Of a DNA stretch of 64,000 nt, positions 1-64,000 are shown one piece after another. Source of the stretch: Vulgatibacter incomptus (GTDB taxonomy: Bacteria; Myxococcota; Myxococcia; Myxococcales; Vulgatibacteraceae). Both the position numbers and the translations under genes were made by a program. The stretch is taken from positions 428,001 through 492,000 of the forward strand of contig NZ_CP012332.1 in assembly GCF_001263175.1 (NCBI RefSeq). The letters run 5' to 3'. The notes beneath the pieces are model-generated. The model saw only the letters and a list, made by a program, of their open reading frames with translations, did not search any database and was not told the DNA's origin. Position 1 is the first letter of the stretch; every line of letters starts with the position of its first letter.

Positions 1-2539
<2,539 letters not shown>

Positions 2540-2695
2540 GAGTGTCTCCTATCGACCTCGACCCGACCCTGCCGCCCGAGCGGCGAGCGCCTCGTCAATC
2601 GTCGCGGAAGGGAACGGCATCGCGTCGCCGGACCTTCCCGCTGCCCCGGTCCCGGATTCGTCCGCCACACGGCGAGGACGATCCGGCTCCGCTGC

Positions 2696-4555
2696 CTATG
2701 GCTGACTCCTCAACTTCTCCCGGAGCCGTTCCATCTCCACGCGAATCAATCCGATCTGCCTGCTGCATTCCTCGACGGCCGCTGCGAGCTCCGCCTGCTC
2801 GGCGGGGTCCCGGGCATGCTGGGCTCCCGCCTCGAGGCGCTCGCGCTCCGCGATCCCGGCCCGCCGCTCCTCCTGGAGCCGCTCGAGCTCCAGATGGATC
2901 AGACCGTCCTCCAACTCCTTGCGCCAATCCTTATCGGGCGCTCGAAGCGCCTCCCGTGCCCGGGTTCGCAGCGCCTCGGCGAGGAGCTTGTCCAGGCGGG
3001 GAAAGACCTCTTCTCCACTGAGCTCCCCTGTGACGAGGAGCCCCACGACCTCCCGCAGCGAGCCGTCGCTGAGACCTGCCGCGACGGCCCGCGCGAACTC
3101 CGGGACGAGGGCGGGAAAGGCAAGCAGGCTGGCGACGAGCTCGAGCTCGCGGCGTCCGGCGGGCAGGCCTCCGCGGAGGGCGGAAGGCCCCCTGGGCATC
3201 GGAGCCGATGGCGGCGCGACGGGCGCCTGAACAGGCGCTGCCATCTCGGCCGACGGCTTGTCGCGCCGGAAGAAGCCGGCGACATCCGAGGGTGCAATCT
3301 TGAGGCGCCCGGCGATCTCCGAGAGGAAGAGCGATCGGGAGGCGTCCTCAGGGAGCGCGGCCACCACGGGCCGCAGCGCGCCGAGCGCCCGGAGCTTGTC
3401 CTCGTACCCTTCGCTGCCGCCAGCCAGGGCGCCGTCGATCACGAACGCCGAGAGGGGAGGGGCCTTCGCGAGGCGATCTTCGTAGCCGCGCTTGCCGTGG
3501 CGGTTCAGGAAGGTGTCCGGATCGTCGCCCTCGGGGAGCTCCAGGACCCGCGCCGACATGCCGGAGGCGAGGATCGGGCCGGCGAGGCGGAACGCGGCCT
3601 TCCGCCCGGCGTCGTCGCCGTCCAGGAGGAGCTTCAGCTCGGAGACCTCGAGGCGCTTCAGCAGGCCGAGGTGCTCCGGGGTCAGGGCGGTGGAGCAGAG
3701 CGCCACCGCGTTCGGGATCCCGGCCTCCCAGAGGGCGATCGCGTCGAAGTAGCCTTCGACGAGGACCGCCTCGTGGCTGCGGCGGATCGAGTCGCGGGCG
3801 CCGTCCAGGCCGTAGAGCACCCGGCTCTTCACGTAGAGCGGCGTCTCCCGGCTGTTGATGTACTTGCGGTCGTCCTCGCCCTCCACGACGCGTCCGCCGA
3901 AGGCGATCACGCGCCCCTCGGGATCGCGGATGGGGACCATCAGTCTCCCGCGGAAGACGTCGTACGCGCGGCCGGCGTCATTGGCGTCGGCGCGGTCGCG
4001 CAGGGCGAGGAGCCCCGCCGCCACCGCTCGCTCGAGGGAGACGTTCTCGCGCTGCAGCCGATCGCGCAGCTCGTGGAAGGCCGCCGGCGCGTAGCCGAGG
4101 CCGGCGGCGCGGGCGGTGCCCTCGGACACGCCGCGACCGGAGAGGTGATTGCGACCGGGCGTCCCGCGCGGGCTCCAGAGCGTCTCCTCGAAGAAGCGCG
4201 CGGCGACCTGGCAGGCGCGCAGCATCTCGCGGCGCTCGGCGAGCCTCCGATCCTCCTCGGGATCGAAGACGATCTCCACGCCGGCGTCCTGCGCGAGCTC
4301 GCGAACGGCCGCCATGAAGTCCTTGCCTTCGTACTCCATGAGGAAGCGAATCGGATCGCCTCCCTTCTGGCAGCCGAAGCACTTGTAGCTGTGGCGTTCG
4401 GGCGTAACGTAAAACGAGGGCGTTCTCTCCCCGTGAAACGGGCAGAGTCCCTTGAAGCTCCGCCCGGCCCGCTTCAGCTGGACGTGTCGACCGATGAGCT
4501 GGACGATATCCGTCCGCTCCACGATCTCGCGGATCTTGTCCTTTCCGATCAGCAA
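2696..4555 (-). CDS. dnaG: DNA primase DnaG
   Basis: Synthesises RNA primers at the replication fork. The 619-residue length is normal for the family. The N-terminal CHC2 zinc-binding domain has C38, H41 (CPFH), C59 and C62 (CFGC). The catalytic TOPRIM core shows VLVEGYFDAIAL and LLLDGDDAGRKAA, with the expected acidic metal ligands. The C-terminal third is the less conserved helicase-binding region. The start is a TTG at 4553-4555, which gives the usual beginning MLIGKDKIREIVERTDIVQLIG; no ATG is available nearby and the ribosome site is weak. It begins 25 bp after the yqeY stop, suggesting readthrough from rpsU-yqeY. It is the middle gene of the macromolecular-synthesis operon. Confidence 0.97.
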   Translation of the reverse strand: MLIGKDKIREIVERTDIVQLIGRHVQLKRAGRSFKGLCPFHGERTPSFYVTPERHSYKCFGCQKGGDPIRFLMEYEGKDFMAAVRELAQDAGVEIVFDPEEDRRLAERREMLRACQVAARFFEETLWSPRGTPGRNHLSGRGVSEGTARAAGLGYAPAAFHELRDRLQRENVSLERAVAAGLLALRDRADANDAGRAYDVFRGRLMVPIRDPEGRVIAFGGRVVEGEDDRKYINSRETPLYVKSRVLYGLDGARDSIRRSHEAVLVEGYFDAIALWEAGIPNAVALCSTALTPEHLGLLKRLEVSELKLLLDGDDAGRKAAFRLAGPILASGMSARVLELPEGDDPDTFLNRHGKRGYEDRLAKAPPLSAFVIDGALAGGSEGYEDKLRALGALRPVVAALPEDASRSLFLSEIAGRLKIAPSDVAGFFRRDKPSAEMAAPVQAPVAPPSAPMPRGPSALRGGLPAGRRELELVASLLAFPALVPEFARAVAAGLSDGSLREVVGLLVTGELSGEEVFPRLDKLLAEALRTRAREALRAPDKDWRKELEDGLIHLELERLQEERRAGIAERERLEAGAQHARDPAEQAELAAAVEECSRQIGLIRVEMERLREKLRSQP

Positions 4556-4580
4556 GGAGCTCTTGTCACCCCGGCGGAGG

Positions 4581-5033
4581 TCAAACTGCCAGCTTCTGCT
4601 TCACCAGGTCGGCCACGACCTTCCCGTCGGCGCGGCCCTGGATCCGCGGCGTCAGGACCTTCATCACCTTGCCCATGTCCTTGGGGCCGGCGGCGCCCGC
4701 CTCGGCGATCGCCTCGTCGACCAGCTTCGAGAGCTCAGCCTCCGAGAGCTGCGCGGGGAGGTACGACTGGAGGACCTCGATCTCGGCCTTCTCCTTGTCG
4801 GCGAGGTCGGCGCGGTTCGCCTTCTCGTACTCGGCCACCGCGTCCCGGCGCTTCTTCAGCTCCGAGCCGATCACGGCGAGGATCCCGGTGTCGTCGAGGG
4901 GGCCGGCGGCGCCTGGCTCGGTCTCCTTGTACTTCATCGCCGACTTGACCATCCGGATCGTGCCGAGACGGACCTGGTCCTTCTCGCGCATCGCGGTCTT
5001 CATGTCGGCATCGAGCGTTTCGCGCAGCGCCAT
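4581..5033 (-). CDS. yqeY: GatB/YqeY domain protein
   Basis: A 150-residue stand-alone YqeY protein, homologous to the tail domain of the GatB amidotransferase subunit, where that domain contacts tRNA. Its own role is not firmly known; in many bacteria it lies between rpsU and dnaG, as here. Visible family features are the N-terminal helix MALRETLDADMKTAMREKD, the VLQSYLPAQLSEAEL segment and the C-terminal DMGKVMKVLTPRIQGRADG stretch. The ATG is followed by a normal-length product with no internal oddities. It lies 148 bp downstream of rpsU, a gap holding two strong hairpins, and 25 bp upstream of dnaG. Confidence 0.95.
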   Translation of the reverse strand: MALRETLDADMKTAMREKDQVRLGTIRMVKSAMKYKETEPGAAGPLDDTGILAVIGSELKKRRDAVAEYEKANRADLADKEKAEIEVLQSYLPAQLSEAELSKLVDEAIAEAGAAGPKDMGKVMKVLTPRIQGRADGKVVADLVKQKLAV

Positions 5034-5066
5034 TTTCGGCTACCTCGACAGGTGGATAAACGGCCA

Positions 5067-5098
5067 CGCGCCCGATGGCCGTCGGGCCAACGGGCGCG
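5067..5098 (-). terminator. Hairpin in the rpsU-yqeY gap (proximal to yqeY)
   Basis: CGCGCCCG (5067-5074) pairs with CGGGCGCG (5091-5098). After a single A.A mismatch, TGGCC (5076-5080) pairs with GGCCA (5085-5089) around a GTCG loop. On the minus strand it is followed by a short TTT only, so it could be a weak terminator, an attenuator or an mRNA processing and stability site. Confidence 0.6.
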
Positions 5099-5104
5099 GG
5101 GGCG

Positions 5105-5134
5105 GCTCTTCGCCCGAGCGATCGGGCGAGGAGC
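5105..5134 (-). terminator. Hairpin in the rpsU-yqeY gap (proximal to rpsU)
   Basis: A 13-bp stem with one T.G wobble: 5105-5117 pairs with 5122-5134 around the GCGA loop at 5118-5121. It is the first of two tandem stems downstream of rpsU. No U-tract follows, so readthrough control or protection of the upstream rpsU message is as likely as full termination. Confidence 0.6.
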
Positions 5135-5181
5135 GAGGGGCGGCTCTCCCAGGAAGAAGTCCACGGGGAGCCGCGCGGGGA

Positions 5182-5379
5182 TCAGATCCCCGTCTTGCGG
5201 AGCTTCTTGAGAGCCCGCTTCTTGGCGGCGATCGCCTTCTTCTTCTTCTTCACGGAAGGCTTCTCGTAGTGCTCACGCTTGCGGATCTCGGAGAGGATTC
5301 CCGCCTTCTCGCACTGCTTCTTGAAGCGCTTCATCGCGTTCTCGAAGCTTTCGCCTTCCTTGACACGTACGCCCGGCAT
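5182..5379 (-). CDS. rpsU: 30S ribosomal protein S21 (bS21)
   Basis: Small, very basic ribosomal protein of 65 residues that sits on the 30S platform near the Shine-Dalgarno helix. The sequence begins [20 protein letters not shown], contains the family segment REHYEKPS, and ends in a Lys/Arg-rich tail ([19 protein letters not shown]). The ATG at 5377-5379 has GGGGAGG 8 nt upstream, which is clearly better than any upstream in-frame start. It is the first gene of the rpsU-yqeY-dnaG-rpoD operon, with a promoter about 125 bp upstream and two hairpins after its stop. Confidence 0.97.
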
Positions 5380-5504
5380 CCAGTTACACCTCCCCTCGTG
5401 CCATTCGGCCATGCGCCCGGTACCCGGATGCGCCTGGCACTCTGAATCGGTTGTTAATCTGCCGCCGGCGAAGCCGCCAGGGGATCGCCGGCCGGAAACC
5501 GGCG

Positions 5505-5532
5505 ACAATAAGGAAACCGAACGTCCTGTCAA
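5505..5532 (-). promoter_or_regulatory. Sigma-70 promoter for the rpsU operon
   Basis: On the minus strand a perfect TTGACA (5527-5532) is followed after 16 bp by TATTGT (5505-5510, 4 of 6 matches). The predicted start near 5498 gives a leader of about 115 nt before rpsU. It stands out in this GC-rich sequence and is correctly placed. Confidence 0.75.
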
Positions 5533-5586
5533 GCGCTGGATCTTCGCGAACGACCCGAAAGGGACGCGCTTAGGAAAACTTGGAGA

Positions 5587-6495
5587 TCACTCGAGCAGCG
5601 GTTGCGCGGAGAGCTTCCTCTCGCACTGGCGCAGCTCGTGGAGGAGCTCGAGGATCTGGGGGTCGTGGGGGACCTCGTCCGGCGCCTTCTTCTCTGCCTC
5701 GAGCTCGGACGGCCACCGCTCGTACTGATGCCGTGGCGGCTCGAGGTCGCGGACGTCGACCTCGATCGGCTTCTGCCGGCAGTCCTCGTCATCGGGGTGG
5801 TCGGCGCAGCGCCGCAGCCCCTGGAGCAGGCGAAGGGCGGAGGCGTCCTCGGCGTTCTCCACGTAGCCAAAGGTGTCCCTCTCCGCGGCGACTCTGCGCA
5901 GGTATTCCTGCCGGCGGACCAGGGCATCCCGCAGCGGGGCGCAGGCGTCGTCGGGAGCCGGGGCGGCCTCGATGTCGGGGTCGAGCGCTTCGTCGTCGGG
6001 GAGCTCGGCTTCGCTTTCGTTCCGCGAGGGCGCTGCCGGCTCACGGGGACGAGGCAGGGCGGCGGCGGGCTGCCCATCGTCGCCGTCGACCACGGAGGCG
6101 AACGATCCCTCCTCCTCCTCGCCCGGGAGAATGACCCGGACCTTCGCCATGAGGTCCGAGAGGGAGGGCTCGGGCCGCACGGCGTCGGGCCGGGCGTGCC
6201 CCTCCTCGGTCACCGCTGCGTCGATCCGGCCGTACTCCTCGGGTCGTCCTGAGAAGCCGGTCGCGTCCGCTGCGAGCACGGGCTTGGCGGGATCACGGAC
6301 GAGGAAGGACGGGAGCTCGTCCGGCGCCGGGAGCGGCGCGTCGCCCTTTTCCTGCTGCGCGGGCTTCGGCGGCGGCAGCGAAGGGCGGGCCTCCGGCTCG
6401 GGTGCGCTCGCGGGCTCCGGCGTCCGCGACTTGCATCCGGCTTCGAGGGCGACGCACGCGAGGGCGAGCGAGGCGATCAGGACTCCCGTGCGCAT
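5587..6495 (-). CDS. Hypothetical lipoprotein with Pro/Glu-rich linker
   Basis: A 302-residue protein with no recognised domain. It starts with a lipoprotein signal peptide (MRTGVLIASLALACVALEAGC), where the cysteine at 21 would be lipidated. A Pro/Glu/Ala-rich linker to about residue 65 follows. The middle is acidic and low in complexity. The C-terminal third is Arg/Glu-rich and helical, with four cysteines (for example DACAPLRDALVRRQEYL and LRRCADHPDDEDC) that could form disulfides in the periplasm. It lies 50 bp downstream of the HU/IHF gene on the same strand, so it may be cotranscribed with it. It ends just before the rpsU promoter. Function is unknown. Confidence 0.8.
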   Translation of the reverse strand: MRTGVLIASLALACVALEAGCKSRTPEPASAPEPEARPSLPPPKPAQQEKGDAPLPAPDELPSFLVRDPAKPVLAADATGFSGRPEEYGRIDAAVTEEGHARPDAVRPEPSLSDLMAKVRVILPGEEEEGSFASVVDGDDGQPAAALPRPREPAAPSRNESEAELPDDEALDPDIEAAPAPDDACAPLRDALVRRQEYLRRVAAERDTFGYVENAEDASALRLLQGLRRCADHPDDEDCRQKPIEVDVRDLEPPRHQYERWPSELEAEKKAPDEVPHDPQILELLHELRQCERKLSAQPLLE

Positions 6496-6545
6496 GAGGT
6501 CCTCTCCGCTCCGTCTCGGCGGTACGAGAGAGCGGCCGTCGGGAG

Positions 6546-6896
6546 CTACTCGTCGCCGTCCAGATCGTCGTCGTCGTCGTCGTCGTCCCGATCGAGGTCG
6601 GGCGGGAGCGGCTGGCCGGCGGTCCGGTTGACCCGATCGCGCAGCTCTTTGCCGGTCCGGAAGAGGATGCCCCGCTTCGGCTTCACCGGGATCACCTCGC
6701 CGGTCTTGGGATTCCGGCCCTGGTAGCCCTCGTAGTGCTTCACGTGGAAGGCGCCCAGGCCACGGATCTCGATGTTCTCGCCGCGGACGAGGGCCTCCGT
6801 CATGGAGTCGAAGATCGTCTCGACCGTCGCTTCGGCCTGCTTCTGGGTGATCCCCTTCTTCTGGACGAGGATGCCGATCAGGTCGGACTTCAACAT
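6546..6896 (-). CDS. HU/IHF family DNA-bending protein with acidic tail
   Basis: A 116-residue nucleoid protein that binds and bends DNA as a dimer. Family features are MLKSDLIGILVQKKGITQKQAE, the conserved RGLGAFHVKHYEGYQGRNP beta-arm region with a Pro at the arm tip, and KRGILFRTGKELRDRVN. The GxGxF and RNPxTGE pattern is closer to IHF-beta than to HU, but subunit identity is not certain. After residue about 95 it carries an extra tail ending in eight consecutive aspartates, which ordinary IHF lacks. The ATG at 6894-6896 has GAGG 7 nt upstream. A longer frame starting nine codons earlier has no ribosome site. Confidence 0.93.
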   Translation of the reverse strand: MLKSDLIGILVQKKGITQKQAEATVETIFDSMTEALVRGENIEIRGLGAFHVKHYEGYQGRNPKTGEVIPVKPKRGILFRTGKELRDRVNRTAGQPLPPDLDRDDDDDDDDLDGDE

Positions 6897-6963
6897 GCGG
6901 GACCTCTTCTGCCCGGGCCGCACAGGACGCCGGATTCGAAGGCGACGGCTGGGAAGTTGCTCA

Positions 6964-6991
6964 ACCTTATCAGAACGTTACCCGCTCGCAA
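6964..6991 (-). promoter_or_regulatory. Possible promoter for the HU/IHF gene
   Basis: On the minus strand TTGCGA (6986-6991) is followed after 16 bp by TAAGGT (6964-6969). It lies about 70 bp upstream of the HU/IHF start. The matches are 4 of 6 and 3 of 6, so this is only a candidate. Confidence 0.35.
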
Positions 6992-7012
6992 GGGGACGAA
7001 CGAAGGCATCGA

Positions 7013-8281
7013 TCACGAGAAGGTCGCGGAGGCCCGCAGGGTCTCGAGGTCCATGGAGAGGGAGTCGATGGACGCCGTGTCCGCCGTTCGCAGGACCTCG
7101 GCGAGACGGGCGCCCAGCGGGTCGGAGCGGCCTTCGATCGTGCCGCGCACCGCCTGTACGAGCTCGCCGACCTTGATCGAGGCCGGGGGGCGGCTCAGGC
7201 GCCAGGCGCGGTCTGCGTGCACGAGCAGGCCTGCACGCTGGAGGTCCCGGACGACGTCGCGGACCATCCCGTCCGCGAAGTCGATGCGGAGCGCGAGCCT
7301 CTCGAGGCTGCCGTTGAACTCGCCCTCGGCGCATGCCAGGGCCGTGCGGATCGCGCAGAGCTCCTGGGCGCGCGCCGCGGCCCTGGGGTCCGATTCGAGC
7401 CGCAGGAGCTCGGGGTGCTGGAAGGCGAAGGCGATCCGCGCGCCGAAGAGGACGATCAGCCAGGAGACGTAGATCCAGAGCAGGAAGATCGGCAGGGCGG
7501 CGAGGGGGCCGTAGACCGCGTCCGACCGGATCGCGTGGACGACGTAGGTGGCGTAGCCGTACTTGGCGAGCTCCCAGACGGAGGCGGCGAGCAGCCCGCC
7601 TACGAGGGCGGCGCGCCTCTTCACCTTGGCTGCCGGCGCGATCTTGTAGAGGAGGACGAAGCCGCCCGCGGACAGCGCCAAGGGGATCAGCGGGAAGAGG
7701 TGCCGCAGAGGGCCTTCGCCGAAGTAGGTCGCCCAGCCCTTGATCGCGGCGGTCGCGGCGAGGGAGAGGCCGAGGACGATCGGACCGGCGACGAGCAGGC
7801 CCAGATAGAGCGCGATCTGCTTCGCGATGGGGCGCATGCGGCCCAGGCCCCAGAGGTCGTCGAAGGCCTTCTCGATGTTGCGGAGCAGGAGGATCGCCGA
7901 GAGGGTGAGGAGGAAGACGCCGATCCCTCCCGTCATCATCCCCTTGCCCGCGTTGCGCACGAGCTGATCGAGGTGCTCCACGACCTCCTCGCGGACGCCC
8001 ACCGCGAGGTTCTCGAACACGAAGGCCCGCACCTGTCGGCGCAGGTCGAAGAGCCCGAGGGCCGCCAGGCCGAAGAGGCCGACGGCCAGAAGCGGCACGA
8101 GCGAGACGATCGAGAGGTAGGTGAGCGCGGCCGCGCGGAGGAGGATCCGCTCGGCGCCGAAGCCCCGCAGCCAGCGGAGCTTGCGGCGGGTGGCATCGCT
8201 GCCGAGCCAGGTCGTGAGCGACCCGCGCTTGGCGGGTACCTCGACGGCCGTGGTCTCCTCGGGGCGCGCTCCCTCCTGCAT
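7013..8281 (-). CDS. YihY/UPF0761 family inner-membrane protein
   Basis: A 422-residue polytopic membrane protein of the YihY family, once misnamed RNase BN; the biochemical role is unknown. About six transmembrane segments lie between residues 50 and 310, including LTYLSIVSLVPLLAVGLFGL, IGVFLLTLSAILLLRNIEKA and LPIFLLWIYVSWLIVLFGA. The cytoplasmic C-terminal domain of about 110 residues resembles a winged-helix fold, as in longer members. The ATG (8279-8281) lies one base after the TAG stop of the RNase E/G gene, so translation is probably coupled. A longer frame running into the RNase gene encodes only Ala/Lys repeats antiparallel to coding and was discarded. Confidence 0.92.
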   Translation of the reverse strand: MQEGARPEETTAVEVPAKRGSLTTWLGSDATRRKLRWLRGFGAERILLRAAALTYLSIVSLVPLLAVGLFGLAALGLFDLRRQVRAFVFENLAVGVREEVVEHLDQLVRNAGKGMMTGGIGVFLLTLSAILLLRNIEKAFDDLWGLGRMRPIAKQIALYLGLLVAGPIVLGLSLAATAAIKGWATYFGEGPLRHLFPLIPLALSAGGFVLLYKIAPAAKVKRRAALVGGLLAASVWELAKYGYATYVVHAIRSDAVYGPLAALPIFLLWIYVSWLIVLFGARIAFAFQHPELLRLESDPRAAARAQELCAIRTALACAEGEFNGSLERLALRIDFADGMVRDVVRDLQRAGLLVHADRAWRLSRPPASIKVGELVQAVRGTIEGRSDPLGARLAEVLRTADTASIDSLSMDLETLRASATFS

Positions 8282-8282
8282 C

Positions 8283-10346
8283 CTAGGCCTCGCCGGAGCC
8301 GCTCTCGACGGGCTCGGGAACACGGCTCGACGCAGCGGTTGCCGCCTTGGGCTCATCGGCCGAAGGAGGCTCTGCGCGGACCTCGGCGGCCCGCGGCTCA
8401 CTCGCACGGTCCTCGGCATCGCGAGCTTCGCCGGCTCGACCTTCCGCGGCGCGGCGCTCACCACCGCGGCCTTCACCGCCGCGGCCTTCGCCGCCGCGGC
8501 CTTCGCCGCCGCGGCCTTCGCCGCCGCGGCCTTCGCCGCGCTGCCCGCCGCCCCGGGCCTGGCGCTCACCGCCGCGGCCCTCACGGCGCTCGCCGCGCTT
8601 CTCTTCCTTCTTCTCCTCGCGCTTCTCTTCCTTCTTCTCCTCGCGGCGCGGCTGGGCCTGCTGCTGCGCAGCCTTGGCCTCCTTCTTCTCCTGCCGGCCG
8701 TAGAGGTCGAACTGCTCGAGGTGGTAGTGCTGCTGCGCCTTCACCTGGATGGTCTTGTTGTACTTGTCCATCATGAAGCGCAGGGTGTCCCGCTCTTCGC
8801 CCTGGATCGTACGCGCCACCTCGGGGTGGCAGTTGATCGCGATCGTCGGCTCGCGGAACGCCGACACCTCGCGGCGCAGCTCGCGGAAGATCTCGTGGGC
8901 GACCGTGATGCGGCTCTTCACCGCGCCGCGCCCCTCGCAGTACGGGCAGGGCTCGGTCAGCATCCGGCCGATGGACTCGCGCACTCGCTTGCGCGTCATC
9001 TCCACGAGGCCGAGCTCGGAGATCTTGAGGACGTTCGTCTTCGCCTTGTCGCGGCCGAGAGCCTCCTGCAAGGCCTTGAAGACCTTGTCCCGGTTCTGGC
9101 TCTTATCCATGTCGATGAAGTCGATGATGATGATTCCACCGATGTTCCGCAGGCGGAGCTGGTAGACGACCTCCTTCGCCGCCTCGATGTTGATCTTGGT
9201 GATCGTCTCCTCGAGGGACTGCTTCCCCACGTAGCGGCCGGAGTTGACGTCGATGGCGGTGAGCGCCTCCGCCTGGTCGATGATCAGGTAGCCGCCGCTC
9301 TTCAGCCAGACCTTGCGCTGCTGGGCCCGCTGGAGCTCGTGCTCGATGCCATAGGCGTCGAAGATCGGCTCGCTCTCCTGGTAGTGCTCCACGTGGGAGG
9401 CGAGGGCCGGATCCGTCGCCTGGACGAAGCGCATGATCCGCTCGTACTCGGCGCGATCGTCGATCACGAGCTTCTCCACGTCGGCGGAGAAGAGATCGCG
9501 CGTGGCGCGGAGGACGATGTCGAGGTCCGGATGGAGCAGGGCGGGGGCGCCGGTCTTGTCCTTCTTCCGGCCGATCTCGGTCCAGATGTGGATCAGGAAG
9601 CGCGCGTCGGCCTGGAGCTTCTCCGCGGGGACGCCGTCGGCGACCGTGCGGACGATGAAGCCGGTCCCGGGCGGGCGAAGGGCGTCGACCGTCTCCCGGA
9701 GGCGGCGGCGCTCCTTCTCGTTCTCGATCCGCCGCGAGATCCCCACGTGGTCCACCGTGGGCATGAACACGAGGTGCCGGCCGGGGATGGAGATGTGCGA
9801 GGTGATCCGGGCGCCCTTGGTCCCGATGGGATCCTTGGCGACCTGGACGATGACCTCCTGGCCCTCCTTGAGGAGGTCCTGGATGTTCACCTCCTTGTGG
9901 GGCTTCTCCTTCTTCTCCTTGTGGGGAGCGGCCTTCGCCTTGCGGGCCTCCTCCTTCTTGCCTTCGGCGGCGGTGGCCTCCTTGGCCTCTCCGTCTCCCT
10001 CTTCCTCACCTTCCTCCTCGCCCCGGGCGAGCATCGCCGCGGCGTACTCGTCGGGGACGCCCTCGGACTCAGGGTGCTCGCCCTCGGTGAGCTCGAACTG
10101 GCGCTCGGAGAAGTCGGGGTCGTAGTAGACGTCGGAGACGTAGAGGAACGCGGCCTTGTCCAGGCCGATGTCCACGAAGGCCGCCTGCATGCCGGGGAGC
10201 ACCCGGACCACGCGGCCCTTGTAGATGTTGCCCACGATCCCCTTGTCTGCGTTGCGCTCGAGGTAGAACTCGGAGATCTGTCCGTTTTCGACGAGTGCGA
10301 CTCTGGATTCGGAGCCCGTGGCGTTGATCACCAGGGAGGAAGACAT
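8283..10346 (-). CDS. rng: Ribonuclease E/G family endoribonuclease
   Basis: A 687-residue RNA-processing endonuclease. The S1 domain begins at about residue 35 and is interrupted by a charged insert (80-152, first Glu-rich, then Lys-rich). Catalytic core motifs are AIDVNSGRYVGKQSLEETI and IIIIDFIDM, followed by the zinc-link motif CPYCEGRG. Residues from about 553 onward form a disordered tail of KEEKREEK and then five GEGRG-type repeats, resembling the RNA- and partner-binding tails of RNase E. Core length suits RNase G, whereas the tail is RNase E-like. The ATG at 10344-10346 gives the family start MSSSLVINATGSESRVALVENG, with a modest AAGG site. It is coupled to yihY downstream. Confidence 0.95.
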   Translation of the reverse strand: MSSSLVINATGSESRVALVENGQISEFYLERNADKGIVGNIYKGRVVRVLPGMQAAFVDIGLDKAAFLYVSDVYYDPDFSERQFELTEGEHPESEGVPDEYAAAMLARGEEEGEEEGDGEAKEATAAEGKKEEARKAKAAPHKEKKEKPHKEVNIQDLLKEGQEVIVQVAKDPIGTKGARITSHISIPGRHLVFMPTVDHVGISRRIENEKERRRLRETVDALRPPGTGFIVRTVADGVPAEKLQADARFLIHIWTEIGRKKDKTGAPALLHPDLDIVLRATRDLFSADVEKLVIDDRAEYERIMRFVQATDPALASHVEHYQESEPIFDAYGIEHELQRAQQRKVWLKSGGYLIIDQAEALTAIDVNSGRYVGKQSLEETITKINIEAAKEVVYQLRLRNIGGIIIIDFIDMDKSQNRDKVFKALQEALGRDKAKTNVLKISELGLVEMTRKRVRESIGRMLTEPCPYCEGRGAVKSRITVAHEIFRELRREVSAFREPTIAINCHPEVARTIQGEERDTLRFMMDKYNKTIQVKAQQHYHLEQFDLYGRQEKKEAKAAQQQAQPRREEKKEEKREEKKEEKRGERREGRGGERQARGGGQRGEGRGGEGRGGEGRGGEGRGGEGRGGERRAAEGRAGEARDAEDRASEPRAAEVRAEPPSADEPKAATAASSRVPEPVESGSGEA
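8465..8539 (-). repeat. Five 15-bp tandem units inside the RNase E/G tail
   Basis: The unit is CGCGGCCTTCGCCGC on the plus strand, repeated about five times from 8465. On the coding strand it encodes GEGRG repeats in the disordered C-terminal tail. Units are nearly identical at DNA level, suggesting recent slippage. Confidence 0.85.
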
Positions 10347-10904
10347 TGGAGTGCCTTTGCGCACGCCGCCAAGCGGCGCGCCAAGGGCGCCATCGAAGGC
10401 TCCACGGGGCCGGGGACACTCGCTTCTCCGCCGCAATCGGGCGACGACGAGTGGGAGACGGGCGTCGGGGTAGGGGCGTTACGCAACCCTCGAAGTCGTC
10501 ACGGCCGAAGGGGCGCCCCCATCGAGGGGTGACGCGGATCCCGTCGGCCTGGGCTCCCGTGCGACCTCCGGCAGCGTCCGGAGGTTTTGCGGCCCGAGGG
10601 CCGCGGGAAAGATGAGCAGGGGGCGCCCCGCCCCCCACGAAAAAGCCTCTCTGCCTGGAGGAAGGGCCGTTCAGGCCGCTCCCCGCGGCGAAATCGAAGA
10701 CTGCTCGGCCAAGACCTCAGGCCGTGTCGCCCGGGAGACGGGTCGGCGTCGAACGCCGGCCCACTTTGGCCTCGGGCATACTCGGAGTCGAATCTGCCCC
10801 AGGAGCGGGGCCGGGGCAACCGAAACTTTGGGCACACCCCGCCTTTCCGGGGACGCCCGCCAGCCAGGGCAGCAAGGGAGCTCTCTACCCTCCGGAAGCC
10901 GCGC
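10347..10904. other. 558-bp gap upstream of the RNase E/G gene
   Basis: No convincing gene lies here. It holds several strong stems, including ACCTCCGG/CCGGAGGT at 10564-10585 followed by TTT on the plus strand, and GCGGCCC/GGGCCGC at 10589-10604. It is the leader region of the RNase E/G gene and the trailer of the DUF2203 gene. Conserved motifs of RNase P RNA, tmRNA, SRP RNA and 6S RNA were looked for and not found. It could be a long structured 5' UTR. Confidence 0.5.
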
Positions 10905-11336
10905 TCAGTTCACGTAGGCGCGCTGGAACGAGGCAGGGCGCAGGATGGCCTGTCGGCCCTCGAAGTCATCGTCGAGCTCGTGCCAATGATCGACGGCCGG
11001 CTCGCCAAAGGACCAGCAGAGCATCACCTGCCTGTCGCCCCGGCGGGAGGGGAAGTCGACGAGGCCGTCGCCCCGCTTCACGACCACTCCGACCTCGGTG
11101 AGGTTGTCGATGGCCTCCTGAATCTTCGACAGGAGGTGATCGCGGCGGAGCCTCAGCCGCCGATGCCCGTCCGCGAGGTCTTCGGGGATCGGGGTCCCGG
11201 GCAGGGAGCGATCTCCCTGCTGGGACAGGAGCATGCCCGCGCGGGCGAGCTCCATGGAGCGGAACCGGATCCGCTCGAAGGTCTGCTGGAGGAAGGGCAC
11301 CATCCGGTTCGCTTCCTCGATCGAGAAGTAGCGCAT
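10905..11336 (-). CDS. DUF2203 family protein
   Basis: A 143-residue protein of a widespread, uncharacterised family. The N-terminal MRYFSIEEANRMVPFLQQ resembles the usual family start (F-T-x-E-E-A-N-x-x-x-P-x-L). The middle is an Arg-rich helical hairpin, and the C-terminal end has the family's GxVDFPSRRGDRQVMLCWSFGE and WHELDDDFEGRQ motifs. Both GTG (11337-11339) and ATG (11334-11336) are possible starts; AAGG 6 nt before the ATG favours the ATG. The putative promoter would start transcription almost at the start codon. Confidence 0.88.
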   Translation of the reverse strand: MRYFSIEEANRMVPFLQQTFERIRFRSMELARAGMLLSQQGDRSLPGTPIPEDLADGHRRLRLRRDHLLSKIQEAIDNLTEVGVVVKRGDGLVDFPSRRGDRQVMLCWSFGEPAVDHWHELDDDFEGRQAILRPASFQRAYVN

Positions 11337-11345
11337 CACCTACCT

Positions 11346-11373
11346 TCGATAACGCAGGACCAGAGCAGGTCAA
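11346..11373 (-). promoter_or_regulatory. Putative promoter for the DUF2203 gene
   Basis: On the minus strand TTGACC (11368-11373) is followed after 16 bp by TATCGA (11346-11351). The predicted start near 11339 coincides with the GTG/ATG start codons, implying a leaderless or nearly leaderless transcript if it is used. Confidence 0.45.
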
Positions 11374-11556
11374 GGCCTTCACACGCTCGAGCGGGGCTTC
11401 CGACATTGACCTTCCGCGGAGGGTTGGGGACACTGCCGGGCTCGAAATCGATTTGGCGTGCCCAAGCGGAACGGCGTCTCCCGTCGGAGGTGCCCTCTCG
11501 CTTGCGCGCGACGGTGCGTGCGGAAGTCCCGCTTTCGCTGCAGGAAGGGATCGGAA

Positions 11557-13479
11557 ATGGGGACGTCGACGCGGCGGATGATGGTGCTCGCCCTGTTGCT
11601 CTCGGCGTGGGGCTGCAGCCAGGATCGCGTTCAGGAAGTCGAGAATCCGGGCGGCTCTGGAGGGTCTGGCGGTACCGGCGGTTCGGGAGGGACCGACGTG
11701 GTCGACCACGGGCCGCCGGGCACCTGCGAGAACCCCCGTGCGATCGATGCCGCGGTGGCCGAGGTCGGAGTCGGGGCGGTCGCGGGCTCGGTGGAGAACG
11801 CGATCGCGGACCACGACGGAGGCTGCGGCCAGGAGGGCCCGGCCCAGGTCTACCGCTTCACCTCGCTGCGCCGCGGGACGCTCTCGCTCACCCTGGCCGC
11901 GGAGCGCGGCTTCGTCGTCTCCGCCCGCCGGGCCTGTGAAGACGCGGAGAGCGAGATCCTCTGCCTGCCGGAGGAGCTGGCCTCGGATCCGATCGAGCTG
12001 GCAAAGGGCGAGGCGCTCTTCCTGATCGTGGGCGCGAAGGAGAAGCGGGCGGATCCGACGTACGAGCTTCGTCTCGCGTTCACGCCCATCCTCGCCGAGG
12101 GCGAGGCCTGCGGGAAGGACGGCGTGAACGGGGTCTGCGAACCCGGCCTGTTCTGCCGCCCGTCGGAGGGGCGATGCAGGGCCAACGTCCCGCCCCGGCT
12201 CGACTCGGCGGAGGCCTTGATGCGCGGGAGCGGACAGTACCGGTTCCAGGTCGACGGCACGGATCCCGAGGGCCATGTGGCCGGCCTCTACTTCCGCCTG
12301 AAGGACGCGGACGGGAACCCGGTGGCCCTCTCGGGTCTTTACGAGTTGTATACGAACATTTCACCGACTTCGGAGCCCGGCAGCCCGGCGTTCTCGGCGA
12401 TCTTCGCGGGGAGCGTCAACCTCCCGAAGGCGGCCAGGTCGGTGGAGCTCGAGGTGGTCGACACCGGCAGGGCGAGAAGCAACACCCTCTCGGTGGAGCT
12501 GAACGCGCCGACCGTCGTCTCGGAGGGCGAGGCCTGCGATCTCAAGGGCTGGAAGCCCGTGTGCGAGACCGGTCTGGTCTGCCCGCCTATCTCGGCGAAC
12601 CCCACCTGCGAGACGAACGTCCCGCCCGAGATCGTATCGGGCCGCGCGCTGCGCACGGTGGCGGGCAGCCTGATCCTCGTCCTCGACGGGCGCGACGAGA
12701 ACGGGGACGCCACGCAGTACTTCGGCCGCTTCCTGAATGAGAACGGCACGCCGGTTCCGGCCTTCCGGCGTGGGGCCACCGAGGGGACGGGCAACTTCGA
12801 GGCGAGCCCCTCTGGCTCGCGGGATTTTCACTCCGTCGCGGTCTGGCGGGGCTTCTTCTCCAGCTATCCCAACGTGGTGAAGGCGCAGGTCGCGCTCGTC
12901 GACTCCGGCGGGAACCGGAGCGAGCTCGTGGACCTCGAGATCGAGCCGCGCCCGATCGCCGAGCTGGGCGAAGCCTGCGATCTCGGCCTCTTCGAGATCG
13001 CGTGTGCGGAGGGGCTGCTCTGTGGGCCGAGCCCGAGCGGCGAGGGCCGCTGCATGGAGATCGAGTCGGCGCGGGTCGCGAAGTGCGAGGCGGCTCCCGA
13101 GATCCGCCCGGGTGGACGGGCGATCCTCAGCTCGGCCGGCGCGAGCCATTGGGATCCGCCCGTCGAGTGCAGCTTCTATGGGCAGAGCGCCCTGGGCGCG
13201 CCGGAAGCCGCCGCGCGGCTGGTGCTCGACGCGCCGGCTTCGGAGCTGACGATCACCACCGACCTGCCCGGAACCTGGGAGGACAACACCGTCGTCTTCC
13301 TCCTCCCGGGCTGCGGCGAGGACGCCGAGGCCGTCGTCGCCTGCGAGGACGCCTGGAAGGAGTTCGACTTCGTCCGGACGACGCTGGTCGCCAAGGACGT
13401 CCCGGCCGGGCGCTACCTGATCCTGGTCGACACGCCCACCGGGATGGGTCCGGTCGAGATCGGGGTCAGCGCCCGCTAG
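11557..13479 (+). CDS. Large surface lipoprotein with three Cys-rich modules
   Basis: A 640-residue exported protein of unknown function, of the kind common in myxobacteria. Signal sequence MGTSTRRMMVLALLLSAWGC ends in a probable lipidation cysteine, followed by a short GGSGGTGGSGG linker. Three modules begin GEAC and carry spaced cysteines (GEACGKDGVNGVCEPGLFC, GEACDLKGWKPVCETGLVC, GEACDLGLFEIACAEGLLC). Each of the first two is followed by NVPP and an immunoglobulin-like beta stretch. The C-terminal part (about 540-640) resembles a bacterial pre-peptidase-type beta domain (ITTDLPGTWEDNTVVFLLPGC). The ATG at 11557 has AGGAAGGG upstream and is preferred over an in-frame ATG 33 codons earlier, which precedes no signal peptide. 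Confidence 0.88.
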   Translation: MGTSTRRMMVLALLLSAWGCSQDRVQEVENPGGSGGSGGTGGSGGTDVVDHGPPGTCENPRAIDAAVAEVGVGAVAGSVENAIADHDGGCGQEGPAQVYRFTSLRRGTLSLTLAAERGFVVSARRACEDAESEILCLPEELASDPIELAKGEALFLIVGAKEKRADPTYELRLAFTPILAEGEACGKDGVNGVCEPGLFCRPSEGRCRANVPPRLDSAEALMRGSGQYRFQVDGTDPEGHVAGLYFRLKDADGNPVALSGLYELYTNISPTSEPGSPAFSAIFAGSVNLPKAARSVELEVVDTGRARSNTLSVELNAPTVVSEGEACDLKGWKPVCETGLVCPPISANPTCETNVPPEIVSGRALRTVAGSLILVLDGRDENGDATQYFGRFLNENGTPVPAFRRGATEGTGNFEASPSGSRDFHSVAVWRGFFSSYPNVVKAQVALVDSGGNRSELVDLEIEPRPIAELGEACDLGLFEIACAEGLLCGPSPSGEGRCMEIESARVAKCEAAPEIRPGGRAILSSAGASHWDPPVECSFYGQSALGAPEAAARLVLDAPASELTITTDLPGTWEDNTVVFLLPGCGEDAEAVVACEDAWKEFDFVRTTLVAKDVPAGRYLILVDTPTGMGPVEIGVSAR

Positions 13480-13482
13480 AGT

Positions 13483-14940
13483 TCAGGGTCCGTCGTAGAC
13501 CCCGACGCCCGAGCTGGTGCCGATGATCACGCGCCTCGGCGAGTGGGACCGGTCGATCGTGACGCTGAGGATCGCGCCGGGCAGGCCATTGAGGCCGTCG
13601 ATCACACTGGCGAAGTGACCGCCTCGCCAGCGCGCGAGGGCGGCGTCGGTGGCCATCCAGATGCTGCCGTCCGGATCCAGCGCGAGGCCGTAGACGCGGT
13701 TGTCGGGGAGGCCCTGGGCGGTGGTGAGGTAGCTCCAGGTCCCGTCGCCCGCCCTGTGGGCGACGCCGTTGCCGAAGCTCGCCGCCCAGAGGCCGGTTCC
13801 GCCGTCGGTGATCAGGTCCATCACGAAGTCGTCGCCGCCGGGGTCGAGCGCGATGCCGTCGGGCCAGATGTCGACGATGGGGTCGAGAGTGGCCCAGAAC
13901 TGCCCGAGATGCCAGCCCTCGTCGGCGTAGTGGATCAGGCCGCTGCGCGCGTCGCCGCCGATCCAGACGTTGCCGTCGGGGGCGATGGCGAGGCCGCGGA
14001 AGTCGCCGACCCATAGGCTGCCGCCTTTGTCGGTCGCCGCATGCTGGTGCTCCTGCACGATCCCGAAGGCCTGGCTCCACATGGCGACGCCGTGGTTGCA
14101 GCCGAACCAGACGTCGCCCGCGTATTCGCCGGTGAGGACGGGGAGGATCCGGTAGCAGGTCCGCAGCAGGTGGCGGCCGTTCGGGTACTCCGCTGCCGGG
14201 GGCGTGAAGATGTCGAAGTGGGTGCGGTCGACGCGGCGGCCGTTCACGACGATCCGGTCGACGCCGCCGCTGCTTGCGATCTCGGGGGGATCGTTGAGGG
14301 GATCGCTGCTGGGGAAGAGGCCCCGGTAGCCGACGTAGACCTCGTTGGCGCGGCCGCCTGCCACCGAGATCGGGGGATAGGGAGTGAGGCCGTCGGCAGC
14401 GGTGAAGGACTCCCAGGCCGATCCGCCCGACCGGAGGAGGAGGAGCGCCGCGCCGTTCGCGGCCCAGATATTTCCCGCCTGATCGGCGGCGACGCCCCAC
14501 ACGGGCCCGGGGGCCCCGTTCGCTGCTGCCCAGAAGTGGAGGTGGTTGCGGACGTCCGGGTCGGGCGGCGGGCCACCTGTCCCGCCGGGACCGACCCCTC
14601 CGCCGACACCTCCGGCGCCGGGTCCGCCGCTCCCGCCCTGGCCGCCAGACGTTCCCGCGACGCCGCCCGTGCCGCCTCCGATGCTGCCCCCGGTGCCGCC
14701 TCCGACGCTGCCGCCGGTGCCGCCGCCGATGCTGCCGCCCGTACCGCCGCCGATGTTTCCGCCAGCGCCGCCGCCGTTGCCGCCCGTGCCGCCGGGCGCT
14801 CCCGCGGTTCCGCCCGAGCCGGCGCTCTGCAGCGGAGGGTCGTTCGTCGGATCGTGGTGGCACGCTGTAAGCGCCAGCGCAGTCGTCAGCGCCACGCCGA
14901 CCCGAACGAAGGCAATCGGGCTCGCTCCACCTTCCCTCAT
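13483..14940 (-). CDS. Lipoprotein with Gly-rich linker and beta-propeller repeats
   Basis: A 485-residue exported protein. The signal peptide ends LALTACHH (lipobox LTAC). A low-complexity linker of GGTGGSIGGG-type repeats covers about residues 45-110. The remainder has beta-propeller blades like those of two-component-regulator sensor propellers, for example GLPDNRVYGLALDPDGSIWM and GLAIAPDGNVWIGGDARSGL. No catalytic motif is seen; a surface binding or sensing role is an inference. The ATG at 14938-14940 was chosen because it starts the signal peptide and has GGAG about 9 nt upstream. The frame stays open well upstream, but that part is antisense-like sequence over the UspA gene. It converges with the lipoprotein at 11557, leaving a 3-bp gap. 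Confidence 0.88.
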   Translation of the reverse strand: MREGGASPIAFVRVGVALTTALALTACHHDPTNDPPLQSAGSGGTAGAPGGTGGNGGGAGGNIGGGTGGSIGGGTGGSVGGGTGGSIGGGTGGVAGTSGGQGGSGGPGAGGVGGGVGPGGTGGPPPDPDVRNHLHFWAAANGAPGPVWGVAADQAGNIWAANGAALLLLRSGGSAWESFTAADGLTPYPPISVAGGRANEVYVGYRGLFPSSDPLNDPPEIASSGGVDRIVVNGRRVDRTHFDIFTPPAAEYPNGRHLLRTCYRILPVLTGEYAGDVWFGCNHGVAMWSQAFGIVQEHQHAATDKGGSLWVGDFRGLAIAPDGNVWIGGDARSGLIHYADEGWHLGQFWATLDPIVDIWPDGIALDPGGDDFVMDLITDGGTGLWAASFGNGVAHRAGDGTWSYLTTAQGLPDNRVYGLALDPDGSIWMATDAALARWRGGHFASVIDGLNGLPGAILSVTIDRSHSPRRVIIGTSSGVGVYDGP

Positions 14941-15125
14941 GGCGTCTGCTCCATGCTCGCCCACGCGCTCCCGGGGCGTCGATTCGGCTGGACGGACCGC
15001 TCGTCGGAGGCTCGGGGGGAGAGGCGCGTGGGCGCCGAACCCACGCTCGCCCGCCTCCTGCCCGTCCAAGGTAAGGAGCTTTCGCCGAGGCGAAGCGGCC
15101 GGGGGCGCTCCAATGGGGAGACGAC

Positions 15126-15221
15126 GCGTGTGAAGAAATCGGCCCCGCATCAGCGGGCCCGACTTCTTCAGCTCGCGCTTCGCGCGAGAGCGCTCCTTTT
15201 CGTTTGCTCGCCTCCGGCTCA
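15126..15221 (-). repeat. Dispersed hairpin repeat, copy 1 (abuts uspA-like stop)
   Basis: Read on the minus strand it begins at the TGA of the UspA-family gene. It contains the conserved A-rich linker (AGCAAACGAAAAGGAGCG), hairpin 2 (CTCGCGC/GCGCGAG, 15172-15188) and hairpin 3 (15131-15148 with 15153-15170, 18-bp arms, loop ATCA). Hairpin 1 of the longer copies is missing. Confidence 0.9.
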
Positions 15222-16067
15222 GCGTACGATCAGCACCGGGCAGGGCGCTCGGGACGCGAGGTGGCTGGACACGCTCCCGAGGAAGAAGCGGCGCGCCGGC
15301 GAGTGCCCCCGGGAGCCCACGACCAGCAGGTCGATGTTCCACTCCTCCGCGCGCTCGCTCAGCCGGTGGGCGGCGTGTCCCAGATCGAAGGTCGCGGAGG
15401 AAACCTCGGCGCCGGCCTTCATGGCGAGCTCGCGGGCGGCGCAGAGGTCGGCGAGGTTCTCCTTGCCGACGACCTCTTCGACGTCCTCGGAGTCGAGCTC
15501 GATCCCCTCGGGAGGTAGCGGCCAGGGAGGAGGGACGATCGATTCGATCCGCAGCGCGCCGTCCGACCGAGCGGCGAGGTACGCGGCCACCTTCACCGCT
15601 TCGCGCGAACAGTCCGAGCCGTCGAAGCCGACGAGGATGCGGGCGAGGCGGGGGCCGCTGCTCACGCCGGAGGGCACCACGACCACCGACCTCTCTGCCT
15701 GCCGGACGACCTTCATCGAGACGGAGCCGAGCTTCAGGCCGCGCCGCGCGCTCCCGAGGCAGAGGATGTCGGCGCTCGACTCCTCGCCGTAGCCGACGAT
15801 CGACTCCGCGACGGGGCCGTCGAGCTCGACGCGATGGGCGATCGGCGCGACCGAGCCGATCGCGGCCTGGGCCGAGGCGAGGTTCTGCTTGCACTGCTGG
15901 CGAGCCGCCTCGCGGTCGCCGCCGGTGAAGAGACGGTGCGCGACCGGCTCCACCACGCAGATCAGGTCGATGGTGCCCTTCGCCGCTGCGGCGATGTGGG
16001 CGCCCACCAGGCTGGCGTGGAAGGACGAGGTGGAGCCGTCGACCGCGGCCACCACGTGCTCGAACAT
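15219..16067 (-). CDS. Universal stress protein, tandem UspA domains
   Basis: A 282-residue cytoplasmic protein made of two UspA domains (about 1-140 and 145-282). The first begins MFEHVVAAVDGSTSSFHASL, the second RILVGFDGSDCSREAVKVAA. The second ends with the nucleotide-binding signature VVGSRGHSPARRFFLGSVS and PCPVLIVR; the first has the weaker CLGSARRGLKLGSVS. This suggests the C-terminal domain is the better ATP binder. Members act in stress resilience, with precise roles varying. The stop codon is directly followed by a copy of the dispersed hairpin repeat. It is divergent from the DHH phosphoesterase, 155 bp away. Confidence 0.93.
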   Translation of the reverse strand: MFEHVVAAVDGSTSSFHASLVGAHIAAAAKGTIDLICVVEPVAHRLFTGGDREAARQQCKQNLASAQAAIGSVAPIAHRVELDGPVAESIVGYGEESSADILCLGSARRGLKLGSVSMKVVRQAERSVVVVPSGVSSGPRLARILVGFDGSDCSREAVKVAAYLAARSDGALRIESIVPPPWPLPPEGIELDSEDVEEVVGKENLADLCAARELAMKAGAEVSSATFDLGHAAHRLSERAEEWNIDLLVVGSRGHSPARRFFLGSVSSHLASRAPCPVLIVR

Positions 16068-16222
16068 CGCGATCCTCCACGAGAAACGTAGGCACGCGAG
16101 CGGGGTCGACGCTGCGGCGGGTCAATGAAGCTTGAACCCCCACTCGCCAGCGGTTAGCTTGGCCGGCTCACCGAAAAGCCCGACCGGCAACGCGCCGGAC
16201 GCGCGACGAGGCGACGAAGAGC

Positions 16223-17176
16223 ATGCGGCTCAAGGTTTGCTACCACGACAACTGCTTCGACGGCCTCTCCTCGGCTGCCGTGTTCACGCGATTCTTCCTG
16301 GAATGCGTCGATCCGTCCGCCGAGGTGGAGTACCAGGGCCTCGCACACCGCGCGGGCGACCCGTTCGGCCCGGACCTCTTCGACGGCGACGTCAACGCGG
16401 TGGTGGACTTCCGCTACACCCAGAGTCCGCGCCTCGACTGGTACTTCGATCACCACGTCTCGGCCTTCCAGGAGGAGGGTGACGAGGCGCACTTCCGCGC
16501 CGACGCCTCCGGCAAGAAGTTCTGGGATCCGGAGGCAAAGAGCTGCACCAAGTTCCTCGCGCGCGTCGCGAAGGCGAAGTTCGGCTTCGATCCCACGCCG
16601 ATGCAGCACCTCATCGACTGGGCGGATCTGATCGACAGCGCGAAGTTCCCGAGCGCGAAGGCGGCGGTCGAGCTCGAGGGGGCGGCGCTCCAGCTCATGA
16701 CGCTGATCGAGGCGGAGAAGGACCCCGCCGTGCTCCACGGCCTGATCCGCCGCATGCAGCACGAGACGCTGGAGTCGATCGCGGTCACGCCGGAGATCCG
16801 GGCGAAGATCGACGAGCTCCTCGCGCGGCACCGGCGCAACGTGGAGCTCATCCGCGAGCGCGTCTCCGTCGAGGGCGGCATCGTCTTCTACGACATCGCG
16901 GATCAGGGGATCGACAACGTCAACAAGTTCATCCCGTACTATCTGCATCCGGAGTGCCGGTACGGCGTCAACGTCACGGCGTCGAAGAAGCGCGCCAAGG
17001 TGTCGATCGGCACGAACCCCTGGGCGACCTTCGTCCGCACCCACGACCTCGCCAAGATGGCCGAGAAGTACGGGGGAGGCGGCCATCCGGTGGTGGCGGC
17101 GATCTCCTTCCCGCCCGATCAGCTCGAGCGTGCCCGCGCGGTTGCGGCGGAGCTCGCGGCGAAGCTCCGTACCTGA
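16223..17176 (+). CDS. DHH family phosphoesterase
   Basis: A 317-residue member of the DHH/DHHA1 superfamily, which includes oligoribonuclease NrnA-type enzymes and cyclic-dinucleotide phosphodiesterases. Metal-binding motifs are HDNCFDGLSSAAV at residues 8-20 (in place of the usual HxxPDGD form), VDFRY at 61-65 and the DHH triad at 76-78. The DHHA1 substrate-binding part ends with YGGGGHPVVAAISF. Substrate cannot be assigned from sequence; short oligonucleotides or cyclic dinucleotides are plausible. ATG start, normal length, with no obvious operon partner; it converges on trmB with a hairpin between them. Confidence 0.9.
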   Translation: MRLKVCYHDNCFDGLSSAAVFTRFFLECVDPSAEVEYQGLAHRAGDPFGPDLFDGDVNAVVDFRYTQSPRLDWYFDHHVSAFQEEGDEAHFRADASGKKFWDPEAKSCTKFLARVAKAKFGFDPTPMQHLIDWADLIDSAKFPSAKAAVELEGAALQLMTLIEAEKDPAVLHGLIRRMQHETLESIAVTPEIRAKIDELLARHRRNVELIRERVSVEGGIVFYDIADQGIDNVNKFIPYYLHPECRYGVNVTASKKRAKVSIGTNPWATFVRTHDLAKMAEKYGGGGHPVVAAISFPPDQLERARAVAAELAAKLRT

Positions 17177-17198
17177 TCGGGACCGCGGTCACGGCGCG

Positions 17199-17221
17199 GG
17201 CTCCGCCTTTGCGGCGGAGCC
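17199..17221. terminator. Hairpin between convergent DHH and trmB genes
   Basis: Perfect 9-bp stem GGCTCCGCC (17199-17207) with GGCGGAGCC (17213-17221) around TTTGC. It lies between two convergent genes and could terminate both. There is no U-tract. Confidence 0.55.
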
Positions 17222-17233
17222 TCGTCGAAAGCG

Positions 17234-17905
17234 CTACCTTCGGCGCTGGGCGGTGCCCACCGTGGTCGGCGCGAGCGGCGCCGCGGCGTGATGGGGCGGC
17301 CCCTCGGTCCGCGTGAACTTGTAGCGGTAGATCGGCTCATTGCGCTCGAGGTAGCCGCGCTCGCGGCTCGACGGGACCTCGGTGGGGTCGTAGGGCGCGA
17401 GCTGGCCGGCGCCGAAGCGGTTGACGAAGCCGACGGCCTCCAGCGCTTCGTCCATCTCGACGCCGCGGCCCTCCACGTCGGTGCGGACCTCGAGGAGCCC
17501 GCCCGGACGGAGCAGGCTGTAGAGGAGGATGCCGAAGCGATCCTCGACGAGCCGCCTGTCGTGGTGCTTGGCCTTCCACCACGGATCCGGGAACTGGATG
17601 TGGATCACGTCGATCGACCTCGGCGCGAACATCCGCGGGAGGATGACCTTCGCGTCGGTGTCCAGGACGTAGAGGTTCCGCAGGCCCCGGCTCCGCGCCT
17701 TCTCGGCGGTCTCGCGGGCGAGCTTCTTGCGAACCTCGATGGCGACGAGGTCGATCTCGGGGTGAGCTTCCGCCTGTCCGAGGGCGAAGCCGCCCATCCC
17801 CGAGCCGATCTCCACCTCGAGGGGTGCCTGCCTGCCGAAGATCTGCCGCCAATCGACCCGGCCCGCGTAGTCGATGGGGCCCGAGGGTGCGCGCCTGGTC
17901 TCCAT
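17234..17905 (-). CDS. trmB: tRNA (guanine-N7-)-methyltransferase TrmB
   Basis: Uses S-adenosylmethionine to form m7G46 in the variable loop of tRNAs. The 223-residue length is normal. The SAM-binding motif is EIGSGMGGFALGQAEAHP, and the family-specific IHIQFPDPWWKAKHHDRRLV contains the catalytic Asp and tRNA-contact residues. The ATG at 17903-17905 has AGGAG 8 nt upstream, better than an in-frame ATG ten codons earlier. The C-terminal 20 residues after YRYKFTR are a non-conserved Ala/Pro-rich extension. It lies divergent to the AstE-like gene 113 bp away. Confidence 0.95.
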   Translation of the reverse strand: METRRAPSGPIDYAGRVDWRQIFGRQAPLEVEIGSGMGGFALGQAEAHPEIDLVAIEVRKKLARETAEKARSRGLRNLYVLDTDAKVILPRMFAPRSIDVIHIQFPDPWWKAKHHDRRLVEDRFGILLYSLLRPGGLLEVRTDVEGRGVEMDEALEAVGFVNRFGAGQLAPYDPTEVPSSRERGYLERNEPIYRYKFTRTEGPPHHAAAPLAPTTVGTAQRRR

Positions 17906-18017
17906 GCGGCTGCTCCTACCATGCACATGGCGCACGATGCGAGGGTCCTTCGCCGGCCTCGGGCGGCGGGGCGCGGGAAAAAAGCGCGCGATCGCGGGGT
18001 CTGGTAGATTCCCGCCC

Positions 18018-19388
18018 GTGCTGTCCTTTCGATCGATCCCAGTAGCCGCCGTCGCCGCTCTCCTCCTCGTCTCGGGGGAGGTGCGTGCCGGCTCTCCGGA
18101 CGCGGGACCGGAGCTTCCCCCAGGTTTTTCTGCATCCGAGGACGACGGTCCTCCCGACGCATCTGCCGTCCTCGACGCCGAGGGTCAGACCGCGGCGGGC
18201 CCCGCGACCAAGGCGCCAGCGGCGAAGGCTGGAGCGCCGGAGGGCAAGGACAAGGCCCCGCAGGCGAAGCCCGGCGGGCCTGAGGCGAAGGGCGCGGAGC
18301 AGGCAGGAGCGCCTGACTCGCCTGGCGCCCCTGGGACGGTCCAGCTGGAAGGCCAGATGGAGGTCGTCCCTCCGGTTCCCCAGGGCCCGCCGCCCTGGGG
18401 CTCGCTCGCGATCCTGGGCAAGGAGGTCGCGCCTGGTGAAGTGCGCGAGCTCTCCCTGCGGATCAGCGAGTCGTTTTCGGGCTCAGGCGTCGAGATCCCG
18501 GTGGTGGCGATCCGCGGCGAGAAGCGCGGGCCGACCCTCTGCCTGACCGCGGGGATCCACGGTGACGAGCTCAACGGCGTGGAGATCGTCCGCGAGATGG
18601 TCGACCAGACGCGGGCGCGGGGCCTGGCGGGGACGATCATCGCCGTCCCGATCGCGAACCTCCACGGCTTCCAGGGCTCGTCGAGGTACCTGCCGGATCG
18701 CCGGGATCTCAACCGCTTCTTCCCGGGCAAGGCTCGAGGCAACACCGCGTCGCGGATCGCCTTCGAGATCTTCCAGAACGTGATCCGGCACTGCGACAAG
18801 CTGATCGACCTCCACACCGGGTCGTTCCACCGGAGCAACCTCCCCCAGATCCGCGCGGACCTGAAGGATCCCGGGAACCTCGCGCTCGCCAAGGCCTTCG
18901 GCGCCACGGTGATCGTCCACAACTCGGGAGGTAAGGGGACGCTGCGCCGGGCCGCCCAGGACGCGGGGATCCCCGCGATCATCTACGAGGCCGGCGAGCC
19001 GATGCGCTTCCAGGCCCAGGAGATCAAGCGCGGCGTCTTCGGCGTGCGGAACGTCCTCGTGAACCTCGGCATGATCAAGGGGAGCCGGGTGAACCTGGGC
19101 GAGCAGCGGATCTTCTACGAGACCCGGTGGGTGCGGGCGGAGCGCGGCGGGATCCTCGTGAACGAGGTCCGCCTGGGCGACGAGGTGCGCGAGGGCGACA
19201 TCCTCGGCACCATCACCGACCCGATCCGGAAGGGAAAGTCGGTGGTGGTCTCGCCCTATCGAGGGCGGGTCATCGGCATGGTGCTGGCTCCCGTGATGAT
19301 CCCGGGTTACGCCGCGTTCCACATCGGCATCCCGGGCAACAAGCCCGTGGACACCGACGACACGATCGACCAGGACCGTCCCGAGTAG
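18018..19388 (+). CDS. Secreted succinylglutamate desuccinylase/aspartoacylase-family zinc protein
   Basis: A 456-residue exported protein. A signal peptide ([20 protein letters not shown]) is followed by a Pro/Ala/Lys-rich linker to about residue 120. The M14-like AstE/AspA domain has GIHGDE, with zinc ligands H181 and E184, and DLHTG with the third zinc ligand. The C-terminal lobe has a biotinyl/lipoyl-like beta fold ([19 protein letters not shown]). Family members remove acyl or amide groups from small molecules; a periplasmic substrate here is unknown. The GTG at 18018 was chosen because it starts the signal peptide; the frame is open upstream but runs over trmB. Confidence 0.85.
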
Positions 19389-19570
19389 CCGGGCGCATGG
19401 CGCCGCCACCTCTGGCGCCGCGACCCCGCCAGAGGGCCGGCCAAGGCAGCGATCGCCGGGCCCGGTCCTTCTGGGCCTGGCGTCGGGTCGAGAACGTCCC
19501 GGGCGCCGGACGAGGTCGACGCTCCATCGCTGGCGAGCGAGATTCAGCGAGGTTAGCCTCCGCGATCACC

Positions 19571-20746
19571 ATGAAGGCATCCCAGATCGTGTTCCTCCTC
19601 GCCGTGTCGATCATCGTCGCCCTGGGCCACTGGTACCTGTGGATGCGCCTCGTGCGCGACCCGGGCTGGCCGGAGCCCTGGCCCCTCGTCGGCGCGATCG
19701 CGCTCATCGCCCTGGCGATCTACCTCCCGGCGGCCATCATCCTCGCGAGATGGCTCCCGAGGGACATCGCTGGCCCGACCACCGCCATCGCCTTCGTCTG
19801 GATGGGCTTCGGCTTCCTGCTGATCGCCGCCACCGTCGCCGCCGACGTCGCGCGCTGGCTGGGCCTGGGCGCCTTCTCGCTCTGGGCGCTGTTCTCGAAG
19901 GAGCCGGTGGACCCCGTCCGTCGGGAGCTCCTCGGTCGCGGCGTGGCCGCCACGGCCTCGATCCTGGCGGTGGGAAGCGGGGCGCTCGCCCTTCGCGGCG
20001 GCCTCGGCGAGGTCGACGTGGTCGAGGTGCCGGTGAGCCTGGGGCGGCTCCCCCGGCAGCTCTCCGGCTACACCATCGTCCAGCTCTCGGACGTCCACGT
20101 CGGACCGACCATCGGGCGGCGCTTCGTCGAGCAGATCGTCGCGAAGGCCAACGCCGAGCGCCCAGACGCCATCGTGATCACGGGCGATCTCGTGGACGGG
20201 CGCGTCGCGGAGCTCGCACGCCACGTGGAGCCGCTCGCCCGGCTGCAGGCCCGCCATGGGGTCTACTTCATCACCGGCAACCACGAGTACTACTCCGGCG
20301 TCGAGCCGTGGGTGGCCCACCTGAAGAAGCTCGGGATCCGGGTCCTCCGCAACGAGCGGGTCTCCCTCGGCGACGGCGCGGCCTCCTTCGACCTGGCCGG
20401 CATCGACGACCTCTGGGGCGCGCAGTTCGGCGAGGGCCAGGGCGCCGACATGGAGAAGGCGCTCGCGGGCCGGGATCCGGAGCGCGAGCTCGTGCTCCTC
20501 GCCCACCAGCCGAAGGCCATCGACCAGGCGGCGTCGCTCGGCGTGGGTCTCCAGCTCTCGGGCCACACCCACGGCGGCCAGATCTTCCCCTTCAACGCCG
20601 TGGTCCACTTCGCGCAGCCCTACGTGGCGGGCCTGCACCGCCACACCGAGGACACCCAGATCTACGTGAGCCGAGGCACGGGCTGCTGGGGGCCGCCGAT
20701 GCGCCTCGGTGCGCCTGCCGAGGTGACGAAGATCGTGCTGGCATGA
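19571..20746 (+). CDS. Membrane-anchored metallophosphoesterase (YkuE-like)
   Basis: A 391-residue protein. Residues 1-130 hold four transmembrane helices (for example [20 protein letters not shown] and [19 protein letters not shown]). The calcineurin-like domain has all expected metal motifs in order: [26 protein letters not shown] and SGHTHGGQ. Related YkuE-type proteins are twin-arginine or membrane-anchored; the substrate here is unknown, and lipid pyrophosphates or phosphodiesters are possible. The ATG at 19571 precedes the first helix. Its TGA overlaps the ATG of the acyltransferase gene (ATGA), so the two are translationally coupled. Confidence 0.92.
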
Positions 20747-21372
20747 CCGAGCTCGAGCTTCGTCGCCGCGAGCAGCACAAGCTCCGGCTCTCGTGGATGC
20801 CCTGGCTCTATTTCTCGCTAAAGCCCCACCAGCGGGCCTGGGCGGAGGAGTGGCAGCGGGAGGTCCAGCAGGCCTTCCGCGAGCTCGAGACGATCACCAT
20901 CGCCGAGGGCTGCTTCGTGGCCCCGGAGGCGCGGCTCTTCGCCGAGCCTGGGCGGACCCTGGAGATCGGCCCCGGCTGCAGCATCGCGGCCGACGTCTTC
21001 GTCCACGGTCCGGCGGTGCTGGGCCCCGGGGTGAGCCTCAACGCCCGGGTGAGCCTGGACGGCGGCTCCGCGGGCATCTTCGTGGGGGAGGGCACCCGGA
21101 TCGCCACGGGCGCCGCGATCTACGCCTTCGATCACGGGATCGCCCCCGACAGGGCCATCCGCTCGCAGCCGGTCCGCTCCAAGGGGATCCGGATCGGCGC
21201 CGACGTGTGGATCGGCGCGAACGCAGGCGTCACGGACGGCGTGACGATCGGCGACCACGCCGTGGTCGCGATGGGCGCGGTGGTAACGAGGGACGTGCCG
21301 CCCTGGGCGATCGTCGCCGGAGTGCCTGCCCGCGTGGTGGGCGACCGCCGCGAGAAGCCGACGATCGGCTAG
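20743..21372 (+). CDS. Hexapeptide-repeat acyltransferase (left-handed beta-helix)
   Basis: A 209-residue O-acyltransferase of the maltose/galactoside acetyltransferase type. The N-terminal 60 residues are charged and helical. From about residue 60 hexapeptide turns build a beta-helix, and the C-terminal signature [20 protein letters not shown] and [20 protein letters not shown] is characteristic. A histidine in AIYAFDHGI is the probable catalytic base. Targets are usually sugars in envelope polysaccharide. Coupled by ATGA overlap to the metallophosphoesterase, which hints at a shared envelope role. Confidence 0.9.
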
Positions 21373-21538
21373 CCCGCGGCGACTCTTCGGCGTCGATGCG
21401 CCAGCGCCGGGGCCGGGCGCTGCCGGAAAGGGACGGGCGGGCGAGCCTCCGGAATACTTCCGCCTCCTGCCTCGTCTGGGCGTTGTACCGTATTCGATTC
21501 GCGCCCCGGATCCGCTCGAGGGGGCAGACGGAGTCGAC

Positions 21539-23353
21539 GTGAGCGTTCGCAGCTTTTCGATCGCGTGGGTGATCCTGGCCCTCGCCACCGCCGGTTGCGG
21601 CGGCTGCAGGAGCAAGGAAGCGGCCCAGGAGGCGACGGCCGCGGCCTTCCTCCCCGCGCGCCCGTCATCGGCGATCCTCGTCCCCGACCCGGCGAAGCTG
21701 GGCGAGACGGTGAAGGCGCTGGAGCAGACCCGCCTCGCCGGCCTCGCGGCGACGACGGTCCTGGGCGCCCGAGACGCGGGGGATCTCCTCCGCCCGATCA
21801 CCCGCCAGCTCGGCTTCGATCCGCGGGAGCCGGGCGGCTTCGAGAAGACGGGGATCGACGGGCGCAAGGGCATCGCCTTCGGCGATGACGTCCTCGTGAT
21901 CGGCGTCACGGATCGGGATCGCTTCGATCCCTACGTCGCTGCGCTCGCGAAGCGCCTCGGCGGCGAGACCCGGGGCAAGGAAACCTGGACCGGGACCCAG
22001 GAGGCGCCCGCCAACGTGGAGGTGACCACCTTCACCGACGCCTCCGGCAAGGTGCAGGTCGCGCTCGGCGTGAAGGACGGCTTCGCCGTGATCGGCAGCG
22101 GCGGGAGCGCGGTGGAGAAGGTGGGCGCCTCGCTCTCGCGGCCCAGGTCCCTCTCCCTCGACGCGAACCCCGCGTTCCGGAAGCTGCTCGGCCGCCTCGG
22201 CGAGCGCGACGTCTACGGCTGGCTCCCCGAGGGAATGGGCGCGGGACGGAACCGCCGCCTCGAGAAGGGCGCCGCCTTCGGCCTCCGCGCCGGGACCGGC
22301 GGCCTGAACGCGAGGGTGATCGCGTCGCAGGGAGCGCTGCAGCTCGCGATGATCCTGCCGATCGGCAAGCAGGCGGGGGCCGGGCTCGTTCCGCTCCTCC
22401 CGCCCGACGATCTGCTGGTGGTGCGGCTCGGCGGGGATCCCGTCGCCCTCTCGCCGGTGCTCGACTCGCTGCTGCCGCGCGGCCTCTCGAGGGCGCTGGT
22501 CGCGGCGGGGATCGATCCGACCACGGAGATCCTGAGCCAGCTCCAGCCGGGGATCGCGCTTGGCCTGGAGCTGAACCCCGCGATCGACCTCTCCGGCGGG
22601 ATCCCCACCGATCCCTCGATCTCCTCCACCAACCCCTTCCGCTTCGTGAGGGCGATGATGGTCGCCCGCGTGAAGGATCCGGCGAAGGCGGCGGAGGTCC
22701 TCGGGAAGCTCGCGACGGGCGCCGAGCGCTTCCGCATGCAGATCGCCTCGGAGGAGAAGGACGGCGTGAAGATCTACCGCGCCACCTACGCCGCCGGCGA
22801 AGGCATGACGTGGGGGCTCGTGGGCGACACGCTCCTCGCGACGGGAGGCGGCGAGGAGATGTTCCAGAAGGGACTCGCGCGGGTGAGAGCTCGTGATGAA
22901 ATCACGGGCTCTCGCGGAGCCGACGGCGGAGCAGACAAAAAGAAGAGCGGTTCCGCGCGGCGCGCGGCTGAAGAAGTCGGGCCCGCTTCTGCGGGGCCGA
23001 TTTCTTCAAACGCTCTGCGGGCTTCTTCGTCCGGCGCAGAGAAGGCGGCGGGAGCGGCGAAGGCCGAGAACGTGGCGGCTCGGGCGGACGGAAAGGCCGA
23101 CGGCTTCGCGATCGCCGAGCCCGGCGCCCGGCAGCTCTTCGACTCCGCGGGCTCGGCGGCCCACCTCGACGTAGCACGCCTCGCGGCCTCGCTCCGGGCC
23201 ATCCCGCAGTCGGCCTTCGGCGTCGGCGGCTTCCGGATGAAGGAGCTCTTCCAGACCTGGGTCGATCTGCTCGACGAGGTGAAGGGCGTGACCGCGGCGC
23301 TGTCCATCGACGAGGACGGCGTGATCGTCGACATGGACGTGGGCCTCAAGTGA
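21539..23353 (+). CDS. Lipoprotein carrying an in-frame dispersed repeat
   Basis: A 604-residue exported protein, possibly of the DUF3352 type, with no firm family assignment. Signal peptide MSVRSFSIAWVILALATAGC ends in a lipobox. The body is an alternation of beta and alpha elements with repeated SSAILVPDPAKL- and DPAKAAEVLGKL-like segments. At about residues 450-495 the reading frame passes through a copy of the dispersed hairpin repeat and encodes SGSARRAAEEVGPASAGPIS, a low-complexity insert followed by an Ala/Lys linker. It starts at GTG with GGAG 5 nt upstream. It is followed after 7 bp by an ABC ATPase and permease, so it may serve that transporter. Confidence 0.85.
   Translation: MSVRSFSIAWVILALATAGCGGCRSKEAAQEATAAAFLPARPSSAILVPDPAKLGETVKALEQTRLAGLAATTVLGARDAGDLLRPITRQLGFDPREPGGFEKTGIDGRKGIAFGDDVLVIGVTDRDRFDPYVAALAKRLGGETRGKETWTGTQEAPANVEVTTFTDASGKVQVALGVKDGFAVIGSGGSAVEKVGASLSRPRSLSLDANPAFRKLLGRLGERDVYGWLPEGMGAGRNRRLEKGAAFGLRAGTGGLNARVIASQGALQLAMILPIGKQAGAGLVPLLPPDDLLVVRLGGDPVALSPVLDSLLPRGLSRALVAAGIDPTTEILSQLQPGIALGLELNPAIDLSGGIPTDPSISSTNPFRFVRAMMVARVKDPAKAAEVLGKLATGAERFRMQIASEEKDGVKIYRATYAAGEGMTWGLVGDTLLATGGGEEMFQKGLARVRARDEITGSRGADGGADKKKSGSARRAAEEVGPASAGPISSNALRASSSGAEKAAGAAKAENVAARADGKADGFAIAEPGARQLFDSAGSAAHLDVARLAASLRAIPQSAFGVGGFRMKELFQTWVDLLDEVKGVTAALSIDEDGVIVDMDVGLK
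22884..23018 (+). repeat. Dispersed hairpin repeat, copy 2 (inside a coding sequence)
   Basis: Complete copy in the plus orientation. Hairpin 1 is GAGAGCTCGTGAT/ATCACGGGCTCTC (22885-22913), hairpin 2 CCGCGC/GCGCGG (22953-22967), and hairpin 3 22969-22986 with 22991-23008 (loop TTCT). The TGA that forms a stop codon in intergenic copies is out of frame here, so the host lipoprotein frame reads through. Confidence 0.92.
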
Positions 23354-23360
23354 GCTTCCC

Positions 23361-24053
23361 GTGATTCGCCTCGAGAGCCTGACCAAGAGCTACCGCGACG
23401 GCGGGAACCGCTTCGACGTGTTGCGAGGCGTCTCACTCGGTGTGGAGGAGGGCGAGCTCGTGGCGGTGATGGGCGCCTCCGGCTCGGGGAAGTCGACGCT
23501 GCTCAACGTGATCGGCGGCCTCGACCGGGACTACGGCGGCAGCGCCGAGGTCCTGGGCCGCGACCTCTCGAAGCTCGGCGATCGCGAGCTCTCCCGCTAC
23601 CGTAACGAGAGCGTCGGCTTCGTCTTCCAGTCGTTCAACCTCGTGCCCCCGCTGACGGTGCTGCAGAACGTGCTCCTGCCGGGCTACTTCGAGGGCGGAG
23701 GCGGGCAGCCTGCCGCCGCGGCGCGATCGTCGGCGCGAGACGCCCTCGCGCGCGTGGGCCTCGCCGGCAAGGAGGGGCGGCTGCCCGCCCGGCTCTCCGG
23801 CGGCGAGCGGCAGCGGGTGGCCCTGGCGCGGGCGCTCTTTCGCCGACCGCGCCTCGTGCTCGCGGACGAGCCGACGGGCTCCCTCGACGCGCAGACCGCC
23901 CGGGACGTGATCGACCTGCTGGTCGAGCTGAACGTGAAGGAGCGTCTCACCGTCGTGGTGGTGACCCACGACGAGCAGGTCGCGTCGAGGGCCCGCCGGA
24001 TCCTGCGGCTGAAGGACGGCCTCCTAGTGGACGATCGGGAGCACGCGCGATGA
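23361..24053 (+). CDS. ABC transporter ATP-binding protein (LolD/MacB type)
   Basis: A 230-residue ATPase. Walker A is GASGSGKST, the signature motif is LSGGERQRVALARAL, and Walker B is RLVLADEPTGSLDAQTA, followed by the switch histidine in VVVTHDEQ. The FVFQSFNLVPPLTVLQNV segment is typical of the LolD/MacB/FtsE subgroup. It starts at GTG 7 bp after the upstream lipoprotein gene and overlaps the permease by ATGA. It probably drives extraction or export of a lipoprotein or small molecule rather than import. Confidence 0.95.
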   Translation: MIRLESLTKSYRDGGNRFDVLRGVSLGVEEGELVAVMGASGSGKSTLLNVIGGLDRDYGGSAEVLGRDLSKLGDRELSRYRNESVGFVFQSFNLVPPLTVLQNVLLPGYFEGGGGQPAAAARSSARDALARVGLAGKEGRLPARLSGGERQRVALARALFRRPRLVLADEPTGSLDAQTARDVIDLLVELNVKERLTVVVVTHDEQVASRARRILRLKDGLLVDDREHAR

Positions 24054-25333
24054 GCGCTGGACGCTGGCTGCAGCTCGTCCTGGTGAACCTGGGCCGGGAG
24101 CTCCGCAGCAACCTGCTCTCCGTCTTCGGCGTCGCCGCGGGCATCGGCTCCCTGGTCTTCTTCGTGGCGCTCGGCCTGGGCGTCGGCGAGGTGGTGAAGA
24201 CCCGGCTCTTCCCCGCGGACGCGCGCTTCGTGGAGGTGATCCCGCCGCGGGTCTCCGTGGGGATCTTTGGCGGCGCCAAGCTGGACGACGCGGCGGTGGA
24301 GAGGCTGCGGGCGCTCCCCGACGTCGAGGCGGGCTACCGGAAGATGACGCTCCGGATCCCGGCGATCAGCCGCTACGACGGGAGCTTCTTCGGCCAGCGC
24401 CTGCGGATGGGGCTGGAGATCCTGGCGGAAGGGGTCGATGGCGGCCTGATCGAGGCCGATCTTACACCGGGTGTCCGATTCGATGACCCGGAGGGAGACG
24501 AGCCGATCCCGGCGCTGGTCTCCACCCGGCTGCTCGAGATCTACAACAAGAGCTTCGCGCGGATGCGCGGCCTCCCATCGCTCTCGCCGCCGATGCTGCG
24601 GGGCTTCGAGTTCCCGGTGGAGCTCGGCCGATCCTACGTGACGGCCCAGGCGGCAGCCGGAACGCCGCTGCGCGCCCAGGCGCGGCTCGCCGGGATCTCG
24701 GAGCGCGCGATGCTCCAGGGGATCACCATCCCCCTCGAGACCGCCAGGCGGCTGAACGCCCGCTACGGCGAGGACGCCCGCGGCTACTCGGCGCTGGTGC
24801 TGGTCGCGCGCACGCCCGATCGAGTGCCCGCGGTCGCACAGGCGGTGCGGGATCTGGGCTTCGAGATCGACGACTCCGAGCGCGTCCTCGCCGAGAGGGT
24901 CGGCGCCGCGGTGGCGATCACCACCGCCGCCCTCGCGCTGCTCTCGCTGCTCATCTGCGGCCTGTCGGCGGTGAACATCTCCCTCTCGGCAGGGGCGGCC
25001 GTCCGCACCCGCACGCGGGAGATCGGCGTCCTGCGGGCGGTCGGCGCCACGGCCGGCGACGTCCGCCGCCTCTTCCTCGGCGAGGCGGCGTTCATCGGTC
25101 TCGCGGGAGGCGTGGCGGGCGGCGGGCTCGCGTGGGCCGTCGCCATCGGCGTCGACCGGGCCGCCCGCTCGTGGCTGCCGGACTTCCCGTTCAAGCCCGA
25201 TTCGTTCTTCGCGTTCCCCGGCTGGCTCCTCGCCGGCGCAGTCGCCGCCGGCGTGGCCGCGGCCCTACTCGGGGCGTTCGTCCCGGCCCACCGGGCGTCG
25301 AAGCTCGATCCCGCCCGGGCCATCGGAGGCTGA
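24050..25333 (+). CDS. ABC transporter permease (MacB/FtsX/LolC type)
   Basis: A 427-residue permease. One transmembrane helix lies near the N-terminus (SNLLSVFGVAAGIGSLVFFV), followed by a periplasmic domain of about 240 residues. Three C-terminal helices begin at about residue 290, including VAITTAALALLSLLICGLSA. The FtsX-domain signature TREIGVLRAVGATAGDVRRL is present. It pairs with the ATPase just upstream (ATGA overlap). Its TGA stop is the first codon of dispersed repeat copy 3, so the 3' UTR is that element. Confidence 0.94.
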   Translation: MSAGRWLQLVLVNLGRELRSNLLSVFGVAAGIGSLVFFVALGLGVGEVVKTRLFPADARFVEVIPPRVSVGIFGGAKLDDAAVERLRALPDVEAGYRKMTLRIPAISRYDGSFFGQRLRMGLEILAEGVDGGLIEADLTPGVRFDDPEGDEPIPALVSTRLLEIYNKSFARMRGLPSLSPPMLRGFEFPVELGRSYVTAQAAAGTPLRAQARLAGISERAMLQGITIPLETARRLNARYGEDARGYSALVLVARTPDRVPAVAQAVRDLGFEIDDSERVLAERVGAAVAITTAALALLSLLICGLSAVNISLSAGAAVRTRTREIGVLRAVGATAGDVRRLFLGEAAFIGLAGGVAGGGLAWAVAIGVDRAARSWLPDFPFKPDSFFAFPGWLLAGAVAAGVAAALLGAFVPAHRASKLDPARAIGG

Positions 25334-25463
25334 GAGCTTGTGAAGAATTCACAAGCTCTCTCGAAGCCGGAGGCGAAGCAGACGAAAAGAAGAGCGTTTC
25401 CGCGCGGAGCGCGGCTGAAGAAGTCGGGCCCGCTTCTGCGGGGCCGACTTCTTCACACGCTCC
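25332..25463 (+). repeat. Dispersed hairpin repeat, copy 3 (abuts permease stop)
   Basis: Full copy. Hairpin 1 GAGAGCTTGTGAA/TTCACAAGCTCTC (25332-25360) is a perfect 13-bp stem beginning inside the permease TGA. The linker GCAGACGAAAAGAAGAGCG follows, then hairpin 2 (CCGCGC/GCGCGG) and hairpin 3 (25416-25455, 18-bp arms with one mismatch, loop TTCT). Confidence 0.93.
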
Positions 25464-25574
25464 GGACGATTCCCATGTTCATGGGCGCGACCTCGGAGTT
25501 TTGCCCAGGGCCATCGGGGTCCTGCCCAAGTTCTTCGGAGCAGATGCCGGAGAAGCGGGTTAGCATGGAGGCAA

Positions 25575-26285
25575 GTGGACCGCCTGCCGCCCCCAGGGGC
25601 GATGCCTCTTCCGGTCCCCCGATTGGCGGACGTCGTGTTGCGTGAGAAATCCTGCGGAGTGGTGCCGTTTCGCGAGGTGGACGGGAAGATCGTCTACCTC
25701 GTGATCTCATCCGCGGTGACCAAGCGCGAGCACTGGGAGTTTCCGAAGGGCGGCGTCGAGGAGGGGGAGCGGGAGGTCCAGACGGCGCTACGAGAGCTGC
25801 TGGAGGAGACCGGCGTCTCGGACGTGCGGCTGCTTCCCGGCTTCCGCGAGCCGATCCGCTACATCTATCGGCGCCCGGAAGGCCTGGTCTCCAAGCAGGT
25901 CGTGTACTTCATCGGCAAGGTCGGCAATCCGGCCGTGGTCCTGCGCGAGGTCGAGGCCAAGGACTACCGCTGGGCGGACTACGACGAGGCCTTCAAGCTG
26001 CTCCGGCACGCGAACGCTCGCATCCTGCTGGAGCGCTGCCACGCGTTCATCCGGGGCAGGCCGCTCCCGGCGAGGCCCCAGCGGCCCCGCCCGCCGGCCG
26101 CGGCCCAGCGGGTGTCGCCTCCTCCCGAGGCCCCGCCGAAGCCCTCCGCCCCCGAGGCGAAGGGTAGGCGCAGGCGCAGGCGTCGGCGCGGCTCGCAGCA
26201 GCCGGCTGCCCAGGGGGCGAAGTCGGGCGGGCAGGGCGCGGAGGCCAAGGGCGCCGCCGGGCGGAATCCCGCCTCGAAGCCGTAG
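25575..26285 (+). CDS. Nudix hydrolase with Arg-rich C-terminal tail
   Basis: A 236-residue protein. The Nudix box reads GGVEEGEREVQTALRELLEE followed by TGV, with all catalytic glutamates. The preceding EKSCGVVPFREVDGKIVYLV and HWEFPKGG are typical of bis(5'-nucleosyl)-tetraphosphatase-like (Ap4A) Nudix enzymes. After residue about 160 a Pro/Ala/Arg-rich tail contains eight consecutive arginines, which is unusual and may bind nucleic acid. The start is uncertain: GTG 25575 has GGAGG only 3 nt upstream, while ATG 25602 and GTG 25635 would give shorter proteins closer to the family length. It converges with mltD, 5 bp apart. Confidence 0.88.
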   Translation: MDRLPPPGAMPLPVPRLADVVLREKSCGVVPFREVDGKIVYLVISSAVTKREHWEFPKGGVEEGEREVQTALRELLEETGVSDVRLLPGFREPIRYIYRRPEGLVSKQVVYFIGKVGNPAVVLREVEAKDYRWADYDEAFKLLRHANARILLERCHAFIRGRPLPARPQRPRPPAAAQRVSPPPEAPPKPSAPEAKGRRRRRRRRGSQQPAAQGAKSGGQGAEAKGAAGRNPASKP

Positions 26286-26290
26286 GGCCG

Positions 26291-27682
26291 CTATCGCCGG
26301 CTGGAGCGCGGGTCGGTCGAAGCGGTCTGCACCCGGGCCCCGGGGGGAACGGGGATCATGAGCTCCTGCCCGATGCGGAGCCGCTTGGCGTCCAGGTGAC
26401 GGTTGGCCTTCAGCATCGCGTCGACCGAGGTGGAGAACATCCGCGCGATGTGACCGAGCGTGTCGCCCTTCTGCACCTTGTAGCTGCGGAAGGTGAAGCG
26501 CTCGGAGGGCTTCACCTTGGCGAAGGCCTCTGCGAAGACCTCGCTCCGCCCCTTCGGGATCCGCAGGACGTACGGGCTCTCTCCCTTGAAGACGGGCGGG
26601 GTGGCCCACTGGCGCAGCTCGGGGTTGAGCAGGAGGATCTCGTCCACCGGCGTCCCGGCGCAGCGGGCGATCACGTCCAGGTCCGTGGCCGCCGGGATCT
26701 CCACCGTCTCCCATTCGAGGGGCGCCTCGGGCTGGATCCCGGTGAAGCCGAAGGACGCCGGGTGCTTGGCGATCAGCGCGGCGGCGAGGAGCTTGGGCAC
26801 GTAGTGCCGCGTCTCCTTGCGGAAGGCGTCGTCGGTCTCGGCGAGGGACCAGAAGTCGGAGGTCCCGTACTTCTCGATGGCCCTGGAGACCTTGCCGGGC
26901 CCGGCGTTGTAGCCCGCCCACGCGAGGTACCAGTCGTCCCAGGCCGCGTAGAGGCGCTTTAGGAACTGGGCCGCCGCGTGGGTGGATTTGATGGGATCGC
27001 GGCGCTCGTCCACCCAGAAGTCGGTGCGGAGCCCGAAGCGCTTCCCCGTGGGCTCGATGAACTGCCAGGGTCCGACCGCCGACGCCCAGGACTTCGCGTG
27101 CATCGAGAAGCCGCTCTCGATCATCGAGAGGTAGACGAGATCCTCGGGCACCTGGTGGGAGCGGAGGATCGAGCGGAAGAGCGGGACCCAGCGGTTGGAG
27201 CGCTCCAGCCACTTGGCGAACCACTTTCGCCCGGGGCCCTGGAAGAAGGCGATGTAGTCGGCGACGGCGGCGTTGAACGACATGGGGATGTCGTAGCGGC
27301 CCGCCACCGACGCGAGGGGGAAGGGGAGCTCGCCGAGGCCAGCCTCGTCGAATCCCTCCACCTCCACGATGTCGGGGAAGCCCTGCAGGGTCGAACCGAG
27401 GGGACCGCGGAGCCGGCTGCGCCACGGGTTTCCGGCGCCGAGCTGCCGCACCAGCCTCGCGAGGTCGGCGGCGCCGTGGTTCAGCGCGTGGCCCTCCGCC
27501 GCCTCCATCTGCGCGAGCTCGTCGGCCGGGTCCTCCGCCGGCGCTGCCGCCAGCGCGGGCGCGGCGAGGGTCGTAGCGAGGACCGTGGCGAGGGCGCGCA
27601 GCGTGCGGTCTCGCGGAGTCCGGGCGAAGGGAGAGGGCTCGGCTGCTCGGCGGGCGATACGGAGGCGGACTCGTCGGAGCAT
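26291..27682 (-). CDS. mltD: Membrane-bound lytic murein transglycosylase D-like, with LysM
   Basis: A 463-residue peptidoglycan-cleaving enzyme. The signal segment covers about residues 25-45. The SLT domain has the catalytic glutamate in PEDLVYLSMIESGFSMHA, then AVGPWQFIEPTGKRFGL and WAGYNAGPGKVSRAI. Two LysM-type glycan-binding regions follow: a divergent one near residue 310 (IPAATDLDVIARCAGTPVDE) and a clear C-terminal one (YKVQKGDTLGHIARMFSTSV). This SLT-LysM order matches MltD. It acts in the periplasm on glycan strands during wall turnover. The ATG at 27680-27682 precedes a rather long Arg-rich n-region, so a later start is possible. Confidence 0.92.
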   Translation of the reverse strand: MLRRVRLRIARRAAEPSPFARTPRDRTLRALATVLATTLAAPALAAAPAEDPADELAQMEAAEGHALNHGAADLARLVRQLGAGNPWRSRLRGPLGSTLQGFPDIVEVEGFDEAGLGELPFPLASVAGRYDIPMSFNAAVADYIAFFQGPGRKWFAKWLERSNRWVPLFRSILRSHQVPEDLVYLSMIESGFSMHAKSWASAVGPWQFIEPTGKRFGLRTDFWVDERRDPIKSTHAAAQFLKRLYAAWDDWYLAWAGYNAGPGKVSRAIEKYGTSDFWSLAETDDAFRKETRHYVPKLLAAALIAKHPASFGFTGIQPEAPLEWETVEIPAATDLDVIARCAGTPVDEILLLNPELRQWATPPVFKGESPYVLRIPKGRSEVFAEAFAKVKPSERFTFRSYKVQKGDTLGHIARMFSTSVDAMLKANRHLDAKRLRIGQELMIPVPPGARVQTASTDPRSSRR

Positions 27683-27727
27683 CGGGTCAATCTCGCCCGG
27701 GGAGGGCGCGCAGGGGAATGGGGCCGG

Positions 27728-29221
27728 CTACTTCAACGGCTTGCCGTGGCCGGGGCCGAGGATCCGCGAGAGGTAGGCGGCGTAGTCGAACTGGGTGGAG
27801 TGCTCGGGCTTGTGGCACTCCAGGCACGTGGCCTCGGGGGTCTTGCGCACGAGCTTCACCTCGGTGGGCCGCGCCGCGTGGAGCGAGCCCGGCCCGTGGC
27901 AGGACTCGCAGGTGACGTCCTTGCGCCCCTCGACCTTGTCCACCCTGCAGGGACCGCCCGGCCTCTCCCAGCCGGTGACGTGGCAGCCGATGCAGGTCAG
28001 GTCGTACTGCTTGTTCGCCTTCTCGAGGGTCTCGTAGGCGTGGGCGTGGCGGGTCTGGTCCCAGAAGGCCTTCGCCGCGCCGTGGCAGGCGGCGCAGGTG
28101 GCCTGGCCCACGTAGCCCGCGGCGCCGGGGGCGGGCGCCTCGCAGGTCTTGTTCTGCGCCTGGGCCAGGGCGAGGTTGGCGACCGCGACGTCGTGATCGT
28201 AGCGGGTGAGGATCGCCTTCACCGCGGGATCGGAGGGGCGATCCTGGGTGATCGGGACGAAGCGGTAGGCGAGGTAGTTGCCGGAGGCGGGCGGCGTCGC
28301 GCCGGCGTCGGCCAGCTCACGCCGCCGGGCCCGGAGCTCGTCGACCTTGGCGCGGAACGGCGCGGCCTCCGCCGACTCGCCCATGAGCGCGATCCGCTGC
28401 TCGTAGGAGCGGATCCGCTCGCCGATCGACTCGATCTCCGCGTCGCGGACCTCCTCGCCGCCTGCGAGCTGGAGCGGGCCGGTGCCGCGGAGGACCACCT
28501 CCACCTGGAGCAGGCTCTGGGCCCGGGCCTGGACGAAGAAGACCGGCGTCGTCGCCGGGACGGCGCGGGAGGTGTCACCCTCGGCAATGCTACCGATGTG
28601 GCTCGCCACCACGAGATCGGCGCCCGAGTCGGGACCGAGCCTCGCCGCCCGCTCCCGCGTGGCGTGGAGGAGGAGCACCACCACCTCGGCGCCGGCCTTT
28701 CGCGACGCCTCGACCTCGCGGCGGATCGCAGGGGCGGGGTCGTCGCCTTCGAGCGCGTCGAATGGGACGAGGCCCACCTCGATCCCGCCGATCGTCCTTC
28801 GGGCCGGCTTCGGGAGGAGCACCTCCTTGGGGAAGAGCTCGCCGGACAGCTCGGGGAAGACGCGGTCGAGATCGAAGGTCGCCTTGGCCACCAGGCCCAT
28901 CGAGAGGAGGGAGTCGGCCACCGCCTTCGCCCGGCGCCGGGCCTGGGCCTCGAAGTCGGCGGCAGGCTGCAGCTCGCTGAAGAGCGCGTCGCCGGCGTCG
29001 ACGAGGGCCGCGCCGGGAACCTGCCTCACGTAGGAGGCCATGCGGTCGAGGCCGCCGCGCATGTCGACCGAGCAGCCGCAGGGCTCGACCTCGCCCCGGA
29101 TGTCGGTGGTGAAGAGGAGGGTGGCCTTCCGCTCGGCACGGGCCTCGGCGGCTGGAACCTGGGCCTTGGAGGCGCACGCGAGGATGGCGGCGCAGGCGGT
29201 TAGAAGAGTTAGAAGGCGCAT
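27728..29221 (-). CDS. Metallophosphatase-like lipoprotein fused to a tetraheme cytochrome c
   Basis: A 497-residue exported protein. A lipoprotein signal (MRLLTLLTACAAILAC) leads into a domain resembling UshA/5'-nucleotidase metallophosphatases (LLFTTDIRGEVEPCGC, then GGLDRMASYV and VDAGDALF). Several expected metal ligands are altered, for example DIRG in place of DxHG. From about residue 385 a c554-type cytochrome domain holds four CxxCH heme sites (CAACH, CIGCH, CESCH, CLECH) with distal histidines between. Such proteins occur in respiratory Deltaproteobacteria and probably handle electrons in the periplasm. Operon partners are not evident. The start gives a clean signal peptide; AGG lies about 10 nt upstream. 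Confidence 0.88.
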   Translation of the reverse strand: MRLLTLLTACAAILACASKAQVPAAEARAERKATLLFTTDIRGEVEPCGCSVDMRGGLDRMASYVRQVPGAALVDAGDALFSELQPAADFEAQARRRAKAVADSLLSMGLVAKATFDLDRVFPELSGELFPKEVLLPKPARRTIGGIEVGLVPFDALEGDDPAPAIRREVEASRKAGAEVVVLLLHATRERAARLGPDSGADLVVASHIGSIAEGDTSRAVPATTPVFFVQARAQSLLQVEVVLRGTGPLQLAGGEEVRDAEIESIGERIRSYEQRIALMGESAEAAPFRAKVDELRARRRELADAGATPPASGNYLAYRFVPITQDRPSDPAVKAILTRYDHDVAVANLALAQAQNKTCEAPAPGAAGYVGQATCAACHGAAKAFWDQTRHAHAYETLEKANKQYDLTCIGCHVTGWERPGGPCRVDKVEGRKDVTCESCHGPGSLHAARPTEVKLVRKTPEATCLECHKPEHSTQFDYAAYLSRILGPGHGKPLK

Positions 29222-29479
29222 GCTCGAATGCCTGGCAGGCGGTTGGGCGAACGGCGAACGTCGTGGGGGCATTCCCGCTCTATCCGGGGAAGGTGGCCGG
29301 TGGCAAGCCGGGACGTCCTCCGGATGCCCCGAAAGCCGGGGGCTGGAGCGTCTCGCCAGGGGCCGCGTTCCCGAGAACCGCGGGAACGATCGAGCAGGTG
29401 TTGCGCATGTCCGGCCGTGCGGGCAGGATGCGCCGCTTCCGAGCCGCGCGGGCCCCCGGCGTGGCGAGAGGATCCAAGG

Positions 29480-30070
29480 GTGCGGGCGCTCCTGCGCACA
29501 GATCGGGCCGATGACGCGCTGGCGAGGGCCCTCGCGCAGGCGGGCTTGTACGTGGAGCGCGTCCCCGCCGACGAGGCGAAGGCGCGGTCCGCGCTGCCCG
29601 ACGTCGCCGTGATCGACCCACGCCTGCTGGGCGGCGAGGCCCCGGCGCTTCCATGCGAAGCCGCTCCGCCGCCCGGCGAAGGCGCCTCCCTCGAGGAGCT
29701 CTGCTACCTCCGGCTGGTCGCGCTCCTCGATCGGTTGCAGGGCGGGACGCTGCCCGCTCTATTCTCCACCGTGATGGAGCAGACCGAGCGCGCGCTGCTC
29801 CGGATCGCCCTCGAGCGATCGGACGGGATCTCGGCGGCCGCCGAGATGCTCGGGATCCATCGCAACACCCTCTCGCGGCGCCTCGCTGATCTGGGGCTTC
29901 GCACTGCCAAGGCCGCGCAGGCGCACACCTTTCGGTCCCAGGGGGCGCGCTCCCAGGGGCCGCGCGCCCAGGGGGGCGCCGCCGAGAAGCCGAGCCGAGC
30001 CGTCCGCTCCGGGGCCGCTCGTGGTTCGGCGAAGCCGTCCCCCGGGGGCAAGCGGCGAAAGCCGGAATAG
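29480..30070 (+). CDS. Fis-type helix-turn-helix regulator
   Basis: A 196-residue putative transcription factor. A short N-terminal alpha/beta segment (LLRTDRADDALARALAQAGL, then VAVIDPRLLGG) resembles a degenerate receiver or response-regulator fold without a clear phospho-acceptor site. Residues about 95-140 are a Fis-like DNA-binding domain: ERALLRIALERSDGISAAAE and MLGIHRNTLSRRLADLGL. The last 55 residues are a basic Gly/Ala/Arg/Lys tail. GTG 29480 was chosen because AGAGG lies 7 nt upstream; the longer open frame before it has no conserved content. It lies 8 bp before the ZIP transporter gene and may be cotranscribed with it. Confidence 0.8.
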   Translation: MRALLRTDRADDALARALAQAGLYVERVPADEAKARSALPDVAVIDPRLLGGEAPALPCEAAPPPGEGASLEELCYLRLVALLDRLQGGTLPALFSTVMEQTERALLRIALERSDGISAAAEMLGIHRNTLSRRLADLGLRTAKAAQAHTFRSQGARSQGPRAQGGAAEKPSRAVRSGAARGSAKPSPGGKRRKPE

Positions 30071-30078
30071 AAGTCACG

Positions 30079-30837
30079 ATGCTCACCGCCTATCTCCTCG
30101 CGATCGCCGTCGGCGCGATGTTGACCGCAGCCGTCCCGGTCGCCTTCCCGCGCCTCCAGTCGCGGATGCACCTCTTCCTCTCCTTCTCCGCCGGCGTGAT
30201 GCTCGGCGCGGCCTTCTTCCACATGCTCCCGGAGGCGGTCGAGTCGGGGGGGCTCGAGTCGCTCTACTGGTCGCTCGGCGGCTTCGTCTTCCTCTTCCTC
30301 CTCGAGCGCTACGTCCTCGTGCACTGGTGCAAGGAGGACGACGAGTGCGAAGTTCACTCTCCGCAGCACGAGCATTCACACGGAAAGACGGTGGGGACCG
30401 CGGCCTTCGTGGGGATGTCCCTCCACACCCTCACCGACGGCTTCGCCCTCGGCACTGCGATCGAGGCGGGGATCGGCGCGAGCGTCTTCCTCGCGATCCT
30501 CTTCCACAAGCTGCCGTCCAGCTTCTCGCTCGCCGCGATCCTGATGAGCGAGCGGAAGACGGCAGGCCGCACGGTCGCCTACACCACCGTCTTCGCGGCG
30601 ATGCTCCCGCTGGGGGCGCTGCTTTACCTGGCCCTCGCCGGCGTGGTCCCCCACGAGGTCTTCGGCGCGAGGGCCCTGGGCTTCTCGGCGGGCACGTTCC
30701 TCCACCTCGCCGTGGCGGATCTCATCCCCGACCTGCACCGCCGGCGTCAGGATCGCCTCGCCCTCTCCATCGCGCTGATCGTCGGGATCGTGCTGATGTG
30801 GGCGGTGGGCCACTTCGGGCCGGCACACCAGCACTGA
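30079..30837 (+). CDS. ZIP family metal transporter
   Basis: A 252-residue membrane protein that probably moves zinc or a related divalent metal. Eight hydrophobic segments can be drawn. The metal-site helix IV has MSLHTLTDGFALG (family HNxxDG) and helix V FHKLPSSFSLA (family HExPE/HKxPE). A cytoplasmic His-rich loop (PQHEHSHGKT) lies between helices III and IV, and the C-terminus ends GPAHQH. The second metal site is less canonical (KLPSS in place of E-x-P-E). It is 8 bp downstream of the Fis-type gene, and its TGA is followed at once by a dispersed repeat copy. Confidence 0.92.
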   Translation: MLTAYLLAIAVGAMLTAAVPVAFPRLQSRMHLFLSFSAGVMLGAAFFHMLPEAVESGGLESLYWSLGGFVFLFLLERYVLVHWCKEDDECEVHSPQHEHSHGKTVGTAAFVGMSLHTLTDGFALGTAIEAGIGASVFLAILFHKLPSSFSLAAILMSERKTAGRTVAYTTVFAAMLPLGALLYLALAGVVPHEVFGARALGFSAGTFLHLAVADLIPDLHRRRQDRLALSIALIVGIVLMWAVGHFGPAHQH

Positions 30838-30955
30838 TCCGCGTCGGCGGAGCCGAAGGCGGAGCAAACAAGAAGTGGAGCGTCGTCCGCGCGAAGCGCG
30901 GCTGAAGGAAACGGGCCCGCTCCTGGCGGGGCCGGTTCCTTCATACGCTCCGCGG
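30838..30955 (+). repeat. Dispersed hairpin repeat, copy 4 (abuts ZIP stop)
   Basis: Short copy starting directly after the ZIP TGA. It has the linker (GGAGCAAACAAGAAGTGGAG), hairpin 2 (CCGCGC/GCGCGG) and hairpin 3 TGAAGGAAACGGGCCCGC (30903-30920) with 30926-30943. The arms differ from other copies by paired changes. Hairpin 1 is absent. Confidence 0.88.
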
Positions 30956-30995
30956 GTGGTATCGTTCGGTGCAACTCCTGAACGAGGGATGCACC

Positions 30996-31472
30996 ATGTC
31001 GAGGCGATTTCCACTCCTCCTTCTAGGCTTGCTCGGATTGCTCGCCGCATGCGGCTCGGACGATGACGGCGAACCCGTTCCGGATCCCGAGTGTGCGCTC
31101 GAGTCCGTCGACTTCCAGCCGACGGTGACGGAGGCGAAGAGCCGGCTGCAGGACGGCCGCTGGAAGCTCTGTTCCGGAGCCAAGATGGTGTCGGAAGGGG
31201 CTGGGATCCAGTTCACGGAGGGCTTCATGTGGGCCTTCCTCAAGGAACAGTCTGCAGGCGGCGCGCTGACCTGGCATCCCGATGGGATCGGGACGTCGTT
31301 CGACGTGACGAAGGAGGAGGGCAAGACGGTCATCAACCTGGTTTGGGGCGAGAACCGAAACAGGATGACCTCCAAGGCCTTCCCCACGTTCGACGCGGAT
31401 CCGAACCGCCTCCGCATCGACTTCGGAAAGCCGGGGAAGAAGACGACCGCCTGGTACCTGAAGGTCCGGTAG
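30996..31472 (+). CDS. Small lipoprotein
   Basis: A 158-residue exported protein. The signal peptide MSRRFPLLLLGLLGLLAAC has a clear lipobox and is followed by an acidic GSDDDGE spacer. The mature part is a single small domain with two cysteines (PECALE and WKLCSG) that could pair. No family is recognised. The ATG at 30996 begins the signal peptide; an in-frame ATG nine codons earlier would lengthen the n-region. It follows the dispersed repeat by about 40 bp and converges with the SDR gene, sharing a small hairpin. Confidence 0.8.
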   Translation: MSRRFPLLLLGLLGLLAACGSDDDGEPVPDPECALESVDFQPTVTEAKSRLQDGRWKLCSGAKMVSEGAGIQFTEGFMWAFLKEQSAGGALTWHPDGIGTSFDVTKEEGKTVINLVWGENRNRMTSKAFPTFDADPNRLRIDFGKPGKKTTAWYLKVR

Positions 31473-31486
31473 CTTCGGGGAGCTAC
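31469..31486. terminator. Small hairpin containing both convergent stop codons
   Basis: GTAGCT (31469-31474) pairs with AGCTAC (31481-31486) around TCGGGG. The TAG of the lipoprotein lies in one arm and the TAG of the SDR gene in the other. It is weak, at 6 bp. Confidence 0.35.
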
Positions 31487-32268
31487 TTCAGCTTCTCGAC
31501 GAAGAGCTGGGCCGCGCGGGCCATGAGCTCGCGCGGCAGGATCCTCGCGGCGAAGGGCGCGCCCTTGTTCGCGAGCCCCGGGACGACGACGCTCCTGCCC
31601 CCCTCGAGGCCGTGGAGGGACTGCTCGACGATGGCGGCAGCCGGGAGCACGCCGAGCCCCGGCAGGCGGGTGCCCGCCACCGCCTGGAACTCGGTGGGGG
31701 AGCCGCCGGGGCAGAGCGCCTGCACGCGCACGCCCAGGTCGAGGTTCTCCGACCAGAGCGCCTCCGAGAAGGAGAGCACGAACGCCTTGCTCGCCGCGTA
31801 GGCCGCCATGAGCGGAACCGGCTGGAAGGCCACCGCCGACGAGACGTTGATGACGCCCCCTTCGCCGCGATCCTGCATCGCGGGCAGGAAGAGGGCGGTG
31901 AGCTCCACGACGGCGTTCACGTTGAGCCGGACGAGGTCGAGCTGGCGCTCCGTGGGCAGATCCTCGAAACGGCCCTGGAGCCCGAAGCCCGCGTTGTTCA
32001 CGAGGAGGTGGATCTCCCGATCGCGGCCCGCCTCGCGCCAGAGCGTCGCCGGCCCGAACGGTTGGCGCAGATCGACCGGGACCACCCGGGTCTCGACCCC
32101 GTGGGCCTTCGCGAGGGCGTCCGCCAGCGCCAGTAGGCGCTCCTCACGTCGGGCGGCCAGGACCAGGTGCATGCCCCGGGTGGCGAGGGCCCTCGCGAAC
32201 GCCTCGCCGATCCCGGAGGACGCGCCGGTGATCACCGCCCAGCGATCCTTGTAGCTCCATGTCTTCAT
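31483..32268 (-). CDS. Short-chain dehydrogenase/reductase (SDR)
   Basis: A 261-residue NAD(P)-dependent oxidoreductase of the classical SDR type. The cofactor motif is TGASSGIGEAFARAL, followed by NNAGFG. The active site has a serine in INVSSAVAF and the YxxxK motif in AAYAASKAF. Arg residues after the second beta strand (AARREER) favour NADP. The C-terminal segment is longer than minimal SDRs and resembles the DltE/YdfG-like subgroup; the substrate is unknown. The ATG at 32268 gives MKTWSYKDRWAVITGA. It begins 4 bp after the stop of the small secreted-protein gene, so the two form an operon. Confidence 0.92.
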   Translation of the reverse strand: MKTWSYKDRWAVITGASSGIGEAFARALATRGMHLVLAARREERLLALADALAKAHGVETRVVPVDLRQPFGPATLWREAGRDREIHLLVNNAGFGLQGRFEDLPTERQLDLVRLNVNAVVELTALFLPAMQDRGEGGVINVSSAVAFQPVPLMAAYAASKAFVLSFSEALWSENLDLGVRVQALCPGGSPTEFQAVAGTRLPGLGVLPAAAIVEQSLHGLEGGRSVVVPGLANKGAPFAARILPRELMARAAQLFVEKLK

Positions 32269-32272
32269 TTGT

Positions 32273-32542
32273 TCACAGGCCGTCGGCGCTCTTGTCCAGC
32301 TCGCGGCTGAAGTCCTTCCGCAGCTTGATGAGGTTGTCGAACTTCGCACCATCGCGGCCCGGAACGAAGTCGTTCTCTGGCTTTACCAGGTCGCCCTCGA
32401 CCTGCGCGTCGTTGAAGTTGACCGCGGTGGACCGCTTCACCACGACCCGATCCGCCTCGTGGATCACTTTTTCGTCCGCCTTGGCAGGCAAGGCGAGCCC
32501 CCACACGGCAAGGCACGCCAGCAGGATCCCGACCCTCCTCAT
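32273..32542 (-). CDS. Small secreted protein of unknown function
   Basis: An 89-residue protein with a typical Sec signal peptide (MRRVGILLACLAVWGLALPAKA, cleavage before DEKV). The 67-residue mature part is charged, with the segment VVVKRSTAVNFNDAQVEGDL and a C-terminal helix (KFDNLIKLRKDFSRELDKS). No family is recognised. A strong ribosome site (AGGAGG, 8 nt before the ATG) supports it as a real gene. The SDR gene follows after 4 bp. It is divergent from the Bat operon, with a 213-bp gap between. Confidence 0.8.
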   Translation of the reverse strand: MRRVGILLACLAVWGLALPAKADEKVIHEADRVVVKRSTAVNFNDAQVEGDLVKPENDFVPGRDGAKFDNLIKLRKDFSRELDKSADGL

Positions 32543-32755
32543 CGACGCCACCTCCTGCGTTCGAAGGTGGACGGTGTGTGCAGGGAATGCCCTCACCCAC
32601 AGGGGGGTCGGGCATATCTCGCGCGCGCGAACGTTCCATCGCCCCGAAAGCATCCGGGCGACCGAGATTGGCGCCCGGGGGCACCCGGAGGCGCATTTGC
32701 CGCCGGGCACGGTGGAGGGTTGGAGTAGGATCCGCCCCCCAAAGGAGGTCGGAAC

Positions 32756-33751
32756 GTGCACGCCGAGACGGACATCCGAGCCATCAACGAGCTCGTCCAG
32801 GCGGAGAGCGCCTTCATGGACGAGGTCCTCGCCCAGGCTGGGCGGGTCATCGTCGGCCAGCGCTACATGCTCGAGCGCCTGCTGATCGGGCTGGTGACCG
32901 GAGGCCACGTCCTCCTCGAGGGCGTGCCGGGCCTCGCGAAGACCCTCACGGTGAAGACCCTGGCCCGGACCCTGGACGCCAGCTTCCACCGGATCCAGTT
33001 CACGCCGGACCTCCTCCCCGCGGATCTGGTCGGAACCACCATCTACAACCAGGCGACGTCGTCGTTCACCGTTCGCCAGGGGCCGGTCTTCGCCAACGTG
33101 ATCCTGGCGGACGAGATCAACCGCGCCCCGGCGAAGGTGCAGAGCGCGCTCCTGGAGGCGATGCAGGAGCGGCAGGTGACCATCGGGGACACCTCCTTCC
33201 CGCTCCCCAGGCCCTTCTTCGTGATGGCGACCCAGAACCCGGTCGAGCAGGAGGGGACCTACCCGCTGCCCGAGGCACAGGTCGATCGCTTCATGCTGAT
33301 GGTGAAGGTCGGCTACCCGACCCGGGAGGAGGAGCGCGCGATCATGGATCGCATGGCAGGCGGGCCGGTGCCCGAGGTCAGCCCCGTGATCCGTCCCGAC
33401 CGGATCGAGCAGGTGCAGAAGGTGGTCGACGGCATCTACGTGGACCCGCGGGTGAAGGACTACGTGGTGAACCTTGTGTTCGCGACGCGTGAACCGGAGA
33501 ACGCCGGCCTGCGCGACCTCGCCGACTACATCGAGTACGGCGCGAGCCCCCGCGCGAGCATCTTCCTCCTCCGTGCGGCGAAGGCCCACGCGTTCCTGCG
33601 CCGGCGCGGCTTCGTTACCCCCGAGGACGTCAAGGCGGTCGGCCTGGACGTCCTCCGCCACCGGGTGATCGCCACCTACGAGGCGGAGGCCGAATCGGTG
33701 ACGCCCGAGCGGATCGTGCAGCGGATCTTCGAGCGCGTCGAAGTGCCCTAG
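32756..33751 (+). CDS. MoxR-family AAA+ ATPase (first gene of Bat operon)
   Basis: A 331-residue AAA+ chaperone-like ATPase of the MoxR family. Walker A is LLEGVPGLAKT, Walker B NVILADEINRAP, sensor 1 VMATQNPVEQEGTYPLPEAQ, and the C-terminal lid includes ASPRASIFLLRAAKAHAFL. MoxR proteins act with VWA-domain partners in maturation of enzymes or in stress tolerance; DUF58 and VWA genes follow here. GTG start with GGAGG 6 nt upstream. The gap to the DUF58 gene is 3 bp. Confidence 0.95.
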   Translation: MHAETDIRAINELVQAESAFMDEVLAQAGRVIVGQRYMLERLLIGLVTGGHVLLEGVPGLAKTLTVKTLARTLDASFHRIQFTPDLLPADLVGTTIYNQATSSFTVRQGPVFANVILADEINRAPAKVQSALLEAMQERQVTIGDTSFPLPRPFFVMATQNPVEQEGTYPLPEAQVDRFMLMVKVGYPTREEERAIMDRMAGGPVPEVSPVIRPDRIEQVQKVVDGIYVDPRVKDYVVNLVFATREPENAGLRDLADYIEYGASPRASIFLLRAAKAHAFLRRRGFVTPEDVKAVGLDVLRHRVIATYEAEAESVTPERIVQRIFERVEVP

Positions 33752-33754
33752 CGC

Positions 33755-34648
33755 ATGATCTCCAAGGAGCTCATATCCCGGATCCGCCGGATCGAGATCA
33801 CCACCCGGCGCGCGGTGAATGACACGCTGGCGGGGCAGTACTCGTCCACGTTCAAGGGACGGGGCATGGCCTTCTCCGAGGTGCGCCCCTACGAGCCCGG
33901 CGACGAGATCCGCACCATCGACTGGAACGTCACGGCCCGGCTCCAGGAGCCCCACGTCAAGGTCTTCACGGAGGAGCGGGAGCTCACCGTGATGCTCCTC
34001 GTGGACCTCTCGCGTTCGCAGGACTTCGGGACGGTGGAGAAAACCAAGGGCGAGGTGGCCGCGGAGGTGGCGGCGCTGCTCTCGTTCTCGGCGATCACGA
34101 ACAACGACCGGGTGGGCGCGATCCTCTTCACCGACCGGATCGAGCGCTTCATCCCGCCGAAGAAGGGCCGCAAGCACGTGCTGGCGCTGATCTCCGAGCT
34201 GTTCACGGCGAAGCCCGAGGGGCGGGGGACGGACCTCGAGGGCGCGCTGGGCTTCCTCGGCAAGCTGCAGCGCCGGCGCACGGTGACCTTCGTCCTCTCG
34301 GACTTCCAGGTCCCCGGCGGGCCCGGAGCCGAGCGCGCCCTGCGGGTGGCGAGCCGGCGCCACGACCTGGTGCCGATCGCGATCACCGATCCCTTCGAGC
34401 TCGCGCTGAAGCCGCTGGGGATCGTGCTAATGGAGGATCCGGAGGACGGGCGGATCCTGCCGGTGGACCTGAGAGACGCAAAGGTCCGGAAGCGCTACCG
34501 CGAGGTGATGGAGAAGCAGGCGGAGCTCCGGGCGCGGCTCTTCCGCAGGCTGGACCTCGACCACGTGGAGATCCACTGCGGCGAGGACTACGTCGGCCCC
34601 CTGCTGCGCTTCTTCCACGCGCGGGCGAAGCGGAGGAGCCTCGCTTGA
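33755..34648 (+). CDS. DUF58 domain protein
   Basis: A 297-residue protein of the DUF58 family, whose members contain a degenerate VWA fold. Diagnostic motifs are GRGMAFSEVRPYEPGDEIRT and IDWNVTARLQEPHVKVFTEE, then the MIDAS-like VDLSRSQDFG. DUF58 genes nearly always follow moxR and act with it; the exact function is unknown. It overlaps the next gene by TTGA. Confidence 0.94.
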   Translation: MISKELISRIRRIEITTRRAVNDTLAGQYSSTFKGRGMAFSEVRPYEPGDEIRTIDWNVTARLQEPHVKVFTEERELTVMLLVDLSRSQDFGTVEKTKGEVAAEVAALLSFSAITNNDRVGAILFTDRIERFIPPKKGRKHVLALISELFTAKPEGRGTDLEGALGFLGKLQRRRTVTFVLSDFQVPGGPGAERALRVASRRHDLVPIAITDPFELALKPLGIVLMEDPEDGRILPVDLRDAKVRKRYREVMEKQAELRARLFRRLDLDHVEIHCGEDYVGPLLRFFHARAKRRSLA

Positions 34649-35658
34649 GGAAGAGGTCGTTCGGATCGGCCCGGCCGGCTCGGCCCGTGGCGCAGCTCGC
34701 GATGGCGCTCCTCGTGGCCCTCGCCGCGTCGACGGCCCGAGCCGAGGCGTCGACGGAGCAGCCGGAGGCGGTACCCCTTGGCCTGACAGCGAAGGCGGAG
34801 CCCTCCCGGGTCGCCCTGGGTCGGCCCTTCGTCTACGAGATCGAAATCCGGCACGAGCCCTCGGATCGCTACGAGCTCCCGAAGCCTCTCACCCTGGGCA
34901 ATGCGTCCGTTCGCAAGGCCGAGACCGAGGCGAGCGAGGAGGGTGGCGTCGCGATCACCCGTTTCCGGATCGAGGCGTCGATCTTCGACTCCCTCGGAGA
35001 CGCGGCGCTCCCGGACATCGTGCTCCAGGTCCGCTCGAAGGACGGCGCCAAGGTGCTGCGCGTCCCCGGTGCGCCGGTGACGATCGTCGGCAGCACCGAG
35101 GAGACCGAGCTCGCCGGCTCGAGACCTCCACAGGAGGTGCGAGTCCCCTCTTACACGCTGGTCTGGATCGGGCTCGGCGCTGGTGTCGCGATCGCCCTCG
35201 CGGTCGCGGTGTGGCGGCGGCTGGCGCGAACGAAGGCCGGCGGCGAAACGCTGCCCCGGCAGAGCGCCGAGGAGCGGGCGCTCGCGGCCCTGCGGGATCT
35301 CGAGGGCCTCGGGCTCGCCTCGGCGGGCAAGGGGCGGGAGCACTATTTCCGCCTCTCGGAGGTGATGCGCTCCTATCTCCTAGAGGCGGCCGGGATCGCC
35401 GCCCCGGACATGACGAGCGAAGAGCTTCGCGCCGCCCTCGAGAAGCAGCACGTGCCGGGCCTGGCGGTCCCCGCGTTCGAGCTCTGGCTCGGACGCGCGG
35501 ATCTCGCGCGCTACGCGGGGGCGACGGTGATGGCGGAAGACGCGGCGGCCGATCTCGGCCACGCCCGCGAGATGGTCCAGGCAGTGGCCGCGGCGATCCG
35601 CGAGGTGGAGCGGAGCGCGGAGGGAGCCGAGGCCGCGATAGGGGGCGATCCACGATGA
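34645..35658 (+). CDS. BatD/DUF4381-like membrane protein
   Basis: A 337-residue protein. An N-terminal signal (AQLAMALLVALAASTARA) precedes a periplasmic beta-rich domain (about 45-150; EPSRVALGRPFVYEIEIRH). One transmembrane helix lies near residue 175 (LVWIGLGAGVAIALAVAVW). The cytoplasmic C-terminal domain (about 210-330) is helical, with the segment HYFRLSEVMRSYLLEAAGI as in DUF4381 proteins of Bat loci. The TTG start overlaps the DUF58 stop (TTGA), and its own TGA overlaps the next ATG. It probably links periplasmic and cytoplasmic Bat components. Confidence 0.88.
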   Translation: MRKRSFGSARPARPVAQLAMALLVALAASTARAEASTEQPEAVPLGLTAKAEPSRVALGRPFVYEIEIRHEPSDRYELPKPLTLGNASVRKAETEASEEGGVAITRFRIEASIFDSLGDAALPDIVLQVRSKDGAKVLRVPGAPVTIVGSTEETELAGSRPPQEVRVPSYTLVWIGLGAGVAIALAVAVWRRLARTKAGGETLPRQSAEERALAALRDLEGLGLASAGKGREHYFRLSEVMRSYLLEAAGIAAPDMTSEELRAALEKQHVPGLAVPAFELWLGRADLARYAGATVMAEDAAADLGHAREMVQAVAAAIREVERSAEGAEAAIGGDPR

Positions 35659-36686
35659 AGCTCGGAGGCTACGAGCTGGCCGAGCCATGGGCGCTCCTCC
35701 TGCTCCTGGCGGTGCCGCTGATCGTCTGGGCGGCGCGGGCCGGCGCACGGCGAACGCCCAGGCTCGTGTTTCCGCCGCTTCTCGCCGTTGCCCAGGCGGG
35801 CCGCGGCACCCTCGCGCGCCTGCGCTGGATCCCTACCGCGCTCGCCGTTCTTGCGGTGGGCGCCGCCGCGATCGCGCTGGCGAGGCCGGTGGGCCACGCG
35901 GCCGAGGCCCGCGACCTCTCGGTCGAGGGGATCGACGTCGTCGTGGCCCTGGACCTCTCCAGCTCGATGAACGCGGTGGATTTCCAGCCGAAGGATCGGA
36001 TCCACGCCGCCAAGGAGGTCCTCGACGACTTCGTCTCGCGCCGTCGGAACGACCGGATCGGCCTCGTGGTCTTCGCCGGGGAGGCCTACACCCAGTGTCC
36101 GCTCACCCTGGATCACGGAGTGCTGCGCGAGATCCTCTCCCAGGTGCGGATCGGCGCGATCCCCGACGGCACGGCGATCGGCAACGCGATCGGCACCTCG
36201 CTCAACCGCCTCCGCGACAGCGACGCGAAGAGCCGCGTGGTCATCCTCATCACCGACGGTGACTCGAACGCGGGCAGCATCTCGCCGATGGAGGCGGCGG
36301 GGATGGCGAAGGAGCTGGGGATCCCGGTCTACACGATCCTCGTGGGCAGGGTCTGCGACGATCCGGAGGGCTGCCGGGTCCCGTTTCCCGCGGGAATGGA
36401 CGTCTTCGGGCATCAGGTCTTCAACAACGTGAAGGTCGCCGTGAACCCCGCGCTCCTCGAGGACATCTCCCGCACCACCGGCGCCTCGTCCTACATCGCC
36501 ACCGACAAGGCCTCTCTCGAGGGAAACCTGCAGCAGGTCCTGGCCGAGCTCGAGAAGACGCGGATCGTCGAGGCCCGGCAGCTCTCCAACGTCACCGAGC
36601 TCTTCGATCTCTTCCTCCTGCCGGCGCTCCTCCTCGGCTGCCTCGAGGTCGTCCTCTCGGCGACTCGCTTCCGGCGGTTCCCATGA
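35655..36686 (+). CDS. batA: VWA-domain protein BatA
   Basis: A 343-residue membrane protein. Two N-terminal transmembrane helices (PWALLLLLAVPLIVWAARA and WIPTALAVLAVGAAAIALA) and one near the C-terminus (LFLLPALLLGCLEVVLSA) flank a VWA domain. The MIDAS motif is VVALDLSSSMNAVDF, with the later VILITDGDSNAG. The family name comes from Bacteroides aerotolerance genes; the molecular role is not settled, but VWA domains bind metal and protein partners. ATGA overlaps lie on both sides. Confidence 0.93.
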   Translation: MKLGGYELAEPWALLLLLAVPLIVWAARAGARRTPRLVFPPLLAVAQAGRGTLARLRWIPTALAVLAVGAAAIALARPVGHAAEARDLSVEGIDVVVALDLSSSMNAVDFQPKDRIHAAKEVLDDFVSRRRNDRIGLVVFAGEAYTQCPLTLDHGVLREILSQVRIGAIPDGTAIGNAIGTSLNRLRDSDAKSRVVILITDGDSNAGSISPMEAAGMAKELGIPVYTILVGRVCDDPEGCRVPFPAGMDVFGHQVFNNVKVAVNPALLEDISRTTGASSYIATDKASLEGNLQQVLAELEKTRIVEARQLSNVTELFDLFLLPALLLGCLEVVLSATRFRRFP

Positions 36687-37738
36687 GCATCGACCCCATC
36701 GACCTCCATCTCCTCGGCGAGTCGCTGCGGATCGCGAGGCCCGACAGGGCCTGGCTCGTGGCGGCGGTGCTCGCGTGCGCGCTGGTCGGGGCCTGGGGGA
36801 TCGTTGCGAGGCGCAGGGCCCTGCGGGAGCTCGCCGGCACGGAGCGGCTCGCGGCGAAGCTCGGCGGCGGTGTCTCGGTTGGCCGCATGATCGCGAAGGC
36901 CGCCCTCGGCTCGCTCGGCCTGCTGGCCCTCTCCCTCGCCCTGCTGCGGCCGCAGCTCGGCGAGAAGGCGGACGTCGCCCACCGCCGCGGCATCGACCTC
37001 GTGGTGGCCGTGGACGCGTCGCGGTCGATGCTCGCCCGCGACGTGCTGCCCTCGCGCATCGAGCGCGCCAAGCTGGAGCTCCAGACCCTCATCGACAGGC
37101 TCCAGGGAGATCGAGTGGGCCTGGTGACCTTCGCCGGCGACGCGTTCGTGCAGTGCCCGCTCACCACGGACTACGGCGCGGCGAAGCTCTTCCTGCGCGC
37201 GATCGATCCGGAGGCCATGCCCTCCCAGGGTACCGCTCTGGCGGAGGCGCTCCGGACGGCGGGGAGCATGTTCCGGGCGGCGGATCGCGGCGCGGCGTCG
37301 AAGGTGGTGCTGCTCCTGACCGACGGCGAGGACCACCAGGGCGAGGCCCAGGCAGCGGCGGAAGCGCTCGCCAACGACGGCGTGAGGATCTTCGCGCTGG
37401 GGATCGGCTCGGACCAGGGGACGCCGGTGCCGATCCTGGATTCGAGGGGGAAGATCGTCGGCTACCGGAAGGATCACCAGGGAAACACCGTGATGTCGAA
37501 GCTCGACGACGGTCAGCTCCGCGCCCTCGCTGCCGCCACCAAGGGGACCTACGTGGCGGCTGCCGGCGCCGACCTGGGGATGGGCGAGCTGGTCGCCGCG
37601 CTCCACAAGCTCGAGAGGAGCGAGCTCGATGCGGTGTCCGGCTTCCAGTACGGCGAGGCGTTCTCCTACCTCGCGCTGCCGGGCTTCCTGTTCCTGGTGG
37701 CGGGCGCGCTCCTCCGCGAGCGGGGGAGGGACGAGTGA
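36683..37738 (+). CDS. batB: VWA-domain protein BatB
   Basis: A 351-residue paralogue of BatA. Two N-terminal helices (WLVAAVLACALVGAWGIVA and AALGSLGLLALSLALLRP) precede a VWA domain with MIDAS VVAVDASRSMLARDVLPSR and LLLTDGEDHQGEA. A C-terminal helix follows (YLALPGFLFLVAGALL). It overlaps batA by ATGA at its start and the TPR gene by GTGA at its end. Two VWA proteins side by side are the normal arrangement in Bat loci. Confidence 0.93.
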   Translation: MSIDPIDLHLLGESLRIARPDRAWLVAAVLACALVGAWGIVARRRALRELAGTERLAAKLGGGVSVGRMIAKAALGSLGLLALSLALLRPQLGEKADVAHRRGIDLVVAVDASRSMLARDVLPSRIERAKLELQTLIDRLQGDRVGLVTFAGDAFVQCPLTTDYGAAKLFLRAIDPEAMPSQGTALAEALRTAGSMFRAADRGAASKVVLLLTDGEDHQGEAQAAAEALANDGVRIFALGIGSDQGTPVPILDSRGKIVGYRKDHQGNTVMSKLDDGQLRALAAATKGTYVAAAGADLGMGELVAALHKLERSELDAVSGFQYGEAFSYLALPGFLFLVAGALLRERGRDE

Positions 37739-38724
37739 GGTGGCTCGCGATCGGATGTCTGCTCTTCTTGCCGGCGATCGCGGGAGCGGGGCTCCTGGAC
37801 AAGCCGGAGCCGGAGATCGCCGCGGGCAACCAGGCGTTGGCGGCCGGCGACGCGGAGGCGGCGCTCCGGCACTACGACGAGGCGGCCCGCGCGCATCCCG
37901 AGCTGGGCGAGGTCCACTTCGACCGCGGAACCGCGCTCCACGCCCTGGGGCGATACGAGGAGGCGGTGGAGGCGTTCACGCAGGCGCTCTCGCGTCGGAG
38001 CATCGGTGCTCTGGGTGTGAATGATTATTACAACATGGGCAACTCCCTCGCGGCGATGAACAAGCCGGACGAGGCGATGCAGGCGTTCCGGCACGCGCTG
38101 GAGATCGATCCGGACGACGAGGAGGCGCGGCGGAACCTCGAGGTGCTCCTTCGACGGAAACAGGAGCAGCAGAAGCAGAACCAGCAGAACCAGGACGAGC
38201 AGCAGCAGGATCAGCAGCAGCAGGACGAGCAGAAGCAGGCGCAGCAGCAGGATCAGCAGCAACAGGACGAGCAGAAGCAGGCGCAGCAGCAGGATCAGCA
38301 GAAGCAGGACGAGCAAAAGCAGGCGCAGCAGCAGGATCAGCAGAAGCAGGACGAGCAGAAGCAGGCGCAGCAGCAGGATCAGCAGAAGCAGGACGAGCAG
38401 AAACAGGCGCAGCAGCAGAATGAGCAGAAGCAGGACGAGCAGAATCAGGCGCAGCAGCAGGACCAGAAACAGGACGAGCAGAAGCAGGCCCAGCAACAGG
38501 ACCAGCCGCAGCCGGACCAGCAGCAGGAACAGCAGGCGCAGGCTCGCCAGCAGGATCCGCAGGAGGCCTCCGGGGCCGCCCACGGCGACGAGGGCACCGA
38601 GCCCGAGCACTCGCGCACCGAGGCTGAGCGGATCCTCGACACCCTGCGCGGAAGCGAGCGGAGCTTCCAGCTCTGGCGCTACCAGAAGAAGGGGAAGCAC
38701 ACCGATGCGGAAAAGGACTGGTAG
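37735..38724 (+). CDS. batC: TPR protein BatC with long Gln-rich repeat region
   Basis: A 329-residue exported or membrane-attached TPR protein. A signal peptide (MRWLAIGCLLFLPAIAGAG) is followed by three TPR units (about 24-130), for example DYYNMGNSLAAMNKPDEAMQ. Residues about 143-285 are almost entirely Gln, Asp, Glu, Lys and Ala, with a 14-residue period (DEQKQAQQQDQQKQ). The end has TEAERILDTLRGSERSFQLW, a segment typical of BatC-like proteins that often follows a Gln/Lys-rich linker. The GTG start overlaps the batB stop. Its 3' end overlaps batD by 20 bp. Confidence 0.92.
   Translation: MRWLAIGCLLFLPAIAGAGLLDKPEPEIAAGNQALAAGDAEAALRHYDEAARAHPELGEVHFDRGTALHALGRYEEAVEAFTQALSRRSIGALGVNDYYNMGNSLAAMNKPDEAMQAFRHALEIDPDDEEARRNLEVLLRRKQEQQKQNQQNQDEQQQDQQQQDEQKQAQQQDQQQQDEQKQAQQQDQQKQDEQKQAQQQDQQKQDEQKQAQQQDQQKQDEQKQAQQQNEQKQDEQNQAQQQDQKQDEQKQAQQQDQPQPDQQQEQQAQARQQDPQEASGAAHGDEGTEPEHSRTEAERILDTLRGSERSFQLWRYQKKGKHTDAEKDW
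38224..38511 (+). repeat. 42-bp tandem repeats in batC
   Basis: Units starting GACGAGCAGAAGCAGGCGCA recur at 38224, 38266, 38308, 38350, 38392 and 38434, with a shortened 39-bp unit before 38473. Each encodes 14 residues rich in Gln. Units differ by only a few bases, so copy number probably varies between strains. Confidence 0.93.
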
Positions 38725-40621
38725 CGCAGCCGTGCGCGGAGCGGGGCTCGTTCGCGCGGCGATGGCGACGGCGCTGCTGTTGGCGCACGTGGGCCTCCCG
38801 TTCGCAGCGCGGGCGGACGACGCGCTCGAGTACTACGCCACGGTCGACCGCGACTCGATCGGCCTGGACGAGACGGTCACGCTCTCGGTGACGCTCGCCG
38901 TGAACGGCAACAAGGAGCCCAAGCCCTTCGAGCTCCCGCAGGCGCCCGACTTCGACGTGGTCTCCCAGGGCCGCTCCGAGCAGTACGCCATGGGCTTCGG
39001 CACCGGCGGCGGCGGCTTCAAGAAGACCCGCGTCTACACCATCGTCCTCCGGCCCACCCGCGAGGGCGAGCTGGCGATCCGCCCGGGCGTCGCCGTCCTG
39101 GAGGGAAGGCGCTACGAGACCGGCAGGCTCACCATTCGCGTCGGCGGAACAGGGCAGGGCCAGGCGAGGAACGGGCCGGCGCCTCGCGCGTCGCCGCGTG
39201 CTTCGCCCTTCGGCGGCTTCCCCGGCGGGTTCCCGCCGCTCCCGGGGCAGGACGACGACTTCGATCCCTTCGGCACCGGCGCCCCGCCCGCTGAGGGCGA
39301 CGTCCTCCTCCGCGCGTCCGTCGACAAGCGCGAGGTCTACCCCGGCGAGCAGGTGACGCTCACCATCGCGCTGCTGTCGCGCATGGATGTGGGCGGAATC
39401 GACGGCTTCCAGATCCCCAAGTTCGACGGCTTCTGGACCGAGGATCTCGAGAGCCCGACGCAGATCTCCGGGCAGACGAAGGTGATCGACGGTGTCCCCT
39501 GGCGCGTCTATCTGCTGCGCCGGCGGGCGCTCTTCCCGCTGCGCGATGGGGTGCTCTCGATCCAGCCCGCCGAGGTGGACGTGGTCACCGGCAACGGCTT
39601 TTTCTCGCGGCGCGGCAAAGCGAAGCGCAGGTCGCAGCCGATCGAGATCACGGTGAAACCGCTGCCCGGCGGCGCGCCTGCGGGCTTCGCGCCGGCGAGC
39701 GTGGGGACCTGGACGCTCGACGCCGAGGCGTCGCCGAAGACGGCGGCGTGGGGCGCGCCGATCACCCTTCGGCTCTCCGCGAGCGGCGTCGGCAATCTCC
39801 GGAGCCTGGAGCTCCCGAAGCTCCCGGAGATCGACGGGATGAAGACCTTCGAGCCGACCCTCTCCGACGAGGTGACCGTCCAGCGGGGCCACTTCGGCGG
39901 CCGCCGGACCCTCGAGTACGTGCTCGTACCGGAGAGGGCCGGCGCCTTCACGATCCCCGCCCTCGAGCTCCCGTACTTCGACCCCGCAACCGAGACCTTC
40001 GACGTCGCGAAGACCGCGTCGATCGAGCTCACGGTCCTGCCCGGCAAGGAGGCCGCTCCGCAGCCTGCGGCGCCCGAGGCGCGCCCCATGGCCCGCGGCG
40101 ACGACTCGGGCGGCCTGGCCGGCATCCGCACGGCGGCGGTGCTCGAGGGCGCCCGCACGCCCCTCCACGAGAGGCCGTGGTTCGTCTTCGCCCTCGGGCT
40201 CCCCGCCCTTGCGCTCCTGGGCTCCTTCGCCGTCCCACGCCTCCGGGCCGCGCGGGAGCGGGGCGAGGGCGATCGCCGGGCGAAGGGCGCCGGCCGGTTG
40301 GCGCAGAGGCGCCTCGCCGGCGCGCAGGCCCTCGCCGACGACGGCGACCCGCGCGTCTTCGAGGAGCTCGATCGCGCCCTGCACGCCTATCTGGAGAGCC
40401 GCTACGGCCGCAGCGCGTTCGGGCTGACCCGGGATCGGCTCTCGTCGTTCCTGACCGACGCCGGTGCGCCGCCCCATGCGATCGAGGCGCTGCGCGACGC
40501 CCTCGACGCGTGCGACGCGGGGCGCTTCGCACCTGGCACCATGGACGCCGGCGCGGCTCGGCGGGCGCTCTCGAGCGCCACCGGCGCGGTGGACGCTCTC
40601 GAGGCGGGAAGGAGCCGATGA
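38705..40621 (+). CDS. batD: BatD (oxygen-tolerance) protein
   Basis: A 638-residue membrane protein. The signal peptide spans about residues 15-37 and is followed by DDALEYYATVDRDSIGLDET, typical of the BatD start. Three or more beta-sandwich repeats follow (EVYPGEQVTLTIALLSRMDV; EPTLSDEVTVQRGHFGGRRT). One transmembrane helix lies near residue 490 (WFVFALGLPALALLGSFAV), and the cytoplasmic C-terminal helical domain includes FEELDRALHAYLESRYGRS. It overlaps batC by 20 bp and batE by ATGA. The beta domains face the periplasm. Confidence 0.92.
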   Translation: MRKRTGSAAVRGAGLVRAAMATALLLAHVGLPFAARADDALEYYATVDRDSIGLDETVTLSVTLAVNGNKEPKPFELPQAPDFDVVSQGRSEQYAMGFGTGGGGFKKTRVYTIVLRPTREGELAIRPGVAVLEGRRYETGRLTIRVGGTGQGQARNGPAPRASPRASPFGGFPGGFPPLPGQDDDFDPFGTGAPPAEGDVLLRASVDKREVYPGEQVTLTIALLSRMDVGGIDGFQIPKFDGFWTEDLESPTQISGQTKVIDGVPWRVYLLRRRALFPLRDGVLSIQPAEVDVVTGNGFFSRRGKAKRRSQPIEITVKPLPGGAPAGFAPASVGTWTLDAEASPKTAAWGAPITLRLSASGVGNLRSLELPKLPEIDGMKTFEPTLSDEVTVQRGHFGGRRTLEYVLVPERAGAFTIPALELPYFDPATETFDVAKTASIELTVLPGKEAAPQPAAPEARPMARGDDSGGLAGIRTAAVLEGARTPLHERPWFVFALGLPALALLGSFAVPRLRAARERGEGDRRAKGAGRLAQRRLAGAQALADDGDPRVFEELDRALHAYLESRYGRSAFGLTRDRLSSFLTDAGAPPHAIEALRDALDACDAGRFAPGTMDAGAARRALSSATGAVDALEAGRSR

Positions 40622-41334
40622 GCTTCGATCGGGAACTCGCTGCCCGGGAGGCTCTCGCGGGCAACCAGGCCTATCTCTCTGGCGACTACGCCGCCGCGAT
40701 CTCGGCTTACGACGCCGCGCTCGGGGCGGGCGTCGACTCCGCGGATCTCTGGTTCAACCTCGGCAACGCCTGCTACCGCGCCGGCCAGCACGGGCGCGCC
40801 GCGCTCGCCTTCGAGCGCGCCCTGCGGCGCGATCCGGGCGACGCCGAGGCCCGCGCCAACCTCGAGCTCGTCCGCGCCCAGGTGGCCCGCGCCGGCGCTT
40901 CGAGCCGCCCGCTCCCCTTCGTCGCCCGCGTCGGCGCCCGGATCGATCCCGACCTGGCCTCGGGGGTGCTGCTGCTCACCTGGATCCTCGCGTGCGCGCT
41001 GGTCCTGGCGAGGATGCGCCGCGCGTGGAGCCCGGCCCCTCGCCTGGCGCTGGGCATCGCAGCCGCCGTCCTCCTCGCCGGCAGCGCCCTCGCCGGGGCC
41101 GCGACCTGGGCCACTGCGCAGGTCCGCGGCGAAGGCTGGTCCGTGGTGGTCTCCGCCGGCGACGCCCGCGAGGCCCCCGACCCCGGCGCCAAGGTCGCCT
41201 TCCCCGTCCAGGAGGCGCTCGCGCTCCGTGCGACGTCCACCGTCGGTCGCTTCACCCGGGTGGAGCTCCCTGGCGGCCCCTCGGGCTGGCTCGAGACCGA
41301 GAAGCTCGAGCGCATCGACGCGCCGCCCAGATAG
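40618..41334 (+). CDS. batE: BatE-like TPR and SH3-type protein
   Basis: A 238-residue protein, the last gene of the Bat operon. Two TPR units at about 12-80 include ADLWFNLGNACYRAGQHGRA. Two transmembrane helices follow (LASGVLLLTWILACALVLA and ALGIAAAVLLAGSALAGAAT). The C-terminal 65 residues form a bacterial SH3-like domain (VQEALALRATSTVGRFTRVE). TPR plus SH3b is the usual BatE layout. It starts within the batD stop (ATGA) and ends 8 bp from convergent ppsA. Confidence 0.9.
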   Translation: MSFDRELAAREALAGNQAYLSGDYAAAISAYDAALGAGVDSADLWFNLGNACYRAGQHGRAALAFERALRRDPGDAEARANLELVRAQVARAGASSRPLPFVARVGARIDPDLASGVLLLTWILACALVLARMRRAWSPAPRLALGIAAAVLLAGSALAGAATWATAQVRGEGWSVVVSAGDAREAPDPGAKVAFPVQEALALRATSTVGRFTRVELPGGPSGWLETEKLERIDAPPR

Positions 41335-41342
41335 CCGCCGCC

Positions 41343-43703
41343 CTAGCGGACGATGCCCCTCTCGGAGCGGGCGGCCTCGAGGAGCAGGCGGCGCTCGGCG
41401 GCGGCGATGTGCTGGCGCGTGCGGTCGATCGCGTCGGGGTTGACGGAGATCGAGTCGATCCCGGCGCGCACCAGCATCTCCGCGTAGTCCGGATAGACCG
41501 AGGGCGCCTGGCCGCAGATCGACGAGGGGATCCCGGCCTCCAGGCAGCGGCGGATGATGGTCCGGATCGCGTCGACCACCGAGGGGTCGCGCGGATCGTT
41601 GAGCTCGCGGAGCTCCTCGCTGTCGCGGTCGACGCCGAGCATGAGCTGGGTGAGATCGTTCGAGCCGATCGAGACGCCGGCGATCCCGGCCTCGGCGTAC
41701 GTCGGAATCCAGTACGCGACCGAGGGCACCTCGGCCATCACCCAGAGCTCGAAGCCCTTTCTCTTGGCGAGCCCGCTCTCGTCCACGATCCGCTTGCACG
41801 CGGCGAGCTCCCAGGCGGTGCGCACGAAGGGGATCATCAGCCGCACGTTGGGGAAGCGCTCCCGCACCCGCCCGAGGGCCTCGAGCTCCAAGCGGAAGAG
41901 CTCCGGCTCGTTCACGTAGCGGAAGCAGCCGCGGTAGCCGATCATCGGGTTCTCTTCTTCGGGCTCGAACTCCTCGCCTCCCTCGAGGCCGCGGAACTCG
42001 TTGGTGCGGAAGTCCATGCTCCGGTAGGTGACGGGCCTCGGATGGAAGGGCCCGGCGATCTCCTCGAGGCTCGCCGCCAGCTTGTCGACGAAGTCGGAGC
42101 TGCGGCCCCGATCCAGGAGGAGCCGGGGGTGGACGTTCCCGAGGGCGTCGAGGATCAGGAACTCGGCTCGCAGGAGACCGACTCCGTCGACGTCGCGCGC
42201 GGCGATCTCCTCGGCGCGCTCGGTCTGGGCGAGGTTGACGTAGAGGCGGGTGGCCGTGACCTGGGCCGCGCGCCTGGCCGTAGGAGCTGCCTTCACCGGG
42301 GGACGGAGCTCGACCTCCCCGCGGTAGACCACGCCCTCGTCGCCGTCGGCGGTGGCGGTCTCGCCGTCCTCCAGCACCTCCGTCCCCTCGCGCGTGCCCA
42401 CGATGCAGGGCAGGCCCATCTCGCGGGACACGATCGCCGCGTGACTGGTCATGCCGCCCCGGTCGGTGACGATCGCGCTCGCGCGCTTCATCACCGGCAC
42501 CCAGTCGGGCGTGGTCATGGGCGCCACGAGGATCTCGCCGGATTGCAGTCTCTGCCCCTCCTTGGGCGAGTGAAGGACTCGAATACGTCCAGTTGCGAAG
42601 CCGGGGCTTGCGGCGAGGCCCTTGGCGAGGACCTCCCTCTCGGCCTTTGCCTCTTCCGCGGGACGCGACTTCTCCTCCTCTCCATGGGCCTCCTCTCCAT
42701 GGGCCTCCTCTCGAGGGGCCTCCTCTCGAGGGGCCTCCGGGAGGGTCGTCACCGGCCGCGTCTGCACCACGTAGATCGATCCCCCGGCGACGGCGAACTC
42801 CATGTCCTGAGGGGCCCCGTAGTGGTCCTCCGTGCGGACGGCGAGCTCGGCGAGCTCGCGCACCTCGGCGTCTTCGAGCGTGAGGCTGGCGCCCCTGTCG
42901 GGCGGGAGATCGTGCCGGCGGTTCTCGCCCGTGTCCTCGTCGAGCACCATCTCGAAGCCCTTGTGCCCTGGGTGCCGCTCGCGGATCTCGAGGGTGCGCT
43001 TGTCCACGACGTAGCGATCCGGCTCGACCTCACCGCTCACCACCGACTCGCCGAGGCCCCAGGCGGACTCGATCACGATCCGCCTCCGATCGGAGGTCGC
43101 CGGATCGACGGTGAACATCACGCCCGCCTTCTCCGCCTCGACCATCTCCTGGACGACGACGGCGATGGCCCGCTCCTGCCCCTCCGTGCCCTTCCGCTTC
43201 CAGTAGAAGAGGGCCCGAGGGGTGAAGAGCGAGGCCCAGCATCCCTTCACCGCCCGGACGAGCTCCTCCTCGCCGCGGATGTTGAGGAAGGTCCGGAACA
43301 TCCCCGCGAATGAGGCGGCGCTCGCGTCCTCCGCGGTGGCGGAGGAGCGCACTGCCACCTGGGGCTCGGCGCCGCCGTCGCGGCTCGCCAGCTCCCGGTA
43401 CGCGGCGGCGATCTCGTCGTGCAGGCCCTTCGGGAGCGATGCCTTCTTCACCAGCTCCCGGAGCTCCCGCGCCTGCTCCTCGAGGGCGGCGTCGTCGTCC
43501 AGGTCCAGCCCCTCGAGACGATCGTCGATCCGCGTGGCGAGCTCGCTGGCCTCCAGGAAGCGCCGCCAGGCCTCCGTGGTCACCACGAAGCCCTGCGGCA
43601 CCGGTAGCCCGGCCTTCGTGAGCTCGCCGAGGTTCGCGCCCTTGCCCCCCGCACGAGCCACGTCCTCTCTGTCCAGCTCTTCGAACCAGGCGATGCAGCT
43701 CAT
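41343..43703 (-). CDS. ppsA: Phosphoenolpyruvate synthase
   Basis: A 786-residue gluconeogenic enzyme converting pyruvate, ATP and water to PEP, AMP and phosphate. The N-terminal ATP-grasp part has GGKGANLGELTKAGLPVPQG and VAVRSSATAEDASAASFAG. The phosphohistidine domain carries the catalytic His in GGMTSHAAIVSREMGLPCIV, and the C-terminal PEP/pyruvate barrel has GSNDLTQLMLGVDRDS and the catalytic Cys in SICGQAPS. Between the first two domains an extra Glu-rich linker holds short repeats (APREEAPREEAHGEEAHGEE) encoded by 15-bp DNA repeats near 42674-42738. The ATG at 43703 has GAGGGAGG upstream. It is divergent from gdhA, 86 bp apart. Confidence 0.96.
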   Translation of the reverse strand: MSCIAWFEELDREDVARAGGKGANLGELTKAGLPVPQGFVVTTEAWRRFLEASELATRIDDRLEGLDLDDDAALEEQARELRELVKKASLPKGLHDEIAAAYRELASRDGGAEPQVAVRSSATAEDASAASFAGMFRTFLNIRGEEELVRAVKGCWASLFTPRALFYWKRKGTEGQERAIAVVVQEMVEAEKAGVMFTVDPATSDRRRIVIESAWGLGESVVSGEVEPDRYVVDKRTLEIRERHPGHKGFEMVLDEDTGENRRHDLPPDRGASLTLEDAEVRELAELAVRTEDHYGAPQDMEFAVAGGSIYVVQTRPVTTLPEAPREEAPREEAHGEEAHGEEEKSRPAEEAKAEREVLAKGLAASPGFATGRIRVLHSPKEGQRLQSGEILVAPMTTPDWVPVMKRASAIVTDRGGMTSHAAIVSREMGLPCIVGTREGTEVLEDGETATADGDEGVVYRGEVELRPPVKAAPTARRAAQVTATRLYVNLAQTERAEEIAARDVDGVGLLRAEFLILDALGNVHPRLLLDRGRSSDFVDKLAASLEEIAGPFHPRPVTYRSMDFRTNEFRGLEGGEEFEPEEENPMIGYRGCFRYVNEPELFRLELEALGRVRERFPNVRLMIPFVRTAWELAACKRIVDESGLAKRKGFELWVMAEVPSVAYWIPTYAEAGIAGVSIGSNDLTQLMLGVDRDSEELRELNDPRDPSVVDAIRTIIRRCLEAGIPSSICGQAPSVYPDYAEMLVRAGIDSISVNPDAIDRTRQHIAAAERRLLLEAARSERGIVR

Positions 43704-43789
43704 CGAGGCCTCCCTCTTTCGCCTCTCAATAGCCACGATTCGGAGACGTGGCCGCGGCGTGGCCGCTCGCCTGATGCGGGGTTCTCTCG

Positions 43790-45052
43790 ATGGAGATGGA
43801 ATGGGACGATCCGCTGTACCGCTCGACAGTTGCGCTCTTCGAGCACACGGCGGAGACGATGAAGCTCGATCCGAACATCCGCCGGCGGCTGCGCTTCCCC
43901 GATCGGGCCGTGATCGTGACGGTGCCCGTTCGCATGGACGACGATCGTGTGGAGACCTTCCACGGCTACCGGGTGCAGCACAACAACACCCGCGGCCCGT
44001 TCAAGGGCGGGATCCGCTTCTCTCCCGACGTGAACCTGGGCGAGACCACCGCCCTCGCCATGCTGATGACCGTGAAGTGCGCGCTGGTCGGGATCCCCTT
44101 CGGCGGCGCCAAGGGCGGGGTCCGCGTCGATCCCTCGAAGCTCAGCCGCGGCGAGCTCCAGCGTCTGACGCGGCGGTTCACGGCGGAGATCATCAACGAC
44201 ATCGGACCCGACTTCGACATCCCCGCGCCGGACCTGGGGACGAACGAACAGATCATGTCGTGGATGATGGACACCTACTCGCAGCAGAAGGGGCACGCGA
44301 TCCCGGCGGCGGTCACGGGGAAGCCCATCGAGATCGGAGGATCCCTGCTACGCCTCCAGGCGACGGGCCGAGGCGTGGTCTATCTGGTCCAGGACGCCGC
44401 GGCGCACCTGGGCATCGAGCTCGGCCCCAAGATCACCGCCGCCGTCCAGGGCTTCGGGAACGTGGGCAGCGAGCTCGCGCTCCATCTCCACGAGCTCGGC
44501 GTGAAGGTGGTCGCGGTCGAGGACGTCAAGGGAGCCGTCTACTCCAAGGGTGGCCTCGACATCCCCGCGCTGAGGCGACACTACCAGGAGGGCGGCAAGC
44601 TGCTGGAATTCCCCGACGTCGAGACGCTCCCGAAGGGGGAGCTCCTGGAGCTGCCCGTGGACATCGTCGCGCCGGCAGCCGTGAGCGGCGTGATCACCGG
44701 GAAGAACGTGGAAAAGCTCCGCTGCCGGATCCTGGCGGAGGGCGCGAATGGCGCTGTCAACGCCGACGCCGACGCCATCCTGCGCGACCAGAGCGACATC
44801 TTCGTGCTCCCGGACGTGCTCGCCAACTCAGGAGGTGTGACGGTCTCTTACTTTGAGTGGGTGCAGTCGCTGCAGTACTTCTTCTGGACCGCGGACGAGA
44901 TCGACGGGCGGCTGAGGGCGATCCTCTCGAAGGCCTTCCGCGAGGTCCTCGATGTCGCCGAGCGGAGGAAGCTCGACATGCGCACCGCCGCCCTCACCCA
45001 CGGGATGGGCCGGCTCGCCGAAGCGATGAAGCTTCGCGGGCTCTTTCCCTGA
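43790..45052 (+). CDS. gdhA: Glutamate dehydrogenase (Glu/Leu/Phe/Val family)
   Basis: A 420-residue hexameric-type dehydrogenase linking glutamate and 2-oxoglutarate. The dinucleotide fold has VQGFGNVGSELALHL. The substrate site is in NTRGPFKGGIRFSPDV and GIPFGGAKGGVRVDP, with the catalytic Lys and the Asp in IPAPDLGTNEQIMSWMMD. The length and the GPFKGGIRF form are typical of the smaller family II enzymes, and the position of the acidic residue after the Rossmann strand (VVAVEDVKG) suggests NAD, tentatively. ATG start; a hairpin follows the stop. Confidence 0.95.
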   Translation: MEMEWDDPLYRSTVALFEHTAETMKLDPNIRRRLRFPDRAVIVTVPVRMDDDRVETFHGYRVQHNNTRGPFKGGIRFSPDVNLGETTALAMLMTVKCALVGIPFGGAKGGVRVDPSKLSRGELQRLTRRFTAEIINDIGPDFDIPAPDLGTNEQIMSWMMDTYSQQKGHAIPAAVTGKPIEIGGSLLRLQATGRGVVYLVQDAAAHLGIELGPKITAAVQGFGNVGSELALHLHELGVKVVAVEDVKGAVYSKGGLDIPALRRHYQEGGKLLEFPDVETLPKGELLELPVDIVAPAAVSGVITGKNVEKLRCRILAEGANGAVNADADAILRDQSDIFVLPDVLANSGGVTVSYFEWVQSLQYFFWTADEIDGRLRAILSKAFREVLDVAERRKLDMRTAALTHGMGRLAEAMKLRGLFP

Positions 45053-45053
45053 G

Positions 45054-45092
45054 TGAGAATCCGCTGCGGGCAGCGTCCCCGCAACGGACTCA
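45054..45092. terminator. Stem-loop between convergent gdhA and the membrane-protein gene
   Basis: The left arm 45054-45070 (TGAGAATCCGCTGCGGG) pairs with 45078-45092 with a two-base bulge and a wobble. It is GC-rich at the loop side and without a U-tract. The convergent position suggests a shared terminator. Confidence 0.5.
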
Positions 45093-45098
45093 GGCGCG

Positions 45099-45530
45099 CT
45101 ACCGCAGCAGCATCACGACGACGACGGCGGCGGGCAGCATCAGGGTGGCGATCCCCTGGAACATCGCCATCCGCTTCAGCGCAGAGCCGAGCTCGGGGCC
45201 GCCCTCCGCGATCCGCGGGGCCGCCTTCTTGCGGGCGACGATGACGAGGACGTTGAAGACGACGGCGATGAGCACCAGGAGCATCTTGGTGTGGACGAAG
45301 CCGAGCTTGCCCATGCCGGCGTGGACCGTGAGCGCGATCCCGGCCAGCGGCGTCAGGATCATGCCGAAGATCTCGTTGGGGACCAGCCGGTTCATCACCG
45401 ACCAGGCTGCCTGGCGGCCCTCTGCGCTCTGCGCCTTGCGCACGGCCACCTGGGCAGCGGTGGTTCCGAGGAGGCCCGAGAACCAGGCGATGAATCCAAA
45501 GATGTGCAGGAGCTTCAAGAGGGCGAACAT
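45099..45530 (-). CDS. Small four-helix membrane protein (CopD/HemJ-like)
   Basis: A 143-residue integral membrane protein with four hydrophobic helices: MFALLKLLHIFGFIAWFSGL, IFGMILTPLAGIALTVHAG, KMLLVLIAVVFNVLVIVAR and MFQGIATLMLPAAVVVVMLL. The N-terminal helix with LHIFGFIAWFSGL resembles HemJ-type protoporphyrinogen oxidases and CopD-like proteins, where this His may bind heme. Assignment to either is tentative. The ATG has GGAG 6 nt upstream. A reading frame extending upstream crosses the dispersed repeat and was not accepted. It lies about 100 bp downstream of repeat copy 5. Confidence 0.82.
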   Translation of the reverse strand: MFALLKLLHIFGFIAWFSGLLGTTAAQVAVRKAQSAEGRQAAWSVMNRLVPNEIFGMILTPLAGIALTVHAGMGKLGFVHTKMLLVLIAVVFNVLVIVARKKAAPRIAEGGPELGSALKRMAMFQGIATLMLPAAVVVVMLLR

Positions 45531-45573
45531 CGGGATCTCCGGGCGTCGGTCTGCGTCGTGTGACGGTCGACCA

Positions 45574-45602
45574 TGACTAACGGCCCGGTCGGGGCGGGTC
45601 AA
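45574..45602 (-). promoter_or_regulatory. Weak promoter candidate for the CopD/HemJ-like gene
   Basis: On the minus strand TTGACC (45597-45602) is followed after 17 bp by TAGTCA (45574-45579), about 45 bp before the start codon. The -10 element matches poorly. Confidence 0.3.
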
Positions 45603-45628
45603 CCCGCCTCGCTCGAGTCGGCGTCGAA

Positions 45629-45754
45629 GCGTATGAAGAAATCGGTCCCGCGGGAGCGGGCCCGATTCTTCATCTCGCGCTGCGCGCGAGAAGCGCTCCT
45701 TTTCGTTTGCTCGCCTCCGGCTCGCGAGAGTTCGTGAATTCTTCACGAACTCTC
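45629..45754 (-). repeat. Dispersed hairpin repeat, copy 5 (abuts DUF1460 stop)
   Basis: Full copy read on the minus strand. Hairpin 1 GAGAGTTCGTGAA/TTCACGAACTCTC (45726-45754) starts within the TGA of the DUF1460 gene. The linker AGCAAACGAAAAGGAGCG follows, then hairpin 2 CTCGCGC/GCGCGAG (45674-45690) and hairpin 3 45634-45651 with 45656-45672 (loop GGGA). Confidence 0.93.
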
Positions 45755-46679
45755 AACGGCTCGTGTCGAGGAGGCGCGACTCCGCCGCACGGCGGGCGCG
45801 CTCGGCGTTGGGCCGCACCGCGAGCAGGTTCACACCGAGCACCCGCCGCGAGCGCATCCCCGCGTGGCGGCGAAGGAAGCGCTCGATCGGCTCGTCGATC
45901 ACTTCGCGCTCGGCGAGGGCGGCGTGGCGCACGAAGCGCTTGCCGTCCTTCACGACCACGAGGCCGGTGTGCGTGATCAGGCTGACCTTTCCGGCGGCTG
46001 GGACCCGCACCACGTTCAGGACCAGCCCCTCGGGGAGCGAGGGGCCGAGCTCGATCGCGGCGTCCAGCGGGATCACCGGAATGGAGTGGGTCCCCGCGAG
46101 CCGCGGGCTCCACGGCTGGCCCTTCAGGTCCTCGCGCTTCGCCCAGCTCTCGGCGGTGTAGGTGACCGAGGCCTCGATCACGCGATCGCCGCCCAGGCGT
46201 CGGGTGGCCTCCTCGACATAGCCCTTGCGGATCAGGTCGGGGATCCACTGGGCCTCCATGAGGTGGAGGCGACTCTCGAAGGAGGGCGCTTTGCCGCCCT
46301 CGTAGCGGATGTCGTCGAGGATGGGCTCGACCTCGTCCAGGCTCCGCGCCTCGCCGACAGCCAGCGACGTCTCGACGAAGGTGAGGCAGTCCACGGCGTC
46401 CCACCGGAGCCTCGGCCCCGAGGAGCCGCCGTCGCCAAGCGGGGCACGACGGTAGCGGGCGCCCAGGAAGGCCTCGGAGGCGGCGCGTGTGCGCTCCCAG
46501 CCGCCCGGCAGGGTCGACAGGCGCGCGATCGCGCTCACGATGCCTTCTCGGCTCGAGCGGGGAAAGCGGGCAGGCTGGACGGGGTGGGTCTCCTTCGGCT
46601 GGGACGCCATCGCCACGCTGCCGAGCGGAAGGGAAGCGAGCGGAAGGAGGGCGAGCAGGATGGCGAGCGGTGATCGCAT
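45753..46679 (-). CDS. DUF1460 family amidase-like exported protein
   Basis: A 308-residue secreted protein of the DUF1460 family, which has a papain/NlpC-like fold and is annotated as N-acetylmuramoyl-L-alanine amidase-like. The signal peptide is MRSPLAILLALLPLASLPLG. The probable catalytic Cys lies in WDAVDCLTFVETSLAVGEA and the His in KVSLITHTGLVV. The AGTHSIPVIP segment is also family-like. It probably cleaves peptidoglycan peptides in the periplasm, an inference from fold. The ATG at 46679 starts the signal peptide; the longer open frame upstream covers the Cys-rich gene in another frame. The stop overlaps dispersed repeat copy 5. Confidence 0.87.
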   Translation of the reverse strand: MRSPLAILLALLPLASLPLGSVAMASQPKETHPVQPARFPRSSREGIVSAIARLSTLPGGWERTRAASEAFLGARYRRAPLGDGGSSGPRLRWDAVDCLTFVETSLAVGEARSLDEVEPILDDIRYEGGKAPSFESRLHLMEAQWIPDLIRKGYVEEATRRLGGDRVIEASVTYTAESWAKREDLKGQPWSPRLAGTHSIPVIPLDAAIELGPSLPEGLVLNVVRVPAAGKVSLITHTGLVVVKDGKRFVRHAALAEREVIDEPIERFLRRHAGMRSRRVLGVNLLAVRPNAERARRAAESRLLDTSR

Positions 46680-46724
46680 CGGGCCGATTCTAACCACGAC
46701 CGCGCACCAAGCCCTACAAACGAC

Positions 46725-46765
46725 GCCCTTCGTCCGCCGCAACGAAGCAGCGACGGACGAAGGGC
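46725..46765 (-). terminator. Rho-independent-like terminator after the Cys-rich lipoprotein gene
   Basis: Perfect 12-bp stem GCCCTTCGTCCG (46725-46736) with CGGACGAAGGGC (46754-46765). On the minus strand the stem is followed by GTCGTTTGT. It lies 16 bp after the stop codon at 46781. Confidence 0.75.
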
Positions 46766-46780
46766 AGGGGACGTACCCGC

Positions 46781-47137
46781 TTAGCTCTTGTAGGGCAGGC
46801 AGGACGCCGCGAGCTCGCAGCTGTCCTTCAGGCACTTGTTGAACGCCATGGCCACGTCGAAGCAGCAGGTCTTGTCGGTCGGCTCGCAGGTCATGGCACA
46901 CTCGGTGAACTTGTCCATGGCCTCTGCACACGCACCGCCTTCCATCCCGCACTCCCCGGTCTTCATGGCGCAATCCATGCAGGCCTCGCCCGCGGGCTCG
47001 GTCGCGCAGACGTAGTCCGGGTTGGGCACGAGCTCGCTCGAGCCCGTACCCGTCTTCTTGTCGTCACCACATGCCGCCAGGCCCATCGCGGCAATCGCAA
47101 GAGCCATCACGAACCACTTCGTTGCAAGCTTCGACAT
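46781..47137 (-). CDS. Small Cys-rich lipoprotein
   Basis: A 118-residue exported protein. The signal peptide MSKLATKWFVMALAIAAMGL is followed by a lipobox (GLAAC). The mature part has about a dozen cysteines in CxxC-like and paired arrangements (ACMDCAMKTGEC, CAMTCEPTDKTCC, KCLKDSCELAASC), suggesting a disulfide-rich helical knot or metal binding. No family is recognised. It has its own promoter candidate upstream and a strong terminator downstream, so it is probably a single-gene transcript and may be well expressed. The ATG at 47135-47137 has AAGGAAG upstream. Confidence 0.85.
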   Translation of the reverse strand: MSKLATKWFVMALAIAAMGLAACGDDKKTGTGSSELVPNPDYVCATEPAGEACMDCAMKTGECGMEGGACAEAMDKFTECAMTCEPTDKTCCFDVAMAFNKCLKDSCELAASCLPYKS

Positions 47138-47181
47138 GGAGGCTTCCTTTCGCACCAGAGGTGCATGTATGAGTGACGGGC

Positions 47182-47209
47182 ACGATACACCAAAAGCCGG
47201 GGCTGTCCA
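47182..47209 (-). promoter_or_regulatory. Promoter for the Cys-rich lipoprotein gene
   Basis: On the minus strand TGGACA (47204-47209, 5 of 6) is followed after 16 bp by TATCGT (47182-47187, 4 of 6). The start codon lies about 45 bp downstream. Confidence 0.6.
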
Positions 47210-47250
47210 CCGGTCGAGTACACGAATCTTGAAGTCGCTGTGGAGGGCCG

Positions 47251-48453
47251 CTACCGGGGGGCGGGAGCGGTCACGAGGGGCAGGGTACGCCCGTCTTCGA
47301 GGATCCCGGCGCGGCCGGCGGGGATGAGCTCGAGCGCCTCGGCGATGTCGGATACTGCACGAATCCCTCTCACACCTAGAATCGAAGCCGGATGAGCCCG
47401 TGATATAATCGCACACTCGACCCGGGACGCGATGCGCGCGGAAGTGATGCGCCCGGATGCGATGCCGGTGACGAGCCACGAGAGGGCCGCGACCCCAGGA
47501 GCGTCCTCCTCCGGACACTCGGCGCAGAGGATCACGGCGCCCCCCGGCCGGACCGCGTTGCATGCGGCGGCCAGCGCCGGCAGCGCATCCGAGAGCCTTC
47601 GATCGAAGGGATCGCCTCCGGCCGACGCGACGACGAGGTCCAGCGGTTTTTCGAGTGTGATCCGATGCCACTTCGAGTGGAACGCCACCGCCGCTGCGAA
47701 GGCGAGGTCGGGATCCCCGGCGAAGACACCGGCGAGGCGGCCGCCCCGCTGGAAGTCGAGCTGGACCAGGAAGGCCGGCGGCGCGAGGGCGGCCGCCGTT
47801 CGGATCGCCTCGTGCACCGGGTTCGACTCGAGGATTCCCGGTGCCGCCGACTGCGTGTCTCCGGCGCGGAGGATCGCGGAGATCGTCGCCTCGTCGGCGC
47901 AGCCCGTCGCGACGAGCGCCGCGCCCCCTCCGAATCCGGCGAGGGGGTCGAACGAGGTGCCGCCGACGAGGACCAGCTTGTCCGCCCTGGCGACCTCGCG
48001 GTCCACCCGCACGACGCCCAGGCCACGCGCGCGTCCGAGCGGCTCGAAGAGGACACCCTGTGCATCTGTCCCACCCGGGAAGGGATCGCCGAGCGTCGTC
48101 CCCCGGGCCGTCCGGATCGAGATCGCGGAGGCGCCGCTCCCGAGCACCACCTCCCGGATCCGATCGAGCACCGCCCCCGCGAGCGCCTCGAGGCCGTGCT
48201 GGACCACGATCGCGACCCGATCCCCCGGCTCGACGAAGACGGCGAGGGAGGGCGCCCCGAGCGGTCGGGCGAGGGCCCCCTCGAGCGTGGCGCGCGGATC
48301 CGGCACCGGCGGAGGCTCGGAGCCCCGGAGGCGGATGGCGTCGCGGAGGCGGTCGGGGAGGGCGAGGCTTCCCCGCCCGTAGCGGAGCTCGCTCGCACGC
48401 GCCTGCCCGGCCGCCAGGTGTGGGTGCGCGCAGGAAGCGTTGGGCATGCTCAT
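47251..48453 (-). CDS. LarA-like (DUF2088) protein lacking the pincer lysine
   Basis: A 400-residue protein with the two-domain layout of the lactate-racemase LarA family. The region ADKLVLVGGTSFDPLAGFGG, followed by GAALVATG, aligns with the LarA block in which a His and the Lys of a GGAK motif hold the nickel-pincer cofactor. Here those positions appear to be Asp (169) and Ala (178/179). No larB, larC or larE is nearby. It may therefore be a cofactor-free relative with another role. The ATG at 48451-48453 (MSMPNASC) has GAAGAAG just upstream. It is divergent from the alpha/beta hydrolase gene, with a 99-bp gap. Confidence 0.72.
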   Translation of the reverse strand: MSMPNASCAHPHLAAGQARASELRYGRGSLALPDRLRDAIRLRGSEPPPVPDPRATLEGALARPLGAPSLAVFVEPGDRVAIVVQHGLEALAGAVLDRIREVVLGSGASAISIRTARGTTLGDPFPGGTDAQGVLFEPLGRARGLGVVRVDREVARADKLVLVGGTSFDPLAGFGGGAALVATGCADEATISAILRAGDTQSAAPGILESNPVHEAIRTAAALAPPAFLVQLDFQRGGRLAGVFAGDPDLAFAAAVAFHSKWHRITLEKPLDLVVASAGGDPFDRRLSDALPALAAACNAVRPGGAVILCAECPEEDAPGVAALSWLVTGIASGRITSARIASRVECAIISRAHPASILGVRGIRAVSDIAEALELIPAGRAGILEDGRTLPLVTAPAPR

Positions 48454-48552
48454 CTCTTCTTCAAGGCAGGGCGTGGCGAAGCATCGACCCGGGCCTCGTG
48501 GAATCGGGCCCGGAGCCGGCATAGGGTGGTCCGGCTTCGTAGTTGATTCAAC

Positions 48553-49569
48553 ATGTTCGCCGCGAAGAGGACGAGGTTGGAGGACCGGGTCAGCGAGAAC
48601 GAGCGCGAGGGCTACGTAACGGCCGAGGACGGCACCAGGCTCTGGTACCGCAAGGCCGGGAGCGGGCCGGTGCTGGTGTGCCAGAACGGGGTGGGCGTCA
48701 CCATCACGTTCTGGGAGCAGATCGCCGAGCGCTTCGCCGCCCAGGGGTACTCCACGCTGCTCTGGGACTATCGGGGGCACGGGAGGTCGGACGACCCGCG
48801 CAATCCCAAGGCCTTCACCCTGGAGACCTGCGTCGAGGATCTGCGGCTCCTCCTCGATCGGCTCGGTGTGGAGCGGGCCTGCCTGCTCGGCCACTCGATG
48901 GGCGCCCAGCTCGGCTGGGAGTTCTATCGCGCGCATCCCGAGCGGGTGTCGGGCCTCGTCCCGGCACTCGGCACCTACCGCGACGCCATCTCGACCTTCT
49001 ACGATCTGCCCTGGCTCGCGCCCCGGATCTTCGACGTCGCCAGCGTGACGTCCTACGCGTTCCCCGGCCTGGTGAAGCGCCTCACGGGGATCCCGGCGTG
49101 GCAGCCGGGCCTCGCCGACCGGGTGATCCGCAAGCTCTCGATCGTCCATCCCACGCTCTCACCGAAGGACTGGGTCCCCGGCTACCTCCGGCACATGGCG
49201 CGGCTCGATCCGAAGGTCTTCTTCGCGCTGGCCAAGGGGATCCGCGATCACGACGCCACCGATCTGCTGCCGCGCATCGACGTGCCGGTGCTGGTGGTGG
49301 CCGGAGACCGCGATCTCTTCTGCCCGCCGAGGGTCGCCCGCGAGATGGCGGAGCTCATCCCGTCGGCGGAGCTCCTGGTGATCCCCGGCGGATCCCACGC
49401 CGCCCTGATCGAGCAGCCCGGCCTGGTCGACCTGCGGCTCCGGCGCTTCCTCCGCGAGCGCGTCTTCCCGAACGGTGCTGCCGCCCACGCGCGCCTGACG
49501 CTGCACGAAGGCGGCCGGGCGGCGGGCTCCGTGGCGCCGAAGAAGGACGTGGTCGACACGGCGTCCTGA
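48553..49569 (+). CDS. Alpha/beta hydrolase
   Basis: A 338-residue cytoplasmic hydrolase. The core fold is seen from about residue 25 (EDGTRLWYRKAGSGPVLVCQ) and WDYRGHGRSDDPRN. The nucleophile elbow is LLGHSMGAQ (Ser), the acid is in VVAGDRDLFCPP, and the His in IPGGSHAALIEQPG. It is most similar in layout to esterase/haloperoxidase-type hydrolases; the substrate is unknown. The N-terminal 20 residues and the C-terminal 40 are non-conserved extensions. ATG start; 70 bp before a small secreted-protein gene on the same strand. Confidence 0.93.
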   Translation: MFAAKRTRLEDRVSENEREGYVTAEDGTRLWYRKAGSGPVLVCQNGVGVTITFWEQIAERFAAQGYSTLLWDYRGHGRSDDPRNPKAFTLETCVEDLRLLLDRLGVERACLLGHSMGAQLGWEFYRAHPERVSGLVPALGTYRDAISTFYDLPWLAPRIFDVASVTSYAFPGLVKRLTGIPAWQPGLADRVIRKLSIVHPTLSPKDWVPGYLRHMARLDPKVFFALAKGIRDHDATDLLPRIDVPVLVVAGDRDLFCPPRVAREMAELIPSAELLVIPGGSHAALIEQPGLVDLRLRRFLRERVFPNGAAAHARLTLHEGGRAAGSVAPKKDVVDTAS

Positions 49570-49639
49570 GCGAGCGCGCTCGGCTTGACGCGGCCAGACG
49601 GCGCGGCCGATCCTGGCCTCCTTCGCACCGGGAGATCCC

Positions 49640-49915
49640 ATGGTCCGCGCGCTCCTGCTCTCGACGCTCCTCTCTGCCTCGCTCCCCGGCCTCGCGCTGG
49701 CGGACGCCGACGTGCCCGATGCACGGGAGGAGAAGAAGGTGGACGTGGCGGAGCTTCGCGCCCGCCGGGCTGCTCTCGAAGAGGAGCGCGACGCGGCGAG
49801 GATGAACGCGAACATCTACGTCCTGCCGCGCTACCGCCTCGAGGCCATCGACAAGCAGAAGGAGATCGACCGCATCGACGCCGAGCTCCGGGCGGCCGAG
49901 GCGGAGGAGCGATAG
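49640..49915 (+). CDS. Small secreted coiled-coil protein
   Basis: A 91-residue protein. The signal peptide MVRALLLSTLLSASLPGLAL(ADA) is followed by a charged helix likely to form a coiled coil (VDVAELRARRAALEEERDAA and DKQKEIDRIDAELRAAEAEE). No family is recognised. It converges with truD, 7 bp apart. The signal peptide and compact gap support it as a real gene; no strong ribosome site is seen. Confidence 0.7.
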   Translation: MVRALLLSTLLSASLPGLALADADVPDAREEKKVDVAELRARRAALEEERDAARMNANIYVLPRYRLEAIDKQKEIDRIDAELRAAEAEER

Positions 49916-49922
49916 CTCGCCC

Positions 49923-51011
49923 TTACCCCGCCCCGTCCAGCTCGGGCGGCGGCCCGGCCTTCGTGAGCTCCCGGATCACGCTCGTGGCGTAGGTGCCCGG
50001 CGGGAGCTCGAACTCCAGCCGGATCCCGTTGTCCTCCCTCTCGATTGACAGCGCGAGCGGCAGGCGCAGCGCCCTGCGGGCGCCCATGGCGTCCCGGCTC
50101 GCCGCGAGGTGCTCGGGTCCAACGCCGGTCTCGGCGAGGATCGCGTCCTCCAGCCTCGCGGGCTCGCCGACGGGGGAGGGCCGCACCTTCGCGCCGGGAA
50201 GCGGTCCGGTGATCGAGCACTCGAAGGACGCGACCCTGGGGAGGTCGACCGACGGCTCGGCGCAGACGAATAGTCCGCCGGCCGGCAGCTTCTGGAGCAC
50301 GTCGCCCTCGAGCGGCGTCGCCCAGGTCCCTTCCTCGAGCCGCGCCGCGAGCACGCGGTTGAAGATCCCGCTCTGGAAGGCGCTCACCAGGAACCGGCGC
50401 ATGCGGTGATCCCGCAGCGCGCGGCGCGCCCGCGGATCGTCCTTGCCGAGGAGGAGCAGCCGGCCGACCTCGGCATTGTCGCCGCTGCGACCGAAGCGCT
50501 GCGGGCCGAAGTAGTTGGGAAGCCCCCGTTGCCGGAGCGCTTCGGCGATGGCGTTGGCACGCACGGCCCCGGCCTCGTCCACGCCGCGGAGGAGGATCCG
50601 GAAGCGGTTCCCTCGGAGGTGGCCGGTGCGGAGCTTGTTCCCGTGCCGGGCCGCCTCGAGCACCCGCCACCCCTCGCCAGCGAGCGTGAGTGCTTCGGCG
50701 GGATCGATCCGCGCGAGGCTCAGCCACTGTGTGGTGACGGCGTGCCGATCCTTCAGCCCGGCGACGCCCACGTCGCGCTCGGGGAAGCGCAGGGCCCGTG
50801 AGAGCTCGGCGACCACCTCGCGGGTGTCACGGCCGCGCTTCTCTACCCGGACGAAGACGTGCTCGCCCTCGCCGCTCGGCAGGTAGGCGGGGAGCTCGTC
50901 GACCCGGAAGTCCTCCGGCACGGCCTTGAAGAGGGCGGGGACCCCGGGGAGATCCCGGGTCGCAAACGGGAGCGGCCCCGCCGCAGCAGAGCCGCCAGTG
51001 GAATCCTTCAC
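49923..51011 (-). CDS. truD: tRNA pseudouridine(13) synthase TruD
   Basis: A 362-residue enzyme that isomerises U13 in some tRNAs. The family core GVAGLKDRHAVTTQWLSL carries the catalytic Asp, followed by the TruD-specific NYFGPQRFGRSGDNAEVGRL and the insert domain. The C-terminal PPGTYATSVIRELTK is conserved in the family. The GTG at 51009-51011 is the only start that leaves the N-terminal segment intact, and the ribosome site is weak. It begins 8 bp after the cytochrome gene stop, so it is the last gene of the dsbA-like/cytochrome/truD run. Confidence 0.95.
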   Translation of the reverse strand: MKDSTGGSAAAGPLPFATRDLPGVPALFKAVPEDFRVDELPAYLPSGEGEHVFVRVEKRGRDTREVVAELSRALRFPERDVGVAGLKDRHAVTTQWLSLARIDPAEALTLAGEGWRVLEAARHGNKLRTGHLRGNRFRILLRGVDEAGAVRANAIAEALRQRGLPNYFGPQRFGRSGDNAEVGRLLLLGKDDPRARRALRDHRMRRFLVSAFQSGIFNRVLAARLEEGTWATPLEGDVLQKLPAGGLFVCAEPSVDLPRVASFECSITGPLPGAKVRPSPVGEPARLEDAILAETGVGPEHLAASRDAMGARRALRLPLALSIEREDNGIRLEFELPPGTYATSVIRELTKAGPPPELDGAG

Positions 51012-51019
51012 TAAAAGTC

Positions 51020-51949
51020 TCAGCGATCGAAGGCGGTGCGCGAGCGCTCGGCCTTCTCGTACATGGTCACGCCCTCGGCGGCGATCCCCGCGGCGCGGGT
51101 GAGGGCCTTCGCCCAGAGGTCGCCGTCCTTGAGGCCCTTCGGCGCGGTGTAGACCTGGGCGCCCTTGCCGCCCTGGCCCACGAAGGCCGAAAGGATCTTC
51201 TCGTACGCCGCGCGCTTGGCGGGATCGGACTCCCTCACCATCACCTTGCGCAGCTTGCCGTCCGTGCCCAGGCCCAGGCCGACCGTGATCGTCTCGCTCG
51301 TCTTCGGGACCGCGATCTCGGCGAAGGTGAGGTAGCCCATGCGGTCCGCGACCTTGAGGAGATCGAGATCCACGGGGCGCCACGGGACGAGCCGGACCCC
51401 CTCGTTCCTCTTGCGCTCGCCCTTGTAGACGGTGAGCACCACCACATCGAGGTCGCTCTGCGCCAGCTGGAGCTTGAGCTTCTCGTTGAGGCGCTGGGCG
51501 CCGTACTCGTCGATCTGGAAGCCCTTGGCCGTGAACTTGGCGGCGCCGGGGAAGAAGTCGTCGACGGCGAGCCGGTCGGCGCGGAGCCACTCCACCAGAT
51601 CCCAGGTGTCCAGGGAGGAGAGGTTGGAGAACGCGTGGCCGGCGATCGTCCCCTCGCGTCCCTGGCCCTTGCGGATCGCGCGGCGCAGCTCGGCGTCGGA
51701 GCGCTGGGCCATGAAGGCGTCGTCGGTGAGGTCGGGAAGGGTGCCGAGCTCCTTCTTGCCTGTGATGGCCTTCCGCCAGGCGTCGGAGCCGCTTCCGTCC
51801 ACGCCGTGGCAGGATGCGCACTCCATGCGGAAGAGCTGGCCGCCGTGATCGGCGTCGCCGCGCAGGAGCCAATCCGCCGAGGCGGAGGCGGGCGCGAGGA
51901 GGAGGGAGGCTGCGAAGGGAGCGAGGGAGCCGAGAGCGAGCGTGCGCAT
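51020..51949 (-). CDS. Secreted monoheme cytochrome c with C-terminal extension
   Basis: A 309-residue periplasmic protein. A signal peptide (MRTLALGSLAPFAASLLLAP) leads into a class I cytochrome c domain of about 90 residues. Its heme motif is CASCHG and the distal ligand is probably the Met in DAFMAQRSDAEL. A C-terminal domain of about 170 residues has no recognised family (VYKGERKRNEGVRLVPWRPV). The ATG at 51949 is preferred over the ATG two codons earlier because AGAGG lies 6 nt upstream. It is 13 bp after the monoheme protein gene and 8 bp before truD. Confidence 0.88.
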   Translation of the reverse strand: MRTLALGSLAPFAASLLLAPASASADWLLRGDADHGGQLFRMECASCHGVDGSGSDAWRKAITGKKELGTLPDLTDDAFMAQRSDAELRRAIRKGQGREGTIAGHAFSNLSSLDTWDLVEWLRADRLAVDDFFPGAAKFTAKGFQIDEYGAQRLNEKLKLQLAQSDLDVVVLTVYKGERKRNEGVRLVPWRPVDLDLLKVADRMGYLTFAEIAVPKTSETITVGLGLGTDGKLRKVMVRESDPAKRAAYEKILSAFVGQGGKGAQVYTAPKGLKDGDLWAKALTRAAGIAAEGVTMYEKAERSRTAFDR

Positions 51950-51962
51950 GATCATCCTCCTC

Positions 51963-53198
51963 TTACTGGCGGGGGGCGATGGGGCCGCGGCCCCGCTTCG
52001 GAGAAGCATCTCGAGCCGCCGGCGCCGGACGCTTGGGATCTGCCGAGACCTCGAACTGCGGCCACGAGCGGACGCTGCTGGCGAGGCCGAACCGGAACTG
52101 GGTGTGGCAGCGCATGCAGGCGTCGGCCTGTACGGACTGGAGCGCGTCCAGGGTCGTCGTGCGATTGGCGCCCGCCGTGAGGGCGCCCGTGCGATCGGCC
52201 AGCAGCTTCGCGAGCTGGTCGAAGTCGGCGGCGTGGCCCGCGGCGTTCCCCGGGGCCTTGCCGGCCACCTTGGCCACCTGCTCCTGGACCTGGGCGAGGG
52301 CCCGCTCCGCGTCCGGCGTGCCGGCGGCGCGCTCCAGGGCCATCCACCGCTTGCCGAGCTCCGACATCACGCCGTCGAGGCTCCGGTCGTCGGGAGCACG
52401 GGCGGGGATGAGCTCCTCGGCGCGGTCGTTCACGCCCCCCCGCCGCGCGGAGGCGTCGCTGGGGGGCGCCACGCCGATGAAGGCGTCGAACTGCGTCTTG
52501 TAGCCCGGCTTGCCGTCGGCGCGCTCGATCTGGACCAGGTAGGCGCCGTTTGCACGCGGAGTGAAGTGCATGCCCCAGGTGCCCGGCTGTTCGAGGGCAT
52601 GCACCTCGAAGGTGCGCGCCTTCTCGGGGCCGGAGATCGTCACGACGAGCTTCGCAGGCGCCGCCGGCTTGCGATCGCCGAGGAAGGGATCGGGGATGTG
52701 GAGGATCTCCTGGATCTTCCAGACCAGCTCGACAGACTCGCCGGCGATGGGGCGGCCGGGCTTCACCGAGAAGGTGAACTGGAGGTCTCCGACGCGCTTG
52801 CTGGTCCGGGACTCGGCGGGGAGGAGGACCGGGCCCCTCTCCACGGCAGCCTGCACGTTCACCGACGAGAGGCCCTGGAACTCGGCGGGCGCCTCCGGCT
52901 CGGCGGCGACCGGCGCCGCGGCCTTGGCGGCCGACTCCTCGGGCTCCGCCTTGGGCGGCGGCGCCACGACCTGGGTGCCAGGGGCCATCACCGGGCGCTT
53001 CCGCGCGGGCTCGGCGGGAGCGGCCGGAGCCGGCTCGGGCTCGGGGGACGGAGGCGGCGCCTCGACCTTGGCAGCGCCGGGCGCCGTCACCGGCCTCTTG
53101 GCCGCGTGGGCCTGCTTGGCAAAGGTCCCCGCAAGCAGCGAGGTTCCGAGTACGAGCGCGGCAGCCGTCAGGGCTGCGCGCGAGGGGGGAAGACGCAC
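51963..53198 (-). CDS. Exported monoheme protein with Pro/Ala-rich linker
   Basis: A 411-residue periplasmic protein. The signal peptide spans about residues 8-32 (AALTAAALVLGTSLLAGTFA). A Pro/Glu/Ala linker follows to about residue 108. A beta-rich domain (about 120-245) resembles a FixH/YtkA-like fold (FSVKPGRPIAGESVELVWKI, NGAYLVQIERADGK). The C-terminal helical domain ends in a single heme motif CMRCHTQFRFG, resembling a c'-type cytochrome where CxxCH lies near the C-terminus. GTG start with GAGG 6 nt upstream. It lies in the run with a DsbA-like protein and another cytochrome, so a shared electron-transfer or maturation role is likely. Confidence 0.85.
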   Translation of the reverse strand: MRLPPSRAALTAAALVLGTSLLAGTFAKQAHAAKRPVTAPGAAKVEAPPPSPEPEPAPAAPAEPARKRPVMAPGTQVVAPPPKAEPEESAAKAAAPVAAEPEAPAEFQGLSSVNVQAAVERGPVLLPAESRTSKRVGDLQFTFSVKPGRPIAGESVELVWKIQEILHIPDPFLGDRKPAAPAKLVVTISGPEKARTFEVHALEQPGTWGMHFTPRANGAYLVQIERADGKPGYKTQFDAFIGVAPPSDASARRGGVNDRAEELIPARAPDDRSLDGVMSELGKRWMALERAAGTPDAERALAQVQEQVAKVAGKAPGNAAGHAADFDQLAKLLADRTGALTAGANRTTTLDALQSVQADACMRCHTQFRFGLASSVRSWPQFEVSADPKRPAPAARDASPKRGRGPIAPRQ

Positions 53199-53243
53199 GT
53201 TGGACCTCGCTCTCTCTCGCTCAGGGCGAGAGGCGGTATCGGA

Positions 53244-54209
53244 TCAGGGCACGGCCCACTTGCCGCCGTTGGACGACCATCGGAGCTCGTCGTCGATGGT
53301 GAAGCGAAGGAGCTCCGGCATCAAGGGGAGCTCGTGCTTTCGGCCGTTGATGAAGATCGACGGGGTGCCCTGCAGACCGAGGCGAATGCCCTCGGCCTTC
53401 TGCCGGTCGACGATCGGGCTGAGCTCGTCGGCCTTGACGGCGCGGACGAGGGCCTGGGGATCGAGGCCGACCTTGGCGACGAGCTCCTTGATCACCTCCA
53501 CCGAGAGGCGCTGCTGGTTCTCGAAGACCAGGTCGTGGAGCTCCCAGAACTTGCCGTGGCGCTGGGCGAAGACGGTGGCCTGGGCGGCGCTCGAGGCGTT
53601 CGAGTGGCCGGGCAGGGGGAAGTGCATGAAGCAGAGCCGCAGATCGCTCCGCTCGGCCTGCAGCCTCTCGAGGACCGGCCTCGCGGCGGCGCAGTGGGGG
53701 CACTCGAAGTCGGAGAACTCCACCACGGTCACGGGAGCGTCCGCGGGGCCGCGGCAGGCGGCGCCGGCGAGATCGATGGTCTGCCGCTGCGCCTTCTCGA
53801 ACGAGCGGTAGTAGCGGTTGTACGCGGTGAGGGCCTCGGAGCGGCTCGCGCCCGCGTTCAGGATCGTCCGCAGGAGCTGAAGGCCCCGCGTCGCGTTGGC
53901 CTTGCACGGGAGATCCTCCCGGAGGCAGCCGGCGAGCGTGTAGGGGCTGCCATCGAAGACGAACTCGTCCTGGGCCGCCGAGATCAGGTTGTCCCGGACG
54001 AAGGAGGGGAGGGCTTCCATCGGGAAGCCGGGGAGCGCCGCGGCGGCCTCCTCCGGGCTCATCGCGGCCTTCACCGTCTGAGCGGGCTTCTCGGGAGCCG
54101 GCTTTTCGGGAGTCGGCACCTTCGAGGTGGCCGCACGGCCGTCCTCGCGGGTGCAGGCCGACGCGAGGACCGCGATGGCGATGAGGAGGGAGAATGAGGC
54201 TCTGCGCAT
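53244..54209 (-). CDS. DsbA/thioredoxin-like lipoprotein
   Basis: A 321-residue lipoprotein (MRRASFSLLIAIAVLASAC, lipobox SAC). After a Pro/Lys linker comes a helical segment (about 50-145). The DsbA-type thioredoxin domain has the active site CPHC in VEFSDFECPHCAAARPVL and the cis-Pro region LGLQGTPSIFINGRKHELP. Such proteins oxidise or isomerise disulfides in periplasmic proteins, including apocytochromes. It precedes two cytochrome c genes on the same strand, which fits that role. A promoter candidate lies about 50 bp upstream. Confidence 0.92.
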   Translation of the reverse strand: MRRASFSLLIAIAVLASACTREDGRAATSKVPTPEKPAPEKPAQTVKAAMSPEEAAAALPGFPMEALPSFVRDNLISAAQDEFVFDGSPYTLAGCLREDLPCKANATRGLQLLRTILNAGASRSEALTAYNRYYRSFEKAQRQTIDLAGAACRGPADAPVTVVEFSDFECPHCAAARPVLERLQAERSDLRLCFMHFPLPGHSNASSAAQATVFAQRHGKFWELHDLVFENQQRLSVEVIKELVAKVGLDPQALVRAVKADELSPIVDRQKAEGIRLGLQGTPSIFINGRKHELPLMPELLRFTIDDELRWSSNGGKWAVP

Positions 54210-54255
54210 GCTCGAAGTCACTTCCCGGGGCCGTCCTGTAATCGAATCGGGCGGC

Positions 54256-54285
54256 ATCCTAGCGAACGGTTGTCAAGATTGTAAA
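54256..54285 (-). promoter_or_regulatory. Promoter candidate for the DsbA-like/cytochrome run
   Basis: On the minus strand TTTACA (54280-54285, 5 of 6) is followed after 18 bp by TAGGAT (54256-54261, 4 of 6). A TTGACA at 54271-54276 lies between them but is too close to serve this -10. Confidence 0.5.
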
Positions 54286-54353
54286 GGCTCGTTTCCCCTG
54301 CTAATCCCGCTGTCCGAGGGAGCCGGCGACGGCGCCGGGAGGGGGAGCCTGCC

Positions 54354-55214
54354 ATGCCAACGGCCGAGCGAGAACGATCCAGGGCCGGAATTCTGACCGC
54401 GCCGCCTTCCCACGTGCCGGGCGCCGCAGCGCCGGAGGCGAGGGGCCGGCGCGAGCCTCTCGCGGGTCCTGACGGAAAGCCCTGGTGGGAGAGCTACTTC
54501 GGGCCCGACTACCCGCTGCTCTATCCCGAGAAGACGCGGGAGTCGGGGGAGGCGGAGGTCCGGTCGATCCTCGCCGCCCTCGCGCTCCGGCCCGCCGCCC
54601 GGATCCTCGACGTCGGCTGCGGGGCGGGCCGCCACGTGCTGGCGCTGGCGAAGCAGGGTTACCGGGTGACGGGCCTCGATCGCTCGCCCGAGCTCCTGGC
54701 CTCGGCGGCGAGCGCCCGTGAGGCCGAGGGCCTCTCGCTCGAGCTCCGGCTCGCGGACATGCGCAGCCTGCCCCTGGAGAACCTGGAGCCGGTCGACGCC
54801 GTGCTCTCGATGTTCACGTCCTTCGGCTATTTCTCCGAGGCCGAGAACGAGCAGGTGGCCCGGGGCATGGCCGCCTCGCTGGTGCCGGGCGGGCGGCTGT
54901 TCCTCGACCTGAACAACCGCGAGCTCCTCCAGGAGGCCAACGGTACCCGGACCTGGGCCGCTCGGCCTGGCGGCTACCTCCTGGACGAGTTCGGCTACGA
55001 CACGGATCTACGGCGCTTCCACGGTAGGCGGATCCTGCTGGCCGACGGCCGCGAGCGGCGGTACGTCTTCGACCACCGCGCCTGGTCGGAGCAGGAGATC
55101 CGGGGCCTGTTGAAGAAGGCTGGGCTCCGGGTCCTGGCGGTCTACGGCACGCTGGAGAGGACGCCGTTCAACCTCCGCGCGCCGCGGATGGTGGTGCTGG
55201 CAGAGAAACCTTGA
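54354..55214 (+). CDS. SAM-dependent methyltransferase (class I)
   Basis: A 286-residue methyltransferase. Motif I is RILDVGCGAGRHVLALAKQG, motif II is RLADMRSLPLENLEP, and SMFTSFGYFSEAENEQ and LVPGGRLFLDLNNRELL follow, a pattern seen in type 11/25 methyltransferases. The first 45 residues are a non-conserved Ala/Arg/Pro-rich extension, so a later start is possible. The substrate is unknown. It overlaps the asparaginase gene by TTGA, implying coupled translation. Confidence 0.9.
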   Translation: MPTAERERSRAGILTAPPSHVPGAAAPEARGRREPLAGPDGKPWWESYFGPDYPLLYPEKTRESGEAEVRSILAALALRPAARILDVGCGAGRHVLALAKQGYRVTGLDRSPELLASAASAREAEGLSLELRLADMRSLPLENLEPVDAVLSMFTSFGYFSEAENEQVARGMAASLVPGGRLFLDLNNRELLQEANGTRTWAARPGGYLLDEFGYDTDLRRFHGRRILLADGRERRYVFDHRAWSEQEIRGLLKKAGLRVLAVYGTLERTPFNLRAPRMVVLAEKP

Positions 55215-56230
55215 AGAACGCTCGTTTACCCAAAGTACTGCTCATTCATACCGGTGGAACACTGGGGATGGCGGGCCGGCGGCCCGGCCCCTTGCGCCCC
55301 TCCTCCTTCGTCGAGGCCCTGCGCGAGCGGGTCCCCGAGCTGTGGCGGATCGCCCGGCTCGAGCTGGAGATCCACTCCAACGTCGACTCCTCGGACATCA
55401 GCCCGGCGCTCTGGCAGACGCTGGCCCGCCGCATCCACGAGAGGCTCTCCGCCTTCGACGGCGTCGTGGTCACCCACGGCACCGACACCATGGCCTACAC
55501 GGCGGCGGCGCTCTCCTTCATGCTGCGGAACCTGCCGCGCCCGGTGGTCCTCACAGGCTCGCAGGTGCCCATCGGAGAGATCCGCACCGACGCGCGCCTC
55601 AACCTGATCGACGCGGTGACGGCGGCCGCCAGGGGGCCGGAGCTCCCCGAGGTGGTGATCTGCTTCGACTCGAAGCTCTTCCGCGGCAACCGGTCGCGGA
55701 AGCAAAAGATCGCCGAGTACGACGCCTTCGCCTCGCCGAACCTGCCGCCCCTCGGCGGCCTGGGGGTGGAGGTGACGATCGCGCCGGCTCGGCGCCCGCG
55801 GGGGACCTTCCAGCTCCTCGATCGCCTGGAGACGCGGATCCACTCGCTGCCGGTCTTCCCGGGGATCGATCCCGCACCCCACGTCGCGCACCTCGCGAAC
55901 GGGGAGGTCAAGGGCCTGGTCGTCTCGGCCTTCGGCGCCGGGAACTTCCCGATCCAGGGGCCCCGCTCGCTGCTGCCGCTGTTCTCGCTCGCGCGGGATC
56001 GGAAGGTCCCGGTCCTCGTGACGTCCCAATCCGAGCGCAACGCGGTGGCGCTCTCGCTCTACGAGTCGGGGGCGGCGGCGCTGGAGCTCGGCGCCATCGG
56101 CGCCGGCGACATGACGCCGGAAGCCTCGGTGGTGAAGCTCATGCACGCGGCGGCCTACGGACGCGGTTTGGCGGGCGTGCGGCGGATCCTCGAGGCGAAC
56201 GTCGCCGGCGAGCGCACGCCGGGGACCTGA
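55211..56230 (+). CDS. ansA: L-asparaginase, type I
   Basis: A 339-residue enzyme hydrolysing asparagine to aspartate and ammonia. The first catalytic Thr is in LLIHTGGTLGM and the second in VVTHGTDTMAYTAAAL; GSQVPIGEIRTDARLN is also conserved. There is no signal peptide, so it is the cytoplasmic type. The start is TTG (55211-55213), overlapping the methyltransferase stop (TTGA). It converges with the lipoprotein gene at 56289. Confidence 0.94.
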   Translation: MKNARLPKVLLIHTGGTLGMAGRRPGPLRPSSFVEALRERVPELWRIARLELEIHSNVDSSDISPALWQTLARRIHERLSAFDGVVVTHGTDTMAYTAAALSFMLRNLPRPVVLTGSQVPIGEIRTDARLNLIDAVTAAARGPELPEVVICFDSKLFRGNRSRKQKIAEYDAFASPNLPPLGGLGVEVTIAPARRPRGTFQLLDRLETRIHSLPVFPGIDPAPHVAHLANGEVKGLVVSAFGAGNFPIQGPRSLLPLFSLARDRKVPVLVTSQSERNAVALSLYESGAAALELGAIGAGDMTPEASVVKLMHAAAYGRGLAGVRRILEANVAGERTPGT

Positions 56231-56288
56231 GGGCGTCCCGCCTTCGCGAGCAGCGACCGCTCGGCGCCGCGTTGCGTGGGCGCCTGGA

Positions 56289-57467
56289 TCAACCTGGCGG
56301 CGGCAGCTCGATCGGCGAGCCGTCGGGCACCGTCTCCGGCGCCTCCTCCTGGTTCACCGGGGGTGTCTCCTCCTCCCACTCCCACGGCTCGGCAGGGGCG
56401 GGCACGTCGCCGCCCGCCCGATTGCTCCCAGGGAGCGCGCGTGGACGAGTGAGGTCGGCGAAGCGCTCGTCGCCGCGGACGGGGTCGAAGTCCGCCGCCG
56501 TCCGGGCCTGCATCCGGTAGAGGGCCGGCTCCGCCTCGATCGCTTCCTCCAGGGACGCGAGGATCGCCCCGATCGGCGCGCCGGATCGGGCCAGGAAGCG
56601 CGCCCGCACGAAGGCCAGGGTCGGGTCCGGCGCCTCGAAGGAGGCGGCGCGGGAGAGCGCGGCCTCTGCCGCCGGCAGCGATCCGGCCTCGAGGGCGAGC
56701 CTCGCCCGCTCCGTGTACAGCCGCGACGCGCCGGCCCAGAGATCGACGACGACGAGGTCCTCGGTCCTCAGCGACCCCGTGCCCGTCCGGACCGCCAGCG
56801 CGGCGACGTCAGGGCCGAGGAAGGCCAGGGAGAGATCGCCCGCGACGATCCGCCCGACCTCCGCCTCGTCGTCGCCGTCGGGCCCGCGCAACACCGCGAT
56901 CCACGCCTCGCCGTAGCGCGGGTCCCTTCGGCGCTCGACGAGCAGGCGGAAGCCCTCGAGCCTGCCCCGCAGCGCGAATGACGGAATCGGTCCCGCAGGA
57001 GCGGGCCCGATTCCGTCAGCCGCGGTTCTCGCGGTCGCGCTCTTGCGTGGCTCCGCGTTCGGCTTCGCGTGCGCGGCGATCGGCGCAGCGTGATCGGCCT
57101 CGCCGGGCAGCGCCGGAAACCGGGGAAAGAGGCTCGAGAGCGGCGCCCCCGCCGAGACGGCCGCGAGGGCCTCGTCCACGCGAAGGGCCTCGCCGCCTTC
57201 GAGGGCCGGGAGGGTCGCGTCGCCTTCCCCCCGCCAGATGGCGTGGCGCCTGCCGGAGGCCTCCAAGAAGGAGAGGGTGACCCTGGGCGGAATGGAGTCG
57301 CCTGCCTCGAGCTCGGCCTCGACGAGCACGCTCCGCTCCACGAGGCCCCTGGGGATCACGCCCACGATCGATCGCACGTGGAGGACCTGCTCGTCCGGTC
57401 GGATCGCGCCGTGGGCGCAGCCCGCGAGCGCCAACAGGAGAAGGCCCGCGACGGCGGCAGCCTTCAC
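56289..57467 (-). CDS. TPR-like lipoprotein carrying an in-frame dispersed repeat
   Basis: A 392-residue exported protein. The signal MKAAAVAGLLLLALAGC has a clear lipobox. The first domain (about 25-110) is beta-rich. Residues about 135-170 are encoded by dispersed repeat copy 6 and contain SATARTAADGIGPAPAGPIP. A second beta domain follows, then TPR-like helices (ARLALEAGSLPAAEAALSRA) and a Pro/Glu-rich tail. No overall family is recognised. The GTG start overlaps the stop of the upstream lipoprotein gene (GTGA), so the two are coupled. Confidence 0.85.
   Translation of the reverse strand: MKAAAVAGLLLLALAGCAHGAIRPDEQVLHVRSIVGVIPRGLVERSVLVEAELEAGDSIPPRVTLSFLEASGRRHAIWRGEGDATLPALEGGEALRVDEALAAVSAGAPLSSLFPRFPALPGEADHAAPIAAHAKPNAEPRKSATARTAADGIGPAPAGPIPSFALRGRLEGFRLLVERRRDPRYGEAWIAVLRGPDGDDEAEVGRIVAGDLSLAFLGPDVAALAVRTGTGSLRTEDLVVVDLWAGASRLYTERARLALEAGSLPAAEAALSRAASFEAPDPTLAFVRARFLARSGAPIGAILASLEEAIEAEPALYRMQARTAADFDPVRGDERFADLTRPRALPGSNRAGGDVPAPAEPWEWEEETPPVNQEEAPETVPDGSPIELPPPG
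56972..57067 (-). repeat. Dispersed hairpin repeat, copy 6 (inside a coding sequence)
   Basis: Divergent short copy in the same orientation as the host gene. Hairpin 3 TGACGGAATCGGTCCCGC (56979-56996) pairs with 57001-57018 (loop AGGA) with one mismatch. Hairpin 2 is CCGCG/CGCGG (57020-57034), followed by a degenerate linker. The arms differ from other copies by paired substitutions (TGACGG/CCGTCA for TGAAGA/TCTTCA). Confidence 0.85.
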
Positions 57468-59245
57468 CTCGTCACCTCGATCGACACCCGGCGCGTAGCG
57501 GTCATCCGATCGGAGTCGGTCGCCAGGAGCTCCAGCTCGATCGTCTTCCCGACGGCGTTCGAGGGCGCCCAGAGCGAGGCGCAGGAACCGGCGGACGCGA
57601 TCGGGGCGCCCGGGCACTCCGTTACCTCGAGATCCACCCTCGGTGAATCCGGCGTCCAGACCTGCCTCCAGCGCATGGCCAGCGATCCGCCGCCCGCTGC
57701 GCTCGAGGCCGATCCGTCGAGGAGGGTCGCCTTCCCCGCGACGGCCTCTGTCGGGGCCGCGATCGCCAGGCGAGGAGGCTCGAATCCTGGAGGAGCCACG
57801 TGCACCACGGCGTAGTCCGGGGGGCTGGAGAGCGGTCCTCCGTCGCGGATGACGACCTGGAACGAGAGATCGACGGGGCTGACGCCGATCGGGGCGACGA
57901 ACGATCGGGCACCGAGGCCGGGGTGGCAGCCCTGAGCAGGGCTGAGCTGGACCTCCGGGCCCAGCACCTGCTCCCAGCAGGTCTCGAGGGAATCGGGATC
58001 CGAATGGTCGACGTCGGTAACCTCCAGGACGACCGGCTCGCCCGCGGCGACGAAGCCGTCCGACGACGAAGGAACCCTCGCCCTGGCGTGCAAGGGCGGG
58101 CGATCGGTCGGAGGGAGCCACTGGACGATCGCTGCCTTCGGCGCCGCCCGAACGCGATTGAACCTCGCCTCGAAGGCGACGGCCACGGTCCGGGGCCAGC
58201 CGGACCCGTGGGGGAGCCAGAGCTCCTGGCGCTCCAGGTCCGCCAGGGGCGCGTCCCCGAGCAGGGCGCGGTAGGAATGGAAGGCGAGGTTATCCCGCTT
58301 TTCCGGATCGCCCATGGTTGCGACGAACTTCACCTTGGGGGGATACCGAGCGGCTTCCCTCTCCACGAGGAGAATGTCCCCGACCCGGGGGAGGTCGTCG
58401 GGAAAACCGATGTCCGACGTGGGTGGATCGATACGAGTCGCGCTCTTCCGCACGATGACGCGCAGGTAATCGGGGGCCGCGCAAAACGGCGGCTCGCGAC
58501 CGGCGTCCGATTCGCTGCAGAGCCTGGCGCGGTTGCCGTCGCCCATCCGTCTGTGGGCCTCGACCTTGAAGTCGAGCACGCCCTCTTCGTCAGGGGCCAC
58601 GAAAGAGGCGGCTCCGTCACAGGGATCGTCGATCTGCACGGCGCCCTCGATCTGCGTCCAGCAGAAGGGCAGAGTCGCGGAGACGCATGAAGCGTCGCCT
58701 CCCTCGGCCAGGCACGCCGGATCCGCGAACCTCGGCGCGGGCAGCTCGACCCTCGTGCGCGGGCGGACGTCCTGATCCGCCGCACCCAGCACGACCGGCG
58801 CGGGCAGGAGCTGCGCGGGATCGTCGACGAGCTCGATGGCGAGCCGATCGATGGAGCGGGTCGTGCCGTCGTCCAGGGTGAGCCGGAACACCAGGCGATC
58901 GGTCTCGCGGGCCGAGCGCGAGGGCGCGACGAAGGTCGTGACGAGCGCGGCTGGATCGCTCAGGGCCACCCGCGGCCCGGCCTCCTGGGTCCAAAGGACC
59001 GAGAATGCCCTGGCGTCCTCGGGCGGAAAGCTCCCCCGCCCGTCGAGACGAACGAGCATGCCCGGGAGCGCCTTGGCGTCGGGGCCCGCGAGGGCGAGCG
59101 GCCCTCCCTTCGGCAGCGACGGCTCCGAGCCGATCGATCCTCCCGAGCCGCCGGCGCCTTCGCCGGAGAAATCCCTGGAGCTCGCGCCGCAGGCGCCGAG
59201 CGCGAGGGCCATCACGGCCAGGAAGGCGGGGAGGAGGTGGCGCAT
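57464..59245 (-). CDS. PKD/Ig-like repeat lipoprotein
   Basis: A 593-residue exported protein. The signal peptide MRHLLPAFLAVMALALGAC is followed by a short GAGGSGGSIG linker. Three or four PKD/cadherin-like beta modules carry repeated phrases such as FSVLWTQEAGPRVALSDPAA, CWEQVLGPEVQLSPAQGC and MRWRQVWTPDSPRVDLEV. Such modules act in surface adhesion or binding; no catalytic motif is seen. It overlaps the downstream TPR-like lipoprotein by GTGA, so they form a two-gene unit. It is divergent from the thioredoxin-like gene, 99 bp apart. Confidence 0.86.
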   Translation of the reverse strand: MRHLLPAFLAVMALALGACGASSRDFSGEGAGGSGGSIGSEPSLPKGGPLALAGPDAKALPGMLVRLDGRGSFPPEDARAFSVLWTQEAGPRVALSDPAALVTTFVAPSRSARETDRLVFRLTLDDGTTRSIDRLAIELVDDPAQLLPAPVVLGAADQDVRPRTRVELPAPRFADPACLAEGGDASCVSATLPFCWTQIEGAVQIDDPCDGAASFVAPDEEGVLDFKVEAHRRMGDGNRARLCSESDAGREPPFCAAPDYLRVIVRKSATRIDPPTSDIGFPDDLPRVGDILLVEREAARYPPKVKFVATMGDPEKRDNLAFHSYRALLGDAPLADLERQELWLPHGSGWPRTVAVAFEARFNRVRAAPKAAIVQWLPPTDRPPLHARARVPSSSDGFVAAGEPVVLEVTDVDHSDPDSLETCWEQVLGPEVQLSPAQGCHPGLGARSFVAPIGVSPVDLSFQVVIRDGGPLSSPPDYAVVHVAPPGFEPPRLAIAAPTEAVAGKATLLDGSASSAAGGGSLAMRWRQVWTPDSPRVDLEVTECPGAPIASAGSCASLWAPSNAVGKTIELELLATDSDRMTATRRVSIEVTR

Positions 59246-59344
59246 CGGATCTACATCCTACATTCCTCCGGCGTCGATCGATGCATATCCTGGCGATCCG
59301 CCGGAGCCTCGCGAAAGCGACGCCTCTGCGCGTCCGGGGCCGCC

Positions 59345-59824
59345 ATGACTCTTCGAAGGATCCTGCCCGTCCTCGCCGTCCTCTCGTGTGTGACTTCCGA
59401 GCGAATCCCGCCGCCGAAGGCCCCGGAGCTCATCGGCTCCCGGCCCGCGATCGGCCGCAAGATCGAGCTCGAGCTCACGGCGAACGGCGGGCCGCTCGTC
59501 CTGGGCGCCGCCGTCGGAAAAGTGACGCTGCTCTGCGTGCTCGGGCGGAGCGGCGATTCGACGGCGGATGCCTGCCGGACGGCGCAGCTGCGCTGGGGCG
59601 ATCGCATCACGGTGGTCGGCCTCGCCACGAGTGAAGAGGTGTCGATCGCGGACATCCCGTTCCGCACCTACGCGGATCCGGACGGCGTGGCGCTGAAGGA
59701 TCGCTTCGAGCTCGGACCGGAGTCCAAGGTGATCCTCACCGACACCCGCGGCCGGGTCGCCAAGGTGATCGAGCCGGACGACCTCGGCGCGGTCGAGGAA
59801 GCGCTGCGCTCGCTCATCGAATAG
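59345..59824 (+). CDS. Thioredoxin-fold lipoprotein without CxxC
   Basis: A 159-residue exported protein. The signal MTLRRILPVLAVLSC gives a short lipoprotein signal peptide. The rest resembles a TlpA/peroxiredoxin-like thioredoxin fold: GKVTLLCVLGRSGDSTADAC, then ITVVGLATSEE, and SKVILTDTRGRVAKVIEPDD. The usual CxxC is replaced by RSGDS, so thiol redox activity is unlikely; the only downstream cysteine is in the following helix. ATG start. It precedes the MXAN_5187-type gene, which has its own promoter. Confidence 0.8.
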   Translation: MTLRRILPVLAVLSCVTSERIPPPKAPELIGSRPAIGRKIELELTANGGPLVLGAAVGKVTLLCVLGRSGDSTADACRTAQLRWGDRITVVGLATSEEVSIADIPFRTYADPDGVALKDRFELGPESKVILTDTRGRVAKVIEPDDLGAVEEALRSLIE

Positions 59825-59837
59825 CCGCGTCGGTTGT

Positions 59838-59866
59838 TTGACGACATCCCCCCAGGAGGCTATAAA
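59838..59866 (+). promoter_or_regulatory. Strong sigma-70 promoter upstream of the MXAN_5187-type gene
   Basis: TTGACG (59838-59843, 5 of 6) is followed after 17 bp by TATAAA (59861-59866, 5 of 6). The predicted start near 59873 gives a leader of about 70 nt. It is the best sigma-70 match in the window. Confidence 0.75.
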
Positions 59867-59943
59867 CCGGGGCTTCTACCAGCCCGCCAAAACCCATCGC
59901 TGCGCGTGAAAACCGGCGCGCACGCCCGGTCCGAAGGTGCAGC

Positions 59944-61530
59944 ATGGCCCGCCTCTCCGTCCTCGTCTTGACCCTCCTCGCGGTCGCCGCCACCGGCGCG
60001 ACTCTCTACCTGGACGGACCCGAGGCGATGCGCGCCGCCGAGCGGCAGCTCGACGAGCGCCTCCAGGCGTCGGCGAAGGCCGCAGGTGCGTTGATCGCCG
60101 CCTCCGCTGCGCCCGCAGCCGAGCCTCCGGCGGAGAAGGCCCAGGCCGCCGCGAAGCGCGACGGGAAGGGTGACGCCGTACAGGATCCGGTGGGCGGGAC
60201 CGCAGCCGAGACCCACGAAGAGGCCTTCGACGCCGCGCTCGCCGGGCGCCTCGCCGGCCTCGTGGGAGCCGACGTCACCCTGCTCCGCGGCGGCAAGGTC
60301 GAGGCCTCGAGCCTCGCTCCCGCCCAGCGGTCGGAGGTGGCGGCGTCGTCGGCCGGCGCGACCGCCTTCGGCTCTGGCGAGCTCTCGGGTGATCGCTTCT
60401 CCTTCTACGGCGCGCTGCCGCTGCCCCTCCTGGCGCCGCCGCCCGCCGCTCTTCGCGGATTCCGCATGGCGGTCCCCGGGGTCGACGGCGGCGAGCTGAT
60501 CGTCTCGGCTTCGACCGCCGACGCCATGGCGCCGATCGTCGCCTCCCAGGAGCGCGCGCTCGAGATCGCGCTCGCGGTGTTGCTCGTCGGCGTGCTCCTC
60601 GCGCTCCTCCAGGGGCGCAAGCGCGCGCCCGCCGGGCTCTCCCAGCTCGCGGACGCCGCCGAGCAGGCCGCGGAGGGCAGCGCCACGGCCCACGCCGCCG
60701 AGCACCTCTCCGGCGACCTCGGCCGCCTGGGCCGCGCGATCAATCGCCTCTCGGCCAAGGCGCGGCAGGCGGGCGTATCCGCCTCTTCGCTCCCCCTTGC
60801 AGCCCCGCCGCCGGAGCCTCCCTCCGACGTGGCCGACTCCTTCCCTTTCCAGGGAACGCCGTCCCGCGGCGAGCCCTCGTCGCTCCTCGGGGGAACGCCC
60901 GGCCCCGCGGCCGGATTCGAGCTCGGCAGCTCCGCGCCGTTTGGCGCCACGCCGGGGCCCTTCGCCGCCGAGCGCACCATCGAGCATCCGGCGCCCGTCG
61001 TGCTGGGCAACGGCGTCAGCTTCGCGGACGCCGGTCCTCGGAGCGACGGCTGGAGCCGCGGACCCGTCTCGTCCGGCCCGCTCGCCGAGACTGGCGTAGT
61101 CGGGGGGGGCGTAGTCGAGGGGGGCGCATGGGACCAGCCCACCCGCCAGCTGCCGCTTCGCCAGCCCGGCGTCGAGGATCCCTTCGGCTCCGCGATCGCC
61201 GCTGCCGCGGGCGGCGCGTTCAACCCGGAGGCCACGGTGGTCGCCGCGATCCCCGAGGCGCTGCTGCGGGCGACCAGCCGGGCGCCGGTGATCGCGATTC
61301 CCCAGCCGGATCCGGAGGAGCTGCACCTCCAGCAGGTCTTCGAGGATTTCATGAGGCTTCGCGGGGAGTGCGGCGAGCCGGTGGAGGGCCTCGGCTTCGA
61401 GAAGTTCGCGGCCAAGCTCCGCCAGAACCGCGTGCAGCTCATCGAAAAGTATCAGTGTCGGACGGTCCGCTTCACGGCGTACGTGAAGGACGGAAAGGCG
61501 GCGCTCAAGGCGTCGCCGGTGAAGGACTGA
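59944..61530 (+). CDS. MXAN_5187-type membrane protein
   Basis: A 528-residue protein. The N-terminal transmembrane helix (LSVLVLTLLAVAATGATLYL) precedes a periplasmic sensor-like domain (about 25-195; LVGADVTLLRGGKVEASSLA). A second helix follows (ALEIALAVLLVGVLLALLQG), then a HAMP-like linker (RLGRAINRLSAKARQ) and a long disordered Gly/Pro/Ser region. The C-terminal 70 residues (FEDFMRLRGECGEPVEGLGF, EKYQCRTVRFTAYVKDGKAA) match the domain known from Myxococcus MXAN_5187, function unknown. The layout suggests a transmembrane sensor. Its TGA is the first codon of dispersed repeat copy 7. Confidence 0.85.
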   Translation: MARLSVLVLTLLAVAATGATLYLDGPEAMRAAERQLDERLQASAKAAGALIAASAAPAAEPPAEKAQAAAKRDGKGDAVQDPVGGTAAETHEEAFDAALAGRLAGLVGADVTLLRGGKVEASSLAPAQRSEVAASSAGATAFGSGELSGDRFSFYGALPLPLLAPPPAALRGFRMAVPGVDGGELIVSASTADAMAPIVASQERALEIALAVLLVGVLLALLQGRKRAPAGLSQLADAAEQAAEGSATAHAAEHLSGDLGRLGRAINRLSAKARQAGVSASSLPLAAPPPEPPSDVADSFPFQGTPSRGEPSSLLGGTPGPAAGFELGSSAPFGATPGPFAAERTIEHPAPVVLGNGVSFADAGPRSDGWSRGPVSSGPLAETGVVGGGVVEGGAWDQPTRQLPLRQPGVEDPFGSAIAAAAGGAFNPEATVVAAIPEALLRATSRAPVIAIPQPDPEELHLQQVFEDFMRLRGECGEPVEGLGFEKFAAKLRQNRVQLIEKYQCRTVRFTAYVKDGKAALKASPVKD

Positions 61531-61660
61531 GAGTTCGTGAAGAACTTCACGAACTCTCGCGAGCCGGAGGCGAGCAAACGAAAAGGAGCGCCCTCGCGCG
61601 AAGCGCGAGCTGAAGAAAGCGGGCCCGCTTCGGCGGGGCCGATTGCTTCACACGCTCTGA
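61529..61660 (+). repeat. Dispersed hairpin repeat, copy 7 (abuts MXAN_5187-type stop)
   Basis: Full copy. Hairpin 1 GAGAGTTCGTGAA/TTCACGAACTCTC (61529-61558) overlaps the TGA. The linker AGCAAACGAAAAGGAGCG follows, then hairpin 2 CTCGCGC/GCGCGAG and a less perfect hairpin 3 (61611-61650). Confidence 0.92.
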
Positions 61661-61821
61661 GAGTCGCTCGTTACTCGCTCGGAGGGCCGTCCGGAGTTCC
61701 TGGCGGCCACACGCGCTACCGGATAAGCTGAAGATTCCCGTCGCAGACGCTCGGTTCGGGGTTGAATCACGAAGGGGGTAGTACGGCGTCGCGGCAATGG
61801 GCGGATCGCCAGGAGGCAGCG

Positions 61822-64000
61822 ATGATGGACCGGATGGAGCCGATCTTCGCAGGTGGTCGTGAGCGCGAGCTCGAGTCAATCCTCCAGGAGCACGATCTCG
61901 TCCGGGGTGGCGCACGGCGCGTGGTCATCCAGGGGCGCGAAGGGATCGGAAAGAGCCACCTGCTGGTCGCCGTCGCCCGTTCTCTCGAGGCCAAGGGGAT
62001 CCCGACGGCCCTGGCCGGGGCGAGCCGCGCCAGCCCTTCGTCCCTTGGGATCGTCCGCGAGCTCGCAGGGCGCCTCCTCGACCTCGGACGGCGGACCGGC
62101 GTCGACCCGGCGACCCTCGCGCGGCTGGAGGGCCGTCTCGGCCCCGTGCTCACTACGCGATCCCTCTCGGCGGCGGCGCCTTTCGCGTCCGGCGAGGCAG
62201 CCCGCATGGGGATGGTGGACGCGCTCGCCGAGCTCTTCCTCGTCGCGGGCCACGCCGGCGGCGCCATCCTCCTGGACGAGCTCGACGCGTCCGATCGCGG
62301 CTCACTCGAGCTCCTCACCGCGGTGGTCGCGGCGCTCGCGGCTCCCGGGCGGTCCGATGGGCCGCTCCTGATCGTCGCTTGGCGGGAGCCGCCGTCCAAC
62401 CGGCTGGCCGAGGCGATCGAGCGGCTCCCGGGATCCTCGCTCTCCCTCGGCAGCCTCGACGTCGCCGGAGTCCGCTCCTTCCTCGACGAGGCGAAGCTCG
62501 CCGAGCGTCTCCACGAGAGGTCCGCCGGCGTGCCGGCGCGACTCGAAGCGCTCCTGGTTCCCCGCGAGGCCGACCTCGGCGCCCGCCGCCTCGCTCGCCT
62601 CGATCCCGACGCGCGGCGCTGCCTGCGCGCCGCCGCGGTCCTGGGGCACGTCGTCCCCGCACCGCTCCTCCTCGAGGTGGCCGGCGGGGATATCGACCGG
62701 AAGCTGCTCGAGCGGCTCGTGGACGATCGCTTCCTCACGATGAGCCTCGTGCACGGCGCGCCGATGTACGGTCTCGCCAGGGAAGACGATCGGATCCGCC
62801 TCAGCTCGAGCGACGATCCGCTCGAGCTCGAGGAGCTCCACTTCGCCGCCGGCGAGGCCCTCGAGGCGAGCGGCGGCGACGCGGAGGAGATTGCCCGGCA
62901 CTTCCTGGTGGGCGATCCGGCGGGCAGGGGCGCGGAGTGGGCGGTGCGCGCCGCCGCGGCCCTGGTGAATCGCTGCGCCTACCTCGGCGCGGCGGAGCTC
63001 TACGAGGCGGCCCTCGCCGCCAAGGGCGAGCCGGCGCCCGAGATCCACCTTCGCCTCTCGGAGATCCTCGAGGCCAGCGGCGACTCGATCGGCGCCCTCC
63101 GGCACCTCGGCCTGGCACGCCGATACTCCGATCCCGCACAGGCCCGCCGGATCCGGGCAGAGGCCGGGCGGATCTGCGTGCGGATCGGGAAGATCTCCCA
63201 GGCTGCGCGCCTCTGCGCCCGGGTGGCCGGATCGGAGTCGGAGCTGGATCCCGCGGATGTCGCGGGCAGCGTGGCCTATGCCGCGGCGTGCGAGGCGCGG
63301 TTCCTGGCCGGCGACTACGACGAGGCCATCGTGGCCTGCCTGCGCGGCATCGCCCGCACCCGCGAGCTGCCGGAGATCCGCATCGGGCTCCGCAACACGA
63401 TGGGGAAGGCGCACCTCAACCTCGGCGCGTACGACGAGGCGACGGAGGCCTTCTCGACGAACGGGCAGGAGGCCCTTCGCGAGGGGCTGCTCCGCGAGCA
63501 GATGCGGGCGCTCGTGAACGAGGGCGTCGTCGCCCACCGGCAGGGCGACAGGCGGCGGGCCTTCGAGCGCTACCGCGAAGCCCGTGCGGTGGAAGCCGAT
63601 CCGATCATGGACGCGCTGGCCCTCGGGAACCTGGGCGCGCTCAACCACGAGGTCGGTGAGTTCGAGCGGGCCTTCGAGCACTATCGCAGCGCGATCGCGT
63701 CGTTCGTCCGCGGCCGCAGGCCCAAGGAGGCGGCGCACCATTCGCTGAACCTCGCGAGGCTCATGCTCTTCCTCGGCGATCTGGACGAGGCCCTCACGGT
63801 CACCCAGTTCGCCAGGGGGGAAGCGGCTTCGGTCGGCGATCCCTACCTGCTCGCGCAGGCCGATCTCCTCGCGGGCGAGATCCTCGTCGAGAAGGACGAG
63901 CCGTTCCGTGCCGAGGCGATCCTCCACCTGGCCTGGGGCGCCTTCGAGCAGGTCGGGAACCTCCGCTACCAGGTCGAGACCGGCCTCGCGCTCTTCCGCT
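61822..64000 (+). CDS. AAA/STAND-type ATPase with TPR repeats (3' end cut by window edge)
   Basis: At least 726 residues, cut by the window edge. The N-terminus holds an AAA_16-like ATPase domain: Walker A VVIQGREGIGKSHLL and Walker B GGAILLDELDASD, then LLIVAWRE as sensor. A winged-helix-like segment follows. From about residue 350 onward are helical TPR-type repeats (AYLGAAELYEAALAAKGEPA, AHLNLGAYDEATEAFSTNGQ, GALNHEVGEFERAFEHYRSA). This layout is typical of signalling ATPases of the MalT/AfsR or kinase-associated type; no C-terminal output domain is visible yet. The first of two adjacent ATGs (61822) has AGGAGG 5 nt upstream, the second 8 nt. Confidence 0.88.
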   Translation, partial: MMDRMEPIFAGGRERELESILQEHDLVRGGARRVVIQGREGIGKSHLLVAVARSLEAKGIPTALAGASRASPSSLGIVRELAGRLLDLGRRTGVDPATLARLEGRLGPVLTTRSLSAAAPFASGEAARMGMVDALAELFLVAGHAGGAILLDELDASDRGSLELLTAVVAALAAPGRSDGPLLIVAWREPPSNRLAEAIERLPGSSLSLGSLDVAGVRSFLDEAKLAERLHERSAGVPARLEALLVPREADLGARRLARLDPDARRCLRAAAVLGHVVPAPLLLEVAGGDIDRKLLERLVDDRFLTMSLVHGAPMYGLAREDDRIRLSSSDDPLELEELHFAAGEALEASGGDAEEIARHFLVGDPAGRGAEWAVRAAAALVNRCAYLGAAELYEAALAAKGEPAPEIHLRLSEILEASGDSIGALRHLGLARRYSDPAQARRIRAEAGRICVRIGKISQAARLCARVAGSESELDPADVAGSVAYAAACEARFLAGDYDEAIVACLRGIARTRELPEIRIGLRNTMGKAHLNLGAYDEATEAFSTNGQEALREGLLREQMRALVNEGVVAHRQGDRRRAFERYREARAVEADPIMDALALGNLGALNHEVGEFERAFEHYRSAIASFVRGRRPKEAAHHSLNLARLMLFLGDLDEALTVTQFARGEAASVGDPYLLAQADLLAGEILVEKDEPFRAEAILHLAWGAFEQVGNLRYQVETGLALFR

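Follow-up and report, generated by a model that had tools for sequence, protein, structure and literature searches.

A palindromic repeat of Vulgatibacter incomptus that normally lies at the ends of genes has very probably been inserted into the middle of a gene for a predicted lipoprotein-like protein, where it is read through in frame, and at least five other genes of this genome would have received it in the same way. Protein-coding palindromes have previously been described mainly in intracellular bacteria and in REP-rich genomes. V. incomptus is a soil bacterium of the myxobacterial order with a GC-rich genome, which is complete in a single contig of 4,350,553 bases (4.35 Mb). The stretch of 64,000 nucleotides that was analysed (genome positions 428001-492000) is referred to as the window.

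Anatomy, distribution and placement of the repeat

The repeat is about 135 bp long and hairpin-rich, with three hairpins, and is present in about 115 copies in the 4.35-Mb genome. A blastn search of the repeat against its own genome returned 50 matching pieces, and a covariance model of the family (R1), which was built from 19 copies, gave 135 matches at E ≤ 0.01. The copies that were analysed with their flanks are the best 116 of these 135 matches (at least 54 bits) and represent 114 distinct copies, as two pairs are duplicates from the contig ends. The copies at these ends (L103, genome positions 2828-13517, and L188, 4336988-4347677) have equal scores and equal spacing (5328 and 10885; 4339488 and 4345045), which suggests that the two ends of the contig duplicate each other, possibly as an untrimmed overlap of a circular chromosome.

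The consensus consists of a 5' hairpin, H1 (TGAGAGYTYGTGAAG..TTCACRARCTCTCG), a linker (GCGRAGCCGRAGGCGGAGCARACGAAAAGAAGAGCG), a small hairpin, H2 (CCGCGCGGAGCGCGG), and a long hairpin, H3 (TGAAGAARTCGGGCCCGC-loop-GCGGGACCGATTTCTTCA), followed by CGCTC, which closes a stem with GAGCG. Among the copies both sides have changed in 8 of the 45 pairs, and compensatory pairs are found in H1 and H3. By inspection, the ends of the consensus match each other as inverted repeats at 17 of 20 positions, but H1 is itself palindromic. Many copies do not have H1 and begin at the linker. In a composite sub-type, part of the repeat linker (GGAGCAGACGAAAAGA..GCGTTTCCGCGCA) stands in tandem before the core (loci L130, L143, L148, L161 and others, e.g. 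at genome positions 1528881, 2147707 and 2261163).

As far as tested, the family appears to be restricted to this lineage. No copy was found by blastn in 59 relatives, and R1 gave no match in 38 of 39 relatives and one weak match of 33 bits in the other. The exact pattern of the conserved linker was not found in 84,980 species genomes, a set that possibly does not include the V. incomptus genome and in which diverged relatives of the repeat could escape such a pattern; the exact linker patterns were not found in viral contigs either, and Rfam had no match in the window. Flank similarity, examined for target-site duplication, was equal to that of shuffled pairs. Direct repeats of 5 bp (GCGGG at the copy at 22884-23018, and others at a few copies) were considered as duplications and rejected, as they are no commoner than in shuffled flank pairs, and the 3-bp TGA/TGA repeat at the stop-codon copies is indistinguishable from the element's own ends. 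The tetranucleotides GTAG and CGTC are absent from the consensus and from the ends of the 114 copies. An origin from a RAYT/IS200 element was rejected as well: none of the three Y1_Tnp loci (PF01797) in the genome is flanked by copies of the family, and R1 gave just two weak matches near them (13.5 and 8 bits).

The placement of the repeat was examined relative to upstream genes that were called by a codon-usage score trained on the window. A sense gene lies upstream of 41 copies with H1, and in 33 of these cases its stop codon overlaps the beginning of H1 (29 copies plus four with H1 offset by two to four bases). All 33 overlapping stops are TGA, compared to 62% TGA among the well-scoring genes of the genome. 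The copies without H1 are mostly located within tens of bases of a stop. The original prediction held that the element is normally found at gene 3' ends, and the placement turned out to be more exact than it had stated. An acyl-CoA dehydrogenase upstream of one copy has a complete C-terminal domain (at 643 of 644 residues), and the value for a LolD-like ATPase upstream of another is 313 of 314; the examined upstream proteins thus end at their native ends and are not truncated by the element. The following copies in the window are located at gene ends:

25331-25465, + strand: full-length, on the TGA stop of the FtsX-like permease gene 24050-25333
45624-45755, - strand: full-length, on the TGA stop of an upstream sense gene
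61528-61660, + strand: full-length, on the TGA stop of an upstream sense gene
30820-30953, + strand: copy without H1, beginning shortly after a TGA stop
15121-15237, - strand: copy without H1, adjoining a TGA stop

The copy inside the lipoprotein-like gene

A full copy that keeps the reading frame open had been predicted at 22884-23018, and R1 located it at exactly these coordinates with 155.6 bits. The open reading frame of the host gene continues for 604 codons, straight through the copy. The features of this region are:

21539-23353, + strand: host gene, predicted lipoprotein-like protein of 604 aa, GTG start, TGA stop (from the open reading frame and orthologues)
22884-23018, + strand: full 135-bp repeat copy in the peptide frame, host residues 449-494 (R1 model positions 1-135)
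22883-22915, + strand: 5' hairpin H1 (GTGAGAGCTCGTGAT/ATCACGGGCTCTCGC), which carries the TGA in stop-codon copies (from the fold and compensatory pairs)
22953-22967, + strand: small hairpin H2 (CCGCGCGGCGCGCGG) (from the consensus structure)
22969-23008, + strand: long hairpin H3 (TGAAGAAGTCGGGCCCGC..GCGGGGCCGATTTCTTCA) (from the fold and the consensus structure)
23019-23086, + strand: Ala/Lys-rich linker directly 3' of the element, absent from all orthologues

The element-encoded peptide in the host protein is RARDEITGSRGADGGADKKKSGSARRAAEEVGPASAGPISSNAL, which includes the SGSARRAAEEVGPASAGPIS that had been read from it originally. The TGA, an in-frame stop in most copies, was said to be shifted out of frame here, and it lies one base off (G-TGA, read as GTG AGA). 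This copy folds 8.4 s.d. below dinucleotide shuffles. The codon score inside the element is -0.50, compared to +0.65 and +0.73 on its two sides, and GC3 is 0.56 in the element and 0.91 for the host gene. By these measures the element is foreign and unadapted, and the gene is otherwise normal. The host protein has no family match in Pfam or NCBIfam, and an assignment of its function by fold was rejected because the best solved fold (TP0453, E 2e-4, partial model, TM 0.43 by target) is too weak.

Orthologues of the host gene are present in 45 of the 59 relatives. The inserted residues are missing in all 29 orthologues with which the protein was aligned, so that the orthologues without the repeat also do not have the peptide, as expected from the original prediction. 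The nearest orthologue, from the same family, is 41% identical and has 542 aa rather than 604, and downstream of the insert (query residues 514-599) the identity to the same-family orthologue is 44%. Relative to this nearest relative the insert comprises 62-67 aa, of which the element contributes 45 and the linker about 20. The Ala/Lys linker that had been noticed after the element is thus present, but it is an extra segment of about 20 aa that lies outside the repeat and that the orthologues do not have either. The whole insert exceeds the element by about 20 aa, so that a second event must be assumed for the linker. It was also considered as part of a second repeat, and this was rejected because no convincing repeat of it was found in the 595 kb of the V. 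incomptus genome that were searched. None of the relatives compared is very close with an empty site, and the insertion point is therefore known to a few residues and not to the base.

In the structure model, host residues 470-501 have a pLDDT below 50 and lie between confident regions or domains. The model supports a loop formed by the inserted residues, as had been proposed, even though low confidence is expected there anyway for a segment without alignment rows.

Other intragenic copies and alternative explanations

A scan of all fetched copies (the best 116 of 135) determined that six genes are read through the repeat in one frame. All six intragenic copies are read in the same peptide frame, and each adds about 40-45 aa to its protein. 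The five copies in addition to the one at 22884-23018 are:

56969-57089 of the window, - strand: second intragenic copy of the window, in the lipoprotein-like gene 56292-57464 (-), 77.5 bits
Genome position 2133391: copy in an apolipoprotein N-acyltransferase (Lnt)
Genome position 2211371: copy in an intein within DnaE
Genome position 1528881: copy in an alpha/beta hydrolase
Genome position 2297999: copy in a UvrD-like helicase

Orthologues show matching gaps at the element in five of the genes, namely 21539-23353 and four of the five others (all but the intein). In 11 orthologues of Lnt, 43 aa are missing at the element, and in one genome 0 nt separate the aligned halves. There are likewise 0 nt between the aligned halves in one orthologue of the UvrD-like helicase, and the orthologues of the alpha/beta hydrolase show a gap that matches the element. 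About 44 aa are missing from the same-family relative of the second lipoprotein-like gene, which is the only clearly matching one. The DnaE intein (L145:1-4173, genome 2208871-2213999) has an N-terminal splicing motif at 553-631, a C-terminal one at 943-964 and a LAGLIDADG match, and the repeat copy sits within the intein.

An open peptide frame is present in 73 of 107 copies, most of which are non-genic, and in the copies with H1 the remaining sense frames are mostly closed. The openness of the frame is thus a property of the element and not a sign of selection on the protein, and an open peptide frame is not remarkable by itself. This bears on the idea that the intragenic peptide was co-opted for a function (e.g. 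as a flexible or a binding segment) and is maintained by selection, not merely tolerated. The preservation of the frame in six genes, the Ala/Lys-rich linker beside the copy at 22884-23018 and the recurrence of REP-decorated helicases and DNA polymerases in other species (PMC3733652) are consistent with co-option. The same frame is open in most non-genic copies, however, the codon usage of the copy is unadapted and the segment is predicted without confident structure, and we regard co-option as improbable.

It is very unlikely that the host gene is a pseudogene or that the frame is an assembly error, in which case there would be no fused protein. The genome is a single complete contig, the coding score is high on both sides of the element, and there are parallel cases, one of them in Lnt, a conserved enzyme. 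The original prediction would have failed had the gene been a pseudogene; its 604-aa frame is intact and the similarity to the same-family orthologue resumes after the insert at the 44% identity given above. The opposite history, in which such a gene gave rise to the family from one of its coding segments, the repeat later reached gene ends, and the insert is ancestral and was lost elsewhere, has the shared frame in its favor and nothing else. None of 29 orthologues in the order carries the insert, four unrelated genes have the same pattern of presence and absence, and the codon usage of the element is unlike that of the gene, which makes an ancestral insert next to incredible.

Insertion of the repeat into an existing gene is the preferred explanation. 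The palindromic repeat would have inserted into the middle of the gene at 21539-23353, and with a net insertion that is a multiple of three and entry of the gene into the commonly open sense frame of the element, the ribosome would read through. In the host protein, 45 element residues and about 20 linker residues would then form an unstructured loop that separates two conserved regions. The protein with the insert is probably made and working, and the insert is probably neutral. At least five more genes would have undergone the same event, each time in the identical frame, with the survivors being those tolerated by the protein. The element itself is probably mobile but non-autonomous and would strongly prefer gene ends as insertion sites, apparently the TGA stop, and intragenic copies would survive only with entry into the open frame, a net length that is a multiple of three and a site in a tolerant loop. 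A more specific proposal is that the mobile element targets native TGA stops in sense orientation, where its insertion is normally harmless, and that the intragenic copies are rare off-target insertions tolerated by means of the one open 45-codon frame; we offer this tentatively, as a possibility that is more doubtful than probable.

Relation to known palindromic elements

Rickettsia palindromic elements (RPEs), as well as the protein-coding palindromes of Wolbachia and Methanocaldococcus, have been reviewed (PMC10969869, PMC2996958). RPEs are palindromes of 100-150 bp that are found between genes and in frame in unrelated genes, where they encode a conserved peptide and their hosts are apparently functional (PMC10969869, PMC2996958). 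The V. incomptus repeat is likewise a palindromic element of this size range with many copies, located between genes and in frame inside several unrelated genes whose orthologues do not have it. It differs in its host, which is a GC-rich member of the myxobacterial order and not an AT-rich intracellular bacterium, in the exact docking of most copies on TGA stops, and in its intragenic share of about 5% of copies compared to nearly half of the RPEs (PMC10969869). The likeness to RPEs drawn in the original prediction seems to hold for behaviour, and not as common descent.

The GTAG/CGTC REPs and BIMEs are hairpins at gene 3' ends that sometimes provide the stop (TAG for GTAG REPs), and some REPs lie wholly within open reading frames, including those of UvrD/REP helicases and DnaE (PMC3733652). 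The V. incomptus repeat is also found at gene 3' ends, supplies stops and occurs in a UvrD-like helicase and in DnaE. However, it is 135 bp long with three hairpins instead of 20-40 bp, uses TGA instead of TAG, does not have the GTAG/CGTC tag and has no RAYT gene beside it, the three Y1_Tnp loci being without copies. Bacterial MITEs such as ERIC and RU-1 are short and of high copy number, and some of their open reading frames are fused in frame to genes (PMC2759123). The V. incomptus repeat shares these properties, and its ends may be inverted repeats (17/20 by inspection, with H1 itself a palindrome), but it has no target-site duplication above chance, and no parent IS was found.

The repeat is a new, apparently lineage-restricted family of an already known type, with exact docking on TGA stops as its unusual trait. 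This docking on native stops suggests a testable targeting rule. The six genes provide clean before-and-after comparisons in a GC-rich genome of the myxobacterial order, and they are a good system for asking how proteins accept 40-odd unselected residues.

Follow-up and report, generated by a model that had tools for sequence, protein, structure and literature searches.

A palindromic repeat family of Vulgatibacter incomptus that abuts TGA stop codons and is read in one frame within six genes

Protein-coding palindromes have been described mainly in Rickettsia and its relatives. REP sequences associated with RayT have a 20–40-nt palindrome with the tetranucleotide GTAG or CGTC at its foot, and the RayT gene is flanked by the repeat. 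The Rickettsia palindromic elements (RPE) of Ogata et al. (2000) are described as palindromic repeats of 100–150 bp that lie between genes or, as in-frame fusions, within unrelated conserved genes, where each family supplies one conserved peptide and the copies are probably neutral passengers (PMC2229807, PMC10969869). Some bacterial MITEs also contain open frames that have become fused to genes (PMC2229807).

The family that we describe here, from the bacterium Vulgatibacter incomptus, is likewise a palindrome that occurs both between genes and in frame within them, and most of its full-length intergenic copies begin on the stop codon of the gene upstream.

Palindromic copies in the window and across the genome

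One copy lies in gene B, a predicted lipoprotein gene on the minus strand of the window, by which we mean the whole 64-kb stretch of DNA that was analyzed (56289–57467; GTG start; lipobox LALAGC (VKAAAVAGLLLLALAGC)); its product matched no Pfam family. A covariance model of the element places this copy at 56972–57069 on the minus strand (85.5 bits, E 1e-19). It lacks hairpin 1, has coding sequence on both flanks and encodes HAKPNAEPRKSATARTAADGIGPAPAGPIPSFA in frame +1, the frame in which a codon boundary precedes the GAA of TGAAGAA; translated in the frame of the gene, the peptide across the copy reads SATARTAADGIGPAPAGPIP. The initial annotation had taken this copy to share its orientation and frame with one in gene A and to encode a related peptide, and this reading holds. 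Gene A (predicted lipoprotein, 21539–23353, plus strand, start uncertain) contains a full-length in-frame copy at 22884–23015 on the plus strand, running from TGAGAGCTCGTGATG... to ...AAACGCTC (115.1 bits, frame +1), and the peptide that it derives from the repeat at 22913–23015 (plus strand) is SGSARRAAEEVGPASAGPIS; relative to the repeat, its orientation and frame are those seen in gene B. The claim that base changes in the hairpin are still paired was borne out as well: in the long hairpin of the gene B copy, TGACGGAATCGG...CCGATTCCGTCA, all 12 bp pair, even though two positions in each arm deviate from the consensus.

Altogether, the window holds seven copies of the family. Two intergenic copies on the plus strand are full length: that at 25331–25462, whose first TGA (25331–25333) is the stop codon of the open reading frame (ORF) at 24050–25333, and that at 61528–61660, which has a TGA on both sides, the first being the stop codon of ORF 59944–61530. 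A third intergenic copy, on the minus strand at 45627–45755, has as its first TGA (45753–45755) the stop codon of the minus-strand ORF 45753–46973. The remaining two, also intergenic, lack hairpin 1 and lie at 15124–15224 (minus strand, overlapping the end of ORF 15219–16067) and at 30846–30950 (plus strand). Separately from this family, the window contains in-frame coding repeats of short period (12–18 nt) at 1944–2177, 8406–8557 and 38077–38595, which probably give rise to low-complexity protein stretches.

Across the genome, a single contig of 4,350,553 bp, about 125 places match the covariance model, which was trained on 22 copies, and about 110 of these do so at E below 1e-9; a pattern search for the repeat returned 41 forward and 41 reverse matches, versus 0 with a reversed-pattern control, an excess well above chance. 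The full-length element is about 130 nt long and has four hairpins and 14-nt terminal inverted repeats, GAGCKTGTGAAGAA and TTCTTCACACGCTC; when flanks are lined up, its 5' end is (T)GAGAGCTTGTGAAGAATTCACAAGCTCTC and its 3' end TTCTTCACACGCTC(TGA). Hairpin 1 is kept in 38 copies. Among 115 distinct sequences, changes affect both partners in 24 of the 29 base pairs, with 113 such cells versus 18.0 in shuffles, and 98.2% of cells in the helices are paired, whereas slid structures reach only 36–51%. Because covariation and pairing stand so far above these shuffled and slid controls, the hairpins are maintained, and selection, mobility or correction templated by the hairpin may be what maintains them.

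No copies were detected when the covariance model was run with stricter filters over 59 other genomes of the order, one of them from the same family, and a strict pattern scan of the whole collection returned no relative of the element. A looser scan of the whole collection gave six matches, which we rejected as relatives, their model scores being at chance level. Within this coverage, the palindromic family is specific to this bacterium, having multiplied in one lineage.

Several copies depart from the standard architecture. At G000:C1:1146911-1146963 (L028:612-664), a 53-nt minimal version consists of two inverted ends around a single hairpin and starts at a TGA; it may be the ancestral unit or have arisen by deletion. 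Three 5' fragments with hairpin 1 (G000:C1:1214504, 2567608 and 103347) are broken off inside the element, so that 3'-truncated copies exist outside the covariance-model count. Composite copies with a doubled middle module (...GAGCGTTTCCGCGC joined to ACGCGAAGCC...) occur on the same contig at 1118861-1119031, 2955897-2956041, 530996-531141 and other places.

Six in-frame copies and their hosts

To call a copy coding, we scored both of its flanks with a dicodon gene finder trained on the roughly 0.65 Mb that surrounds all the copies. A gene runs across exactly six of them, with coding sequence on both sides and an open frame, at strict and relaxed thresholds alike, against about 119 that are intergenic. 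In all six, the element lies in the + orientation and is read in frame +1. The encoded insert comprises 33–49 residues, is rich in Ala, Gly, Ser, Pro and Glu and is probably disordered.

The hosts are lipoproteins A and B, a monoacylglycerol-lipase-like alpha/beta hydrolase, the apolipoprotein N-acyltransferase Lnt, a HelD-like helicase and an intein in DnaE, so the palindromic repeat did enter unrelated genes, as the initial annotation had proposed. Its suggestion of a link to lipoproteins or exported proteins falls on the identity of these hosts: two are lipoproteins and one is a membrane enzyme (Lnt), and the other three are the hydrolase, the helicase and the DnaE intein. That annotation had also named random reading frames, or a lack of further copies, as outcomes that would speak against it; the genome instead holds four more coding copies in the same orientation and frame. 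In the hydrolase, the insertion point falls directly after the nucleophile-elbow helix, and this insert, 49 residues long, also carries the doubled middle module. The copy in DnaE (DNA polymerase III alpha) sits inside the intein, adjoining its LAGLIDADG part. This locus (L025, G000:C1:2209000-2214000) contains a DnaE intein with a LAGLIDADG remnant and presents a mobile element nested in a mobile element within an essential gene.

Relatives of four hosts (the hydrolase, Lnt and lipoproteins A and B) were compared for empty sites. In other genomes of the order, the insert is missing from 19 of 19 hydrolase homologues, with both flanks aligning, and from all 13 Lnt homologues that cover the site, a fourteenth ending before it; relatives in the PDB likewise lack it. 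For gene A, a relative in the other genome of the same family (G001) aligns contiguously with query residues 4–452 and 514–599 without the insert, as do others, and for gene B the sole homologue found lacks the insert, with about 44 residues missing.

A stop-codon boundary and the choice of reading frame

Outside genes, 28 of 36 copies with hairpin 1 have as their first bases the in-frame TGA that ends a co-oriented upstream gene, where about 10 such coincidences would be expected for a randomly picked intergenic TGA. The count becomes 27 of 35 once a terminal-overlap duplicate is removed, because one copy is duplicated by untrimmed contig ends. The first 16.4 kb or so of the contig (G000:C1) recur at its other end: shifted by 4,334,160, all 10,162 bases that were compared match, which suggests that up to 16,393 bp of terminal overlap were left untrimmed when the circular contig was deposited. 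At the boundary, phase 0 outnumbers phase 1 by 28 to 0. In 22 of 38 hairpin-1 copies, the 3' end is likewise followed by a TGA, and where the 5' TGA is absent, the flanking triplets are unequal on the two sides; the terminal TGA either arose as a 3-bp duplication of the target or belongs to the end of the element. Between tandem genes, the element is co-oriented with the genes in 54 cases and opposed in 21 (p 0.00018). We also considered stop capture, in which the element truncates genes and its TGA becomes the new stop, and rejected it, because phase 1 would also terminate within a few codons and yet is absent.

Our preferred explanation, to which we assign a probability of about 0.7, is a non-autonomous, MITE-like element that lands on stop codons, with rare insertions inside genes in which only the +1 sense frame is readable and the resulting peptide is tolerated. 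Such an element would multiply by transposition, in one lineage. Its full-length copies would land on a TGA, mostly the in-frame stop codon of the gene upstream and in the same direction, usually with a second TGA at the far end, and landing there would leave the upstream gene intact. Rare insertions elsewhere would fall within genes, where, in the sense orientation, frames +0 and +2 would be closed by the terminal TGAs and by those within hairpin 1 and the long hairpin, leaving +1 to be read through. The +1 peptide would be tolerated in loops, which may be why these insertions survived. No transposase with matching ends was found among the six DDE_Tnp_1 and three Y1_Tnp loci, whose ends had at least 3 mismatches and were unpaired, and RayT does not stand next to the repeat, the three Y1_Tnp matches having no copy closer than about 5 kb; we therefore infer mobility from copy number and empty sites. 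The element might go further and sense TGA in the sense direction, making its landing harmless, with its internal TGAs leaving one defined peptide when it goes off target. This is a tentative and rather doubtful extension; if true, it would mean a safe-landing and safe-reading design built into the mobile element itself.

The position of the copies could also reflect a role at mRNA 3' ends, in stability or termination, that keeps the hairpins after genes, so that selection and not insertion targeting accounts for the abutment with stop codons. The strong covariation of all helices and the placement of the element directly 3' of genes, co-oriented with them, fit this proposal. However, a 3'-end role needs no base-exact TGA, yet all 28 stop-coincident copies use TGA, which terminates only about 62% of the genes called (332 of 538), and a search of the window matched no Rfam family. 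We consider this explanation unlikely.

As for the frame, a 135-nt consensus with both TGA ends contains two stops in +0, none in +1, two in +2 (the terminal TGAs), one in −0, none in −1 and one in −2. Because the TGA ends and the internal stops close +0 and +2, a full-length element in sense orientation is readable in +1 only. Frame −1 is open and encodes a similar peptide, and none of the six coding copies uses it. In the present sequences, +2 is also open in five of six coding copies, so that a complete stop filter requires the elements to have arrived at full length with their TGA ends. The chance of finding all six in +1 is 0.0007 if open frames are equal and orientation is even, 0.005 if the observed co-orientation is included and 0.016 to 0.14 under the full-length model. 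An intrinsic phase preference is excluded, because copies abutting gene ends stand in mixed frames: +0, +1 and +2 occur 3, 4 and 4 times upstream and 4, 9 and 9 times downstream. The favored frame is thus mainly the product of a stop-codon filter and an orientation bias. The idea that one frame is favored on entry stands insofar as that frame is over-represented (6/6 in +1); little or no favoring of the peptide is needed to account for it, given the stops and the 54:21 bias.

Selection on the peptide itself, with the +1 product being benign or useful as a linker or module, as the initial annotation suggests, would be another way to obtain a single frame. All five coding copies in which both +1 and +2 are now open use +1 (probability 1/32). 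The two peptides also differ in composition: that of +1 has a net charge of −3, close to neutral, and is the richer in disorder-promoting residues (82%), and that of +2 is strongly basic (+9) and contains more bulky hydrophobic residues. Against this, the hosts have no common function or location, the TGA-ended consensus is open only in +1 and −1 anyway, and with the observed co-orientation six of six in +1 has a probability of 0.14. We regard peptide selection as the source of the pattern as distinctly unlikely; as an additional layer on top of the stop filter, it is possible and not required. Finally, high-GC genomes contain long spurious ORFs, and the window has 153 ORFs of at least 150 aa, but a gene-calling artifact or pseudogenes, with ORFs crossing the repeat by chance, is scarcely credible when the flanks code in the same frame for six of six copies and homologues with intact ORFs align to either side of the insert.

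Comparison with RPE, MITEs and REP sequences

Modular hairpins 3' of genes and partial tandem composites liken the element to REP/BIME sequences with RayT, a Y1 transposase. It differs from them in being longer and in having 14-nt inverted ends, and the GTAG or CGTC tag is missing from its consensus, the two ends of which are TGAGAGC...CGCTCTGA. Its size (about 130 bp), terminal inverted repeats, stable hairpins and mostly intergenic position are shared with bacterial MITEs such as ERIC, Correia/NEMIS, RUP and YPAL. The ends and flanks are different, being GAG...CTC with TGA and not TA, as are the stop-codon preference and the lack of a parent insertion sequence among the DDE_Tnp_1 and Y1_Tnp loci. 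Our search, which covered the open-access literature and little of the subscription literature, turned up no account of a bacterial MITE whose defining trait is insertion at stop codons.

In the way it works, the element is like RPE, which also are palindromes of about 100–150 bp: here, too, there are many copies (about 125 places) with covarying hairpins, and here, too, copies have entered unrelated conserved genes in frame (six hosts, four of them with insert-free homologues). The phylum is a different one, and the likeness that we draw is functional, with no claim of descent from RPE. Vulgatibacter copies are also mainly intergenic (about 119 to 6), and they lie base-exact on TGA stop codons. 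This boundary is the chief point of difference, a preference that does not appear in the accessible parts of the RPE accounts (PMC2229807, PMC10969869).

This stop-codon boundary offers a concrete and testable reason for entry into genes in a single frame. Its independent occurrence, in a myxobacterium whose genome measures 4.3 Mb, suggests that protein-coding palindromes are convergent and not tied to genome decay. Beyond the element itself, natural inserts in essential proteins, such as Lnt and the DnaE intein, provide material for studying how new peptide segments become fixed.
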